Position numbers and translations under genes: made by a program | Part shown: piece by piece, positions 1-64,000 of the stretch | Position numbering within the stretch: position 1 is the stretch's first letter | Layout of the letters: each line of letters begins with the position of its first letter | Notes under the pieces: model-generated | The model's input: only the letters and a program-made list of their open reading frames with translations | Database searches by the model: none | What the model was told of the DNA's origin: nothing | Origin: Sthenelais limicola | Taxonomy: Eukaryota > Annelida > Polychaeta > Phyllodocida > Sigalionidae | Reading direction: 5' to 3' | DNA: 64,000 nt | NCBI GenBank assembly: GCA_942159475.1 | Contig: OW804097.1 | Location: 111,042,582-111,106,581 of the forward strand

Positions 1-172
1 GAGTTTAGAGCGTCAGAAAATGCATGCTTTCACCTACCCTCTCAACTAACCCAAGTATAGGACAAATTCAAATTCAGGACAAGTTCAAAGTAGGCCTACG
101 TACAGGCTCAACATAACCGATCAGGCTTTTTAATCAATACAACTATACCAAATATACTCAGATATACCTAGT
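1..172 (+). repeat. Partial copy of dispersed MITE family M3 (left part)
   Basis: The first 170 bases match the left half of a repeat seen whole at 40,029-40,284. Both share the CAGAAAATG segment, the run ending in CTCAAATAACCC-like sequence, and the later AATATACTCAGATATACCTA stretch. The window edge removes the tip. No coding potential. Confidence 0.5.
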
Positions 173-227
173 ATTAAATTGTCACTCCTCAGGGTAATCA
201 GCAAAGATTACCACGCAGGAATTATTA

Positions 228-523
228 ATGCACTTGTCAATTCCAACCCCCAACCCCCGGGTTTATGTGGAATAATGATGAAATCCCTGACCCCCCCGCC
301 CCCCGCCGAGCATATTTTTGTGAAATCCCCGACCCCAGGGGGCACCTATTTTTGCATTTTATTTTAGTTTTAAATATAAACCCTGACGGACATTCCCCCA
401 CCCTGAGCCACCTCTTGATACTATGGTAAACTAAAGGAAATCCCCGCCTGGGTGGTGGCATATTTTCTCGGACACACAACTACCATTCCCCCACATCCCC
501 GGGGGTGGGGGTGACAAGTGCAT
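228..523. repeat. MITE family M1, C/G-rich with inverted ends
   Basis: A 296-bp non-coding element begins ATGCACTTGTCA and ends TGACAAGTGCAT, so its tips are inverted repeats. Its interior is C-rich, with CCCCCGACC-type runs. A diverged relative lies at 17,567-17,985, with the same order of blocks (CACTT end, CCCCGACCCC, GCCTGGGTGGTGGCATATTTT). The open frames across it are artefacts of the C runs. No transposase is present, so movement would have to be supplied in trans. Confidence 0.6.
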
Positions 524-529
524 TTATAA

Positions 530-903
530 ATGTGATGTTCCACAGGAAAATGAGTCACAAGTCGCAACAAATTGATTTTGAGATAGGCCTACTATCAAAT
601 TTGAAAAGATGAGATCAAGCCGATTCCATTGATGGTTATCTTTAGGGCATCTAATAAGTACTTATGTATTTGTTAAGCATGCATAGGGAAAACGTTAGCA
701 ATAGTATTTATTATCAATCACTAGTAAAGTAGTTAAATGCTATAGGATAACCTCAGATATCCATAGACATATTCAATAATTATACAGAAATTTGGCACAG
801 CACTAAACTCCCTAAAAAGGAAAACATTCTGACCAAGGGCTCCTGTGAAGAAAATGAAAGATATAATTTTGTGCGACTTGTGACTCATTAACTCATCACA
901 AAT
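530..903. repeat. MITE family M2 copy 1
   Basis: The left end reads TGTGATGTTCCACAGGAAAA followed by TGAGTCACAAGTCGCAA. The right end at about 866-900 carries the inverted GCGACTTGTGACTCAT. There is no open frame. The same ends recur at 1,226-1,838, 1,972-2,009, 10,387-10,430, 13,727-13,831 and 59,563-59,655. Confidence 0.55.
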
Positions 904-1225
904 GTGGATAATATCCCACCTTGTTTAGGTTGTCATAGTCGACGTAAAGTGTTTTATTTGCAATAAATTGTGAACCAGCATTGAAGGAGACTTGGACATT
1001 GATGCATGGGTACTTCTTCCAACACACCTGATTTTTTGGCGCTGGACACCTGCATGTCCGGTTCTCCCCTGGGAAATATGAGTATATATTATATAATTTT
1101 ATATGATATTTTATTCCGAAAGCGTTTTACATAATCAATTCCAGAAATGGTTTGAGCCGTCTGCATAAATGCAGGTCTTCCTGACCGCCCATTAAACAAA
1201 TAATTTTACATATATTGAAAACATG
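904..1225. other. Non-coding, nothing recognised
   Basis: AT-rich sequence between two M2 repeats. I see no gene, RNA or structured repeat in it. Confidence 0.4.
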
Positions 1226-1838
1226 TGATGTGTTACAGGAAAATGAGTCACAAGTCGCAAAATAAATATTTTTCAAAGTGCTTTATTCAAAAGAGTAAGT
1301 AGTCCTCGAGGTTGCATGAATACATGTACTAAATTTCAGGACAGTGTATTAAATATATCTTTGCCTTTGCGTTTCTAAGATCATCCTTTGGAGTGTATTG
1401 AGCTACTTTACTTCCAGTCGAAGAAAAAACGCTTATGAATATAATGAAAAGGATGTTGATGTATCTATCATGTCTACGTCCTTATGTCTAAAAATGGTTA
1501 TTTTTTATATAAAATTCTTCTTACGATGGCCTATGCCTTAACTGAATAACTTAACGCCTTTGCCTTATGCAATCAGGCAACTTCTGAGAATATCAACGCT
1601 TGTCGCTGAAATGTATTTCTTTTGTCCTGAATAAACATAATTTAAAATCAAATAAAATCAAAGTCTACCCAAAAATATTGAAACTTTTCTTTTTTTCGAA
1701 AATGAAAATGTAGAAATATATTTTAGCTGTCCTACTGTTTACTATCAGTGGAATCGGCTTGATCTCATCTTTTTAAATATGATGATATCTCAAAATCCAT
1801 TTTTTGCGACTTGTGACTCATTTTCCTGTAACACATCA
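1226..1838. repeat. MITE family M2 copy 2, full length (613 bp)
   Basis: The two ends are near-perfect inverted repeats of about 37 bp: TGATGTGTTACAGGAAAATG on the left, and its complement ending CATTTTCCTGTAACACATCA on the right. The conserved subterminal block ends in TCGCAAAA. The interior is AT-rich and non-coding. This is the best example of the family in the window. Confidence 0.7.
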
Positions 1839-1971
1839 CTAATTTACTAGTGATTGGCTAACCTGAACTATAGCTAATTCATAAGGATCTTTCAGAATTA
1901 GTAACGGTTAGCATTTTAGGAATTCGCTTAATTATCTATTTCTAAATACAGTGATACCAATCTAATTTGCG

Positions 1972-2009
1972 TGCGACTTGTGACTCATTTCCTGTGACAC
2001 ATCACATAT
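1972..2009. repeat. MITE family M2, isolated right end
   Basis: GCGACTTGTGACTCATTTCC followed by TGTGACACATCACA is a lone M2 terminus. It may be the outer end of a longer copy starting at 530 into which copy 2 inserted. Confidence 0.5.
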
Positions 2010-2010
2010 G

Positions 2011-2505
2011 TGGGTGCAGTCGCCAGAAAATGTACAACTCACCTTCACGTACAATCCTCTCAAATAACCCAAATTTCAGATGAAAATAAAGTTCTAGATA
2101 CAGTTCAACCTAACCAGACAGATTGCTAGAATCAATGCAATGCCGAATATACTCAAACTTACCTAATATTGACCAAATTGCAGCCTAATTTAGCAGAATT
2201 TACTAAATGTGTATACAGCTGCCAAATGTAAATTTTCTGAGAATCTGACCCATATACGGGTCAGATCGTCCGAAATTGGACAATCGGCAGCTCTACACAT
2301 TGAGTAAATTCAGCTAAATTAGGCTGGAAAATGATAAATAGCTGGTATATCTGAGTAGATTTAGTTTTGCCTTGATTAAAAATATCTGTTTGGTTATGAT
2401 AAACGTAATTTTGAACTTGATTTTTGTCTTAAATTTTGGTTATTTGAGAGGATTGTGGAAGGCGAATTGTACATTTTCTGGCGATCTGACCCATACACAG
2501 TTCTC
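2011..2505. repeat. Two M3 MITEs, head to head
   Basis: The left copy (about 2,011-2,262) starts with TGTGGGTGCAGTCGCCAGAA and ends TTCTGAGAATCTGACCC. A second copy begins at the shared CCCATATACGGGTCAGA and ends near 2,505 with ATTTTCTGGCGATCTGACCC. They share a junction around GACCCATATACGGGTC, so one probably inserted at the tip of the other or they moved as a pair. No coding frame. Confidence 0.6.
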
Positions 2506-3454
2506 ACCTGTATATTTCATGCTGAGAGGTGTGCACTCAGTGGGTAGAAATGTCAGAGCTCTAATATTTGTCACCTTGGCTGATAGGCTAAAACCAAGCA
2601 TGAACGCACCGGCGGCAAATAATATAAACACCATTATATATTCCTGAAAAAGGAAAAGGAGAATTCATGTCAAAATATGGATATAAAACATATATGAAGG
2701 CCAAAGCGTTATTAGTTTATAGGTGTGTGATATAAAGTTAGACATTTCTGGTGAGAAAAAAACCTTTTGATATTTCTATGGTGAAGATGAATGGGGTATG
2801 GGGAACTAAATGTATTGGCATTTTATTCAATAAAGTGTACCATTGACATTGGGATGTCACCCTCTTCAGTCATGGTGGGTAGTGAGTCTGGACTATCTGA
2901 TCAATATGTTATGACTTAGTTTATTAGTAATGACGTGTATGAGGATGATGGGATAAGTGAATTACAGGTTGGATACTGTTTGTAGCAATGTGCATATTAT
3001 ATATATAGCCAAGCTAGTTTTGGAGTCAGCGATTCAGAGCAAAGCAGGTGATATTGGTATTGACTTTTCAATTTCATTGATAGTTGGTCCTGGCTAAGGC
3101 ATTGATTGCTATTAATATAGAAGTTGGTTCTGGCTAAGGCATTGATTGCTATTAATATAGAAGTTGGTTCTGGCTAAGGCACAGTTAAAATGCCCATACT
3201 TGGAAACAATAACATGGTTTTTTGTTTAAATCAAGCTTTATTCATGGTTACCTGCCAATCGAGGCGCGTACAATGCTAAAACATGTCATAAAATATTTTT
3301 AAGAAATCTTTTTTAATTGATTTTTTGTGTGTGCTTTTCTGATTGTTCGTATTGAAGAAATATAATTGTAATCAAAGACTGTCAAATTGAAACAAAAAAT
3401 GAGTGGAAAGAATAACATGGCGTAGGCCCACAAAAGCTGGGAAGCAGTGCGTCT
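2506..3454. other. Non-coding flank of the DIRS element
   Basis: No exon or RNA gene was recognised. It contains the 40-bp tandem repeat at 3,083-3,181 and otherwise unremarkable AT-rich sequence up to the left inverted repeat of the DIRS element. Confidence 0.4.
3083..3181 (+). repeat. 40-bp tandem repeat, 2.5 units
   Basis: The unit begins GTTGGTTCTGGCTAAGGC and repeats with a 40-base period at 3,083, 3,123 and 3,163. The first two units differ at one base and the third is cut short after GGCTAAGGC. Confidence 0.85.
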
Positions 3455-3497
3455 ATTTTTACTCGCAACCCATTTGGGTGCGGTACTAAATAGAGAT
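3455..3497 (+). repeat. DIRS left inverted terminal repeat
   Basis: TTTTTACTCGCAACCCATTT followed by GGGTGCGGTACTAAATAGAG is the exact reverse complement of 8,166-8,207. A CACGTGA-containing block just inside (about 3,508-3,530) is shared with the foldback beyond the right end. Confidence 0.85.
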
Positions 3498-3583
3498 CCA
3501 GCGCCGTGGTATCACGTGACATCAGTTCGCGCGGTTTTCGCGGTGTTGATCAGACTCAGAAAATTCGATCTCCCTCACCGAAG

Positions 3584-3985
3584 GTAAGTTTTTTCGAATT
3601 TCATCGTCACTTTTAAATTTTCTTGGTAAAGAAATAGTATTGTTTCTTCCGCTACGGACATAGATCCGGTAACGAGTAAGATTTGGTAAAATTTTATTGT
3701 AATTAGTGATTTATTTATGGAAACGATCGTCGGACCGCGGTTCGACTCGCCCTCGTGGTGATCGTTCAGGGACGTAACGGTGCGCCGTTTTCAAAGTTCC
3801 TTCTTGTATTAATATCTTCGAACTTTTTTGTTCAAGAGGATGATTTTTGCTTTAAGTACTTCTTACTGAGGTTTGAAAGGCTTTGAGTTTTAATTTAAAT
3901 AACTTTGATGATTTGGAACGGTTTTTTACCGTTGCCTTGGTAACTGTGAATGGAGTTTAATTTCGGCTTGTTATTTATTTTGTAG
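3584..3985 (+). other. Predicted 5' UTR intron of the DIRS element
   Basis: AAG|GTAAGT at 3,581-3,589 is a consensus donor. TTTATTTTGTAG, ending at 3,985, is a good acceptor directly against the gag ATG. Removing 402 nt would join the leader to gag. The splice sites are read by eye; no transcript is available. Confidence 0.45.
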
Positions 3986-5173
3986 ATGCCACCTAAACTT
4001 CGTGCTAAAGATAAACATGACTTGTCGGATTCTGGATCAGAAAATTCAGAACCGTCGGGAACGGTTAAATCGACTGAAAAGTCGGCGGAGCCGGAGAAGC
4101 AAGATGGCGGACATGGCTCGAAGAGAGCGCGTGTTGAAATTGAAGATGACGTCATTGATGAGGCGGAGACGTCTACTTCTGGTGGAGTGGGCGGAAATGA
4201 TCAGTCAGGCTCGGAAAACTTTTCCGCGAGGGACTGGAATCAGATGTTAGTTTCGGCATTCATGCAGAACTTCATCCAACCTCAAAATCAAGGTGTAGAA
4301 GAGCCTCCCGCCGAGGAAGTTGATCCTTTACAGGCAGAAACTTACCCGGAAGGTGAATTGTGGACCAAGCTCCAAGAAGCCACTAGTAAACAAGAGAAGA
4401 GTAAGAAGCGAGGCCCGGCGGTAGGTCCTCATTTGGCTCTGTTTATTAACAATTCTTTCGAAAAAGGGTTCAGTCAACAAGACCTGGAAGGGTCCATGGA
4501 AGATTATCCGAGGCCTGAGAACGTAGACAGCCTCATGGCCCAGAAATGTGACCAAGACATTTTCAATTCGAAGTCAGTCACAGTCGATAATGTAAGATCT
4601 ACGGATATAACCCTAAGAGCCATGCAGAAAGGAGTTTCTGCTGCGATGATTGCACTAGCCCCAATTGGAGATGTCATTCTCAAACAAGGAAAGAAGAATA
4701 AAGAAATGGACAAGGTAGGCAAGAATTTGCTGGACGTCTATGAATTTCTGGTGAATGTTCATTGCGGCATCTCTTCCAAAAGAAGGGATCTTTTGAAACC
4801 AAAGATTAACCAGACTTATGCCAAGTCGGTGGCCAATGTCAAGGATGAAAATGCAGAATGGTTGTTTGGAGGAAATCTTCAGGCTTCACTTAAAGCGGCC
4901 AAAGCGGCCAACGAGGTTCAGTCTGCCCTGACTCCTCAAGCTCCTCGCCCTAAAGGACAGCAGCCACGTCAACAACGACCCAGATTCCCCTTTAAAGGGA
5001 ACTTCCAAAATATGTTTCAACATGGGTTCGGAGGTTTTCGTCAAAACTTCGCGCAACCAAGGTTCCCAGCTCCACGGTTCCCCCAACAAGGTACAGGGAA
5101 TTATCGTCCCAGATATAGGACCCCTACGCCTAATCCACAGAAGGATTTTCCCAAAGGGTTGGCCAAGCAGTAG
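3986..5173 (+). CDS. DIRS gag-like protein
   Basis: A 395-residue ORF with an ATG start directly after the predicted acceptor. The N-terminal 100 residues are acidic, Ser/Glu/Lys-rich and low in complexity (SDSGSENSEPSG). The middle, residues about 110-310, is a compact, mostly helical region. The C-terminus, residues about 315-395, is rich in Arg, Pro, Gln, Gly and Phe (PRFPFKGNFQNMF), as expected of a nucleic-acid-binding tail. No zinc knuckle is seen. Position and composition match DIRS ORF1 (gag), the presumed particle and RNA-binding protein. The pol frame begins inside its last 40 nt in the -1 register. Confidence 0.7.
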   Translation: MPPKLRAKDKHDLSDSGSENSEPSGTVKSTEKSAEPEKQDGGHGSKRARVEIEDDVIDEAETSTSGGVGGNDQSGSENFSARDWNQMLVSAFMQNFIQPQNQGVEEPPAEEVDPLQAETYPEGELWTKLQEATSKQEKSKKRGPAVGPHLALFINNSFEKGFSQQDLEGSMEDYPRPENVDSLMAQKCDQDIFNSKSVTVDNVRSTDITLRAMQKGVSAAMIALAPIGDVILKQGKKNKEMDKVGKNLLDVYEFLVNVHCGISSKRRDLLKPKINQTYAKSVANVKDENAEWLFGGNLQASLKAAKAANEVQSALTPQAPRPKGQQPRQQRPRFPFKGNFQNMFQHGFGGFRQNFAQPRFPAPRFPQQGTGNYRPRYRTPTPNPQKDFPKGLAKQ

Positions 5174-7098
5174 TAAATCAATGTTCCTCAGACGTGAGAC
5201 TGGATTTGTATCATTCGAGTGAAAATTTTCAGGCAGGTAACATAGCAAATTATGTACACAAGTGGTCAGAAATTACTTCTGATCCTTGGATTCTGGATAT
5301 GATTAAAGGAATAGGATTAGATTTTGATTCTTACCCAGTACAGGGTAGAATTCCTTATCCTTTTAAATTCTCTGAAGAAGAGAGAAGTCAAGTAGAGTTT
5401 GAAGTGTTAAACATGTCATCCAAAGGTGTAATTGAGGAAGCGGTGAATGAACTGGGAGAATACATTTCTAATATATTTCTCCGTCCAAAGCCTGAGGGAA
5501 AGTTTCGAGTCATTCTCGATTTGACAAATCTGAATTTGTGTATTAGCTATGAGCATTTCAAAATGTCTAGTTTTCAAACTGCTTTAGATCTAGTGCAGCA
5601 TAATCGCTGGATGGGATCGGTCGATCTGAAAGATGCTTATTATTCCGTACCAATTCTTCCTGAATTCAGGAAATTTTTTAGATTTTATTGGAATGGGCAC
5701 CTTTACCAATATGTAGGAATGCCTATGGGACTCACTTCAGGTCCCCGAATTTTTACAAAAATTATGGTCCCGGTATTTGCATCTTTAAGAGCGAGAGGTT
5801 TTGAATGTTTTCAATACATCGATGATTCATTTGTGATTGCAAATTCATATGAAGAGTGTAAGGTTGCCATCTTTGAATTGGCTAAACTGTTGGATGAGTT
5901 AGGGTTTACTGTCCATTCCGAAAAATCGGTAATTGAACCTTGTCAGGAGTTAAAGTTTTTGGGGTTTTTGATTAATTCGCAGACCATGACGATTTACCCT
6001 ACTCAAGACAAGATTGAAAAATTTGTACGTTCGGCTCACGATTTGATGGATAAAAGGAAACCAACGATTTGAGAGGTTTCAGGCTTGGTTGGCCTTATGA
6101 TCGCGTATTCAATTTGTATTAAATATGGTGGTGCCCATATTAAGAATTTAGAATCTGATAAAGTGAGAGCTCTGGCTTTCAACAGGGGCGATTTTGATGC
6201 AAAGATGAAAATTTCGCTAGAAGGTTTAGAAGATATTAAATGGTGGTTAGATCATTTTATTCTGGCTGAGAGAGAAATTCATTTTTCTCCTCAAGCTAAA
6301 GATTTGTACACTGATGCCTCGTTGGCAGGTTGGGGTGCCACGATGGATGGAATCACAGCAGGTGGTAGGTGGAAGGAAAATGAAATTAACGATCATATTA
6401 ATGTGTTAGAACTTAGGGCAATTTTGTATGGGCTTCAAAGCCTGGTCTCAGATAGGGACATTCATATTAGAACATTGACGGATAATACTACCGCTCGCGC
6501 TTACGTCCGCAAGATGGGTGGAGTGCGTTCTGAGAAATGTAACAAGGTGGCCCAGGAAATTTGGGCGTGGTGTGAAACGAATAATATTTGGCTGACGCCT
6601 GTTTATATTCTTGGTGTGCTGAATATCAGCGCAGATAGAGAATCTAGAGTGTTCAATGATGACATTGAGTGGGAACTCGGACCGAAATTATTTAAAAGAA
6701 TTTGTAAAGAATTTGATACACCTTGGGTGGATATGTTTGCTTCGCAAATAAATTGTAAGTGTGAAAGGTTCGTGTCTTGGAGACCAGAACCTGAAGCGTG
6801 GAAGCAAGATGCTTTCTCGCTAGATTGGTCTATATGTGGAGGATTAATCTATTGTTTTCCTCCTTTCAGCCTTGCAGGCAAAGTACTGACAAAGGTCATT
6901 CAAAGCAAGATGCTCTGTATTCTGGTCCTTCCGGCGTGGGAAAGCCAACCCTGGGCGGCAACGGCGGGGAACTTGGCAAGCAGAGTGATTCGGTTCGGAC
7001 AGGGCAACCGAAACCTGTTACCTCACGGAAGCCCAAACAAAGTTCAAGTATTCCAAAAAATTCCACTCCTAGCATACCTTTTCTCGCAAGAGTTTTAG
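5134..7098 (+). CDS. DIRS pol: reverse transcriptase, RNase H and C-terminal domain, with one stop
   Basis: The frame opens at 5,134 with no early ATG, so a -1 shift from gag is likely. Reverse transcriptase runs to about 6,070: SVDLKDAYYSVP palm segment, MPMGLTSGPRIF, and the catalytic YIDD at 5,815-5,826. A TGA at 6,070-6,072 breaks the frame after KPTI; the reading continues EVSGLVGL in the same register. RNase H follows (LYTDASLAGWGA; LELRAI; TLTDNTTARAYV; DRESR). The C-terminal region has DMFASQINCKCERFVSWRPE and FPPFSLAGKVL, typical of the domain after RNase H in DIRS elements, often called methyltransferase-like. The context suggests CGA to TGA. Its last 300 nt overlap the recombinase frame. 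Confidence 0.85.
5143..5149 (+). promoter_or_regulatory. Candidate -1 frameshift heptamer GGATTTT
   Basis: In the gag frame this reads G GAT TTT, which fits the X XXY YYZ pattern; the same heptamer is used by some plant RNA viruses. It lies inside the 40-nt window (5,134-5,173) where gag and the -1 pol frame overlap. I do not see a strong stem-loop just downstream, so this is only a candidate. Confidence 0.3.
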
Positions 7099-8054
7099 AA
7101 AAACAGGGAATTGATGAGAAAACGATTCAATTGATTATGCACGCTTGGCGTCCAAGTACGAAACGATTGTATTCTACTTATATAAGAAAATGGGCACTGT
7201 ACTGTGTGAAATTTGATGTTCGGTTATTGAAACCTTCTCTAGGAGAAGTGTGTAGATTTTTACGACATTTAATGGAACAAGGGTTGGGCCATGGAGCCAT
7301 TAACTCTGCACGTTGTGCTTTGAGTCTTATATTGCCTAAGAGTTTAAATGAAGATACATTCGGAAAGAATGGGATCGTTTGTAATCTTGTTAAGGGTGTT
7401 TACGAACTTAACCCCCCTAAACCTAGGTATTCACAGTTCTGGGATGTAAAAGAAGTCTTGAACGAATTGAACGCATGGGGTCAGAATGAGAAGCTCTCAT
7501 TGAAATTGTTAACCTATAAATTGGCTATGTTGTTGTTATTGGTCACGTCTCAACGTGGTCAGACGATAATCCACCTGAGGATTGATTCTATGAAATGTTA
7601 CAGTCAAGAAGTTGTATTTTTCTTGAAAAGTTTGCTGAAGCATAACAGATTGGGCGACCCCCTGGATGTAATGGTCTTACGACCCTATATTCTTAATGAA
7701 AAGTTATGTATTGTGGCCACTGTTAAGGCCTATTTGGCTCGCACAAAAATGTTGCGAGGAGATTGTAAGTTTTTACTTGTTAGTTATATTCGACCTCACG
7801 GGTCGATCTCGAGAGACACTCTGGCACGTTGGACTTTAGCTACATTGAGACTGTCAGGAATTGATGTAAGCAAATATGGTTCTCACTCAACTCGAGGCGC
7901 TTCTGCGTCTGCAGCAGCTAAGTTGGGAATAAGATTAAATGACATTATGCGCCATGCCGGGTGGAAGTGCGCCACTTCTTTTGACAGGCACTACTTTAAA
8001 CAAGTGGAGGAAGCGCCGCGTGTGGCGGACGCGATCCTCAGTTTAGCTTCATAA
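6798..8054 (+). CDS. DIRS tyrosine recombinase
   Basis: The open frame is 418 codons. The first codons overlap pol and lack an ATG, so the true start lies a little downstream or is reached by recoding. The core starts near residue 93 with a SAM-like N-terminal domain (WRPSTKRLYSTYIRKW). Catalytic residues are visible: Arg253 in SQRGQTI, His363 and Arg366 in SHSTRGAS, Trp389 in HAGW and Tyr399 in FDRHYF. This is the full R-H-R-H/W-Y set of DIRS recombinases, which integrate a circular cDNA. Nothing in this ORF looks broken. Confidence 0.88.
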   Translation: MEARCFLARLVYMWRINLLFSSFQPCRQSTDKGHSKQDALYSGPSGVGKPTLGGNGGELGKQSDSVRTGQPKPVTSRKPKQSSSIPKNSTPSIPFLARVLEKQGIDEKTIQLIMHAWRPSTKRLYSTYIRKWALYCVKFDVRLLKPSLGEVCRFLRHLMEQGLGHGAINSARCALSLILPKSLNEDTFGKNGIVCNLVKGVYELNPPKPRYSQFWDVKEVLNELNAWGQNEKLSLKLLTYKLAMLLLLVTSQRGQTIIHLRIDSMKCYSQEVVFFLKSLLKHNRLGDPLDVMVLRPYILNEKLCIVATVKAYLARTKMLRGDCKFLLVSYIRPHGSISRDTLARWTLATLRLSGIDVSKYGSHSTRGASASAAAKLGIRLNDIMRHAGWKCATSFDRHYFKQVEEAPRVADAILSLAS

Positions 8055-8165
8055 TTATGATGTTGTTATTTGGTGTAATAAACACTGTTGAGAATTGAGA
8101 TTATTGTGGCTTTTCCTTATAGTGTTGTTGGAGAAAAACTCCAAACATTAATACAAGCTCTGAAA

Positions 8166-8208
8166 ATCTCTATTTAGTACCGCACCCAAATGGGTTGCGA
8201 GTAAAAAT
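8166..8208 (-). repeat. DIRS right inverted terminal repeat
   Basis: ATCTCTATTTAGTACCGCAC through GCGAGTAAAAA is the reverse complement of the left end at 3,455-3,497. It lies about 110 bases after the recombinase stop. Confidence 0.85.
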
Positions 8209-8555
8209 TTTATAATTTTTAGAGACTTACCGTGGGAAGTTGAATTAAAATTTAGTTTTTTATGAGCAACACATAGGGTTGCGGGAGTAAATAGCCCTCC
8301 CAAGAAAAATTACAACCCTCCCTGGTCTCATAATGCTCATGATATTCCACGGTTAAGTAAATTAATAAAATTTGTGACGATGTTGGTTGCATTAATGTTG
8401 TTATTGCAGCTTTTCTCCAATTCTGAAGTCTGATGTCACGTGATACCACGGCGCGGGATCTCTATTTACTCCCGCAACCCTATGTGTTGCTCATAAAAAA
8501 CTAAATTTTAATTCAACTTCCCACGGTAAGTCTCTAAAAATTATAAAATATAATG
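8206..8555. repeat. Foldback repeat abutting the DIRS right end
   Basis: Arms of about 95-100 bp (8,206-8,305 and 8,452-8,555) are inverted copies: GAGACTTACCGTGGGAAG on the left, CTTCCCACGGTAAGTCTC on the right. Inside each arm lies a diverged version of the DIRS terminus (GGGTTGCGGGAGTAAATAG). The loop holds GATGTCACGTGATACCACGG, which is also found inverted at the left DIRS end. It looks like two ends of a related DIRS subfamily without the coding body, that is, a non-autonomous derivative. Confidence 0.65.
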
Positions 8556-9161
8556 GGTTAAAAAGTTGGTTTCAATGGGAACCAAGAAACATAGTTGAAA
8601 TAGAGCTCGACAACAATACAAGAGAATTGTAGCTAAAATGATACAAACATGTTCGAATAAATGCAGTACATGGATAGTTGAATGTGTGTAGGCAATGGAT
8701 TATATGCGTACAGTCTAGGCCCAAAGATGAAAGAGTCCCTTCAAACGAAGGGAAAGCCTTTCGCCTCAAACTGAAAAGTGCCATTATAATTCCATTAAGA
8801 CCGCAACATGTCATTATATTCATATTAAAACCCTGAGGCCAAGACCAGGCAACCGATTAGTGAAGTAGGCTGACATACCATTCTTATCTGATCTGAGGGT
8901 TAGCTAGGGTTTGGACCTAGACTGTGTAGCCTACCTTCTTCTATTATATATTGAAGCCTGTTTGTAACATGTTTGTTTTTCATTACAGGGAACTGCCGCC
9001 GGATATATATAGTCTCCATCACATTATATATAGCTTGGTATCTATGAAACTGATAGGGTAGAACAATAAAATCTTTGAAAAAGGTATAGAAATATTACTG
9101 ACTGAAAAAAGGCACTGTCTATGGTAGCAGGCGCGTCCGCAGCACTCAGCTAACGCTTTAC
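8556..9161. other. Non-coding, with a short dispersed repeat
   Basis: At about 8,720-8,885 lies a block (GGGAAAGCC..., TGCCATTATA, CCATTAA, GTAGGC order) also found at about 12,600-12,720 and, inverted, at 60,730-60,850. I see no exon on either strand. Confidence 0.4.
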
Positions 9162-9285
9162 CGCCTGGTTTCTTCTTTGAATCTTCTATAATCATATCAC
9201 GAGCCACCTCCTCATAGGGGGCGCCCCATGGACACACATCCCGTCCAGATCCTCGTCCCATCTTGATTTATTCAACTGCCCTTGT
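9162..9285 (-). CDS. Possible first coding exon of an unidentified gene
   Basis: On the minus strand a pyrimidine-rich acceptor (TTGTTTTGTTGCAG) is followed by a 24-nt leader and an ATG at 9,261. It opens a charged 34-residue peptide, MGRGSGRDVCPWGAPYEEVA and on to KKKPGG. A GTAAAG donor-like site follows at 9,161. The frame stays open for a further stretch to 9,019 if unspliced. I do not recognise the family and see no clear next exon. Confidence 0.25.
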
Positions 9286-9452
9286 CTGCAACAAAACAAT
9301 CCAACGTATTATTATTATGTGTTATTATTTCATCGGCCAATAGTCCTACAATTAAAAATCAATATTACAAAAGACACATTGAGGCAAAATAAACTAGTTT
9401 CCTGGGTCGAGAGCAAGACCAGGAGCAGGCTGGCTCCTCTGAGGCGAACCTT

Positions 9453-9863
9453 GTTTTGATAAATCATATAAGGGGGTGGGGTTCGCTAATGAGTAATTAA
9501 GTAAAGTGGGGGAGGGTCATTAAGGTCCATCCTCGATAAGTAATTATAAAGGTTAATTAAGTTGATTATTAATGATTGATTGTTGATTGTGGTGTTACAT
9601 TGATATTTATGCTAATTGGATTTATTGTACTAGCGTGGCGCCCGCAATAATTAATAAGAATGTTTAGTGTCTTCTGCCTACCCCCCCCCCCCCTCCTACT
9701 ATAATAAATTGACCCATGGAAGGGGAGAGGGGATCAGCCAATGAGGGGGACAGGAGGGGAGAACGAGGCTGACCAGGCTAGGATATAAGCAGCAATTTTC
9801 TGCACATTAAAGGTGGATTATTCTACCAACCAAGTCTTGACTTCCTGACTCAGATCTTAACAA
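9453..9863 (+). repeat. Solo-LTR-like sequence
   Basis: A 411-bp tract begins TGTTTTGAT and ends CTTAACA. It has a TATA-like GATATAAGCA at about 9,781 followed by a CATTAAAGG signal and a short end segment, the order of U3-R-U5. A related end occurs at about 10,915-10,976. I found no convincing target duplication, so the limits and nature are uncertain. Confidence 0.35.
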
Positions 9864-10726
9864 CATGTCTACTTTGTGAATGCATTATTGCGTTGCCATT
9901 TAAAGCCACTGATATCCCACACAATTAATTGTTCTCTCCAACATAATTAATGGTTCTATTACAACAGTTGGGCTCCCAAAGATGTGTAAAAGGATTTTCC
10001 CTGAGGCATGTAACTTTCGACCCAATTAACTCACCCTTGCCTCAAGTGAGGTTACCACGCAGTTGGTTTCTCCTGAATGATTTTTTCAGGGGAGGTGCAT
10101 GCAAATCTATTTAAATTACCATATTCCATTCGTCTCTGTCACTCATGTGCTTCTACTGATGTACTTACGTCGTTATATTATTTGGCAGATTTTATTTTTC
10201 GAATGTCTTTTTCACAAGAACTTCTTATAAATGGGAATGTGTTGACCCTCAAGAAATATAGATAACTATTTTTTCACGTATAAGATAACAAAGAAATAGT
10301 TATTACATGCCCTAATGTTTACTATATATCATTGGAATAAGCTTGATCTTAACTTTTCAAATATGATGATATCTCAGAATCCATTTTTTTGCGACTTGTG
10401 ACCCATTTTCCTGAAACATATCACATATGTTTCCGTTGATGTGTCAAACGTGATTATCATAAACAAAACTGCAATTGTTCAATTCACAATGATGTAGAGA
10501 CTTACTTCAGTGGTGTAATCCTTTCTTGTGAGTATAATTGTTTTGATCCTACAGTGATTATATACTGTTCTACAGTGATTATAAACTGTGACTTCTGTGG
10601 TATAATGTTATTGTGGTTGAACTTTATGAGTCACACGTATCCCAATACAGTCAATAAAGATTAACCACCGATAACAGACTCAGGTCGGATATTGGACTTA
10701 GACATTAGCACCTAATAACAGTTCCT
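9864..10726. other. Non-coding, with an M2 MITE end
   Basis: The only recognisable item is the right end of an M2 element at about 10,330-10,430 (GCGACTTGTGACCCATTTTC, preceded by the shared AAGCTTGATCTTAACTTTTC region). A short imperfect duplication, CTACAGTGATTATA, lies near 10,550-10,590. No gene seen. Confidence 0.4.
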
Positions 10727-10976
10727 TGTTAGTGACTCTCCCAAGCTGATTATCTAAACTATGCCCCCGTTGCATATATCTTCGAGAACAACATTAACAC
10801 TGAAAAAGCTACTCGCAGATTGTTATGCAACGGGGGCATTGCAGAAAATAGACAGAGGAGAGGGGTTCAATCAATAAGCAGGTAGGAGGAGGACTCGAGG
10901 CTAGCCATGCCACAATATGAGCAAGCGTTTTCTTGAGATTAAAGGACATCTTTGACTTCCATGCCTAGAACCTTAC
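10727..10976 (+). repeat. Second solo-LTR-like sequence
   Basis: It starts TGTTAGTGAC and ends CCTTACA. The last 80 bases (GAGGCTAGCC..., TTTTCTTGAGATTAAAGGAC) resemble the end of the 9,453-9,863 sequence. An inner inverted pair, GCCCCCGTTGCATA and TATGCAACGGGGGC (about 10,763-10,837), could form a hairpin. Nature uncertain. Confidence 0.3.
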
Positions 10977-12789
10977 AATATGATCAAGCCTTTGATATAA
11001 TGCTCATCCATCATTTTTTGTCATGATAGAGAATGTCCAATTTCTAAGTATTATTATACGTATCTAAATGGTTTTCTTATAGTTGATCTCATGCCAATGA
11101 TGATATTGATAACAGCTAAGGCTGATAACAGTATGCATAATGTTTGTAGCTGAATAAAAGCTTTACAATACAAATACATAATAGTGTCACATTATATAGG
11201 AATTATAGATTTCATGCGCAGAAAGACCAGATCCAGATCTCATGTGTAGCACCTACTTTTGTACTTACTAGTATGACAAATACAAAAATGATTATTGTTA
11301 TCATTGATTTGAAGGCAACTCAACTGAAACAAACCAAGGTCTTGGATTTTGTAAGTCTTTATTTGGCGACCCTGACGCGTTTCGTCGTTCTTCGGCTTCT
11401 TCAGGAGGGTGAAGTAACCTATATTCAGAAATCATGTGGTTATATATAATAACTGAATAAGAAAAGAATTATTCATAATCATTTGACATCGGTCGTTCCC
11501 CGCATATGAAAGTTATATTGAAATGTATGGGGCAGATGTAACAGAACACCATTTTTGACCAATGTAATTATTACCTAACACTTGAATTATGGCTGTTCTT
11601 TGCTAAGTCCGAACCTGGGTGGTGTTCAAGTACACTACTATAGCATATATATGTGCTATGTGGAGGTGTTTTTCTTTTACTTTCTTTTTCTTTAGTCTTG
11701 TATTGCTCGCAGAATGGTTGATGAGAACATTACCAATGATGAATCCTTATCACTATAATTACTAGACGAGTATTATCAAAGAGGTGTTTTCTTATAACTA
11801 ACTGTTTTCGATTATTGTCAGTACTTCAAATTATATCACAATACATTAGACATATTTTAAACAAATAATATGAAAGTAACGATTTTGACCTCTTTAATTT
11901 TAAGGCAGTTTAAGACCACACATAACAGGGGTGACCTATGAAATTTCCCATACAGGTCTCTCAATCCCATGCGTATACGGGCCAGTAGAATGGGTGGTTT
12001 TAAGACATTCTACAAGGTCACCATTTATATTAAAATGTATATTTATTCCAGAAATGCAGAAAAGGGAGAGAAAATGATGGACATTTGACCATTGACCATT
12101 CGACCATATTCTACCTAATTACAGTAGAGTTGAGTTAATTCAGATGAATCCTCTAACATTTGACATTTCCAGTATTGGGTTTGACCTTTTCTTATGCCAT
12201 TGAAATTCTTTTGGGAGGACATGTCCTTCCTGTCCCCACCCCCTGGTTCCGACACCTCTGATTGGTCATTATTAGGACAGACTTAGCTTGACGTTCAACA
12301 TTAGAGTACCGCCACCAAAACTAGATAAAACTTGATTTTCACCGTTAAACACAACAGGGATGGGGATTGCAATTATATATTTTTCCAAATATAGATCTAC
12401 ATTAGATATTTTATTCAACAACAAAGATACCGACAGAATTGCCTCAGTAAGAAATGCCAATTTGGAATAGACAAAATTAAAGTTGCAGATTCATTGCTAA
12501 TAAATACTTGGGACGTTGGTCACTTTTGGCTTGAATTAAGTCCAAATTCGATGAAGGCTGTTCAGCCTCAGGTTCAGAGTTGAGAGAGTCACTCCAAACT
12601 GAAGGAAAGCTGCTCATTCCATACCACAAAATGCCATTATAGTCCCATTAATTAGGATACCTGGTCCAGGGCCGGGAAAGCCATTAGTGCAGTAGGCCTC
12701 CAATCACTGACATCTGGCCTCCATATTGCCATGATACCATCTCAGATTTCAACTCCATCTTTTTTCTCAAACCCAGCCCAACCATACAG
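10977..12789. other. Non-coding
   Basis: No exon found apart from the Penelope-like tail at 11,330-11,422. The part beyond about 12,270 is shared in inverted orientation with 60,660-61,180, the outer flank of the large duplication. Confidence 0.4.
11330..11422 (-). repeat. Penelope-like element 3' tail (fragment)
   Basis: Read on the minus strand it gives CTGAAGAAGCCGAAG, CGACGAAACGCGTC and AATAAAGACTTACAA. This combination (an AAGAAG/GAAACG core then AATAAA) is common at ends of Penelope-like retroelements. Only about 90 bases are present, so the assignment rests on this signature. Confidence 0.4.
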
Positions 12790-12969
12790 TTTGTCTCCGC
12801 CTCAGTCTGCAAAAATGTGTCATGTGGACATGAAACAGTATGTGAGGCCAAATGCCTCAAATTTTTGACTGGGTTGATTAGGCCCCCTTGGTGGGGTTTT
12901 TCACCTGTCCCAGTGAGTCATGTACAGTATGTGGAGAAACAAGTATCTTCAATATTGGCATTGGCAATG
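12790..12969 (+). CDS. Conserved exon of an unidentified gene, copy A
   Basis: A 180-bp open exon sits between an acceptor (CCATACAG) and a donor (ATG|GTAAGG). It encodes 60 residues starting FVSASVCKNVSCGHETVCEA, with five cysteines. The copy in arm C (60,480-60,641, minus) encodes the same protein with the insertions WWGFSP and SSI missing and three residues added, so every length change is a whole number of codons. That indicates a real coding exon. It faces the tail of the membrane-protein gene. Family not recognised; flanking exons not found. Confidence 0.45.
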
Positions 12970-13508
12970 GTAAGGATAGTGATAAATTATATGATATAAT
13001 AATGAATGGTTAATTTATATACTAAATTGTATAGTATGCCTCAATGCCACTCAGATAACATTGTTAAGGAGTGTTAGCAGTATTTAATTTGTACTAATAT
13101 AAAGGCAAGATAAATCTGTGATTAATAACATAGTGACACGATTCATGATATAGAGATACATTATACCTGATATATAATTATAGAGGTTTTATGTATGTAT
13201 GCATTTCCAGGTCATTTTTCTATATATCAAATGTTATAGTGTAAACGTATTTATTTCGCGCAGATAAATTTACCCGCACTAATTACTTTGACACCTTGTT
13301 AATACAATAATTATACCTTTCGCACAGGATTTATTTTCGCATACACAGATAGGTGCACTAAAATAGCCAAAATAAATACTGCATGAACATTAATACATTT
13401 ACATGTAATTAAATTAATGTATAATGTATGAGCTGGAGACCACACTATATAGTATATATGTGAAATCAATAGATTAGTACTAAAATCATCTCATATGTTT
13501 CTACTTAC

Positions 13509-14645
13509 CAACAATTGTGAGAGTTAAGCAGGGAATATCCCCCGACAACTCATTTGATAAATTAGTAGAGTTTTCACTCTGAAATATCTCTGTAAATCAA
13601 TTTGTAAATCAATGTTAATATTTCATGAAATAAATAAATTAATGATATATTATAATTATTAGTTCTGCCAAATTATATGTTAATAATTTTATCATTATCC
13701 AGTAAAAGGTAACTACATATATATATGTGATGTGTCACAGAAAAATGAGTCTAAAGTCGCAAAAGTTTTCAAATGTTTTTAACACAAGATCTCTTAAGAC
13801 TTGGTTTTCTGTGACAGATCACATACATGACATATATATGTGATTCAATAGCAATAGTGATTTAGATTAGGAATACCCATGCTACGCATACATACGCATC
13901 AGTGGTTTCTTGTTCTGAATTAGCTTGCAATATGTGGAACCTAGTACTGGTAGTGGAGCACAGTCAATCCATACATGCTCACCCTGATACAAAAAAAGAA
14001 ATACAAATTTAGGTGATTTAAGATGTGAACACCTTTTTTTTCGTTTTTCCTGGTTATATTAACTGTAGGCCTTGGTCAGAAATTATTCTAACATGAATGT
14101 AAATGATAAGAAACTATATTTTGATCAAAGTTTGATACCAAGGTTATTTTGATACCCGCACACTATAAGCAATGCCATCAAAGAATAACAAAGAATAATA
14201 ACACTGTGAAGTGATATGTTTGAATAAGAAAGGTAAAGTGTTAGTTAGAACAAAATAATAAAATCTCAAGGATTGGGAAAAGATAATTAAGGTGAGAAAA
14301 GAACAGAAAAAGAAAAGAAATAATCCAAGAAAGTCTATAACCTTGATATGTAAATCCCAATGTACCGTCCAGCCATTTTTTTAATGTTTAAGAGTAACTA
14401 ATAAATAGATTTATTTTAAAAAAAGTTTATTCAAAACTATCTCTGACCTGTGTGTTCTTCATGATAATCTTTGTAAGCTCTCCCCTGGTAACAGTACAAT
14501 CACTAGGATTCAAAATCGGCTGACAACCCCATAGCGATGTTTCATTCAATTTAGAACAAAACAGTGAGTTTCCTTCAACATTATATACCGCACATATCAC
14601 TATTAAATGAAACCAAGATAGGGTATTTAGGTTTCTCAGATCCAT
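13509..14645 (-). pseudogene. Small type I membrane protein gene, copy A, lacking last exon
   Basis: Three exons on the minus strand: 14,448-14,645 (66 codons, ATG start), 13,896-13,983 and 13,509-13,589. All have GT-AG borders and the same lengths (198, 88, 81) and phases as copy C. The product opens with a signal peptide (MDLRNLNTLSWFHLIV) and has a cysteine-bearing ectodomain. The fourth exon, which in copy C encodes the transmembrane anchor and stop, is not found between 12,970 and 13,508; homology fades near 13,200. The copy is therefore probably truncated, or makes a different, possibly secreted, product. Family unknown. Confidence 0.55.
13727..13831. repeat. MITE family M2, short palindromic copy
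   Basis: GTGATGTGTCACAGAAAAAT on the left is answered by TTTTCTGTGACAGATCACAT on the right, about 105 bp in all. A matching copy lies at 59,563-59,655 in the equivalent intron of copy C, so it was present before the duplication. Confidence 0.55.
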
Positions 14646-16411
14646 GTCAAAAATAAACTTGCATCAGAACTGTGGCAAACTGGAACTAGACTTATGGTAT
14701 GCGTATTTGCATGCTGTATCAACGATTGGATATATACATTTCAGCATCATTTATTCAAACGTTGCTAAGGAAATGGGAATAAAATATCAGTATATGTTGT
14801 CATTTACAACTGGTACAGTATAATAGTCCCTCTTGGCAGATCCTTTAAATATCCACTCTAGTGTAACAGTCAATGGTATGGTGCTTCAATAATTCATCTC
14901 TGCCGGCACATCCATGGAAGTGTTTTTTTCCACTCACACATAAAATACAAATAAATATTGGCCACATTACACTTATCAGTACTGGAAACATGCATGACCA
15001 AAATATTGTTTTTTTTGCGCCACATTATTTTCCAGTTCTCATTGCCTTCAGACACAAAATTTATATCACAATTTATTAGATTATGTGATAGGATCACCTG
15101 AATTATAGATCCTTTCCAAGTACCATCCCCATTCCACTGCCTACCATTGCTACAATACAAATACTAAGATAACATATATATGATTGAATAGGTCTGAGTC
15201 AAATTTCACACCTATCTGTCTGCGATGAACTATAGCGTTATATAGTCCTATATTTTATCTGTTTTACATTACGTGCATTGGAATAGATCCTTATACATCA
15301 TACATTTCATTTATATTTCTGGTTCACAATCATATATATGTATCTCCTAATTCATACTGTGAATCTATTTCGATCTTTTGTAGAAAATAAATTGTATTTA
15401 TAGGGATATGTTACACACAACAGGGTACTTCTAAACAGGCCTGCTACAGGTAAAAAACAATATTCACAACAATGAATTTCAAAAAAATGAATTCCTTTCT
15501 ATTCAACTTAAGTCGTCTGTTAGTCGTCTGACTATGTGTACCTTTCTTGACTGTGAACTGAATAGATTTATGCATTTCAAAGGACATTTTATAGGAGAAT
15601 ATGTTTTTATTTTATTTTGTCAATTCTTTATTCAGGCAAAGTTATATCATTATAGTTACATCGTCATATCAAACAAGTTTGCACATAACCTTGGCTCACT
15701 TTGCGGTGGTCTTAATTCGTCTTAATTTACTGTCAGAAGCATGTTCTGCGAATAGCAATTATTTTGTAGAATTTTTAGGTAAAAATTTAGTTATTCAGGA
15801 AGCATCAGTAACAGATAGTTGCTTAGAGCAATTAATTGTGAAGATAACTCCTTCTGTCAGATTGCAATTGACCCAGCGATTCAACTCCCCTCAAAGTATA
15901 TTAACACATACCATATATATATATACTCTAATGGATGGATACATAGCTATAATAATCTAACCAAATGATCATACTTATATGCAAGTTGTGGAGATCTGCT
16001 ATTGGGTCCGCAATTGGGACAGGTCGTCAGAAAATGGGCAATTCATCTTCACCAATCCTCTCCAATAATCCAAATTTAAGACAAAAATTAGGTTCAGAAT
16101 TCAGTTCGTCATAACTAAATATATTGTTTGGATCATTGGAATAGACACTAAGTATGCATAGCTGCTGATTGTACATTTTCTGAAGATCTGATCCAATTAC
16201 ATTTCCAAATGACATAGTCAGTATAGTGATCTTAGCCCCTTTAACATCAATAAATTGATATATAATTACATTCAGATGAGGTAATACATAACATTATAAA
16301 TACAGTAGCTGTAATGTGTTACATGACATCTAAAATAACAGTTTGTGTACACGTTTACAAACTCGTCAAACTACCTGTAGAAAATATTTTTGATTTTTGT
16401 TTGATCAAATG
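14646..16411. other. Intergenic between membrane-protein gene and METTL27-A
   Basis: The part near 14.65-15.35 kb is shared, inverted, with 58.08-58.77 kb. Open frames at about 14.9-15.16 kb and 15.5-15.96 kb are not conserved as frames in the other copy. An M3 MITE lies at 16,013-16,206. No further gene seen. Confidence 0.4.
16013..16206. repeat. MITE family M3 copy
   Basis: Begins near GGTCGTCAGAAAATGGGCAA, has the shared CACCAATCCTCTC block, and ends ATTGTACATTTTCTGAAGAT followed by CTGATCC. Inverted ends and length agree with the family; the interior is shortened. Confidence 0.55.
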
Positions 16412-19400
16412 TCATTTTGCATCAGACTTCACCAAAACCACCAGTTTTGCCTTATTTTGCAGCGTAATGGATGCTTGCGAGCACTCTACAATCTTCCATC
16501 CTCCTTCTTCAACTAATTGGTCTATTTCCTGGCGCACCTGCCCATCTACAAGAGCTGTTGAGGAAGTCAGAAAGAAGGCAAATCCACCTAAGATAAGAAG
16601 CAAAACCACGAATGTATTAGTTACTACTTTTTAAAGTTCATTACTATATTCCATATCATATCTGTATATGTTTCACCTCCTTGTGTCATATATAATAATC
16701 TATCAGTCCTGTACTAAATTTCAATTTATTTGCTTTATTTCACTGCCTATATCTATACTTGTTGTTACATGAATGCCAGTGTCAGATCCAAAAGTGACCC
16801 CCATCGAAAGGTGACCCGGGGGTTGATTTTCGGCAATTGAAAAATGACCCACCCCAAAATCAATCACCGAAGTCAAGACTTTCAAACGTGTTCCTTTGTT
16901 ATCCTGATCGACCTTTGGAAGGAACAATAATATAGAATTTGAGCTGTAATCAGCTAGATGGGCTAAATATTGTTGAAGCTAACCAAGTATAGGTAGCTGT
17001 TAGCCACATCAGGTGTTAGCCACATTAGGTGTAACATTTAGAGCAACGCTAAGTTGGAGCTATATCACCTACAATGTTGATATATTATAACAGTTTCAGC
17101 TCCAAACCAGCCAAGAAATAATGCTCAACATTAGGTAAAATGCCTTTCTGAATAAAGATTAAATTTAAAAAACTATCACATCAAGTGTTGACCTTGGCTT
17201 TATTTTTGGCTCTTTCTCAATGCGATACTAAAACAGACCATACCTGGTTTGAGACATCTAAAGATTTCCCTCATTGCATTTCTTTGAATACCATGTCCTG
17301 TTGACAACACTCCACATGCAATAACAACGTCATAGTTATCTGTAAAATATGAATAACACACATATCATATGGTTCAAACCTAATATTTTGATGTCTTTTA
17401 ATTTCAATGGTACGAGAGAAATGTAGGAGACTATAAGAATGGTGTGTGTGAACAAGGTGCAAAGTTCACTAGAGGATATTATCTGTTAAGAAATCTGGTG
17501 AAAATATCAATAATAAATGTAATATCAGCTTTTTTCTATTTAACTGTGGTATAAGTATTATGCACTTGGGCATTTGGGTAAATATGAAATCCCCGACCCC
17601 CAGGGCAAGAAATTTGTGTAAATCTCCAATCACAAGGGGCACATTAAAAAAAATAACTATTATTACAAATAGAACAAAGTATTCAGTAGAAGTTGTTTAA
17701 AGACTGTTGATGCTGTTTGATGAAATTACTTCTATGATGTTCTTATGATTCGGAAATAAACGGGTAAAAGCTTTCCCCAAACCATAAACTGTATTGAAAA
17801 TATAAAATACAATATAAAATACAATACAAAATACAAGGCATTCCCCACCCTGGGCCACCTCATGATACTGCGGTACACTAAGGGAAAACCCTGCCTGGGT
17901 GGTGGCATATTTTCCCATTTTCCCTGCCATCCCTCATTAGCCCCAGGGATGGGGTTGCAATTAACAAGTACATTAATGGTGCATTATTTGCTATACCTGA
18001 ATCTAAGCAGGGTACATGGTCAGTGAGGTATTCATCATAAATCTTCTCGTAGAGGTTCTTGGCTCTGGCTTTGTCTGTCATACCTTTAGATGGATCCAAA
18101 CCTTCTATATTTGTGTATCCATTTTTAGCTACCTGACAAGTAATATAAATCATCATTATCATTTTATCCATCCTGACACAATTTTTGTAACCATGTAAAC
18201 AGACGATTACATCCAAATCATTAATGTGTTGGTTGATCAATAGAAGCATGTCAATTAATAGCAGATTATTTATATATAATGCATTGATAATGTTGTCAAA
18301 GTCATTCCCCTCAAAGGTGGTGAGTTGGTGGTGCTCAAACTAGAGACACCTTTTAATCTAATCATTCAGTAATCATTAAACCGACTTGATACAACACAGT
18401 GTCAAGCAATATGCGGTGACTTTTCTATACTTCAGAACCTTTGCAAAGTTTATGGATCTCTAAATTAATATTAAAACGTTATTATTATTTCCCCATGTTT
18501 TATTTAAAAGTTTTATTTTGATCAGTGACATAGGCTGAGACCTGCCCCCCCCGACTCACTACCTATAACGCACCCCACCCTCCTCCCCCACCCACCCCTA
18601 CATGCCAATACCCTTACACACATCTCCAGCATTCTAACCTTCAAACTGACAACATCGATTTCCCCCTTCCATTCACTCCTAACTGTCTATAAAAATGAAA
18701 AAACTATGCATTACCTGATAATATTTCTCAATCATATTTCTGAGATTTCTCAGTAGAAATATTTGTCTTATTAAACACTAATCAATTATAAGTCGACCTC
18801 AATGACAAAAAATAAATAAAGATGTTGAAAAACCTTTTAAATAAATGTAAAATTTAAAAATAGAATTTCTATTCTCTATAGATTTGCATCTATATGTCTG
18901 TCTCCAAGTGTCTTGTGTTATTGGTTATTATTTTTCAGCATAGTAAGAGGATATATTAGGATGTGTCAAGAGTAAAAGAAAAAAAGGATTTTGAGATACC
19001 ATCATATTTGAAAGGATTAGAGGATTCCAACGATGGTAACATTGAGGAAGTCTAAAAAGTATTTCTATATTTTATGTTGAACTTTGTTTTGCAATATTTC
19101 TGGGTGGATGACTACTAGTGACAGGGGCGGTACCAGAAAGCAGGTCTTGGGGGGCACACTTGAGGTCAAAATCTTCTGAATTTGCCTGTTTGGAATGTTA
19201 TTGCAATGCATAACAGTTTATGTGCCTAATGACAATGAAACAAAGCCCCCATAACTCTAATTTGTCTAGCAAAAATGACAACCCAATTTTCTTGCTTCAC
19301 AAAAAAACCTTTTGAGAAAATAAAATTAACGAAATTAATTGTCTCTATTGAGACCCTCTTGAGTCCTCACATTTGAGGCATATACATGTATAGGTTTATT

Positions 19401-21576
19401 TTGTCAAGGATTTAGATTTTACTGGACCCTGTCATGTTTCCTTTGGGAAACGGAAATAACTGAAAACCCTGAATTGTACAAATTATGAACAAATCATAAC
19501 TGTAAACTGTTCACACTCACTGATTCTTGTTTGAATACCAATTTTGAGACCGTCTGAAATTTAAAACCCTGTTGAGACAATCTGAGTCTAAAAATGCTTT
19601 TTGAATAGAGGCCCTGATACTAAATAAAATATGGGGTTATTGGAAGTGTTGTACACCGGAGTCACCGGTTTGAAGCAAAGTGCAAATTGCAAAAGTGCTT
19701 TAGGGGCCCTCTGCCCCTCTGAGTTAGGGGGGCACAAGGCCCTCTGCCCCTCTGAGTTAGGGGGGCACAAGAAGAAATGTAAACATCAATCATAAAAAGG
19801 AGGCGGGACCCAAGCACCCCAGGATCATAGCGCCCAGACCCTAGATTCTAGCGCCCGAACTCAAGCGCCCCGACCTTGGATCGAAGCGTTTAACATTTTA
19901 AGGGGTCTAGGGGGGCCGGTGCCCCCCAGCCCCCCCCCCCCACTTGTACCGCCACTGAGCGAAGCACCGAAACATACTCCATAGGATGACCTTGGAAATG
20001 CAAGGATATTTTTAATACTATATCAACTGGGGTTCAGCCCACAATCTTTTTAATACAGTTTCGTATTTTGGTACATTTATATTTATATGATTTAAAGCGC
20101 TAGATACCCCAAAAATAAAAACATTCCTACAGGAGATCTTAAAGAAAACACTTTGAAAATATCAATTTTGCGACTTTCTACATCTTGTAATATTCTAGCC
20201 TCTTCGTCTGGGCCATCGAATATTACATGTTTACTTCTTACAATTAATTATAAATAATTGAACCATATGCGATAATCTCATGTCAGATCCAATGTGTATA
20301 TGGGTGAAGTCACCCGAAGATTTAGCCTACAGGATTTCTCACTTTTTCCCCAAAATTAGAAGAATTTACAGAATGTGTAGTTTTGCCGGTTACCGGTATA
20401 CATTTTCTGATGATCTGAACGAAGATATGAGATCTCACCTCTTCAGCAACAAGGCCCGTACCACAACCGATGTCTAGTATGCTAGCTTCATAATTGTCAC
20501 CTACATGGCGACGTAGAGCTTGAGTTATGTCTTTGTGCCCACAATAGAAATCTGCACAATGCTGAAACAGCAATAACACTTTGGTTAAGAAACATATTAA
20601 AGGTAATATTGCATTTGTAAAGGCTATTTTAAAGGCTATTATTGGAATTTGATTTGATTAGTTTTATTTAGCGTGTATAACTCTTTGTAATGTGTGTATC
20701 TATGTTGGCATAGGAATCCATTGAAATAAATTGGGGTGAAAATGAGTGAGAATAGTTATATGATGACATTTTTTGTGTAAGAAAGAATATCCCAAATCCA
20801 AGATAGTATCTTACAGGATATTAAAATATCCATCAGTCCGGTTGCTAGGATAATGATGTATGTGAGGGGATATCTCAGAAACGAAAAGGACATTCCAAAA
20901 ATATTAGTGTTGGATATTTTGGATATTTCTCTTTTCAGTGTTGAAACTTATGCCGATTCATGACAAAAGAAACCAGTGACCAATAACTGAGATTCGTTGT
21001 TAGGATATGGGTCAGATAGCCAGAAAATATACAAATGTCAGGCCAACATATTTAGTTAATTTTGCTAAAACTAGGCTAAGTAATGATACATATAAGGTTT
21101 ATTTGAGTAGATCTGTTATTGTGTTCATTCAAAAATTGATTGTGTTGAATTGTGCTTCGAACTTCATTTCTGTCTTCCATTTTATTATTTATTTGAGAGG
21201 ATTGGTGAAGGCAAATTGTACATCTTCTGACGATCTGACCCATATACAGTATATAGGAATATAGACAGAGAGGTGTTAGGTGAAACTAGTATGTTTAGAA
21301 TATCTTTTGCACCAGGCAAATACTCTAATGCTATTTTATTATTATTATTAAATTTTGAGATCGTGTCTAAATTCTTACAAATACATCAAAAAAGGTTATC
21401 TATATATATGAAATTCATCCAATGGCATGTTTACTAACCGAATCATATTTTTGGCTCCATTTGTCATAGAATTCCGTCACTTCCTGAGGCTCAAGTCCTG
21501 ATTCATGGACCAGATGTGCATTCAATTTCAAGTTTTCTCCAATGTTGGCATCTTTCCCATCCAAAACAGGCTCCAT
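16412..21576 (-). CDS. METTL27: METTL27-like methyltransferase, copy A
   Basis: Five exons on the minus strand: 21,439-21,576; 20,439-20,561; 17,997-18,132; 17,244-17,339; 16,412-16,587. All are GT-AG and sum to 223 codons including the stop. Exon 1 (MEPVLDGKD) holds the EFYDKWSQKYD motif. Exon 2 holds motif I, ASILDIGCGTGLVAEE, the S-adenosylmethionine-binding loop. Exon 3 has EGLDPSKGMTDKARAK (acidic residue binding the SAM ribose). Exon 4 has YDVVIACGVLSTGH and MREIFRCLKPG, and exon 5 the GGFAFFL strand to the C-terminus. The order is that of a class I methyltransferase of the METTL27 (WBSCR27) type; the substrate is unknown. Exons 2 and 5 differ much from copies B and C while exon 3 is nearly the same. 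Introns 2 and 3 carry a hAT-like element and MITEs. Confidence 0.8.
17567..17985. repeat. MITE family M1 copy in intron 3 of METTL27-A
   Basis: Shares with 228-523 the CACTT ends, the CCCCGACCCC tracts, the CCACCCTGGGCCACCTCATG block and GCCTGGGTGGTGGCATATTT, in the same order. The inner part near 17,640-17,840 is longer, with ATAAAATACAAT repeats. It ends 12 bases from the exon 3 donor. Confidence 0.55.
19122..19957. mobile_element. Non-autonomous hAT-like element in METTL27-A intron 2
   Basis: An 836-bp tract begins CAGGGGCGGTACCAG and ends CTTGTACCGCCACTG. These are imperfect inverted tips of the CAGNGGCGG type common in hAT elements. Next to the tips are G-rich and C-rich tracts of opposite sense. 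Inside, at 19,705-19,770, is a 33-bp unit (GGCCCTCTGCCCCTCTGAG...) present twice in tandem. There is no transposase frame. I could not find a clear 8-bp target duplication, so the superfamily is tentative. Confidence 0.5.
20277..20420. repeat. MITE family M3, short copy
   Basis: ATGTGTATATGGGTGAAGTC on the left and CATTTTCTGATGATCTGAAC on the right are M3 tips; the interior is mostly deleted. It lies just outside the exon 2 donor of METTL27-A. Confidence 0.45.
20999..21249. repeat. MITE family M3, full-length copy in METTL27-A intron 1
   Basis: GATATGGGTCAGATAGCCAG on the left and CTTCTGACGATCTGACCCAT on the right form inverted tips. The interior includes the family's TTATTTGAGAGGATTGGTGA block. 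Length is about 250 bp. Confidence 0.6.
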
Positions 21577-21634
21577 AATGTGCCTACAATATAAATCTAT
21601 ATATTTATGCAATAATATTATATTATAAAATCCT

Positions 21635-21750
21635 ATATCAAGTGGGGTTCAGCCCAAGAACAGAGGGGACAGGAGTGATTGGTGAGTTTTTGGTTGGAGT
21701 TTATTAGGGTCCGACGTTTCGGGCTAACATTTGCCCTTTATCAAGGATTA
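21635..21750 (-). repeat. Penelope-like element 3' tail (fragment)
   Basis: On the minus strand it reads CTTGATAAAGGGCAAATG, GCCCGAAACGTCGGACCC, TAATAAACTCC. This is the familiar 'GCCCGAAACGTCGG' tail of Penelope-like elements. A 30-bp piece of its distal end (ATCAACTGGGGTTCAGCCCA) recurs alone at about 20,022. No reverse transcriptase accompanies it. Confidence 0.45.
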
Positions 21751-22526
21751 TAAAATATTGAGGATATTTAGGTCTCAAAAATAACCTTTCCCCCTCCCCT
21801 CCCCTCACACACTGAGGATAGTAGAGATTGAGGGACCTTGGGACCATGATACTTCTCACCCCAAAATTGAGGGCTCCCATGACCCCCCTAGCTATAAGGT
21901 TATTACTAATATGATTTCCTATCTTTATTCTAAAGTGAATGACACTAATTATGCTCAGATTGGACTATTATTGCAAAAGTTATAACATCTTTATTTATAT
22001 AATTGCAGGCGGGGGGGGGGGGGATGTCATTGCCCCTAAATAATAGACCCCACGCCCTCCCCTCCCCTAGTGGAATGGTCGTCGTCCACTTGGACCAAAA
22101 CTATTATTTAGACCCTAAGTTTCTTCATTTGATACCAAGAACTAACCTTTGCACGAATTTGAAGTGACTGCCTCTCCTGGCACGCTATTGTACTGGATTA
22201 TTGCTGAGGACTACAGTTTGACTCTTATACCCCTTTCACACAATTCAATTCGCTGTGCAATACAGTCTCCATAAGTGACCTAATTAATTTAAATGATTAA
22301 TGAGTTAATAATCATTAATTATGAACTGAACCAACCAGAACGCTACCACAACATGGGAGGAATAAACATATTTTAAATAACAGACACAAACAACAATAAA
22401 TGTCCCTCAATATTCTCAGTCACACACATGCAGCATTTGCGAAATGCTATATGCTTGAAAGGGCATTCATACATGTTTATGGTAGACTCATTCTTGCTAA
22501 GCCTTTGACTATAATTTATATGAGAT
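21751..22526. other. Non-coding flank upstream of METTL27-A
   Basis: Contains a 14-base G run at about 22,010 and C-rich tracts. From about 22.4 kb it is homologous, inverted, to 28.77-28.88 kb and 43.80-43.90 kb (AGCATTTCGCAAATGCTGCA equivalents). No exon seen. Confidence 0.4.
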
Positions 22527-22590
22527 ATATCTAACTCAAGAACATATTAATAAAGGCAGAGATGCGGAGTCAGTGATGACTTAAGCCACC
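22527..22590 (-). repeat. Ngaro-1w repeat B2
   Basis: 64 bp identical to 22,744-22,807 (ATATCTAACTCAAGAACATA to TTAAGCCACC). It is the 3' terminus of the element. Confidence 0.9.
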
Positions 22591-22614
22591 CTTTATTGAA
22601 CGAAGAAAAGAAAG

Positions 22615-22745
22615 ATTTTCGAGCTCCTAACATGGCTGCAAGAAGAGAACTGGCGCGAACCACTGCTGCGTGCCTGGGGGTCAGCTGACCCGTGACCACT
22701 TCCGGTCGCAGATATATTCCCATATACACATATATCGGTAAACAT
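22615..22745 (-). repeat. Ngaro-1w repeat A2
   Basis: 131 bp matching 26,884-27,014 (ATTTTCGAGCTCCTAACATG to ATATCGGTAAACAT) essentially without change. Confidence 0.9.
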
Positions 22746-22807
22746 ATCTAACTCAAGAACATATTAATAAAGGCAGAGATGCGGAGTCAGTGATGACTTA
22801 AGCCACC
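22744..22807 (-). repeat. Ngaro-1w repeat B1
   Basis: First copy of the 64-bp B repeat, between the recombinase gene and A2, identical to 22,527-22,590. Confidence 0.9.
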
Positions 22808-22902
22808 AAAAACACCCAATGTTCAGTTCAGTTCAGATCAAGTAGAAATAGCCTTTTTTTTTCTTTTTTTAATATATAAGCCAACTGGCAACACAAACAC
22901 AA

Positions 22903-23925
22903 CTATAATCCAGAAAGATACGTCGAGGAAGACTTGGAAATTGTCAGTTTACGGTCATGAGGGGTGGCTAGATACATCAGCACAGCCAAGCTCGACCAAT
23001 CCCCCATACATTGTATATCCGAGAGCGGGATGCCCAGAGAGTGTAAGTGCTGCGCCCCACCGCGGCGAAGCGAGTGCATTCCAACAGAATCAGCACTCCA
23101 GCCTATCTCGGAGGCAAGTTTCTTTAGGAAGCTGAGAACCGTCGTATAACACAGTGGAGTATCACCACACATAAATAAAGGGGAAGAAGGATCAGCAGGA
23201 TTTGAACGAATATGGGTCAGCAATAGCGTGTGTGCACAAATCCTGAAGTTCGCTGTTAGGGGGTATATAGGAACATCCAAGAACTTGTTGTGATATTTTA
23301 GCGTCTTGGAAGATCTAATGCGAAGGACAACATGATCAGCATTCACGATCACATCTGACCTTCTGACCACATGGCACTCGACGGAGGCGAGTGAAGCCGC
23401 AGTCTCCGGTAACAGGTTTGATTTCCTCAGTAATGTAGAAAAAGACAGAACAATGGCACACCAAGAGGCAGCGCTACTTGGATTGGAGTAACACACAAAT
23501 TTAGCCATTTTCAATAAGTCAATAGGGAGTATAGGAGACTTCTGGGAGACAGCGGTCCCCAGGGTTTTCCTTAGGCCTTCCAGTACCATCTTGATAAGGA
23601 AGGAGTCCCTAAATGGGGCATCATATCCATAACATTTGTGAAGAATGATTATCGCCGATAAGTAGTTGTTGATAGTCGAGAAGACAGAGGTCTGGCCCTT
23701 GAATACTAGGAACCTCGCGACAGTATTCTCCGACGCTGGTAAGGGAACTAGGCCGTATTCTGCACAGAACTTGAAATATAAGGCCCATTGAGAAGATCTG
23801 GCCGACTTAGTGGACGAAGCCCAGGCAGACGAAGTGATCTCTCGCACCCTATAATCCAACGAGGCCAGTCGGTCTGCAACATAGGGAGTGACATACAGCA
23901 TCAGAATACACATAGCCGGACTCAC
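22903..23925 (-). CDS. Ngaro-1w tyrosine recombinase
   Basis: 340 codons open; the first codon is GTG and the first ATG is four codons on, so the true start is probably there. It overlaps the end of pol by 77 nt in the +1 register. An N-terminal domain (SSAWASSTKSARSSQWALYF) is followed by the catalytic core: Arg in STLLRKSNLLP, His284 and Arg287 in MHSLRRGGAQ, Trp310 in MGDWSS and Tyr318 in VLMYLATP. All catalytic residues are present. It would insert the circular DNA copy of the element. Confidence 0.88.
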   Translation of the reverse strand: MSPAMCILMLYVTPYVADRLASLDYRVREITSSAWASSTKSARSSQWALYFKFCAEYGLVPLPASENTVARFLVFKGQTSVFSTINNYLSAIIILHKCYGYDAPFRDSFLIKMVLEGLRKTLGTAVSQKSPILPIDLLKMAKFVCYSNPSSAASWCAIVLSFSTLLRKSNLLPETAASLASVECHVVRRSDVIVNADHVVLRIRSSKTLKYHNKFLDVPIYPLTANFRICAHTLLLTHIRSNPADPSSPLFMCGDTPLCYTTVLSFLKKLASEIGWSADSVGMHSLRRGGAQHLHSLGIPLSDIQCMGDWSSLAVLMYLATPHDRKLTISKSSSTYLSGL

Positions 23926-25762
23926 AGACTCTAGATAGACGATCTGCTAAGTGGTTGAGGCTACCAGAAATGTGCCTGGCCGTAATATAAAAATTATAAA
24001 TAGCACTCAACCAAAAAAGGTATCGCAGGAGAACCATACAGTAATCATTGGAGCTAACGCCCTTGTTAATGAGGCCCATGGCCTGCGTGTTGTCGGTGAA
24101 AATCACAATGTGGCGATTTCTCCATAGTTCCTTACAGCGATCTGCGGCCACTACAAAGGGTATAGCCTCTAGAACGTTGATATTCTTGGCATGTGCAGCA
24201 TCAATATCAATGTTGATCCAGTGGTCATGTGCTGGGTCACAAAAAGAAAAATCAGTAGGGACTGAGTCGCTATTATAATAGCCAGCTACCCAATCACTCG
24301 ATGACACAAGACCATAACCTCCTAGCGAGGCGTCAGTGGTCCAGGACAGTTCGGGAGAAGGATTACGACCTATGACACATGAAGTTCCATTAAACCATTC
24401 AGAGAACTCTGTCCACCAATTCATATCCAGCAGGAAGGACTCTGATAGATGTATTCTCACATTCCGCTCTGGGAGACCTTTTAAGAGAGCTATGATGCGA
24501 TGACTGAAGGTCCTCCCGCCTCTGACGACCTTGGCGCAGTGGCACAGGATGCCGCAGAGACGTTGAAGTTGGCGCTTAGTCGCCCTGGAACGACCTTTGA
24601 AGAAGGCTAGCTCGTCGTGTAATCTGGTTAGCTTCTCCTGAGGAAGTGAAAGAGTCATAGAGGATGAGTTGATCTCAATGCCTAAGAAGGTCGTGACTTG
24701 GGCAGGGGAAGAGCATTTCTTCCAACTGATGAGGAAGCCTAAATCACCTAAAAGGGTAATGAGTTCCATCTGGACGGTCTGGCACTCAGCAAACGTAGAG
24801 CCTAACACGATGAAATCATCAAGGTAATTTATTATCTTAAGGAAACCTCGCCTATGCATGGCTCTCACCACGAAGTCACTCAAGGCTGAGAAAATAAATG
24901 GGGCGCAACTGAGGCCAAAACATAGCCTAGTGTCATGATAATACACACCCTTCCACTCCATGCCCTGAAGCTTCCAATGGGCACTACTTATACATACTGA
25001 CCGGTAGGCTGCTTTCAGGTCAACAGAGGCCATGTAATCACCGTCCTGTAGCATGCTGCAAACCGAGTCAATTGTGTTGAAATTGAAGGGCCTTGCTGTC
25101 ATATCCATGTAGTTGTTAATTGATTTCCCCAATGGTTGACGACAATCTGTTATCGGGCGAAATGACCCATCCTTCTTGGGAATAGCACCTAACGAGTGCA
25201 CGCACAATGGGGGAGAGTCTGTAACAGAAAATTTCCCATCTTTCAGTTCTTCACAAATAAGCCGATCAATGAAGGAAAAGGCCGGATCGGTAAGGACTGA
25301 CTTATAATTAGCACAGCGGTAGCCTGGTACAGACACACCTGGATCGACGATGTCGAATCCGTTTAACACACCGTTAGCAATGAAGTTGCGATAATACACA
25401 TCAGGCTCTAGGGAGAGCTCGTTAAGCCAAGCAAAGCATTTCAGTTGACTCCTAAGACCACCGACATAGTGGACATCAGCGATTCTGTCACGTAGAGACC
25501 AGCCTACAGTATAAGTATAAGGCAAACTCGGGGCATCTAAGTAGGAAAAAACTGAGTAATCGGGCACACACACCGATCCAAGCCTGGAATCGGGGTAAAT
25601 ATCACACATCCTCTCACCATAAGCAACTTGAATGGGTGGAGAAGGTAGCACATCGACACAACTTGAAGAATTAGATGAATCATTCGATGAAAAACAGCCG
25701 ATTCCCAACCCGAGACCTCCATCTTGGATGTTTTGCCCGGAAGTCTCGAGCTGAGCGAGATT
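23849..25762 (-). CDS. Ngaro-1w pol: reverse transcriptase and RNase H
   Basis: The frame continues directly from gag after a TGA at 25,765-25,763 and has no nearby ATG, so it is expected as a gag-pol product. Reverse transcriptase: GAIPKKDGSFRPITDCRQPL, SVDLKAAYRSV, LCFGLSCAPFIFS and the catalytic YLDD at 24,826-24,815. RNase H: WTTDASLGGYG, INVLEAIPFV, IVIFTDNTQAM and HLADRLSRV. These are the four acidic blocks of the domain. There is no integrase and no methyltransferase-like extension, unlike the DIRS element at 5.1 kb. Confidence 0.88.
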   Translation of the reverse strand, partial: NLAQLETSGQNIQDGGLGLGIGCFSSNDSSNSSSCVDVLPSPPIQVAYGERMCDIYPDSRLGSVCVPDYSVFSYLDAPSLPYTYTVGWSLRDRIADVHYVGGLRSQLKCFAWLNELSLEPDVYYRNFIANGVLNGFDIVDPGVSVPGYRCANYKSVLTDPAFSFIDRLICEELKDGKFSVTDSPPLCVHSLGAIPKKDGSFRPITDCRQPLGKSINNYMDMTARPFNFNTIDSVCSMLQDGDYMASVDLKAAYRSVCISSAHWKLQGMEWKGVYYHDTRLCFGLSCAPFIFSALSDFVVRAMHRRGFLKIINYLDDFIVLGSTFAECQTVQMELITLLGDLGFLISWKKCSSPAQVTTFLGIEINSSSMTLSLPQEKLTRLHDELAFFKGRSRATKRQLQRLCGILCHCAKVVRGGRTFSHRIIALLKGLPERNVRIHLSESFLLDMNWWTEFSEWFNGTSCVIGRNPSPELSWTTDASLGGYGLVSSSDWVAGYYNSDSVPTDFSFCDPAHDHWINIDIDAAHAKNINVLEAIPFVVAADRCKELWRNRHIVIFTDNTQAMGLINKGVSSNDYCMVLLRYLFWLSAIYNFYITARHISGSLNHLADRLSRVCESGYVYSDAVCHSLCCRPTGLVGL

Positions 25763-26857
25763 TCATGCCGAGGGTTTATCCTCTTTCCGATCTTTCACAC
25801 GACACGAAAACATTGGGTGGCGGTACTTGCACTGGCCACAAATGTGTAGTTTGGCACATCTACTAAGGAAACAGCCCTTAGAATTATAATTATAGCAAAT
25901 ATCATGCTGCCAGTCGTCTGGAACAGGGCTGACGTGAGCAGCCGAGTCCTCCCGGACCCTGCCGAAGCCTCTGCCCGACTTCCGGCCACCCTGACGCCAT
26001 GACACCTGAGACGAGGAAGAAGTGTTATTGCTCGTCTTATCGTCCGGTTTCTTCCTCGAATATAAGCCACTGAGATAAATACCGGCACCAAAGGTATCTG
26101 GGGGTCCAAACTGTAGGTTCCCAGCTATCACCTGGTCCACCACATGATGATCATAGGATACACAGCCGAGTGTGGAGAAGCTAGCAGACTCTATCAAGTG
26201 CCTACCGACATATTGCATATGCGCGAGATAGCCTCTGCAGTCGCCATTAGATGTAAGGATATATTCAAACACGCCCAACATTCCAACCATTAGCTCCGTT
26301 GCTGACAACTTAGTATGGTCCACCTGCTTCATGGGCCATAGGTACGATTTAAACTGAACATAATACTCTGGTCTCCACTCCAAACCTGTTTTGGGGGGCA
26401 ATCCATCGTTGACATTCAAGGACAGTTGATTAATAGAGCTGACTAGGTCTACCATAGGAGCGTCACCGGACGCCTTGTGTGATGGCGGCGATCTCCTCTC
26501 GATACGTTCCAATCTGGCCAGGATCGCCTCCAAGGCACCGGCGCCAGGATTATCCTTACCAGGACTACCCTTACCAGGAACTTTCTGGGTGTCTTTCACC
26601 TGTTTCTCTAGGAATTCCAAATAAGCTGGATCAGCTCTGTCTGTGAAGCCGCCGGGGAGAGTCATGGCGTAGTTAGTATCAACGACAGGTAAGTCCGAGT
26701 TCTCTTCACTTGTCTCCGATGAATCACTAGAAATACTTGAATCGGAAGCCTCAACCCCAGCTAATAGCGTAGCAGCAGGGTCTAATATATTGCAACGACT
26801 GCCAAAAGGAGGTGAATGCACGAATTTACACTTGGAACACCTGCCCTTCGGAGGCAT
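25763..26857 (-). CDS. Ngaro-1w gag with Cys/His clusters
   Basis: 364 residues from an ATG (MPPKGRCSKCKFVH). The N-terminus has a CSKCKFVHSPPFGSRC cluster and then a Ser/Asp/Glu-rich stretch. Residues about 150-260 form a folded region (WRPEYYVQFKSYLWPMKQ). Near the C-terminus a second cluster (ICYNYNSKGC, FLSRCAKLHICGQC, RHPMFSC) fits CCCH-type zinc binding, likely for RNA packaging. The same arrangement is seen in the gag of the element at 33.8 kb, so the two are related. It ends with TGA, after which the same frame enters pol. Confidence 0.8.
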   Translation of the reverse strand: MPPKGRCSKCKFVHSPPFGSRCNILDPAATLLAGVEASDSSISSDSSETSEENSDLPVVDTNYAMTLPGGFTDRADPAYLEFLEKQVKDTQKVPGKGSPGKDNPGAGALEAILARLERIERRSPPSHKASGDAPMVDLVSSINQLSLNVNDGLPPKTGLEWRPEYYVQFKSYLWPMKQVDHTKLSATELMVGMLGVFEYILTSNGDCRGYLAHMQYVGRHLIESASFSTLGCVSYDHHVVDQVIAGNLQFGPPDTFGAGIYLSGLYSRKKPDDKTSNNTSSSSQVSWRQGGRKSGRGFGRVREDSAAHVSPVPDDWQHDICYNYNSKGCFLSRCAKLHICGQCKYRHPMFSCRVKDRKEDKPSA

Positions 26858-26883
26858 AACCTAGCCGACATAGGAGAAGAAAA

Positions 26884-27014
26884 ATTTTCGAGCTCCTAAC
26901 ATGGCTGCAAGAAGAGAACTGGCGCGAACCACTGCTGCGTGCCTGGGGGTCAGCTGACCCGTGACCACTTCCGGTCGCAGATATATTCCCATATACACAT
27001 ATATCGGTAAACAT
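26884..27014 (-). repeat. Ngaro-1w repeat A1 (5' end)
   Basis: 131 bp matching A2 at 22,615-22,745. It is the 5' terminus and presumably holds the promoter. It ends 27 bases upstream of the gag ATG. Confidence 0.9.
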
Positions 27015-28349
27015 TCATCGAAAGCTAGGTTTCCCTGCTCTAACTCCAAATCAAAATACAGCTGCCATGTTTCCAGTTCCACCTATGTTTAATTAAGTTG
27101 TTCATGTTTCCATATTATAGCACAGACATAATAAAATGTATACTTACACTGAAATGAAATAGCCTTGTGGGACTTGTGTTATTCTCAGTACAAGAGCTGC
27201 CAATGGCTTCCCTCAAAGGCAACTGGGCATTAAATGCAGAGATGCAATCAGTGGAGACCTCTAGGTGAAGAAACACACTTTCATTAAGTTTAATTAAGTT
27301 GTTCATATTTCCATTTTATAGCACAGATATAATAAAATGTATACTTACACTGAAATGAAGTAAAGGTAATTACCTTGTGAAGGTAATTTGTTATTTAAGG
27401 GTTAGAAACTGACATGTTTCCTGGTCAAGATTGTTGTTTGTTTTGGAACACCGAAGGCCAAGGTCGTCCAAGACCAGAAAACATGTCAGTTTCTAACCCG
27501 TTTAGGATATGTTTAGTCCGTTTTTGACTATAAATTTATACACATGGATTAAGCTAGTCCCACCTTTATTCCATTAATATTGGACCCAAAACATGCTTAA
27601 ATCCTTGGGTAAATATCTGAATGGAGGAGTCAAATCTCCATTTGGTTCTCCTTGCTCAGTCTTATATACTTCTGGGCTATCCACATCTGACATTTCCTAG
27701 TTTTGCATTATTTAATATTTTGTAAAGGCCTGTCTGATTGGTTGACATTTACAAGTTTCCAAATACCAGATATAAGGAGGCTTCTATCAGCTAAGTGATT
27801 AAGAGAATTTTCTTTTTGTTGTGTTTCTTTTTTATGAATGATTTTTAATTTTTCATAAGATAAATGAACAAATTCAGTGGAAACGTCATTAATCAGATAC
27901 ATATACTCTCTGTTTCAATGACTGGGTCAATACAGTGACTGGGTCAATACAGCGTATTGCCACCAAACAATCACAGGCAGGTGGTTGATTTAGAGCTTGT
28001 TAAACAACACAAATACTAAATATCTGGCAGAAATGGGAATGGATGGAGGATGACGGATATACCAACCAGGAATGTTGGCATGGGGTCAAATATGTCAAAT
28101 TAGATATCAATCTCTCCAACGATGGTGAGATGGTGCCAGCCAGACAACTGAACTGCCAGCTAGATAACTGTTACCTCATGTTACCTGGACAGCTGCCACC
28201 TAGACAACTGCCACCTGGACATATATATTCTGAACCTGGACTAAAAATCACACCTTATTTTTTAATTACAATAATTTCCTTCATGAATTCCTCCACCTTG
28301 CACACCCAGTTGCAACCTTGTGTTCTTAACTACTCCTCAAATAACATAT
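27015..28349. other. Spacer and inner edges of the inverted duplication
   Basis: 27,015-27,360 is the inverted counterpart of about 28,490-28,735. A 75-bp segment is repeated directly at 27,086-27,160 and 27,288-27,362. The hairpin at 27,399-27,499 follows. From 27.5 to 28.35 kb I see no match to the other arms and no convincing gene. The 28,043-28,387 frame owes its length to a CCACCT(A/G)GACA-type repeat near 28,140-28,220. Confidence 0.4.
27399..27499. repeat. 101-bp foldback with 28-bp arms
   Basis: GGGTTAGAAACTGACATGTT (27,399 on) is answered by AACATGTCAGTTTCTAACCC ending 27,499. The arms are 28 bp with one mismatch and the loop is about 45 bases. Probably a small foldback transposon; no coding potential. 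Confidence 0.75.
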
Positions 28350-28899
28350 TTTATATTTATATATACATTTGTGTTGCTGATGAGTAAAAAGTATTAATAT
28401 TACAAAAGTTTACCATACCTGGGTCAAGTTTTGATAATCCCAAGCATTAAAAATCAATTGTGATAAAGAATTACCTCCACACAGTAGTGTTTTTGTCACC
28501 TAGGGGTCTCCACTGATCGCTATTTATCCCCAGTCGCCTTTGAGGGAAGCCATTGGCATCTCCTGTACTGAGGATAACACAAGTCTCACAAGGCTACTTC
28601 ATTTCAGTGTAAGTATACATTTCATTATGTCTGTGCTATAAAATGGTCACAACTTAATTAAACTTAAGTGGAACTGGGAAGATGGAACTACATTTTGGTT
28701 TTAGAGCAGGGAAACCTAGTTTTCAATGAAATGTACGTAAGATATTTCTGACATCACATAAAAATTGTAGGTAAAAGCTTAGCAAGAAACGACTGTACCA
28801 TAAACATTGATATGCCCTATATCAAGCATAGCATTTCACAAATGCTGCATGTGTGTGACTGAGAATATTGAGGGATATTTATTGTTGTTGTTGTTCAAA

Positions 28900-30282
28900 T
28901 CCTTTATTTAGGTCAAATATATTTTACATGTAAAAGGTATGAAACAGTTTATAGATAAAAAGGATATTTCTGGTCATATAGTTTGATGTGTAGCCTGCCT
29001 TGTACTTATAAAGCTGGAGAAAAATAATGAATTATGTCCTCATACCATTATATTATTTATATGTTCTATTGCTAAACTCATATTGTCGGTATTTAAAGTT
29101 TCAACTGACATTCACTCATGACCTTGTTTATCACAACGCATGTCTTAGTTGTCCTGAACCCTTGTGTGCTATATATAGGTCACCTTTTTATACATCATGT
29201 AGTGCTCTCGGGTTTGCTTACTTTCTCAGCTAAATAAACATGGAACGAGATGTTTAACCTGTTGCACAGCATTTATTCATAACACTACTAGAACCAACCA
29301 TGAGTGGTCCAGCCACTGCTATACATAAAGGACAGAGTAAAATGGTAAAAACATGGTTAAAAGGGTTTAACAATGCCAATAACAATAATCACGAGATACA
29401 GATACACATTGATTAGCACCACTAGGAGAGTAGATAAGATCCAGGTTTTGACATAAAAGTGAGAACAATCAATGACATATTGATGGACAAACAAGGACTA
29501 CATCGTTAAAAGACAAATAAATAAAGACGGATTACATAAGAGTTGTCTCTTCGGAACAACCCAAGCCCTCACTGCCCACTGGCACAGCCCGAGAGAACTA
29601 CTCCAGCTGACAGCTCGGACTCTGAACTATACGTAAAGTAGAATACCGAAACAAGATATCTATAAAACCACCACACATCACTTATAGAGTTCATTTCAGT
29701 GCATGTGATCAAAATACATACACAAGCGTAAGGTTAGTAGACAAAATTAATACAAGGCCCATTGGAGTATTGCAATTAATGCTCCTCCATGTTGTCTCAT
29801 TGTGTCAGAAATATACTGGAGATGTGCCACTGCTTAGAACTTTATAATTAATTGTTATACATGTCTGAGAACTCCATATATTATTTAATTTCGTTACATA
29901 ATGAAAAGTAGAATATCAAAAAGTAGAATAAAGAAAGAAAGACAGAGAAAATAAAAGAAACCCGCGATGGGTTGTAAACAAAGATATGATAAATGTAAAA
30001 GTTGTCATGGCAACATATGGATCAAAAAATAATACATAATCTGAAAACAAAATTAATAATTAATAATAAAATAATAATTAAAAGCTATAACCATCATAAA
30101 GATTAAATTAATGATTAATGAAGGACATCAAGAGGCTGCTGTGGCCCTTTTGGTGTATCCACAAAGCAGGGCCTCAGCAGCCCCTCAATGGAGGTTATTA
30201 AGCTAAGAGGCTATGTTCAGAGGCTAAAGCAATACAATTACAAGTAAACTATTTATTTGTAATAAAGATATCTATCCTACAG
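28900..30282. other. Upstream region of METTL27-B
   Basis: Non-coding and collinear with 43.92-44.6 kb and 48.9-49.08 kb. Short open frames (for example 29,027-29,233) are not kept in arm C, which argues against genes. A CAGCAGCCCCTCAATGGAGG block precedes exon 1 in both copies. Confidence 0.4.
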
Positions 30283-33200
30283 ATGGAGCCAGTTTTGGAC
30301 ATAGAGGATCATCGTGAAGGGGTCAGACTGAATGAACATGCCATAACCCAGGAAGGTTCAGACCCTCAGGCCGTTATAGACTTCTATAATAAATGGGAGC
30401 TCAAGTATGATGAGGTGAGATACATAATTTATTGGATCTTGGAATGCTTGTTTATATCAGAAGAATAACAATTTCCACTGACTAAAAGAAGCTAAAGATT
30501 ACATGTACATGTACAACCAATTTGATCTATAGTAAATATATTTTCAAAGAACATTTTCTGGTGCTTTGCGGAAAATTACAGTAGAGCATTCTGTATTCTA
30601 GAAGAAGCAATGAAAATTCATGGTTTCTATATTATATTTTAGACCATTATTTAACTCTACTAATCTGACATAGTCTTAATGTTGGATGGGAAGAGATACT
30701 CGATTATTTTTATACATTGTAGTTTTCATATGATCATTCTACATAAAATCAACATAATTATATACATTTGCTTTTACTGTCTGAGACCTGGGCTTTCTTT
30801 GAAACATATTTTTAAGTTAAGCCACTATGGCTTGGCAGAGTGTTTTGGGAAACTTGATTTTTTTTAAAATTTTCCTTTTATGTATAAAATAATGAGACAA
30901 CGAGATAATATGTGAAATGGTATGATAGTGAGTGGGGAGGGTGATGGGTATTTACCTGTCTATTTGAATAATCCAAACTAGGGTGATGGGTATTTACCCT
31001 GTCTATTTGAATAATCCAAACTTCTCACAGCCAACCCTGAGTGTCATGTGGTAAAATGCGACACATGAGTAAAGCAAACGTAATATCAAAGTTATATATA
31101 TACATGTATAACTCTGGTAATATCAACTCTTTGGAAGGGACTATATTAAGTCTTAGTTTAATAAGAAATATTTTTCTGCAGCAACTGACCAACTACTACC
31201 CTGGACCTAAGAACATGACAAATGTATTGGTACATCATCTAGCTGGTAAGCATGAGGCTTTGATATTGGACATAGGCTGTGGTACTGGACTTGTCGCTGA
31301 ACAGGTGAGATGATTACTGAATGCATTACTAGGTGCTGAAGTTTATGTATTATCGGCAGCTGAGGAGTAGGCCTATTAATAAATTGTTACAAGTGGTGTT
31401 GTTAAAACTAGTGTAACACAAAAGAGGCAACTGATGAGTAAGGGGTCAGAGAGCCCCTTATATCCTAGGGGAGGCTTACCATCAGGTCTGCCTCCCACCC
31501 TCATTGGGGGGCGTTTAGCAGATAACTTTAGCAGATAAGGATTTAATGGGTAGTTAACAAAATATTATAAGTCACAACCAAAGGGGTAGTGTTGCAAAAT
31601 AAAATGCTGAAACAGCAATTTCGACGAGTTGTTTTCAGTTGAGTTGACTTCCATCTTCAACATTAAATATTATAATTATATTGCCTGGCTTTAATCATGG
31701 TACCTCAAATCACAAATCAGGATTTGCTGCACCATGTCGCCAGAGTCACCTAAACAATCCTTAATACTTAGTGCTTGATAAATAATATCGCCTTTTTAAA
31801 TAATGATGGTGGCCATCTCTCGTTAGTGGGCATGTATAAAAAGGTGTCTTCTAATATGATTTTTTTATTCATCATGCAGTTAGCTGAACATGGATACACT
31901 AATGTAGAAGGTTTGGATCCATCTAAAGGTATGACCGACAAAGCCAGAGCCAAGAACCTCTACAAGAAGATCTATGATGAATACCTCACTGATGATGTAC
32001 CCTGTCTAGAATCAGGTATCAACCATATTAAATGCTCATGACTGATATCATAGGATTAAGTGATTTAATTCCAACAGGCAATGTTTCTCTATCTCTCCCT
32101 CGGCAAATTCAGTATTGTATCATCTTATGGTAATGATACTGGATATAAACAGCCAACTAGCTCTGACTGTTAACCATTATATCAATGTGTATGATTTTCT
32201 TTTTCACAGGCTCCCAAAAGAACCAAACATTAAGTATTTTGAGATGAGATTGGCTGATTACACACGCCTTCTTGTGCTTTCCACTAATTTTAATAGGTTT
32301 TATCCTCATTAAATCCTAACAAATTCTGGGGTTTGCCCACTTCAGGCAGTTCTCTCCTTGGATTTTCCCTCCTCTTCCCTCCTCCTTGGTTATAGGGCTG
32401 TGTGGGTTAGAGGATTGGACCTATAGCCTCAAGCCTTTATTTGCACACAAACCCTTGAACCAAACACTCTGGTCGGATCCTAACTCCCTATCATATTAAC
32501 CAAAACCAATCTTACATAAATGATAAATTATCTGATAGCTTCATTAAATGATGACAATTTTATCGACAAGATTTGACTTTATACAGTTGATAATAGTAAA
32601 AAGGTCGTTTAAGGTGACAAAATGCATGATTCCAAACAAAATAGTAGATGTTACAAATGGCACCCCATACAATAGTGGTTATTTAGAAGTGTTCAGTGTA
32701 TAATGTAGTGTACCATAGCTACTATCTTGGTCGATCTTGATCTAGCGACAGGTGTAACAGATCTATCCATGGTGACTATTAATAACCATTAGTTACCACA
32801 GAATGTTAACGTCCAGGTGCCTATGGTTTTTTGGGGAAACCTATGGCGGGGCATAATTAAATGATTAATTATCTGACGGTTTCATTGAATGATGGATTTG
32901 ATTTGACTCATCAACATATTGATCTATATTCCTCTGATTTTGAACAGATAAATATGATGTAGTTGTTGGATGTGGGGTGTTAGCAACGGGACATATTCCA
33001 CCTGCTGCGATGAGAGAAGTCCTGAGATGTCTCAAACCAGGTATATCATACTTAGGTCATAATATCGTTCTAAGGTTATCCAGTCTTGATATATGTTGTA
33101 ATGTGATGTCAAGCCAAAATATCATATTTGTTATCTTGTTTTGTCTGATATATTTGGGATTTGCACATGTCAGTCCTGTATTTATGGTCCTGGGTAAGAC

Positions 33201-36200
33201 CTTAAAGTGCCTTTCTGTCTCTTTTCTCTGTCTCTCTCTCTCCCTACTTCTCTATCTCATATTTCCTTGGTATGATCATAAACTGCCTCCCTCTCAGCTC
33301 TCCCGCCCTTGATATAACAATTCAAAGTGTTGATAAGGGCGTAAAGCAACCAATCTCACTCACTCACTCACTCACAAGCCAAAATATCATATTTGTTATC
33401 TTGTTTTGTCTGATACATATGGGATTTGCACATGACAGTCCTGTAGCACTGCTATATGAATGAATACCAAACTACTGAGTGACTGATATTAATAAATTGA
33501 ACTTTCTTTCAAAACTACACTAATTGAAATAAAACCCAGTAGTGCTGACTGCATTAGGCCATGTATGAATCAGAATGCAACGAGGTGCAGTTCCGTTCAC
33601 TATTAATATGTGAACCTAGCCTATAGAAGAATATATATTTCATAACTGAAGATTTTCTGTTGTTACTGAGAGACCATGGTGCACCAACATAGCACCATAG
33701 CTAAATGCATGATAAACAACAATGCTGACTGCTTTGCAACTCCCACCACAGCCCATTGGGCAATGTGTATAGCATGGCTTTATGCCATGCGTGTGCATTG
33801 TTGCGAACCAATCACCTCCCACCTACCGCAGCGACCTCTACCACACAGGCGCTGCACTACCCACTCATACTCTCACCCTCACTCACTTCACCTCTTGCCA
33901 CCACAGCGATCACTTAATTTATCTTGGCAGAGTGAAGATCCTAGCTGACTGCGCGCACCACACACGCCAGCAGCATCATCACAAATGCGCATTTTGCTGC
34001 CCAAAAAGCAGAGAGAAAGGTCTAGGTGCTCCAGATATAGTATTAGACTCAGTATGACTGGAAGGAAACGAAGAAGCCGCCGCTCTAAGAGCTCAGCACC
34101 CAAAGTCGCCAGTCAGGTGACGGTGGTCGCCCCCGCCGGCGATAACTCCATACCAGTCGAGGTGGAAAGCTCCCCCGCGAAGAAGGTCAAGACCCGGGCC
34201 AACAAGAAGCTGGACGACCAGGTGAAATGCATGGAGGCCTCGGTCGAATCATTAAAAGGTACCGTGGATAAAATGGCGCAACAGCTTGCAACAGTGGTGC
34301 GTCATGCGGCCGGGCAGGCCAAATCGAAGTCTAAATCCAGACGGAGGAAAGAGCCAGAAACCGAGTCAGAGACTAGCGAGGAGGAGACCGAAGAAGAGTC
34401 GGAGAGTGAACGCGAACCTACCCCCCCCCCCAGGCGAGGCAGACGTACCAGCAAGCACCGGTCAAGCCGTCGAGGTCCGAGGTCAAAATGCCTGACATAC
34501 TCAAGCGCCAACTCGACAGTGACAGATTCTTGGAGAGAGAAATGGAGAGGGAAAAGGCAACCTCGGGCCTCCACGGTAAGAACCATGTGATTTCTGACTT
34601 ATTATCATCCAGAATATTTGCCAAGCCGTATATGTTTATCAATAGGGAGGGTATCACCACGGTGAAACAAAAGGTAGACGCTAGAGGGAACATGACCCCG
34701 GTGGAGTACATAGACGCTTTCCTCACCCTCTTAGATGACCCCAGGGGCTATTACCGCGAAGATTACTATGACATGTTTGATCATCTTAGGAATGTAATTA
34801 GGGACTCTCTTGACAGGCCATGGGCCGCAGTGCGCAGGTGGTCCGACTACATTTGGGACTCCGTCGAGAGCGGCCTAATCTGTTGGGGAGATAAATCTAG
34901 AATACAAGAAGAAAGAGTACGGTTGTGCCTCACTGCCGGTGCAGCAACACCTTTGTCCGGGGCCTATGGCGGTACACACGGGACCTCAAACAATAGGATT
35001 AGTAATCATAGCACAGCAAGTAGGGGAGGCTCGGGTCAAACAGAACTGGTATGCAGGGCTTTCAACTCACGAGCAGGGTGTAGGCAAACAACTAGTCACC
35101 CGGAAGGGTCAATGTATCTTCTTCTTCATATTTGCTCATACTGCGACTCCGTCGGCAAGAACTGTTTACATTCAATCGGGGAGTGCATGAGAAAGATCAC
35201 CCACGCTAACTCTACAGAGAGGGGTGGCAACAGGAGTAACACAGGCAGTACAGCCTCTGTCACAATGAATCGTAATAGCAATCGTAATAACCAATACTCT
35301 CAGTCATTTTCCAGTAATCAGCAGCCAAAAAACGAGTAGCTGGCGCCTCAAGAACTTGGAACTTGGAGGCGCCGCCATTCCGACCCAGTGCGAGTCAGGA
35401 CAGTGCCACGCCCACTACACGTGCTAGCGTTGTTGTTGTTGACAGGCCAGCTCTCGCCGCTCGCGAGACCTCACCACAAGATGGCCCCCCCACCACGAGA
35501 CACACGGCATACGATGACAATGACAAGACCTTATACCGTCCTCCTGCATTGCATGCATCTAGCACAGTCTCCAACACCAAAATGCGAGTAGGTACAAATG
35601 AATACTTTGACAATGTACGTTCGATTTGCGCCGGGAAGGTCGAGAGAACTGACGAAGACTTCTCCCCGCACGCATATGTTGACCATCGCAAGGAGACATG
35701 GCCTTGCATGTGTATCGATGACTCATATAGTGTTCACAGACGTATATACTCCTCCGTTCGTGAATCGGGCTTACCCAATGCACTTGGCACTAAGATTGAA
35801 CTCCCCACTAAACTAAATCTCGATAAATGGAGAATGTATCTCTCAAATAATGATGATGAACGCGAACTCTGTGATATGATCGCATATGGTTTTCCCATGG
35901 GCTACTTGGGCCCCACCTCGCACTACGACAGTGGATTGAACCACACAAGCGCCGATGCTTACTCTGACAAAATAGATGATTTCATAAACAAGGAAGTTAA
36001 ACTTGGCGGACTTGTCGGCCCACTTGACTCGCCCCCCTTTGACACTTGGTATCACTGTGCGCCGATGATGTCAAGGGAAAAACGAGAATCTGATGCACGC
36101 AGGGTAATAATTGATCTCAGCTACCCCGAGGACAGATCAGTCAACGCGTACCTCATGAAGAATAGCGTGTGGGGGAAACAGAGGCAACACTCTTTACCTA

Positions 36201-39200
36201 CCGTCGAAAGTTTGGTGGAAGAGTTGACAGATGTAGGCCGCGGGGCATTTATGAGCACTATAGACATATCGCGAGCATACAAAAATTTCAAATCTGACCC
36301 ATTAGATTGGCCCCTGCTATGCCTTAAATGGAACAACAACTACTTTCTCGATGTCACAATGCCGTTCGGATCTCGCTCATCGTCGTGCCACATGCAACGG
36401 GTGGCTGATGCAATTGTGGCCATACTACGCAGGGAGGGGATATCCAGTCGCATGTACCTGGATGATCTCGTGATTATATCAAAAGATGAGCAATCGGCCC
36501 GCAAGCATTATGATAGGGCGATTAAACTCTTCGAAGAACTCGGCCTCCCGGAGGCTAGCGAGAAGAGGCAACCTCCTGCTACTGCCGTCCGCTGGTTAGG
36601 CATAAACATCGATGCACCGTCTATGACCCTAAGCATACCAGCCGACAAGGTGAAACAAACGCTCGACCAAGTCGCCAAATACGCAAAACGACGCTCCATG
36701 TCTCGCAGGGAACTGCAATCACTTATTGGTTCGTTGATACACGTTGCTAAATGCGTGGGGCCTGCCCGCCTCTTTGTCAGTCGCCTGCTCGACGCTCTCA
36801 GGGAAATGACAAAGAAGTATACAAACATCTCTGCAAACATGCGCAAAGACCTGCAGTGGTTTACAGAGTTCTGTGCACAATGGAACGGGAAGGCAGTGAT
36901 ACCCGCGCGGGAATACACGAAAGTGATCGAGGTCGACGCCTGCCTGTCGGGTATAGGGGGAGCCGACGAGACTCGAGCGTATGCGGCCCAAATAGCCCCT
37001 GTAGACAAAGGTGTCCATAATATTTCTGAACTTGAGGCCGTGAATATACCCGTGGCATTGCATACATTAATTACTGACGCTGATAGAGGGGGACATATAC
37101 TCATCAAGTGTGATAATATTGCCAGTGTGTGTGTATTTAGAACTGGGAGAGGAAAGAACCCCGTCATAGTAGAAGCGGCCAGACTGGCCTGGATGGTGCA
37201 AGCCCTGTTCGACATCCGGGTCAGCTATGAGCACATAGCTGGTGAAGACAACGTAGTCGCTGATAATCTCAGTCGTGCCCACATAGACGATAATCATAGA
37301 CTTAAAGCAGTTAAAAGTGTCCATGATAAATCTCTTGAACTTGTACAGCCATGTATGTTTGCTGTTCATAATGCCCGTTTTTCATTACCCTCTAGGGCCA
37401 ATGCTAGATCGGCTGATGTCCAGAGCGGCGATACGACAGTCACAGGCATGGGCGACAGGCACAAAAGAAAACAGACAGGCGGCTCTCAGACGATACCAAC
37501 ACTTCGCCAGGATAGTGGGCATGGACCCCACTAAACCCACCTATATCATGATATGCACGTATATCGAGTTCCTGCGTGAGACCATAGCATCTCCAAGAAC
37601 TATACGTAACCACCTGTCTCACATACGTACCACATTCAAGCTGAACCATCTTCCTACAGACGCGCTTGACCACCAAAGAGTGAAGTGGGCCCTCCAGGCG
37701 ATCGATCGCGACAAATCCTTCATCCCCAACGCCAAACTACCCGTATCAGTCCACATAATCAGGCAGGCTATACTAGTAATGGACACGAGTAATCCCATCC
37801 AGCACACTCTCAAGACCGCCATACTAGTTATATACTATGGCGGGCTCAGGCAATCGGAAGTACTAACGCCTACTGCCCGCAAATTCGACCCCCTCGTCCA
37901 CCTGACTAGGCAGGACGCACAGGTCTCACACGACAAGGTGACCATCACCATCAAGTCGGCCAAAAATCTGCAATCAGCGTATCAGTCCAAACAAGTGACA
38001 CTCCACGCATCGGACGACAAGAGGTTCTGTGTAGTCAAAGCCATGAGCCATATGCTAAGAATCGTCCCTACAGCACACCCTAAGCAAGCATGCTTTATGT
38101 TTCCACGCACACGCGACCCCATGACTGCCACGTTCGTCGCCCGACAGTGGAAAGACGCGCTGGTGGCCATGCGGGTCCCACACAAGCAATACACACTGCA
38201 TAGCTTGCTGAAGGCAGCCGCTACAGACGCCTTCGCGGCTGGATGTTCATCTTTACAAATCCAGAATTATATTGGCTGGACCTCAGAGGCATATAGGTCC
38301 TACATCCGTACTGATGATAACCCAGTCAACCAAGCACTAAGGAGAGCAATAAGCTCACCCCGGCCCTAGAATATCTGCTCACAAGCAAAGACTATTAATC
38401 ATCTTAAATTCCTCCCACCCCCCCATAAATATCAGCCACTCGGCTCACAAAAAGACTAGGCCCTCAGGCAATGAACTGTGGCATTGCCACCAACGAACTA
38501 CCCACAAGGGTTAAAACATAATAACAGGCTGAACCAATACAGCTCTGTTTCTTAAAATTACATATTACTCATATTACTTCCTTTTATATTCTCACTCCAC
38601 ATCCCCCTCCCCAACATCATACCACATACCCAAAATTGGCAGTCTTGGCTAATTACCTAATTTTATTATAATTTAAAACTTCATCAATTCAATTTTAATC
38701 ACAATCAAATCAATTTATTTTAACTCCTTTTTATTATTATATTTATATAAATTATATCAAATCAAATAAAAATTTAATTTCCCAAGGCTGCTTTCAACTC
38801 TTCCTTTCAATCACTTAAATGGTTCGGCAACAATGTGTATAGCATGGCTTTATGCCATGCGTGTGCATTGTTGCGAACCAATCACCTCCCACCTACTGCA
38901 GCGACTTCTACCACACAGGCGCTGCACTACCCACTCATACTCTCACCCTCACTCACTTCACCTCTTGCCACCACAGCGATCACTTAATTTATCCCACCCA
39001 CCCACACCTAATTCTCATCATTTCATTCCTCCCTACTAATTACCTAATTTTATTATAATTTAAAACTTCATCAATTCAATTTTAATCACAATCAAATCAA
39101 TTTTACCAATTTTACATCAAACCAATTTATTTTAACTCCTTTTTATTATTATATTTATATAAATTATATCAAATCAAATAAAAATTTAATTTCCCAAGGC

Positions 39201-39896
39201 TGCTTTCAACTCTTCCTTTCAATCACTTAAATGGTTCGGCAACAATGACTTCACAAATTTATTAAAATATTTGATAAGAAGTATGTAGTGCCATGAAATA
39301 ACATTGAACACTCTCCATATATTATATATATATATACTACTTGTATTGAAAGCTCTATACAACTACCCTATACAGCTATACTATTAAACACCAGATGAAC
39401 CTGTGTGCCATAACGGTGTATTTACTGGGTTTCCATCTTATACCATTACCAATGTCATCATGTGTCAAGTTCAAACACCCTTATGTATGACACTGTAAAT
39501 ATACCAACATCTCGCCTTGTGCTTCATTATAATCAGAGCAATAATATTAGACACTTGTCTGTGTTGTTTATTCTCCTCTTTAAGGAACTATGCGTCACTA
39601 CAAATATAATATGTATGCCAATCATAAGAAAATAATCATACCGGAACCTTCTATGTGGTCCCCTTACAATCTTTGTTGAAGTTTGTGATTTTCAATGAAT
39701 TCAGACACCCATCCTATTGAATTCAGGTGGCCTTGCTGTCTTTATGGCTGGAGTAGCCTTCCTCAAGGACGGACCTGTCCGCCAGGAAATCAACCTGATT
39801 GCTAAGGAAGGAAAGTGGAATATGGTGGAATGCATCACGGCACCTCTCGTATTAGAAAAAGATGGATGTATACTTGTCCTCAACAAATCTGAATGA
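30283..39896 (+). CDS. METTL27: METTL27-like methyltransferase, copy B
   Basis: Exons 30,283-30,414; 31,182-31,304; 31,880-32,015; 32,948-33,040; 39,727-39,896. All are GT-AG, with phases 0, 0, 1, 1, giving 217 residues. Exon 1 has MEPVLDIEDH and FYNKWELKYDE. Exon 2 has the SAM-binding LILDIGCGTGLVAEQ. Exon 3 has EGLDPSKGMTDKARAK, and exon 4 YDVVVGCGVLATGHIPPAAM and RCLKPG. Exon 5 runs GGLAVFMAGVAFL to LVLNKSE. Expected to be a cytosolic SAM-dependent methyltransferase of unknown substrate. Intron 4 is 6.7 kb because it holds a complete Ngaro element in the same orientation, which brings its own splice and polyadenylation hazards. The coding frame itself is undamaged. Confidence 0.8.
33761..33923 (+). 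repeat. Ngaro-2w repeat A1
   Basis: 163 bp matching 38,831-38,993 with about two differences (CAATGTGTATAGCATGGCTT to CACTTAATTTATC). It contains TATGCCATGC/GCATGG palindromic pieces. Confidence 0.9.
34054..34590 (+). CDS. Ngaro-2w gag, N-terminal part
   Basis: The frame is open from 33,985; the ATG at 34,054 (MTGRKRRSRRSKSSAP) is a likely start. It is very basic, then has a coiled-coil-like stretch (CMEASVESLKGTVDKMAQQL) and an acidic Ser/Glu tract (ETESETSEEETEEESESE). After the ACCCCCCCCC run at about 34,421-34,431 the sequence stops looking like gag in this frame. The plausible continuation is in the frame of the next entry, so a one-base length change in the C run has probably split gag. 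Confidence 0.55.
   Translation: MTGRKRRSRRSKSSAPKVASQVTVVAPAGDNSIPVEVESSPAKKVKTRANKKLDDQVKCMEASVESLKGTVDKMAQQLATVVRHAAGQAKSKSKSRRRKEPETESETSEEETEEESESEREPTPPPRRGRRTSKHRSSRRGPRSKCLTYSSANSTVTDSWREKWRGKRQPRASTVRTM
34488..35339 (+). CDS. Ngaro-2w gag, main part with Cys/His cluster
   Basis: 283 residues from the ATG at 34,488 (MPDILKRQLDSDRF). The frame is open further upstream to the C run. A folded region includes PVEYIDAFLTLLDDPRGYYR and WAAVRRWSDYIWDSVESGL. A C-terminal cluster (VCRAFNSRAGC, HICSYCDSVGKNC, GEC) matches the position of the zinc-binding cluster in the gag of the 22.5 kb element. The tail is Asn/Ser/Gln-rich. The last codons carry the frameshift signal that leads into pol. Confidence 0.7.
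   Translation: MPDILKRQLDSDRFLEREMEREKATSGLHGKNHVISDLLSSRIFAKPYMFINREGITTVKQKVDARGNMTPVEYIDAFLTLLDDPRGYYREDYYDMFDHLRNVIRDSLDRPWAAVRRWSDYIWDSVESGLICWGDKSRIQEERVRLCLTAGAATPLSGAYGGTHGTSNNRISNHSTASRGGSGQTELVCRAFNSRAGCRQTTSHPEGSMYLLLHICSYCDSVGKNCLHSIGECMRKITHANSTERGGNRSNTGSTASVTMNRNSNRNNQYSQSFSSNQQPKNE
35318..37534 (+). CDS. Ngaro-2w pol: reverse transcriptase and RNase H
   Basis: The frame opens inside gag in the -1 register and has no early ATG; expression by frameshift is expected. A leader region of about 150 residues is followed by reverse transcriptase (RRVIIDLSYPEDRSVNAYL, STIDISRAYKNF, MPFGSRSSSCHM) with the catalytic YLDD at 36,455-36,466. RNase H follows: IEVDACLSGIGGA, ISELEAVNIPVAL, ILIKCDNIASV and NVVADNLSRAH. 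The last 218 nt overlap the recombinase frame. No in-frame stop is present across more than 700 codons, so this gene is intact. Confidence 0.88.
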   Translation, partial: SAAKKRVAGASRTWNLEAPPFRPSASQDSATPTTRASVVVVDRPALAARETSPQDGPPTTRHTAYDDNDKTLYRPPALHASSTVSNTKMRVGTNEYFDNVRSICAGKVERTDEDFSPHAYVDHRKETWPCMCIDDSYSVHRRIYSSVRESGLPNALGTKIELPTKLNLDKWRMYLSNNDDERELCDMIAYGFPMGYLGPTSHYDSGLNHTSADAYSDKIDDFINKEVKLGGLVGPLDSPPFDTWYHCAPMMSREKRESDARRVIIDLSYPEDRSVNAYLMKNSVWGKQRQHSLPTVESLVEELTDVGRGAFMSTIDISRAYKNFKSDPLDWPLLCLKWNNNYFLDVTMPFGSRSSSCHMQRVADAIVAILRREGISSRMYLDDLVIISKDEQSARKHYDRAIKLFEELGLPEASEKRQPPATAVRWLGINIDAPSMTLSIPADKVKQTLDQVAKYAKRRSMSRRELQSLIGSLIHVAKCVGPARLFVSRLLDALREMTKKYTNISANMRKDLQWFTEFCAQWNGKAVIPAREYTKVIEVDACLSGIGGADETRAYAAQIAPVDKGVHNISELEAVNIPVALHTLITDADRGGHILIKCDNIASVCVFRTGRGKNPVIVEAARLAWMVQALFDIRVSYEHIAGEDNVVADNLSRAHIDDNHRLKAVKSVHDKSLELVQPCMFAVHNARFSLPSRANARSADVQSGDTTVTGMGDRHKRKQTGGSQTIPTLRQDSGHGPH
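35327..35373 (+). promoter_or_regulatory. Programmed -1 frameshift signal between gag and pol
   Basis: In the gag frame the sequence reads CCA AAA AAC GAG TAG, so A AAA AAC (35,327-35,333) is a canonical X XXY YYZ slippery heptamer two codons before the gag stop. After an 8-nt spacer (35,334-35,341) comes GGCGCCTC, which pairs with GAGGCGCC at 35,366-35,373. A bulged G and CAAG/CTTG lengthen the stem. Pol is the -1 frame, open from 35,318. Heptamer, spacing and stem all match known retroviral -1 signals. Confidence 0.75.
37317..38369 (+). CDS. Ngaro-2w tyrosine recombinase, catalytic Arg replaced
   Basis: 350 codons open; GTG first, ATG two codons later. N-terminal domain: SQAWATGTKENRQAALRRYQ. 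Core: Arg in YYGGLRQSEVLT, His295 in LHSLLKAAAT, Trp321 in YIGWTS and Tyr329 in RSYIRT. In the family (and in the two other elements here) the histidine is followed by S-x-R. Here codon 298 (38,208-38,210) is CTG, Leu. Loss of the second active-site arginine should block strand exchange, so this copy probably cannot integrate itself. Confidence 0.82.
   Translation: MSMINLLNLYSHVCLLFIMPVFHYPLGPMLDRLMSRAAIRQSQAWATGTKENRQAALRRYQHFARIVGMDPTKPTYIMICTYIEFLRETIASPRTIRNHLSHIRTTFKLNHLPTDALDHQRVKWALQAIDRDKSFIPNAKLPVSVHIIRQAILVMDTSNPIQHTLKTAILVIYYGGLRQSEVLTPTARKFDPLVHLTRQDAQVSHDKVTITIKSAKNLQSAYQSKQVTLHASDDKRFCVVKAMSHMLRIVPTAHPKQACFMFPRTRDPMTATFVARQWKDALVAMRVPHKQYTLHSLLKAAATDAFAAGCSSLQIQNYIGWTSEAYRSYIRTDDNPVNQALRRAISSPRP
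38649..38835 (+). repeat. Ngaro-2w repeat B1
   Basis: Matches 39,036-39,247 apart from a 25-bp insertion in the latter (around TTACCAATTTTACATC). It begins CTAATTACCTAATTTTATTA, is AT-rich and ends GGTTCGGCAACAATG. Confidence 0.9.
38831..38993 (+). repeat. Ngaro-2w repeat A2
   Basis: Second copy of the 163-bp A repeat, sharing CAATG with the end of B1. It is the circle-junction half of the split repeat system. Confidence 0.9.
39036..39247 (+). repeat. Ngaro-2w repeat B2 (3' end)
   Basis: Terminal B copy, ending GGTTCGGCAACAATG against the host ACTTCACAAA. It defines the 3' boundary by comparison with 54,409. Confidence 0.9.
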
Positions 39897-40028
39897 TTCG
39901 AAATAAAATCAACAGAGAAAAAACTATGAGCCATGTGTTAGTAAAATTGTTTAATATTATCACACCATTTACACTTATTTATAAGAAGAATTTCACTGTC
40001 TTAGGACTGCAGTGGCTCGCGGTTGTCA

Positions 40029-40284
40029 TATGTGGGTCAGATTTTCAGAAAATGTACAATTTGTCTTCAGCAATCCTCTCAAATAACCCACATTTAAGAC
40101 AAAAATGAACTTTAAACCTCAATTCAACCTAACCTAACAGATTGTTTGAATCAAGGCAATGTCAAATATCCTCAGATACACCTATATAGTATTGACTATT
40201 TTCCAGCCTTATTTAGCAGAATTTACTCAAATTAATGGGTAGATCTGCCGATTGTATACTTTCTGAAAATCTGACCCATGTACA
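40029..40284. repeat. MITE family M3, reference copy
   Basis: TGTGGGTCAGATTTTCAGAA on the left and TTCTGAAAATCTGACCCATG on the right are nearly perfect inverted tips, about 28 bp with ACAAT inside. The 256-bp element has no frame. Arm C at 55,400-55,531 keeps only its right half. Confidence 0.7.
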
Positions 40285-42950
40285 ACAACTAATGTGAAGT
40301 GTCTTATTTGTAGTATTAATATTTTTACAACATATACTCCAGAATGAGATCAACATATCAGCACCAAAGAGCTAGTTATATTATAGTTAAGCTAAATGAT
40401 GAGTACGGGCACTAATGTGTAACAGCTCATCTCTCAAGCTACTCAACGACTACATGAAAGCCAATCTTTGGACATCTTGTTAAATTTACTCTTTCAGGGA
40501 TGTTACTTCTCAGGTATGTTGTACAAATGTATAAAATAAAGACCTACCAATCAAAATATGGGAGGAAATTAGGTGCATTCTAAGCATGCATATGCCATGG
40601 GCTAATCTGGCCCTCTTTTTGTAGATATGCACCACTTATTATGGCCTAAAAACATTATAATGATGCATGGAGTTGCTATTGGGAGGATGGAATGGGGAAA
40701 AAATGATACTGTATAGAGTGTAATATCTATACAGATAGAGCCAAAAATAAAGCCAAACTTGATGTGATGGTTTTTTAAATCACATTTTTCTTCAGGAAGG
40801 CAATATTTTATCTAAAGCTATGTTTAGTATTCATTTGTTGGTTGATTTAGAGCTAAAACTGCTAAGATATCAACATGGAAGGTGATATGAATCCAACATA
40901 GTGTTGTGCTAAATGTTACACCTATTTCTTTTAAACACCTACCCAGATTTGGTTAGCTTCAACAATATTTAACGCATCTAGCTGATTACAACTCTAATTC
41001 TAAATTACTGTACCTTACAAAGATTTAGATAAGGAAGGAGCATATTTAAAAAGTCCTAACTTTGGTGATTAATTTTCGATGGGGTGGGTAATTTTTCAAT
41101 TGCAGAAAATCAAACCTGGATCACTTTTTTCGGTGGGGGTCACTTTTCGATCTGACACTAACATTGAGGTAACATATAATTAAGGTAATATATAATTGCT
41201 GCCATCTAGTGTTAACTGAGAGAAATTGGGTCAAAGCTCAATTGGCCTTCATCTCATCTTTGATAAACAGTTCTTCTAGTAGATTTCCTTTGTGATGATC
41301 TTTAGCTTTAAGTATGATTTCACAAAGAAAAAGAAAAGAATGTAAAACATACCATGAAGTTGTTAAAAATAAGTTTGAACAGCTCGTGCCATGTGGTGTG
41401 TAATGCCCTGTTTGCAGCTGGAGTGGATGCCCATGAGATTGAAGTAGCCTCCTAATATTTGGGTGTGTTACAATGATCCTCCAGAGGGGGTAAGGGTGGG
41501 CAAGTATGTTTCACATGTTTCTGCACTTTTAATGATGAGGCTTGTGGTTAATTCTCTTGTTACTCAATCATGTTGTATTAAGTTTCAGCGCAAGAATAGA
41601 AATATTTGTGTTATATTAATATGGAATCAGAAGGAAGGGGATCTATGTAAATGCATCACACTATTGTAGCATTTTTTCCCCCAATTAATTAATTTTCTCA
41701 TGATATTCTTCCAGAAAGGGTGAAGGTTTGAGGATGATGGCATACACATTGGGCCCATTGTATAAGGTTGCGAGAACCTTGTATATCGTCGTATATCAGT
41801 AATAAGTGTCTCATAAGTTGAAAGCAGGTGTATAAATTTGTATCTCCTCGTAAATACACCCTCGTATGTCCCTACAGCAGTGCATAAGGACTTTTTTCTC
41901 GTTTCTGGAGAATTACCCAGTTGATGATTTTTGAACAGCCATTTGAGTGTTCAATGCTAGGATTTTTCCATGTATTTTCTTGTTAATATATATTTCTATC
42001 GCCGTGCAATATTAAATAATATGGAGATCGTCATTCAGACACTCTTTATATATAGGCTTATTTCTACCAACCAATATTTTAACAATATCCATATTATGAA
42101 ATCTTTCTCAAATATTAAGGAATCTAGAGCCCAAATCAGACCTACCAGACCCCCCCCCCCCCCCGCCCCCAATTACCTTTTCAGAAACTCATCGTTTTTA
42201 GCATTTTCAGACAAAAAAACGGCCGTCACAGCCAACTAGTGGCTCTATAATTATGTATATCACTGCATTCGGGCTATATATACAGGCTCCTGTACTTCTG
42301 TGGCGAAACTGGATTTATTTGTGAGACTTTCTTGTATTGTTAACTTGCTATTATTCCTGATCGATCTCCATATTATTTACTATTGATATGTACCTTTGCC
42401 ACAAGTATTAGTTAAATCATTACTCCGAATAGATCACATAGAGACTTTACTTATATTATTGTTGCTATTGTTCCATGATCAATCTCCACATTATTTAACA
42501 TTGATATTTTCCTTTGCCACAGTAAGTAGTTATATCATTATACACAAAGAACATAAGGAAACATATTAAAACCTATATTCGGTATATTTTTTAAAGAAAT
42601 ATTAATCTAAATAAGTATGCTACAATGTGGTGTACCATACTGTACGATTGGGAGACTTTTGAAGTTGAAATAATCCTAAAAAAATACCTATAAATAATTA
42701 TAATGAATAATAGAAATAGTAAAAATAAATGTAATCACCAAACCATGCACAAATCAAAATATTCAGTAAAAATGGCAATAATTCTATATAAATCAATTTA
42801 AACGATAAAAATAAATGTACAAATATACCCTAAACTTCACAGAAGTGAACAAGAATGAACAGGAGGTTCATCCACATCATGAGTACCTCTGATATTGTCA
42901 TAAAATAGAAAAAAATAAATAAATTTAGTGTCCTGACAAAAATGTAGGGT
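40285..42950. other. Intergenic between arms B and C
   Basis: Up to about 41,150 it is shared with arm C and with METTL27-A intron 4. From 41.2 to 42.95 kb it is unmatched elsewhere in the window, with a 14-base C run near 42,150 and a repeated CTCCA(T/C)ATTATTTA(C/A) segment at 42,367 and 42,485. No exon recognised. Confidence 0.4.
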
Positions 42951-43157
42951 CCCGACAATCAGTCACCCCTCCTGACATTTTTCAACATTTTGAAAATCGT
43001 CGGGAGGGGTGACCGATTGTCGGGAGCCCAGCCACTGACGATCGTGACCAGGTGACTGATTGTCGGTGACCCAGTATCCACTTGCACGATTGTTGGTGAC
43101 ATGGGGTGACCGATTGTCGGTCACCACTATGTGACCGACTATCATGCAAGTGGATAC
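42951..43157. repeat. Cluster of nested hairpins built from a GTGACCGATTGTCGG unit
   Basis: Arms CCCGACAATCAGTCACCCCT (42,951 on) and its complement ending at 43,025 differ at two of 26 positions. A second pair, GTATCCACTTGCA at 43,074 and TGCAAGTGGATAC at 43,145, encloses more copies. About six GTGAC(C/T)GATTGTCGG-like units occur in both senses within 200 bp. It lies in the gap between arms B and C. Confidence 0.75.
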
Positions 43158-44965
43158 CATGCTTAAGATTACCAGTAACATTCAAATTCATGACTCATTC
43201 ATGACATTTTTTTTCTATTTTCATGATTGAAAGCATGTACATAATAAATCTGTTAACTAACTCATTGGTTTCAGTTGCTTAGAATATTGCACGCATTGCT
43301 ATGCAACTTGTGCAATATTCAAGCTCCTTAAACCAACTCATTAGTTAACCTGTATTTATATATACATTTGTGTTGCTGATGAGTAAAAAGTATTAATATT
43401 ACAAAAGGTTACCATACCTGGGCCAAAGTAAACACCTTTACAGTTTTGATAATCCCAAGCATTAAAAATCAATTGTGATAAAGAATTACCTCCACACAGT
43501 AGTGGTTTTTGTCACCTAGGGGTCTCCACTGATCGCTATTTATCCCCAGTCGCCTTTGAGGGAAGCCATTGGCATCTCCTGTACTGAGGATAACACAAGT
43601 CCCACAAGGCTACTTCATTTCAGTGTAAGTATACATTTCATTATGTCTGTGCTATAAAATGGAAACATGAACAACTTAATTAAATGTAGGTGGAACTAGG
43701 AAGATGGAACATATTGGTTTTGGTTTTTAGCAGGGAAACCTAGCTTTCAATGAAATGTATGTGAGATATTTCTGACATCACATATAAATGGTAGGTAAAT
43801 GCTTAGCAAACAAGACTGTACCATAAATATTTATATGCTATATCAAGCATAGCATTTCACAAATGCTGCATGTGTGTGACAGAATATTGAGGGACATTTA
43901 TTGTTGTTGTTGTCCAAATCCTTTATTTAGGTCAAATATATTTTACGTGTACAAAGTACAAAACAGTTTATAGATAAAAAGGATATTTCTGGCCATATAT
44001 TTTCATGTGTAGCCTGCCTTGTACTTATAAAGCTGGAGAAAAATAATGAGTTGTGTCCTCATACCATTAATATATTCTATTGCTAAACTCATATATTGTG
44101 GGTATTTAAAGTTCCAACTGACATTCACTCATGCCCTTGTTTATCACAACGCATGTCTTAGTTGTCCTGAAAGGGAATTAAGCACTTGACCCTTGTGTGC
44201 TATATATAGGTCACCTTTTTATACATCCCTTATATAGTTCATTCAGTGGATGTGATCGAAATACATACACAAGTGTAAGGTTAGTAGACAAAATTAATAC
44301 AAGGCCCATTGGAGTATTGCAATAAATGCTCCTCCATGTTGTCTCATTGTGTCAAAAATACACTGGAGATGTGCCATTGCTTAGAACTTTACAATTAATT
44401 GTCATACATGTCTGAGAATTCCATATATCATTTAATTTTGTTATATAATGAAAAGTAGAATATTAAAAAAGTAGAATAATGAAAGAAAGACAAAGAAAAT
44501 AAAAGAAACCCCGCTAAGGGTTGTAAACAAACATATATGATAAATGTAAAAGTTGTCATGGCATCATATGGATCACAAAATAATACATAATCTGAAAACA
44601 AAATGAATAATTAATGATGATCCCTAATTTATTAAATATTAAAAAAAAAGAAAAATTGAAACCGGTGTGTACAGCGTGGAAGCAAGTGAGAGAATGAGGT
44701 GGTGAGAGAGGGAGGTGACCGGTGTAGGGAACCAGTCCGGTCACTCGCCTGAGAGTGGCCACTAGCAGCAGGGGGAGGGGGGAACTCGGCCCACCAATAA
44801 CCCCATTGAGGCGGTTGCATAAATGTGACTCATATACCCTGTGGGAACTGTCACTATAGTGTCAATCATGGTAGATGTTGCATTGAAAGGACAGTCTATG
44901 ATAAGACTTAACTGTCATAGTCTGTGTAAGTACATTTGGAGTTTTTGGATAAAGGTTAGGATGTT

Positions 44966-45709
44966 ATAGCATTGTCTGAAACTTGGCTAGACCAGTATGA
45001 TAATAGTATCCACTATCAACACCCGCACTATGTTATACATAGACTGGATCACGATAGTAGGGTTCAGAAACGAGGTGGTGGCCTAGCTCTGTAAACTCAT
45101 AATGATATACACTGTGATATAGACAAGTACAAGGAGTTCAACAAAATCAGTTCTTCTATTGAATGTCAATGTGCAGAAATTAAGATAGGTAATTACGGCA
45201 AATTTGTGTTACTGAACTTGTATAGGCCTCCTGGCAATAACCCAGCGCTATTTCTTGAACATATTGAACAGGTCCTGATTATGTTAATAAGGTACAAAAA
45301 AAAGATCATCATCTGCGGAGATTTAGACATTGATATGTTGAAGGAGAGTAGGATAAAAATGAGACTGCTTAATCTAATGAACAATTTCTCTCTATCCAGT
45401 AAGATAGATAAGGCCACTCAAATCACTAAAAATAGTTCAACCTGTATTGATGTGATCTTCACCAATGTTGACAACAGGAAATGTAAAACTCTTGATATCC
45501 AGATATCTGACCATTTACTGATCCTTGCCACCTATGGGAAAAGAGGGGTACCCATTAGGGAAAGGAGTTACAAATGGGTTAGTGTAGGAATGAGGTACAA
45601 GATGAATAAGTTCAGGGATGAAGTACAATCAGAACGAGAAACATTGATCTTACGGATGAAAACTGTGATGTTAACACTGTCTGGTCAGAATATTTCAAAA
45701 CTGGATTGA
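44966..45709 (+). pseudogene. LINE endonuclease domain (broken)
   Basis: Reading from ALSETWLDQYD, a stop TAA at 45,092-45,094 interrupts the frame. It then stays open through LLNLYRPPGNNPALFLEHIE, IIICGDLDIDML, STCIDVIFTNVD and QISDHLLILATY. These are the GDLN-like, DxxxTN and SDH motifs of the apurinic-type endonuclease that nicks target DNA. The usual Asn of GDFN is Asp here (GDLD). It ends at TGA 45,709. Confidence 0.75.
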
Positions 45710-46110
45710 TTGTAGTAATGACATAACGCTTTTGTAGTAGCTAAAAATTCCAATTCTGCTGTTGATTGGAATGAAGCGCAACAGAAAAAGAAAGAGGTAG
45801 GAAGGTTGATACACAAAAAGAAGAAGGATTTTTTATTGCGCAAAGTCAATGCTTTCAGTAATAATCCCAAAAAATTCTGACGGGCCCTTCATGAAATTTA
45901 CGATCCGAGACACTCAAATACTAACACAACTTTAGAACAATTCAAGACCCCGAACGGTTTGATAACTGGCCATGATGCCATGAACTTCGCTAATGATTTC
46001 TTTGCATGCATTGGTGAGGGAAACCTCACCATAATGCCAAACCCTGAAGTTACGTACAAACCGTTTTTGACATCCTTCCAAACGGGACAGAAGCAGAGAT
46101 AGATAAAATT

Positions 46111-46976
46111 GTGCGCAAAATTGACATAAACAAAAGCTCTGGTTTTACTGAGCTAGACTCACGACTTTTGGTATACTCTCTTTTGGCAAATTTGACCTTC
46201 GTCACTGCATTTATGAATGTTATAATTGATAGAGGTGTTATTCCGAGTGCCTGGAAAACGGCTCCGGTTGTACTTATACCGAAAAAGGGTGACCTAACAA
46301 TTATTGCTATAACCATGGTTCCATTGACTAGTAAGATTCTTGAGAGGATTGTGTTTAATAACCTGTACGAATTTCTAGAAAGGACAAATTTCTTCTATTC
46401 CGGCCAATATGGCTTTCGAAGTAACCTGTCAACTGCAGATGCGGTATAGGAAAAAGGGAAAAGTGATGTGGCGATATATTTTGACATAGCAAAAGCCTTT
46501 AATTTGATAAATCATATCTTGTTACTTGACAAAATGAGAGGTATAGGTCTCAGTATGATTTTGATGAATCGAGTCACTGATTTTTTTTTAACAATAGGAG
46601 ACAGCTCGTCAGGAACCGGGATGGGAGGTCAAACAGCATCGGGGTCTGCAGTGGTGTCCCTCAGGGCTCACTGTTGGGCCCTTTGCTGTTCAACATCCTT
46701 ATCAATGACCTGGCGAATGTTGACTTTCCCGGCGAAATCATTCTTTATGCCGACGATACGGTGATTTTGATCGAAGATGAAGATAAAAATACACTACATG
46801 ATAAAGCCAACAGCTCTATTGTGAAGTATATTGAGTGGTGCAGGGCAAATGGATTAACAGTCAATGCATCAAAAACCGTATACCAAATTTTTGGACCTAG
46901 ACAAATCTCGAAAAATTTGGGGAATTGTTTTGTATGGATGTCAAAATACAAGGTGTTAATTCTTTCAAATATCTAG
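46111..46976 (+). pseudogene. LINE reverse transcriptase (broken)
   Basis: Motifs in order: IDINKSSGFTELDSRLL, IPSAWKTAPVVLIPKKGD, SKILERIVFNNL, SGQYGFRSNLSTADAV, then TAG at 46,447. Next come YFDIAKAFNLINH, a frameshift near 46,600, GVPQGSLLGPLLFNILINDL and the catalytic YADD at 46,746-46,757. Homology continues to about 47,480 through further shifts (SFKYLETIITGD, FSNCLILSAGKTLRKRI). No function can be expected from this copy. Confidence 0.8.
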
Positions 46977-47631
46977 AAACGATTATTACAGGAGATATGT
47001 CTTGTAGAAAGCATATTGAGAAAGCTATGTCAACCACAAATTGGAAAATATCTGAGTTGAAACGGAGACGAAAGTACATGTCTAATGAGTTATGTGGCCG
47101 CTTGGTCAAAACCTACATACTCCCCCTCCTCGAGTTTTCTAATTGTCTGATTTTAAGTGCAGGAAAGACTCTTAGAAAACGCATCCAAAGAGTATGGAAT
47201 AGAGCCTTACTTTTGGCGTATGGACAAGAAAGAACAAACAACGAATGAAAAACGCTGTCAGGTATATTGCCCCTTGAAAAAAGAGCAGAAATCGCTGCTT
47301 TTGAAAATACTCTTCAGAAAGAAAGATCAGTACAAACCACTAGTGAATGATGGTTGTATGCTTCGTGGCAGGCAGATAGGGATGTTCAAATTAAGTAGAA
47401 ACAAAAACAGGGAAATACCGGGGCCGTGTGTTTTACAAAATCAAAAAGACATGGAACAAGTTTCCAACAGATATGAGAACTGAGGGAGACTGAGAGACCT
47501 TCAACAAAATGGTAAAACAAGAATTCTTAAGATGGGACGGTCTAGGGTAGTATAAATTATACTATTTCAATATATCTCGGTTATTTTTCTGGTTCTCCGG
47601 TTACCTGATTTTTGAACTGGAAGATGTAGCG

Positions 47632-48325
47632 GTGGATGTATACTGTCTGTTCTTAGTGATATAATTTTAGATTAGAATACAAGATGAGAAGAGATTATAA
47701 AGAACACATTTATATTCTGTGCCTGTGTAATTAAAATGTATGGGATGGCATAACAGCCCATGTATGATATTTGTTCTTAACGATGTGGCTTGGAGAAGAT
47801 GTGACATAACTAAGAAGAGGTTATAATGGACCTATTGTATACCTTGTCTCTTGTATGGATAATGTATTGAAGATATAACACTTATAATTTAAATGTTCTG
47901 TGCTTTTGAGCTCTGTAACTTGATAATAGTACAGTTATCATGAGACTTCATAAGAAGGGACTGTCCATGTTTTTTGAAGTAGGCGATGTAACAGTGAATG
48001 TATATTGTCTGTTTTTAATGATTTAGCTCTAGAGTAGAACACAAGTTAAGAGGAGGTTATATATGAACACACGGTTTTCTGTGCCTGTGCAATGATAATG
48101 TATTATATTATATGGGTTGACTGTAACAACTTGTGTATGAGTTTTGTCCTTAACGATATGGCCTTGGAGAAGATGTTGACCTAATTAAGAAGAGGTTATA
48201 ATGGACTATGTATTCCTTGTCCCTTGTATGGATAATTTATTGAAGATATAACACTTATAATCTTAAATGTTTGTGATTTGAGCTTGTAATTTGATTATAG
48301 TACAGTAATCATGAGACTTTTATAA
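47632..48325 (+). repeat. Tandem duplication (about 350 bp x2) in LINE tail
   Basis: 47,632-47,990 and 47,991-48,325 share, in order, GTATA(C/T)TGTCTGTT, CTGTGCCTGTG, CTTAACGAT(G/A)TGGC, AAGAAGAGGTTATAATGGAC and ATTGAAGATATAACACTTAT. They are diverged by some 15-20% by eye. Confidence 0.7.
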
Positions 48326-49082
48326 GGCAACGTACAAAGACATCACTGAGTGATACACTGCGTTTTTTCAATTGTTCGGATGAATATTATGTAATTGGCC
48401 TTTAAAGCTGCCCTACCAGGTATTTTTTATACAAACTTCAAATCTCACTTATTTAGAGAGCAAATACCCTACCCAACCCTATCCTAAGAGTTTGGGTCTC
48501 TTTCTTAGGGTTAAATATAATATTTGAGATGAAATACTCCTCCGAAAAACATTGGTGTACATCCTAACTCGCCATGTCTGTTAGGTGGCGACCTCTCTTG
48601 GTCCCAGAATTGTCTTGGGCATGCGCACAAAGAGACAATTCCTACACACAGAGAGACAAACATGGGGCTGGGCCTGGCACAGAGGCCACACCCTGTGTCA
48701 ATAGAGGGCATCTATTAAACCCTGTGATCGCCTGAATGGACAGTTTCTGTGTATCCCTGGTCGCAAAATCACAGAATTTAGACATTTATCTTACTTTTCA
48801 TTAAGTAAGAGATTGATAACATTGAGATTGGAAACTTATATGAAGGTAATTCTGGAAGAACCACTCAATCTTAATTCCTGGGAAAGCAGCTTTAATACAA
48901 TAAAAAAAAAGAGGCTGCTGTTGCCCTGTTACAAAGCAGGACATCAGCAGCCCCTCAATGGAGGTTATTAATCGTTTTAGTCCCTGCATAGTGTGGTTAT
49001 ATAGTCCCTGGGCCGTTCAGAGGCTAAAGCAATACAATTACAAGTAAACTATTTATTTGTAATAAAGATATCTATCCTACAG

Positions 49083-52000
49083 ATGGAGCCAGTATTGAAC
49101 ATAGAGGATCATCATGAAGGGGTCAGACTGAATGAACATGCCGTAACCCAGGCAGGTTCAGACCATCAGGCCGTTACAGACTTCTATACTAAATGGGGGC
49201 TCAAGTATGATGAGGTGAGATACATAATCTATTAGATCTTGGAATGGTTGTTTATATCAGAAGAATAACAATTTTCACTGACTAAAAGAAGCTAAAGATT
49301 ACATGTACATGTACAACCAATTTGATCTATAGTAAATTTTCTGATGCTTTGAGATGTATTATTGATTCCAATTGCATCATCATTTTAGGAAAGTTACAGT
49401 AGAGTATTCTGTGTTCTAGAAGAAGGAATGAAAAATCATGGTTTCTATATTATATTTCAGACCATTATTTACCTCCACTAATCTGACATAGTCTAATTAA
49501 TGTTGGATGGGAAGAAATACTCGATTATTTTTATACATTGTAATTTTCATATGATCATTCTACATAAATCCAACATATATATTTGCTTTTACTGTCTGTG
49601 ACCTGGGCTTTTTTTGAAACATATTTTAGGTAAAGCCACTATGGCTTGGCAGAGTGTTTTAGAAAGATGGGAAAATTGATTTTTTTTTTGTATTTTCCTT
49701 TTATGTATAAAATAATGGGAAAATGAGATAATATGTGAAATGGTATGATAGTGAGAGGGGAGGGTGATGGGTATTTACCCTGTCTATTTGAATAATCCAA
49801 ACTTCTCACAGCCAAAGTGAGAGTGTCATGCGGTAAGATGTGACACATATGAGTAAGGCCAACATAGAATTAACTCTTTGGAAGGGACTAAATTAAGCCT
49901 TAGTTTAATAAGAAATATTTTTCTGCAGCAACTGACCAACTACTACCCTGGACCTAAGAACATGACAAATGTATTGGTACATCATCTAGCTGGTAAGCAT
50001 GAGGCTTTGATATTGGACATAGGCTGTGGTACTGGACTTGTTGCTGAAAAGGTGAGATGATTACTGAATGCATTACTAGCTGCTGAAGTTTAGGTATTAT
50101 CATCAGCTAAGGAGTAGGCCTATTAATAAATTGTTACAAGTGGTGTAACATAAAAGTGGACGAAGAATTAGAGTTGAAGTAAAGTTTATGTTTATTCCTG
50201 GTACAGGTATAATGTGGCATAACCCAGATGTTCTTAGGCCGGTAACTAAAGAACAACGGTGAGACAGTCCCCTATATGTGGGTTAATGAACAATGGTTCA
50301 CTAGCCCATTAGCCCTACCTGTGATTGGCCAGGTGTGGGTCAGCCAATGGGCGACTAGCACCCAGTCGGTGCTGTCAAAAAACATGCAATGTATTACAAA
50401 ATAAAGGTTTAGTGAGCTAGTATAGGCATGTATATATGACACAATGACATTACCTGACATTAATCATGGTACCACTAAACATTAATCAGGATTTGGTGTA
50501 CATTGTGAACCATTCGTGAAAATATTGCCATATCAACAACTGAGAACAAATACAATTTATTTCTAAAAATGTCGCCACAGTCATCTAAACATTCCTTAAT
50601 TATCATGTATTAACAAAGAGTATTCTTTTTGGAAAACCTCTCTGAAGAAGTGTCAAATGAAAGTTTTAAAAATATAAAAGTTAGCAGCTAAAGTTTAGCA
50701 GATGAGGATTTAATGGGCAGTTAACAAAATATTATAAGCCAAAACCAAAGGCGAAACGCGTAGGGTTGCGAAATAAAATGCTGAAACAGCAATTTCGATG
50801 ATTTGTTTTCAGTCGAGTTGACTTCCATCTTCAACATTAAATATTATAATTATATTGCCTAGCATTAATCATGGTACCTCAAATCACAAATCAAGATTTG
50901 CTGCACCATGTCGCCAGAGTCACCTAAACAATCCTTAATACTGAGTGCTTGATAAATAGTATCGCCTTTTTAAATAATGATGGTGGCCATCTCTCATTAG
51001 TGGGCATGTATTTATTTAAAAAGGGTGTCTTCTAATACAGTTTTTGTATTCATCATGCAGTTAGCTGAACATGGATACACTAATGTAGAAGGTTTGGATC
51101 CATCTAAAGGTATGACCGACAAAGCCAGAGCCAAGAACCTCTACAAGAAGATCTATGATGAATACCTCACTGATGATGTACCCTGTCTAGAATCAGGTAT
51201 CAACCATATTAAATGCTCATGACTGATATCATAGGATTATGTGATTTAATTCCAACAGGCAATGTTTCTCTCCCTCGGCAAATTCAGTATTGTATCATCT
51301 TATGGTAATGATACTGGATGTAAACAGCCGACTAGCTCTGACTGTTAACCATTATATCAAGGACTTCCGGTTCGCGCCAAAATTGAACAAAAGGTTTTTC
51401 ACTCTGCTGGAGTACTAATACCCCTTTTTTTCAGGTAGGAAGTCGCAGAATATCCCGAATTCAGGATAAGAATGAACATTAACATAATAGGATTAATCCA
51501 CACAGAGGTATACCAAAGTGACTGTCTGCTAGTGTAAGGTTTAAAATAACAGAAATCTAATTCTGAGAAAGTGATCTGCACAGATTAACGCCTGACGCCA
51601 TCTTGACTCCTCCACGGCTGTGCCTGGAGGATTTAAAAAGGATTATTGTCTATACAGTGCAAATAAGAACAAAAAGACTGAAAATTACAGATTGGAATCA
51701 TAAATACGGAAGAACCTGAAGTACCGAGTTACGTTGTAATGGATTAACCCTGGAATAACACAGTTTTACAGAAGTAACCCAGATCGTAGCGTTGGCAGAA
51801 TAACGGGAGTCTTTACTGGTGCAGTGGTGCCATCTGGTGGATATATTTATCATCTAGGCCTATTAACAAGCCCCTTTGGTTCGATTCCTCCCCCACAATG
51901 AGTGAGGGCTGAGATCAAGGCCTCAGGGCACTGGTTGAATCAATGAGGAACCAGGAGATGGAATATTACCAAAAGCAAAAGAAAAACATTCAAACCCTAC

Positions 52001-55000
52001 TTGAATTGCTTGAAAAGCATGAAGAAATTGAAGTGGATGAGTCAAATGAGAGTACCAACAAGGTCGCCATTTTGAAGGTTCAGGGGCCCAATCTCATGGT
52101 ACTGTCAGAAAGGTCTGATAACATAGTCATAGAGAAGAGAGAATACCTGGAACAGTTGAAGCTAGCAGAACAAAAGGATCCCAGTTGGAAAGAATACAAG
52201 AAACCCTTCTCCTGCATGGCAGTTGCCTCAGGCAACAGAATCCAAGACAACTTGTACACTAAAGTCTTAAACATTATTGAAAAGCTCTTGACTTTCCCCG
52301 ACATAAAAATAAGGACATATTACAAAGTAAATGGACGGTTGTTGTTGGATCCAGGTTAGACTGGCCAACATAAACAAGGCAGCTTGTCTCAGAAGATTGA
52401 CATTGCCCCTGCCCTATGTTTATTGATTAAATACATTTATTTGGTTTTTCTACTACAGCTTTCTGGTATAAAACGAATTTTTGTCTGGTCTTAATTGTTG
52501 AGAAAGACTTCCCCTGATGATGAATAAATGATGTACTTATGGTGTATTCAAAGGGTCATTAACCTTCATGCAATATTACAGATGAATTAATCATGTGACC
52601 TTTGTGTAAAAATCGAGTTGCAAAAACAAAGATATGTAGTAATTTATACCTTTAAATTCAAACGTGTCAGCAAAGAAGAGGAAAAGCTATGGAGACGCCT
52701 AGCAGAAGATATTGTTGAAAACATTGAATTCTTAAAAAATGATTCATATTTGCCTTTAATACCTTGATATGACATGTTTTTAGAAATGTATATGCCCAGA
52801 TGGCAGGTGTCAGTAATAAAGTCTGTTGTAAAAACAAAACAAAAACCATTATATCAATGTGTATGATTTTCTCTTTCACAGGGCCCCAAAAGTACCAAAC
52901 ATTAAGTATTTTGGGATGAGATTGGCTGATTACACACGCCTCTCATGCTTTCCACTTATTTTAATAGGTTTTATTCTCATTAAATCCTAGCAAATTCTGG
53001 GGTTTGCCCACATCAGACAGTTCTCTCTTGGATTTTCCCTCCTCCTTTGTTCTAGGCCTGTGTGGGTTAGTGGGTTATATCATGCCTCAAGCCTTTATTT
53101 GCACACAAACCCTTGAACCAAACACTCTGGTCGGTTCCTAACTCCCTATTATATCAACCAAAGCCAATCTTACATAAATGATAATTTATCTGATAGCTTC
53201 ATTAAATGATGACAATTTTATCGACAAGATTTGACTTTATACAGTTGATAGTAGTAAAAAGGTTGTTTTAGGTGTCAAAATGCATGATTCCGAATAAAAT
53301 AATGGATGTTACAAATGGTACCCCATACAATCATGTTTATTCAGAAGTGCTCAGTGTATAATGTAGTTTACCATAGCTACTATCTTGGTCGACTGTTTTA
53401 ACATTACTATCCATGGTGACTATTGATAATCATTAGTTACCACAGGATGTTGACGTCCAGGTGCCTATGGTTTTTGGGGAAAACCCATGGCGGGGCATAA
53501 TTAAATGATTAATTATCTGACGGTTTCATTGAATGATGGATTTGATTTGACTCATCAACATATTGATCTATATTCCTCTGATTTTGAACAGATAAATATG
53601 ATGTAGTTGTTGGATGTGGGGTGTTAGCAACGGGACATATTCCACCTGCTGCGATGAGAGAAGTCCTGAGATGTCTCAAACCAGGTATATCATACTTAGG
53701 TCATAATATCGTTCTTAGGTTATCCAGTGTTGATATATGTTGTAATGTGATGTCAAGCCAAAATATCATATTTGTTATCTTGTTTTGTCTGATATATTTG
53801 GGATTTGCACATGTCAGTCCTGTATTTATGGTCCTGGGTAAGACCTTAAAGTGCCTTTCTGTCTCTTTTCTCTGTCTCTCTCTCTCCTACTTCTCTATCT
53901 CATATTTCCTTGGTATGATCATAAACTGCCTCCCTCTCAGCTCTCCCGCCCTTGATATAACACTTCAAAGTGTTGATAAGGGCGTAAAGCAACCAATCTC
54001 ACTCACTCACTCACTCACTCAAGCCAAAATATCATATTTGTTATCTTGTTTTGTCTGATACATATGGGATTTGCACATGACAGTCCTGTAGCACTGCTCT
54101 ATAAATGAATACCAAACTACTGAGTGACTGATATTAATAAATTGAACTTTCTGTCAAAACTACACTAATTGAAATAAAGCCCAGTAATGCTGACTTCATT
54201 AGGCCCATGTATGAATTAGAATGCAACAAGGTGCAGTTCCATTCACTATTAATATGTTACCCTAGCCTATAGAAGAAGAATATTTCATAACTGAAGATTT
54301 TCTGTTGTTACTGAGGGACCATGGTGCCCAACATAGCACCATATCTAAATGCATGATAAACAGCAATGCTGACTGCTTTGCAACTCCCACCACGGCCCAT
54401 TGGGCAATGACTTCACAAATTTATTAAAATATTTAACAAGAAATATGTAGTGCCATGAAGTAACATTAAACACTTTCCATATACTACTTGTATTGAAAGC
54501 TCTATACAACTATACCCTATACAGCTACTATTTAACACCAGATGGACCTGTACGCCATAACTGTGTATTTACTGGGTTTCCATCATATACCATTACCAAT
54601 GTCATCATGTGTCAAGTTCAAACACCCTTATGTATGACACTGTAAATATACCAGCGTCTCGCCTTGTGCTTCATTATAATCAGAGCAATAATATTAAACG
54701 CTTGTCTGTGTTATTTATTCTCCTCCTCAAGGAACTATGGGTCATTACAAATATAATATGTATGCAAATCATAAGAAAATAATCATATCGGCACCTTCTA
54801 TGTGGTCCCCTTACAATCTCTTTTGAAGTTTCTGATTTTCAATGAATTCATACACTCATACTTGCATTCAGGTGGCCTTGCTGTCTTTATGACTGGAGCA
54901 GCCTTCCTCAAGGACGGACCTGTCCGCCAGGAAATCAACCTGATTGCTAAGGAAGGAAAGTGGAATATGGTGGAATGCATCACGGCACCTTTCATATTAG

Positions 55001-55041
55001 AAAAAGATGGATGTATACTTGTCCTCAATAAATCTGAATGA
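49083..55041 (+). CDS. METTL27: METTL27-like methyltransferase, copy C
   Basis: Exons 49,083-49,214; 49,929-50,051; 51,061-51,196; 53,592-53,684; 54,872-55,041, with the same lengths and phases as copy B, giving 217 residues. The protein differs from B at only a handful of places, mostly in exon 1 (MEPVLNIEDHHEGVRLNEHA; TKWGLKYDE) plus VAEK for VAEQ and FILEKDG for LVLEKDG. Exon 3 is identical. The SAM-binding CGTGLVAE and the DPSKGMTDKARAK and CGVLATGH motifs are intact. Intron 3 holds a 1.48 kb retroposon in the gene's orientation. Intron 4 is only 1.2 kb and gives the empty site for the Ngaro element of copy B. Confidence 0.8.
51361..52843 (+). mobile_element. Young retroposon with 14-bp target duplication in METTL27-C intron 3
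   Basis: AACCATTATATCAA stands at 51,347-51,360 and again at 52,844-52,857. Arm B has it once, joined to TGTGTATGATTTTC near 32,185. The 1,483-bp insert has a GC-rich leader, one ORF (51,943-52,359) and an A-rich end (TTGTAAAAACAAAACAAA). This is the mark of LINE-driven insertion. No reverse transcriptase is present, so it is an ORF1-only (half-LINE), SINE-like or processed-gene insert. Confidence 0.8.
51943..52359 (+). CDS. 138-residue protein of the retroposon, family unknown
   Basis: From ATG (MRNQEMEYYQKQKKNIQTLL) the N-terminal 45 residues are strongly helical and charged, a likely coiled coil. A middle part (STNKVAILKVQGPNLMVLSE) is followed by a C-terminal half with SCMAVASGNRIQDNLYTKVL, ending NGRLLLDPG. 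Size and the coiled coil recall LINE ORF1 proteins, but I see no RRM or zinc knuckle. It could instead be a captured cellular gene fragment. The frame is clean in a young insert, so it may be functional in the source element. Confidence 0.45.
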   Translation: MRNQEMEYYQKQKKNIQTLLELLEKHEEIEVDESNESTNKVAILKVQGPNLMVLSERSDNIVIEKREYLEQLKLAEQKDPSWKEYKKPFSCMAVASGNRIQDNLYTKVLNIIEKLLTFPDIKIRTYYKVNGRLLLDPG

Positions 55042-55174
55042 TTCGAAATAAAATCAACAGAGAAAAAACGATGAGCCATGTTTTAGTGAAATTGTTTAAT
55101 ATTATTACACCATTTGCACATATTTATAAGTAGAATTTCACTGTCTCGGGACTGCAGTGGCTCGCGATTGTATT

Positions 55175-55760
55175 ATGTACAACAACTAATGTGAAGTATC
55201 TTATTTGTAGCATTAATATTTTTACAACATATAGTCCAGAATGAGATCAACATATCAGCACCAAAGAGCTAGTTAGGCCTATATTATAGTTAAGCTAAAT
55301 GATGAGTACGACACTTATGTGTAACAGCTCATATTTCAAGCTCATAACGACTACACGAAAGCCAATCTTTGGATAAATTTACTCTTTCAGGGATTTTAAA
55401 TTTTAAAGGCAATGTCAAATATCCTCAGATACACCTATATAGTATTGACTATTTTCCAGCCTTATTTAGCAGAATTTACTCAAATTAATGGGTAGATCTG
55501 CCGATTGTATATTTTCTGAAAATCTGACCCATGTACAACAACTAATGTGAAGTGTCTTATTTGTAGTATTAATATTTTTACAACATATACTCCAGAATGA
55601 GATCAACATATCAGCACCAAAGAGCTAGTTATATTATAGTTAAGCTAAATGATGAGTACGGGCACTAATGTGTAACAGCTCATCTCTCAAGCTCATAATG
55701 ACTACACGAAAGCCAATCTTTGGACATCTATGTTAAATTTACTCTTTCAGGGATTTTACT
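55175..55760 (+). repeat. Local duplication downstream of METTL27-C
   Basis: GTACAACAACTAATGTGAAG and the following 220 bases (to ACTCTTTCAGGGATTTTA) occur at 55,175-55,397 and again at 55,533-55,760, separated by the right half of an M3 MITE. Arm B has one copy (40,279-40,500) next to the full MITE. Unequal exchange or a mispaired repair is the simplest explanation. Confidence 0.7.
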
Positions 55761-56183
55761 TGTCAGGTATGTTGTACAAATGTATAAAATATAGACCTAC
55801 CAATCAAAATATGGGAGTAAATTAGGTGCATTCTACGCATGCATATGACATGGGCTAATCTGGCCCTCTTTTTGTAGATATGCACCCCTTATCATGGCAT
55901 AAAGACATTATAATGATGCATGGAGTTGCTATTTGGAGGATGGAATGGGAAGAAAATGATACTGTATAGAGTGTAATATCTATATAAATAGAGCCAATGA
56001 TAAAGCCAAAGTTCACACTTGATGTGATGGTTTTTTAAATTCAATTGTTCTTCAGGAAGGCAACATTTTATCTAAAGCTATGTTTAGTATTCATTTGTTG
56101 GTTGATTTAGAGCTAAAACTGCTAAGATATCAACATGGAAGGTGATATGGATCCAACATAGTGTTGTTCTAAATGTTACACCT

Positions 56184-57740
56184 AGTAACATCATAGCTTG
56201 TGGCGTCCCTCAGGGCATTAGGACCTATCCTGTTCTCTATATATATCAACGACATCCCGCAACAAGCGAAACATTCCCATTTGCAATTATTTGCTGATGA
56301 CACTATTATTTGTGCCACAGGAAAGAATCTAAATACCATCTGCCTACATTTACAGAATGACTTAAACAATATTATGCTCTGGTGTCGAGCAAACAAAATT
56401 TCACTTAACGAAGGGAAGTCGAAGGTTATGACATTTCTTGATAAGCCCTTGCGGAGGTCCAATTGGTTGAGCAAATCCTCTGACCACACACTGTATATTG
56501 GAGAGAACCAACTTGAAGAAGTCAACGAGTATAAATACTTAGGGACTGTCGTCGACGGTGCCCTTTCCTTCAACAAACATCTTTCTAGTGTAAGGAAAAA
56601 AGTATCGCATAAGCTTTGGCTCTTCAAACATCTCCGGAGCAGGCTAAATGTCCATCTTAGTAGTCAAGTCTACAAATAAACTATTTTACCTCTTTTAGAC
56701 CAATCTGACATATTTAACGACTCAGCACCAAAATCCAAATTACAATTTCTTCAAGTACTTCAAAATAGATCACTTAGAATGATAACAAGATCCAATAGAT
56801 TTCAAAATACAGATGAGTTCCACAGACAATTTGGCCTGCTCCCTCTTAAACAGCGAAGAAGACTCCATATTATGCAGCAAGCCTTTAGGTGTAGGCATAA
56901 TGTGAAAATGTTAAAATCTAACTCCATAAATACGCGTCAACACAATCCAGATAGGTTATCGTTCAAATGCCCGACCCCACGACTTGAGCTGTTAAGAAGA
57001 TCTATTTATTATAAACTTCCACTCTACTGGAATTCCCAGTTCAAACAACTGACACTAATAAATCATTCTCAAACAAAATCAAACCAAATATAATCTGGAC
57101 TGATAATAAATTCCTCTACTAAACTAGTTTGAGCACTAACCACTGCCTTCTTAAGTAGTGACTCACAAAAATTACCAAATTAACTATTTCCAGTATGAGT
57201 GTAAGTACCTAGAATTTCATTAACTTGTCTCAATTGACAAGTGGTATCGTCTCGTCTCGTTCCTCCTCAAAGATTTATGCGAATTGATATGTATGTATTT
57301 TTGTAGATAGTTTCCTTAATCGATGGCACTCTTCGTGTTCATCACCATTGTGATATTCTAATGCCACCCGATGCGAATTATGTTTGTTTATATATGTATA
57401 TGTGTATATATATATGTGTATATATATGTATACATAAACTTATCTTATATAACCTTTGTTAAAATAACAACAAACTCACTCAGACCTAACTGGGTCTCCC
57501 TCGCGTCGGTGTGTATTTGTTCTCCTTATGAGTTATATCTTGATTGTTTAGTTTGTTGTCTGAAACCAACATAAGTAAGGGCCACCTGCGTGTCGTCGAC
57601 GCAAAGGTGTATTGTTACCCTTACATAAATTTAAACCTGTAGTGTCCGATAGGGCTTGAAACCCTCCCTATGACTGGGAGCTTAGACCCATCGACATTGC
57701 CATTAGGCATAGTAAAAGTTTCAACAACAACAACAACAAA
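56184..57740 (+). mobile_element. 5'-truncated LINE inserted in arm C
   Basis: Arm B is continuous at the equivalent place (40,925-40,930). The insert starts within the reverse transcriptase just before GVPQG and ends after a (CAA)n tail near 57,720. A 650-bp 3' UTR contains a TATATATG microsatellite near 57,390-57,430. 5' truncation plus a simple-repeat tail is typical of CR1/Jockey-type LINEs. Confidence 0.75.
56200..57093 (+). pseudogene. LINE reverse transcriptase C-terminal part
   Basis: A frameshift lies just after GVPQG. The reading is then open from LGPILFSIYINDIPQQAKHS, with the catalytic FADD at 56,290-56,301, LNEGKSKVMTF and NEYKYLGTVVDGALSF. A TAA at 56,677-56,679 follows QVYK. 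The same frame then continues with LQVLQNRSLRMITRSNRF and LPLKQRRRLHIMQQAF, the conserved C-terminal region of these enzymes. Non-functional because truncated. Confidence 0.78.
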
Positions 57741-57882
57741 TTGAATGAATGATTGTGTGTATTATATTCAGTTAGGGCGGTCGAGGAAGAACTGCAAGGG
57801 GGCAGAGGACAAAAAACTTTTCCTTATTTATGTGATATTGTAAATGTTTATCAAGAATGAATAAAAGCATTATATATATATA

Positions 57883-58062
57883 CAGTGGAACCTCTCTATA
57901 GAGACCCCCGGCCCCCCTATTAAGACCAGTTTTTCATGGTCTCATATTGCTTTCCACTCATTAGATTAGCCCCTCTAAAGTGATTACATGCAGCTACATG
58001 CCTCGCTATGAGACCACAAATCGTTCAGTCCCAAGGGTGGTCTCAATAGTGAGGTTCCACTG
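57883..58062. mobile_element. 180-bp Tc1/mariner-pogo-like MITE
   Basis: CAGTGGAACCTCTCTATAGA on the left and GGTCTCAATAGTGAGGTTCCACTG-type sequence on the right are inverted tips of about 24 bp, flanked on both sides by TA. CAGTNGAACCTC tips with TA target duplications are characteristic of pogo/Tigger-type elements. There is no transposase. Confidence 0.75.
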
Positions 58063-58774
58063 TAATTGATTGATTGAAATTCATGAAATATAAGGATCTA
58101 TTCCAATGCACATAATGCAAAATGGATAAAATTGAATATAGGACTATATAACGCTATAGTTGATCACAGACAGATAGGTGTGAGATTTGACTCAGACAGA
58201 TTCAATCATATAGCTATCTTAGTATTTGTATTGTAGCAATGGTAGGCAGTAGAATGGTGATGGTACTTGGGAAGGATCTATAATTAAGGTGATCCTATCA
58301 CATAATCTAATAAATTGTGATATAAATTTTGTGTCTAAAAGCAATGAGAACTGAACAATAATGAGGCACAAAAAAACCAATATTTTGGTCATGCATTTAT
58401 ACTGTACCGATTGTTTAAGTGTAATGTGATCATTAAAGATATTTGTTTTGAAGAAGTTTGTTTGCCTTTGGTATTATATGTGTGAGTGGAAAAAACTCTT
58501 CCATGGATGTGCCATCAGAGATAAATTATTGAAGCACCATCCCATTAACTGCCAACTCTAGAGTGTATATTTATTGATCTGCCAAGAGGGATTATGTACT
58601 GTACCAGTTGTAAATGATGACAGATACTGATATTTTATCCCCATTTCCTTAGCAACATTTAAATAAATGATGACAAAATGTATATCCTATCATTGATACA
58701 GCATGCCAATACATGTAGCATATAATAGTTTGAGTTCCATTTTGCAACAGTTCTGATGCAAGTTTCTTTTTGCC
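58063..58774. other. Upstream region of membrane-protein gene copy C
   Basis: Matches 14.65-15.35 kb inverted. The conservation includes ATGGTAGGCAGT, GATCCTATCACATAATCTAA and other blocks. It presumably includes the promoter, but I cannot point to a specific element. Confidence 0.35.
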
Positions 58775-60352
58775 ATGGATCTGAGAAACCTAAATACCCT
58801 ATCTTGGTTTCATTTAATAGTGACATGTGCAGTATATGATGTTAAAGGAAACTCACTGTCTTGTTCTAAATTGAATGAACCATTGCTATGGGATTGTCAG
58901 CCGATTCTGAATCCTAGTGAGTGTACCGTTACCAGGGGAGAGCTTACAAAGATTCTCATGATGAATACACAGGTCAGTTTTTTTTAACAAACTTATCACT
59001 TGATCTTGAACATTAAAACCCTGGCTGGATGGTACATCGGGATTTACATATCCGGGTTATAGACTTTCTTGGATTGTTTCTTTTCTTTTTCTTTTCTATT
59101 TTCACATTAATTATCTTTTCCCAATCCATGTGATTTTATTATTTTATTCCATCTAACACTTTACCTTTCTTATTCAAACATAACAGTCCACAGGTAAGTT
59201 CTTATTCTGTGTTATTCTTTGATGGCATCGCTTATAGTATGCAGGTATCAATCTAACCTTGGTATTAAACTTTGATCAAAATATAGTTTTTATTAATTCC
59301 CGTTCATGTTAAAATAATAATAACCAAGGCTCGGTTATAACCTGGGAAAACAAAAAAAAGTGTTCACATTTTAAATCACCTAAATTTGTATTTCTTTTTT
59401 GTATCAGGGTGAGCATGTATGGATTGATTGTGCTCCACTACCAGTACTAGGTTCCACATATTGCAAGCTAATTCAGAACAGCAAACCACTGATGCGTATG
59501 TATGCGTAGCATGGGTATTCCTAATCTAAATCACTATTGCTATTGAATCACATATATACCATGTATATGTGTCACAGAAAACCAAGTCTTAAAGAGATCT
59601 TGTGTTAAAAACATTTGAGAAATATAAATTCATTTTTCTGTGACACATCACATAATATATATATATGTAATATATGTAGTTACATTTTACTGGAAAATTA
59701 TAAATGATAAACATATAATTTGGCATAACTAATAATTATCATATATCATTAATCTATTTAATTTATAAAGTATTAACATTGATTTACAAATTGATTTACA
59801 GAGATATTTCAGTCTGAAAACTCTACTAATTTATCAAATGAATTGTCGGGGGATATCCCCTGCTCAACTCTCACAATTGTAGGTAAGTAGAAACATTTGA
59901 GATGATTTGACCATTAATATTATAAATCTATTGATTTTACATCAGTCTCCAGCTCAAACAATATACATTAATCTTAATTATAACATTTGATATATATGAC
60001 CTAAAAATGCTTTGAGGAACTATATTACATTCAACCACTACACATGAGCAATTCTACCAAAAATGCATCATTTGGTATTTTTGGATCCAGGGGAGAAACT
60101 GGAAGCTATTTCTCTAATTGTTTTCCTAATAGTTTTGCCTCTAAATACTTAAACAGAAGCTATAAATACCTTCATAAACAATTGTTGTATTTCTCTATGA
60201 ACTATTCTAAATATAATGGGCTATATATGAGTATATGGGCAGAGATAGCAGTGCCGCTGCCATTACCATTACTGAATGCTTATTTGGCTGTAATTTTTCT
60301 TCTAGTTGGATTATTTTCACAAACTAAAAAGCATTACGACCCTTATGTCTAG
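58775..60352 (+). CDS. Small type I membrane protein, family unknown
   Basis: Four exons: 58,775-58,972; 59,408-59,495; 59,802-59,882; 60,243-60,352, all GT-AG. The phases fit and give 158 residues. Residues 1-25 (MDLRNLNTLSWFHLIVTCAV) look like a signal peptide. A short ectodomain has cysteines in LSCSKL, WDCQ, SECTV, IDCA, TYCK and IPCST, six in all, suggesting three disulfides. It also has NSTNLS (possible N-glycosylation). Residues about 125-148 (PLPLPLLNAYLAVIFLLVGL) form a transmembrane helix, with a KKHYDPYV tail. I do not recognise the family. Copy A lacks exon 4. Exon sizes and phases are kept between copies, which supports the model. Confidence 0.6.
59563..59655. repeat. MITE family M2, short copy in intron 2
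   Basis: GTGTCACAGAAAACCAAGTC and TTTTTCTGTGACACATCACA are inverted tips. It corresponds to 13,727-13,831 in copy A. Confidence 0.55.
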
Positions 60353-60479
60353 ATGGATCTATCAAGTACAAAATAATTTAAAACATTACATTAACATTAA
60401 CATTACATTAAATTTTTATTTATTTTTAATTTAAATCCTCATTCATGTTGAAATACGTAGCTTCCCCTTGAATCCTTAC

Positions 60480-60641
60480 CATCCTTGCCATTGCCAATGC
60501 CAATACTTGTTTCTCCACATACTGCACATGACTCACTGGGACAGGGGGCCTGAGCAACCCAGTCAAAAGTTTGAGGTATTTGGCCTCACATACTGTTTCA
60601 TGTCTACATGACACCTTTTTGCAGACTGAGGCGGAGACAAA
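60480..60641 (-). CDS. Conserved exon of an unidentified gene, copy C
   Basis: On the minus strand, 54 codons starting FVSASVCKKVSCRHETVCEA and ending LALAMARM before the donor ATG|GTAAGG. An in-frame ATG (60,647) stands two codons upstream, so this could be the first coding exon here. In copy A an acceptor-like CCATACAG occupies that place. Amino-acid sequence is kept and length differences are whole codons relative to 12,790-12,969. It converges on the membrane-protein gene, whose stop is 128 bases away. Function unknown. Confidence 0.45.
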
Positions 60642-60660
60642 CTTCATGGTTGGGCTGCGT

Positions 60661-61915
60661 TTAAAGAAAAAAGTTGGAAATCTGAGATGGTATCATGGAT
60701 ATATATGGAGGTGATTTGTCAGTGATTGAAGGCCTACTGCACTAATGGCTTTCCCGGACCTGGAGCAGGCATCCTAATTAATGGGACTATATATAATGGC
60801 ATTTTGCAGTTTAGAACGAGAGGCTTTCCCTCAGTTTGGAGGTACTCTCTCAACTCTGAACCTAGACTGAACAGCCTTCATCTAATTTGGACTTAATTCA
60901 AGCCAAAATCGACCAAGGTCCAAAGTATTTATTAGCAATGAATCTGCAACTTTGATTAAAACTTTGACTATTGCAAATTGGCATTTCGTCCTGAGGTAAT
61001 TCTGTCTGTGTTGAATAAAATATTTAATGTAGATCTATATTTGGAAAAATATCTCTCTTTTGCTCATTATAGATCTGCAAATGGCAATCCCCATCCCTGT
61101 TGTGATTAATGGTGAAAATCAAGTTTGATCTGCTTTTGGTGGTGGGGTCTAAGTATGTACCATTCCCTTAATGTTGATCAAAGTTCAAGCTAATTCTGCC
61201 CTAGATAAACCTGTAAAAATAATGAACATAGTGTTAGGAAAATGATTGTAGAGTTGCGAGATCTGAACAGATACCACACTACCATATGAATACATGGATG
61301 CAAGGGTAATTAAGGGAGAGGGGAGAGAGAGAGCATGCATGAGACAGACAGAAAGAGATAGAAAGGGAGGGAGAGAGAAGTGACAGAGGGAGATAGGGCG
61401 CGGGGTCGGGAGAGGAAGAGATCTGTTTCATAATGAATAGTTGGATAGCTTTGTGTGAGAAAGAATATCTCACATCCACGATAATGTTTATTAGGATATG
61501 ATTAACAATTGTTTTGTCCCAAATAGATCAGGATATCTAGATATGTAATAGGAAATATCCACATATTTTTTCTAAAATATCTATTCATTTTCCAAGATAT
61601 TTCAACACATTTTCAATGGAACTAATTGATATTCTATTATCAAGACACAAACTATCTTGGACTTTGGAAAAAAATTCTTTGCCTGAGTCACTTGCTCATT
61701 TTCATATACTTCTATGTGGTGTCTGAGTAGTGGCCAGTAGACTAGCACTGAGTCCCTGAGGGGTGATGTCAAAATAGGGTTGCGCTGGCTGCAACGGCTG
61801 CGACCATGGTCGCGTCCAAAGTGGGCTTGTAGTCGCATCCAGCTGACAGACCAGAACATATGTAACAACCAGGCTGTGCCCAAGTCACAGGCAGGTCGCA
61901 GCCAGAGTAGCTGAC
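60661..61915. other. Outer flank of arm C and 5' flank of the terminal LINE
   Basis: To about 61,180 it matches 12.27-12.78 kb inverted. A purine-rich GAGAGA/GACAGA tract lies at about 61,311-61,420. No exon recognised in the rest. The sequence at 61,760-61,860 is GC-richer (GCAACGGCTGCGACCATGGT) and might already belong to the LINE. Confidence 0.4.
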
Positions 61916-61946
61916 TTGTATGGATATCTATATATCTATCATGATA

Positions 61947-61957
61947 AAGATGGCGGC
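61947..61957 (+). promoter_or_regulatory. YY1-like AAGATGGCGGC motif in LINE leader
   Basis: AAGATGGCGGC is the consensus bound by YY1-type factors. It is found near the start of several mammalian LINE leaders and housekeeping promoters. Its place about 105 nt before the probable ORF1 start fits a start-site element. Its ATG would open an unrelated short frame. Confidence 0.4.
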
Positions 61958-62062
61958 AGCGAGGTGAGACGCTTCTACGGTGCTCGCAGGCGATTTACTC
62001 AGAACAAGGGAAATAATATAACCAAACTCCTCCGATCTAGGATAATCTTGTGTGTAAAGTGT

Positions 62063-63298
62063 ATGGACATGTCTAGGAACAATTCTAGATCATCAAGATC
62101 TTCTAGAAACCTAGGATCGGTAAATTTATTCAGTGACAAGGACGTACGCTCGATCAACAACGATATGTTTACCAACGCGCCATTAGACTCTCAGTCGCAG
62201 ATCAACAACAGCGATGTTTCGTCCCAAAAGGGAGATAGTTGCCAACAATCGGACAGTTTATGCTATCAAGGGCCTAGTCTACAAATATCTGGTCCTCCAC
62301 CAAACGGATACCCAATCGATCCTTCACAATTTGGTACCCATTACCAATATCCTTCTTCTTCAAACAACCAACCCCGAAATGGAAGAATGACGACTGTCGT
62401 GCCGGCTGCAACAGCTATGCAAGTCTGCCAACAACAACAATACCAGCAGAATCAACAAGCCTCTATGCAGATAAGTCAATACCATTATGATAATTTCATG
62501 GCTGGTGAATTTATGTGCAAGTTTTTGAAAAGGGAAGAGAAAATGGACGAGTTGCTGCTGGGATTCTCTAACATGCAGAAATCGTACAACCAGGTGCAAA
62601 CCTTAGCTGTAACTAACCAAACGCATATTTCAACGTTAAATGAAAGCATGAAACGTATGTCAGATGAACGTCTGAGAGCAGATGACACTATCAACCAAAA
62701 TCTGACAAGCTTGCAAAATAAAATAGACGATCTTTCAAACAAAGTAAATGACAATAAGAACGCGATCGATTCAGCCAAGTTAAATGCGCAGTTCCCCCCA
62801 CTAGGACCAGGACCAACCCCACCCAACACCCATTTCCCAACCTATAACGCAGTAGGTAATCAGAATGCAGGCACAACAAATGCATATCCCTCGGAGAGAC
62901 CAAGGGACTTCAGAATTATTATTAGGGGGGTAGAAGAGAAAGATGGGGTCGCCCTAGACAAACAAATCATCGATCTTTTCAAACTAATGAATCTGAATGT
63001 CAATTTCAGTAATCCTGAAAGGTTGGGTAAACCAAGACCGGCAGCCAATGCCAAATACCCGCGTCCAATAAAAGTTACCCTCCCCACAATCAAACTTAAA
63101 ATCGAAATTTTCAGGTGTCTAAACAATAGCAAAAACATCCCGGCTTTATCTAACATCAGAATCTCCTCGGATTCAACCGAGGAGGAACAGGTCTATCTGT
63201 CCGAGGCGAGAACGATCGCCAATGCCTCAAAATCAGTGCATAAATTAAATGCAAGGCCTAAAGGACCACCGACGGAGTGGCATTCCAAGGACACATGA
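62063..63298 (+). CDS. LINE ORF1 protein (coiled coil, RRM)
   Basis: The frame is open from 61,916, but the ATG at 62,063 (MDMSRNNSRSSRSSRN) is the likely start because the leader motif precedes it. It encodes 411 residues. The N-terminus is Ser/Asn/Gln-rich and disordered (QVCQQQQYQQNQQ). Residues about 150-245 form a coiled coil (LNESMKRMSDERLRADDTIN; LQNKIDDLSNKVNDNKN). A Pro-rich linker leads to an RRM (RDFRIIIRGVEEKDG) and C-terminal domain (RLGKPRP, RPIKVTL, IRISSDSTEEEQVYL). This layout is that of LINE ORF1p, an RNA-binding trimeric chaperone. The stop TGA overlaps the next ATG. Confidence 0.75.
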   Translation: MDMSRNNSRSSRSSRNLGSVNLFSDKDVRSINNDMFTNAPLDSQSQINNSDVSSQKGDSCQQSDSLCYQGPSLQISGPPPNGYPIDPSQFGTHYQYPSSSNNQPRNGRMTTVVPAATAMQVCQQQQYQQNQQASMQISQYHYDNFMAGEFMCKFLKREEKMDELLLGFSNMQKSYNQVQTLAVTNQTHISTLNESMKRMSDERLRADDTINQNLTSLQNKIDDLSNKVNDNKNAIDSAKLNAQFPPLGPGPTPPNTHFPTYNAVGNQNAGTTNAYPSERPRDFRIIIRGVEEKDGVALDKQIIDLFKLMNLNVNFSNPERLGKPRPAANAKYPRPIKVTLPTIKLKIEIFRCLNNSKNIPALSNIRISSDSTEEEQVYLSEARTIANASKSVHKLNARPKGPPTEWHSKDT

Positions 63299-63747
63299 GT
63301 CCTTTGTCCAATATGTATCAGTGTGACATTTCATCCGATGACATAACAGCTAATTCTGCGGAACAGCTGTTCCAAGTTAAGAAGGCAATCATGTGCAATG
63401 CTGATCAATCCTTGATAGACAGAATCAAGTCTGTGAAAAATCCTTATGTGGCTAAACGCTTAGCCAATCAGGTACCCGAATCAGACAACTGGAATGAGGA
63501 CGTAGCATATATTACACTACTTGACTGTGTAAGACTGAAGTTTGAGCAAAATGACCAATTAAAGACCCGTTTAATGGAGTACACAAAGGCTGCAACATTC
63601 TACGAAGCCACGATGGACCCCCACTACGGGTGTGGGTTTCACCTCTCTGACGCTATAGGCCTAAGCAAAGACCAAATCACTACGCACAAAAACATTGGAG
63701 GTAAAATACTGGCCAAAGTCCGCTCTGAACTCCCCGATTCAGGTTGA
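63277..63747 (+). CDS. NADAR-domain protein carried by the LINE
   Basis: The frame is open from 63,277 (GTG). The first ATG, at 63,295, forms ATGA with the ORF1 stop, so re-initiation or a -1 shift could both supply it. Counting from 63,277: FQGHMSPLSNMY (3-14), SAEQLFQVKKAI (27-38), LRLKFEQN-like VRLKFEQNDQLKTRL, then FYEATMDPHYGCGFHLSDA, and IGGKILAKVRSEL at the end. These are the hallmark blocks of NADAR (YbiA/COG3236) domains of about 150 residues, which act on NAD/ADP-ribose-linked or riboflavin-pathway compounds, including removal of ADP-ribose from guanine in some members. The whole domain is present and unbroken. Confidence 0.75.
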   Translation: MAFQGHMSPLSNMYQCDISSDDITANSAEQLFQVKKAIMCNADQSLIDRIKSVKNPYVAKRLANQVPESDNWNEDVAYITLLDCVRLKFEQNDQLKTRLMEYTKAATFYEATMDPHYGCGFHLSDAIGLSKDQITTHKNIGGKILAKVRSELPDSG

Positions 63748-63767
63748 TCACTTTGAAGATCGATACA

Positions 63768-64000
63768 ATGCCCTGTTTTGAAATTCTGCTCATCGGAGAC
63801 TCGAGAGTAAGGAATTGGGAATCTCCAATTCAATCTTTACTGAATCAATACAACTGCTTCGACATTAATTTTACCTGCCTCTCTCTGCCAGGTGCAAGGC
63901 TCGGTGACATCGCCAACGAAGCATTCAAAAGGTATAGATTCAACCAATTTGATCTCTGCTATATGCTTGCGGGAATCAATGAATTAACCGAAAAACTTAA
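63768..64000 (+). CDS. SGNH/GDSL hydrolase-like ORF, N-terminal part
   Basis: From the ATG at 63,768 the frame is open to the window end (77 codons). MPCFEILLIGDSRVRNW holds SGNH block I (GDS, nucleophile Ser12). PGARLGD gives the block II glycine, and LAGINEL the block III Gly-x-Asn (Asn71). The catalytic Asp/His of block V would lie beyond the edge. Such esterase-like domains occur in ORF1 of some CR1-type LINEs, where their role is unclear. The frame is +2 relative to NADAR, with only 20 nt between stop and ATG. Confidence 0.65.
   Translation, partial: MPCFEILLIGDSRVRNWESPIQSLLNQYNCFDINFTCLSLPGARLGDIANEAFKRYRFNQFDLCYMLAGINELTEKL

Follow-up and report, generated by a model that had tools for sequence, protein, structure and literature searches.

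At its 3′ edge the window, a stretch of 64,000 nt from the polychaete Sthenelais limicola, contains the 5′ part of a LINE (positions 61,944-64,000), whose endonuclease-reverse transcriptase follows just beyond the window edge in the surrounding locus L009. The homology of the sibling loci L032, L034 and L038 opens at L009:526-529, corresponding to the 5′ limit given in Table 1, and siblings extend 79-103 bases further 5′. ORF1 of this copy occupies a stop-to-stop frame at 61847-63298 with an ATG at 62,063. It is followed by a NADAR domain and by the start of an SGNH-like ORF, which in L009 measures 230 aa from stop to stop.

Table 1. Features of the LINE copy at the 3′ edge of the window (window coordinates)
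Feature	Position	Strand	Remark
LINE copy 5′ end and leader	61944..62062	+	sibling homology starts at 61,944-61,947
ORF1 from N terminus to middle, with Q/S-rich leader, presumed coiled coil and RRM region	62063..63298	+	truncated by frame change at ~63,265
RRM region of ORF1, limits approximate	62893..63265	+	alignment; marginal profile match to LINE-1 ORF1p
Junction dividing ORF1 from NADAR	63265..63266	+	~94 bp of sibling L031 absent
NADAR domain (C-terminal part of ORF1 in siblings)	63295..63732	+	Pfam; frame 63262-63747
SGNH-like hydrolase ORF, start	63768..64000	+	frame open at window end, runs on to L009:3003

Organization of the element

The NADAR domain, which an earlier note on this DNA had called complete, passed the Pfam profile check (PF08719, 1.2e-18; score 68.4 bits, cut-off 35.1 bits) and matched the NADAR structure 8bau in the PDB at 2.3e-9; a comparison with a large protein database yielded no match among 38 candidates. 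The same note had described ORF1, NADAR and SGNH as consecutive overlapping ORFs. The overlap between ORF1 and NADAR is damage: compared with the nearest sibling, L031, about 94 bp were lost at 63,265 and the frame shifts (L009 549-1847 aligns with L031 106-1407, and L009 1847-3230 with L031 1501-2924). Between NADAR and SGNH there is none when counted from the ATG, since the SGNH ATG at 63,768 lies 20 bases past the NADAR stop at 63,747. A single frame of 534-625 aa with both the RRM region and NADAR was found at 7 of 9 sibling loci, the exceptions being L039 with a shorter frame containing part of the RRM region and L035 with a frame lacking it; separate ORFs by design were therefore rejected. 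The presumed coiled coil, the RRM region and NADAR constitute one ORF1 in the siblings, which the loss splits in the window copy.

As to the coiled coil and RRM noted previously for ORF1, Pfam detected neither RRM nor LINE ORF1 families in the window copy and seven other ORF1s, and a group profile of 13 sequences matched LINE-1 ORF1p (2yko/2ykp) marginally, at E 0.0045.

The classification as a LINE-like element was borne out downstream, where Pfam identified Exo_endo_phos (2.1e-10) and RVT_1 (7.3e-39) on the same strand of L009. RVT_1 was present in all six further ORF2s, five of which also had an endonuclease family with E ≤ 0.01; the L013 endonuclease fell just under its cut-off and L024 had no endonuclease family. 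In the alignment, the reverse transcriptase (RT) motif of the window copy is GVPQGSIIGP against GTRQGCPLSP in human L1, and the motifs of other loci resemble GVPQGS-LGP, which we take to be the type of the Jockey superfamily. Tx1 is an L1-type clade, and G-RQGCPLSP is the L1-type motif common to the Tx1/L1 clade; as GVPQGSIIGP does not match it, an L1/Tx1-type RT was rejected. Judged by its motif, the enzyme is probably a Jockey-type RT (CR1/L2/Jockey superfamily).

Copies, lineages and recent spread

NADAR-bearing LINEs form a large, recently active group in this genome, and the window copy is a damaged member of it. A genome-wide search gave 5,561 candidates, and all 150 that were scored passed the Pfam NADAR cut-off (103.7-119.1 bits); a single captured gene was accordingly rejected. 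Because matches lie on every one of the nine large contigs (C1-C9), as well as on the small contig C46, and adjoin LINE ORF2s, contamination was rejected. The repeated copies in the same order that the earlier note had called for were observed: among the 150 NADAR matches listed, 118 have a listed SGNH match downstream in the same orientation, at a median gap of 38.5 bp, and 32 have no listed SGNH match, with zero pairs in other arrangements, while 39 of the 55 EN-RT matches listed have NADAR 5′ within 6 kb and 16 have none listed, none being wrongly arranged. With RT downstream, ordered copies in number and a NADAR profile match, none of the three refuting conditions set by the earlier note was borne out, and its anatomical reading, a LINE with NADAR and an esterase-like ORF, is supported. 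Most scored copies possess frames several hundred residues long without a stop.

The loci that were read belong to six ORF2 lineages, 25-40% identical; they were chosen by their NADAR match, so that relatives without NADAR lie outside the sample. An SGNH-like ORF is located 3′ of ORF1 in four of these lineages and was not found in the other two. Four pairs of copies are 97.6-99.4% alike over blocks totalling 6-7 kb and have common 5′ ends. A-rich tails were found in the pairs L019/L028, L015/L025 and L021/L022, and TCTAAA-type tails in L024/L026. We conclude on recent spread because these near-identical pairs share 5′ ends and carry such tails. Their flanks differ where readable (the L015 5′ and L024 3′ flanks consist of N); target-site duplications were not found in the copy pairs, in which shared words measured 7 bp or less.

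The separate ORF is predicted to encode an SGNH-like hydrolase from the conserved blocks in which it shows S, G, N and D-x-x-H, at scores below the Pfam cut-off. S25, G55, D201 and H204 are invariant in all eight aligned sequences. Block III has Asn in the window sequence and Cys in the seven others; lineage-A siblings keep the Asn, and the change to Cys affects three of the four SGNH-bearing lineages. The SGNH start announced previously thus stands on its conserved blocks and not on Pfam, which recognized zero families in the window ORF. One of the eight members weakly matched PF13472 (E 0.0086, 17.0 against a cut-off of 32.9 bits), and the alignment gave nothing over the cut-off in Pfam or NCBIfam scans. 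Against the PDB, the window ORF obtained three weak, unrelated matches, and the alignment three matches, of which two unrelated ones rank above a sialate O-acetylesterase/lysophospholipase at E 0.82. The similarity to P0002, a protein combining SGNH and NADAR, was weak (E 0.17).

Selection and catalytic residues of the NADAR domain

The NADAR domain is under purifying selection (dN/dS 0.03-0.18), at a strength about that acting on the RT. Ratios were 0.04-0.18 for 6 of 26 pairs with computable dS and 0.03-0.08 for 4 of 8 pairs in a second set comparing parts of ORF1, while ORF2 gave 0.07-0.08 (2 of 16 pairs). The RRM region reached 0.026-0.043 (four computable pairs, copies other than the window copy) and the far looser C-terminal tail of ORF1 0.19-0.34, so that NADAR and the RRM region are its slowest parts. 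In the comparison across copies proposed earlier, dN/dS thus stayed far below 1 wherever it could be computed. That the domain is a mere passenger, either a functionless fragment of some captured gene or an artefact of assembly, has a next to negligible chance: the window copy itself is broken, but for the group the selection data disfavour this reading, as do the long stop-free frames and the presence of matches on all nine large contigs.

E34, K41 and E115 of the window frame correspond to E43, K50 and E125 of the P. nicotianae NADAR. Among 26 distinct copies of the genome, equivalents of E43, K75, W89 and E125 are present in every one, including both catalytic Glu (E43 and E125 sites), of which the one at E125, being Glu rather than Asp or His, is the mark of the YbiA subfamily. 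The K50 site is occupied by K in 16 copies, the window copy included, by R in 9 and by I in 1; lineage D has R. The W133 site is Y in 6 of the 26, again with the window copy, and R79 and Y84, contacts in the solved NADAR, are kept in none. R at the K50 site corresponds to a mutant that hydrolyses in vitro without rescue from DarT1, and D171 of the E. coli C7 NADAR, the counterpart of the E125 site, is required for turnover (PMC11543638).

These residues bear on whether the domain is an enzyme at all. Alternatively, it might be a binding module, kept by selection because it helps the ORF1 protein to hold on to RNA, to ADP-ribose or to an ADP-ribosylated host protein. Its direct fusion to the RRM region, the altered R79 and Y84 contacts in all 26 copies and the R of lineage D would agree with this. 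We nevertheless consider it unlikely, as the Glu at the E125 site (the D171 counterpart) and that at the E43 site are invariant throughout lineages with such divergent ORF2s.

A tree of NADARs including the presumed-bacterial P0004, one row from a phage and rows from foreign LINEs gives no choice in its deep part between one and several origins. Elsewhere, P0001 and P0003 place NADAR after stretches of coiled-coil and RRM-like type, the RRM-like ones being judged by eye.

Proposed function and known systems

Our best explanation, which we rate at a probability of roughly 0.45, is that NADAR is a working hydrolase freeing guanines of the element's RNA or cDNA from ADP-ribose. The ORF1 protein (coiled coil, RRM, NADAR) would package the element RNA, NADAR would strip ADP-ribose off guanines in the particle's RNA or fresh cDNA, and modified templates would thereby remain copyable. 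In the four lineages, the separate SGNH-like protein would accompany it and probably act on acyl groups or lipids, the targets proposed for the fish ZfL2-1 esterase (PMC3905857, PMC4120745). NADARs that have been assayed take ADP-ribose off guanine in both DNA and RNA. When NADAR, macrodomain and ARH hydrolases were compared, NADARs alone were reported to remove ADP-ribose from RNA guanosine (PMC11833690), and a NADAR tied to a presumed RNA-binding ORF1 protein would for that reason suit this substrate. Counting against the explanation are the changes at R79/Y84, W133 (6/26) and K50 (R in 9/26), the zero DarT candidates in the genome, the marginal RRM match, the SGNH scores below the Pfam cut-off and the block III Cys in 7 of 8 sequences.

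NADAR might instead act on a different N-glycoside (a free derivative of ADP-ribose, a breakdown product of NAD or an intermediate of riboflavin) and so serve the metabolism of the particle's surroundings rather than the repair of nucleic acid, which seems quite unlikely to us. Riboflavin intermediates and other N-glycosides have been proposed as substrates for some NADAR proteins. In favour of this possibility, what NADARs do physiologically in eukaryotes, including animals, is described as unclear, and their specificity varies (PMC11125620), but the domain sits in ORF1 behind the RRM region, and the NADARs assayed in the available texts act on guanosine ADP-ribose (PMC11125620, PMC11833690).

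It appears improbable that NADAR shields ORF1p, ORF2p or host proteins by removing ADP-ribose put on proteins by host PARPs. To our knowledge, ZAP itself has no ADP-ribosylating activity, which speaks against this idea. ZAP, a member of the PARP family, does restrict human retrotransposition (PMC4441479), yet the reported NADAR activity concerns guanine bases, and activity on proteins is not given in the available parts of those reports (PMC11125620, PMC11543638, PMC11833690).

The earlier note had suggested that the retroelement undoes an ADP-ribosylation-based host defence, which is consistent with the selection on NADAR and with its retained catalytic residues. Extending our guanine hydrolase reading, we regard it as a tentative and rather doubtful idea that these LINEs carry their own eraser, the ORF1-fused NADAR clearing element RNA or cDNA of guanine ADP-ribosylation put there by the host. 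A search for DarT homologues, the only writer family covered, gave zero candidates in the genome and a positive result in one control genome. If the idea is true, some eukaryotic hosts would defend themselves by marking retroelement nucleic acid with ADP-ribose, and retroelements would have evolved a counter-defence, in parallel to phages, which are also NADAR carriers; the recurrent SGNH pairing, in one protein in P0002, would then mark a further enzymatic step at that particle. Selection near RT strength across such divergent ORF2s suggests that retrotransposition depends on what NADAR catalyses or binds, and points to LINE RNA and cDNA as concrete candidate substrates. The domain is also an addition to the accessory domains listed for LINE ORF1.

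Among known systems, DarT1-NADAR pairs and YbiA hydrolases share the NADAR profile, the E43, K50 (K or R) and E125 sites and the YbiA-type Glu, whereas the RRM and retroelement context present here is not described in the available texts (PMC11543638, PMC11125620). Ectocarpus Gypsy elements are retroelements with NADAR as well, there in Pol, for which the authors suggested processing of transposition RNA (PMC12477816). ZfL2-1 and L2/CR1 type IV ORF1s have an SGNH-type hydrolase 5′ of EN-RT, the place of the putative one here, and the Ser, Gly, Asn and Asp-His residues of LINE ORF1 esterases are present in the window lineage (PMC3905857, PMC4120745). There, however, the esterase is fused within ORF1 behind the coiled coil, the defining trait of type IV, whereas the predicted one here is a separate ORF after the coiled coil-RRM-NADAR ORF1, and three of the four lineages have Cys where block III should have Asn. 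As far as these sources extend, the survey assigned LINE ORF1 esterases to two vertebrate groups only (PMC3905857, PMC4120745).

Also among the closest systems are the Tx1 LINEs of Crassostrea gigas, with a YbiA-family NADAR in ORF1 (PMC12477816). Compared by description, they are of Tx1 type, in contrast to the Jockey-type motif here, and the available text mentions no SGNH ORF. The earlier note knew of no described LINE with both NADAR and SGNH; this holds as far as our literature search reaches, although NADAR in a LINE ORF1 is not wholly new. Within the same reach, the new elements are the probable Jockey-type RT, the SGNH-like partner, the depth of the lineages and the selection on NADAR.

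The LINE in the window, a damaged copy

The Sthenelais limicola genome comprises 1.13 Gb in 161 contigs, with lengths between 68 and 162 Mb for C1 to C9, and the window is placed at C4:111042582-111106581. The element at its right end had been taken for a LINE, and extension past position 64,000 bore this out: a frame with Exo_endo_phos and RVT_1 domains lies downstream in the same element, at the locus L009 that joins the window copy to its continuation.

Features of the LINE and other retroelement-like stretches (window positions unless stated otherwise)
Feature	Position	Strand	Basis
LINE 5' end	61,944-61,947	+	homology to sibling copies starts here
ORF1	ATG 62,063, stop 63,298	+	frame reading
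NADAR frame	63,262-63,747	+	second frame
SGNH-like ORF	ATG 63,768, past window end	+	third frame; 230 aa stop to stop in L009
ORF2	857-aa frame in L009, ~1.37 kb after SGNH-like frame	+	Pfam: Exo_endo_phos 2.1e-10, RVT_1 7.3e-39
DIRS/Ngaro-type-looking retroelement	3986-8054	+	by eye: gag-like, RT and tyrosine-recombinase-like frames
DIRS/Ngaro-type-looking retroelement	22903-26860	-	by eye, same frames
DIRS/Ngaro-type-looking retroelement	33949-38369	+	by eye, same frames
Other LINE RT fragment	56197-56679		RVT_1 9.7e-12; best segment 46% identity to ORF2 of the NADAR locus L014

The earlier note had described consecutive overlapping ORFs. Compared with the sibling locus L031 (94% identity over 1.3 kb, 90% over 1.4 kb), ~94 bp are missing from the window copy at 63,265, and in seven of nine sibling loci (L031-L034, L036-L038) RRM and NADAR share a single frame of 534-625 aa. 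Because the loss shifts a frame that is single in the siblings, the overlap is the mark of a broken copy. ORF2 of the window copy is also interrupted. An inverted pair of 36-37 bp (L009 6892-6927/7341-7377) flanks a MITE-like insert and suggests that a small transposon inserted near the ORF2 end. Between the SGNH ORF and ORF2, a ~145 bp tandem repeat was seen (L009 3173-3514), which one L031 stretch matches twice.

Genomic copies, lineages and recent spread

The Pfam NADAR profile gave 5,561 first-look candidates in the genome; all 150 that were scored exceeded the cut-off, the majority within open frames several hundred residues long. The window NADAR as query yielded 150 scored of 4,453 candidates (identity 100 to 47%), the window SGNH frame 150 scored of 1,708, and the EN-RT search 55 match rows from 53 scored of 24,201. 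Among the matches listed, 118 of 150 NADARs had an SGNH frame downstream in the same orientation, at a distance of -15 to 787 bp (median 38.5), 39 of 55 EN-RT rows had a NADAR no more than 6 kb upstream in the same orientation, and neither pairing occurred in any other arrangement; copies with the same ORF order thus exist. The 32 NADARs and 16 EN-RT rows without a partner among these matches may represent truncated copies, elements whose partners fall outside the matches listed, or NADAR-less relatives. Three NADARs on C1 (94855254, 89380390 and 66983187) stand alone in 162-aa frames and may belong either to a host gene exon or to a different element. In the lineage-A-like locus L043 (C4:136820800-136823800) a single long frame spans both the RRM region and NADAR; from the SGNH frame that was read there, the N-terminal Ser block is missing.

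Twenty 10-kb loci, each surrounding a strong NADAR match, were hand-picked from the 150 for varied frame length. Pfam recognized NADAR in seven of seven ORF1s (574-827 aa, stop to stop), with no second family above the cut-off, RVT_1 in six of six ORF2s (948-1,081 aa) and an endonuclease family at E <= 0.01 in five of these. ORF2 comparison across 18 loci separated six lineages with 25-40% identity between them: A (window copy, L009), B (L010/12/18, L017/20, L023), C (L013), D (L014/15/19/25/27/28/29), E (L022, plus L021 by DNA) and F (L024/26); the rearranged locus L011 is D-like by NADAR. A profile of the SGNH alignment matched an ORF in L009, L013, all seven D loci and L021/L022, and found no match at E <= 0.1 in nine B and F loci or in L011. 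An ORF2 tree of 13 rows places all those with SGNH on one side of one branch (100/99); this tree cannot separate NADAR gain from loss, because the loci were chosen by NADAR and all rows carry it.

Four pairs of copies are closely similar: L019/L028 (98.3% identity, 7.2 kb), L024/L026 (99.3%, 6.3 kb), L015/L025 (99.4% over 4.8 kb, 99.2% over 1.8 kb) and L021/L022 (three blocks, 97.6-98.7%). In each, both members have the 5' end in common; the 3' tails are A-rich (TCTAAA-type in L024/L026), flanking sequences differ outside stretches of N, and no target-site duplication >7 bp was seen in the paired copies. Elements of three lineages (L021/L022, L024/L026, L009:526) start with AAGATGGC- or ACATGGCGG-like sequence, which we take to resemble the YY1 site at the human L1 start.

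Domain identity and selection

The NADAR call in the window was confirmed by Pfam (1.2e-18; 68.4 bits, cut-off 35.1), and PDB gave matches to the NADAR 8bau (2.3e-9) and E. coli YbiA (2b3w, 2.1e-4). The 8bau protein is presumably the P. nicotianae NADAR described in PMC11543638, as its residues match that paper's numbering at an offset of +2; aligned with it, E43, K50 and E125 correspond in the window frame to E34, K41 and E115, respectively. Residues were surveyed in 41 rows (37 from this genome, 4 from others; without L035), 30 of them distinct and 26 of these from this genome. In all 26, E43, K75, W89 and E125 have equivalents; the K50 site holds K in 16, R in 9 and I in 1, the W133 site W in 20 and Y in 6, and the D130 site D in 23, N in 2 and E in 1, while equivalents of R79 and Y84 occur in none. 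Judged by alignment, the element NADARs retain both glutamates and several predicted ADP-ribose contacts, with other contacts lost. Arginine occupies the K50 site in lineage D; the corresponding K95R variant of the E. coli C7 NADAR hydrolyzed its substrate in vitro and did not rescue from DarT1 (PMC11543638).

In the proposed SGNH hydrolase, Ser, Gly, Asp and His are invariant in eight of eight aligned sequences; the best Pfam match, PF13472, stayed below the cut-off (E 0.0086, one member). Against PDB, a sialate O-acetylesterase/lysophospholipase (E 0.82) ranked after two unrelated matches. On these profiles the SGNH assignment appears weaker than that of NADAR.

Pairwise dN/dS (NG86, codon alignments) mixes active life with post-insertion decay and is therefore biased upward, and several dS values >1 make it rough. 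For NADAR, dS was computable in 6 of 26 pairs (dN/dS 0.182, 0.075, 0.050, 0.039, 0.062, 0.089); synonymous sites were saturated in the other 20 (dN 0.11-0.46). ORF2 gave 0.066 and 0.081 (2 of 16 pairs computable) and SGNH 0.038 (1 of 6). Within ORF1, eight hand-chosen pairs yielded, where computable, 0.028-0.080 for NADAR and 0.026-0.043 for the RRM region (4 of 8 pairs each), 0.19-0.34 for the C-tail (5 of 6) and 0.09-0.26 for the N-terminal part. The NADAR-bearing LINE group is real, repeated and under selection.

Possible function and relation to known elements

NADARs are reported to undo guanine ADP-ribosylation of DNA (PMC11543638, PMC11125620) and, among the hydrolases compared in PMC11833690, to be the only family that removes guanine ADP-ribose from RNA. 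Guanine-modifying enzymes are described from animals, namely butterfly pierisins and clam CARP-1 (PMC11209040). Fused to a presumed RNA-packaging ORF1 protein, the NADAR would erase ADP-ribose from element RNA or cDNA, and a putative eraser of this kind best explains its place in ORF1. DarT, the sole writer family searched, gave no candidates in this genome and did give a signal in one control genome, a single comparison rather than a calibrated background. As the earlier note proposed, the element may in this way counter a host defence, a testable reading.

A database of 5.77 billion proteins was searched for relatives, P0003 to P0006 by scoring the best 8,000 candidates by shared words. P0001 (1,114 aa) combines NADAR (93.3 bits) with coiled-coil and RRM-like stretches seen by eye, P0003 (653 aa) matches the group profile (E 1.5e-81) and NADAR (99.9 bits), and the NADAR protein P0004 is presumably bacterial. 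P0002 (461 aa; CCHC-like motifs by eye) unites SGNH (PF13472, 44.4 bits vs 32.9) and NADAR (74.9 bits) in one protein in the order opposite to that of the LINE group, which hints that this pairing arose more than once. P0005 and P0006, LINE-ORF1-like with coiled coil and RRM-like stretches by eye, carry UPF0029 (PF01205; 70.8 bits in P0005) at NADAR's place, and LINE ORF1 may thus swap C-terminal accessory domains. Viral contigs yielded three loci; the sole one read, L040, has phage-like neighbours by eye.

The esterase of a fish LINE is described as hydrolytic and binding negatively charged phospholipids, and ORF1p of that LINE as dispensable in HeLa cells (PMC3905857). A survey of 448 Jockey-superfamily ORF1s has no NADAR in its table and places esterases in two vertebrate groups only (PMC4120745). 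According to PMC12477816, NADAR occurs in Pol of Gypsy elements from Ectocarpus, and Repbase entries show it in the ORF1 of several Tx1 LINE families from Crassostrea gigas; among the papers listed, with preprints and most subscription papers outside the search, we recognized no other account of NADAR in LINEs. NADAR in LINEs is already in print once, and what appears to be new here is its company, a putative Jockey-type RT and a separate SGNH-like ORF.
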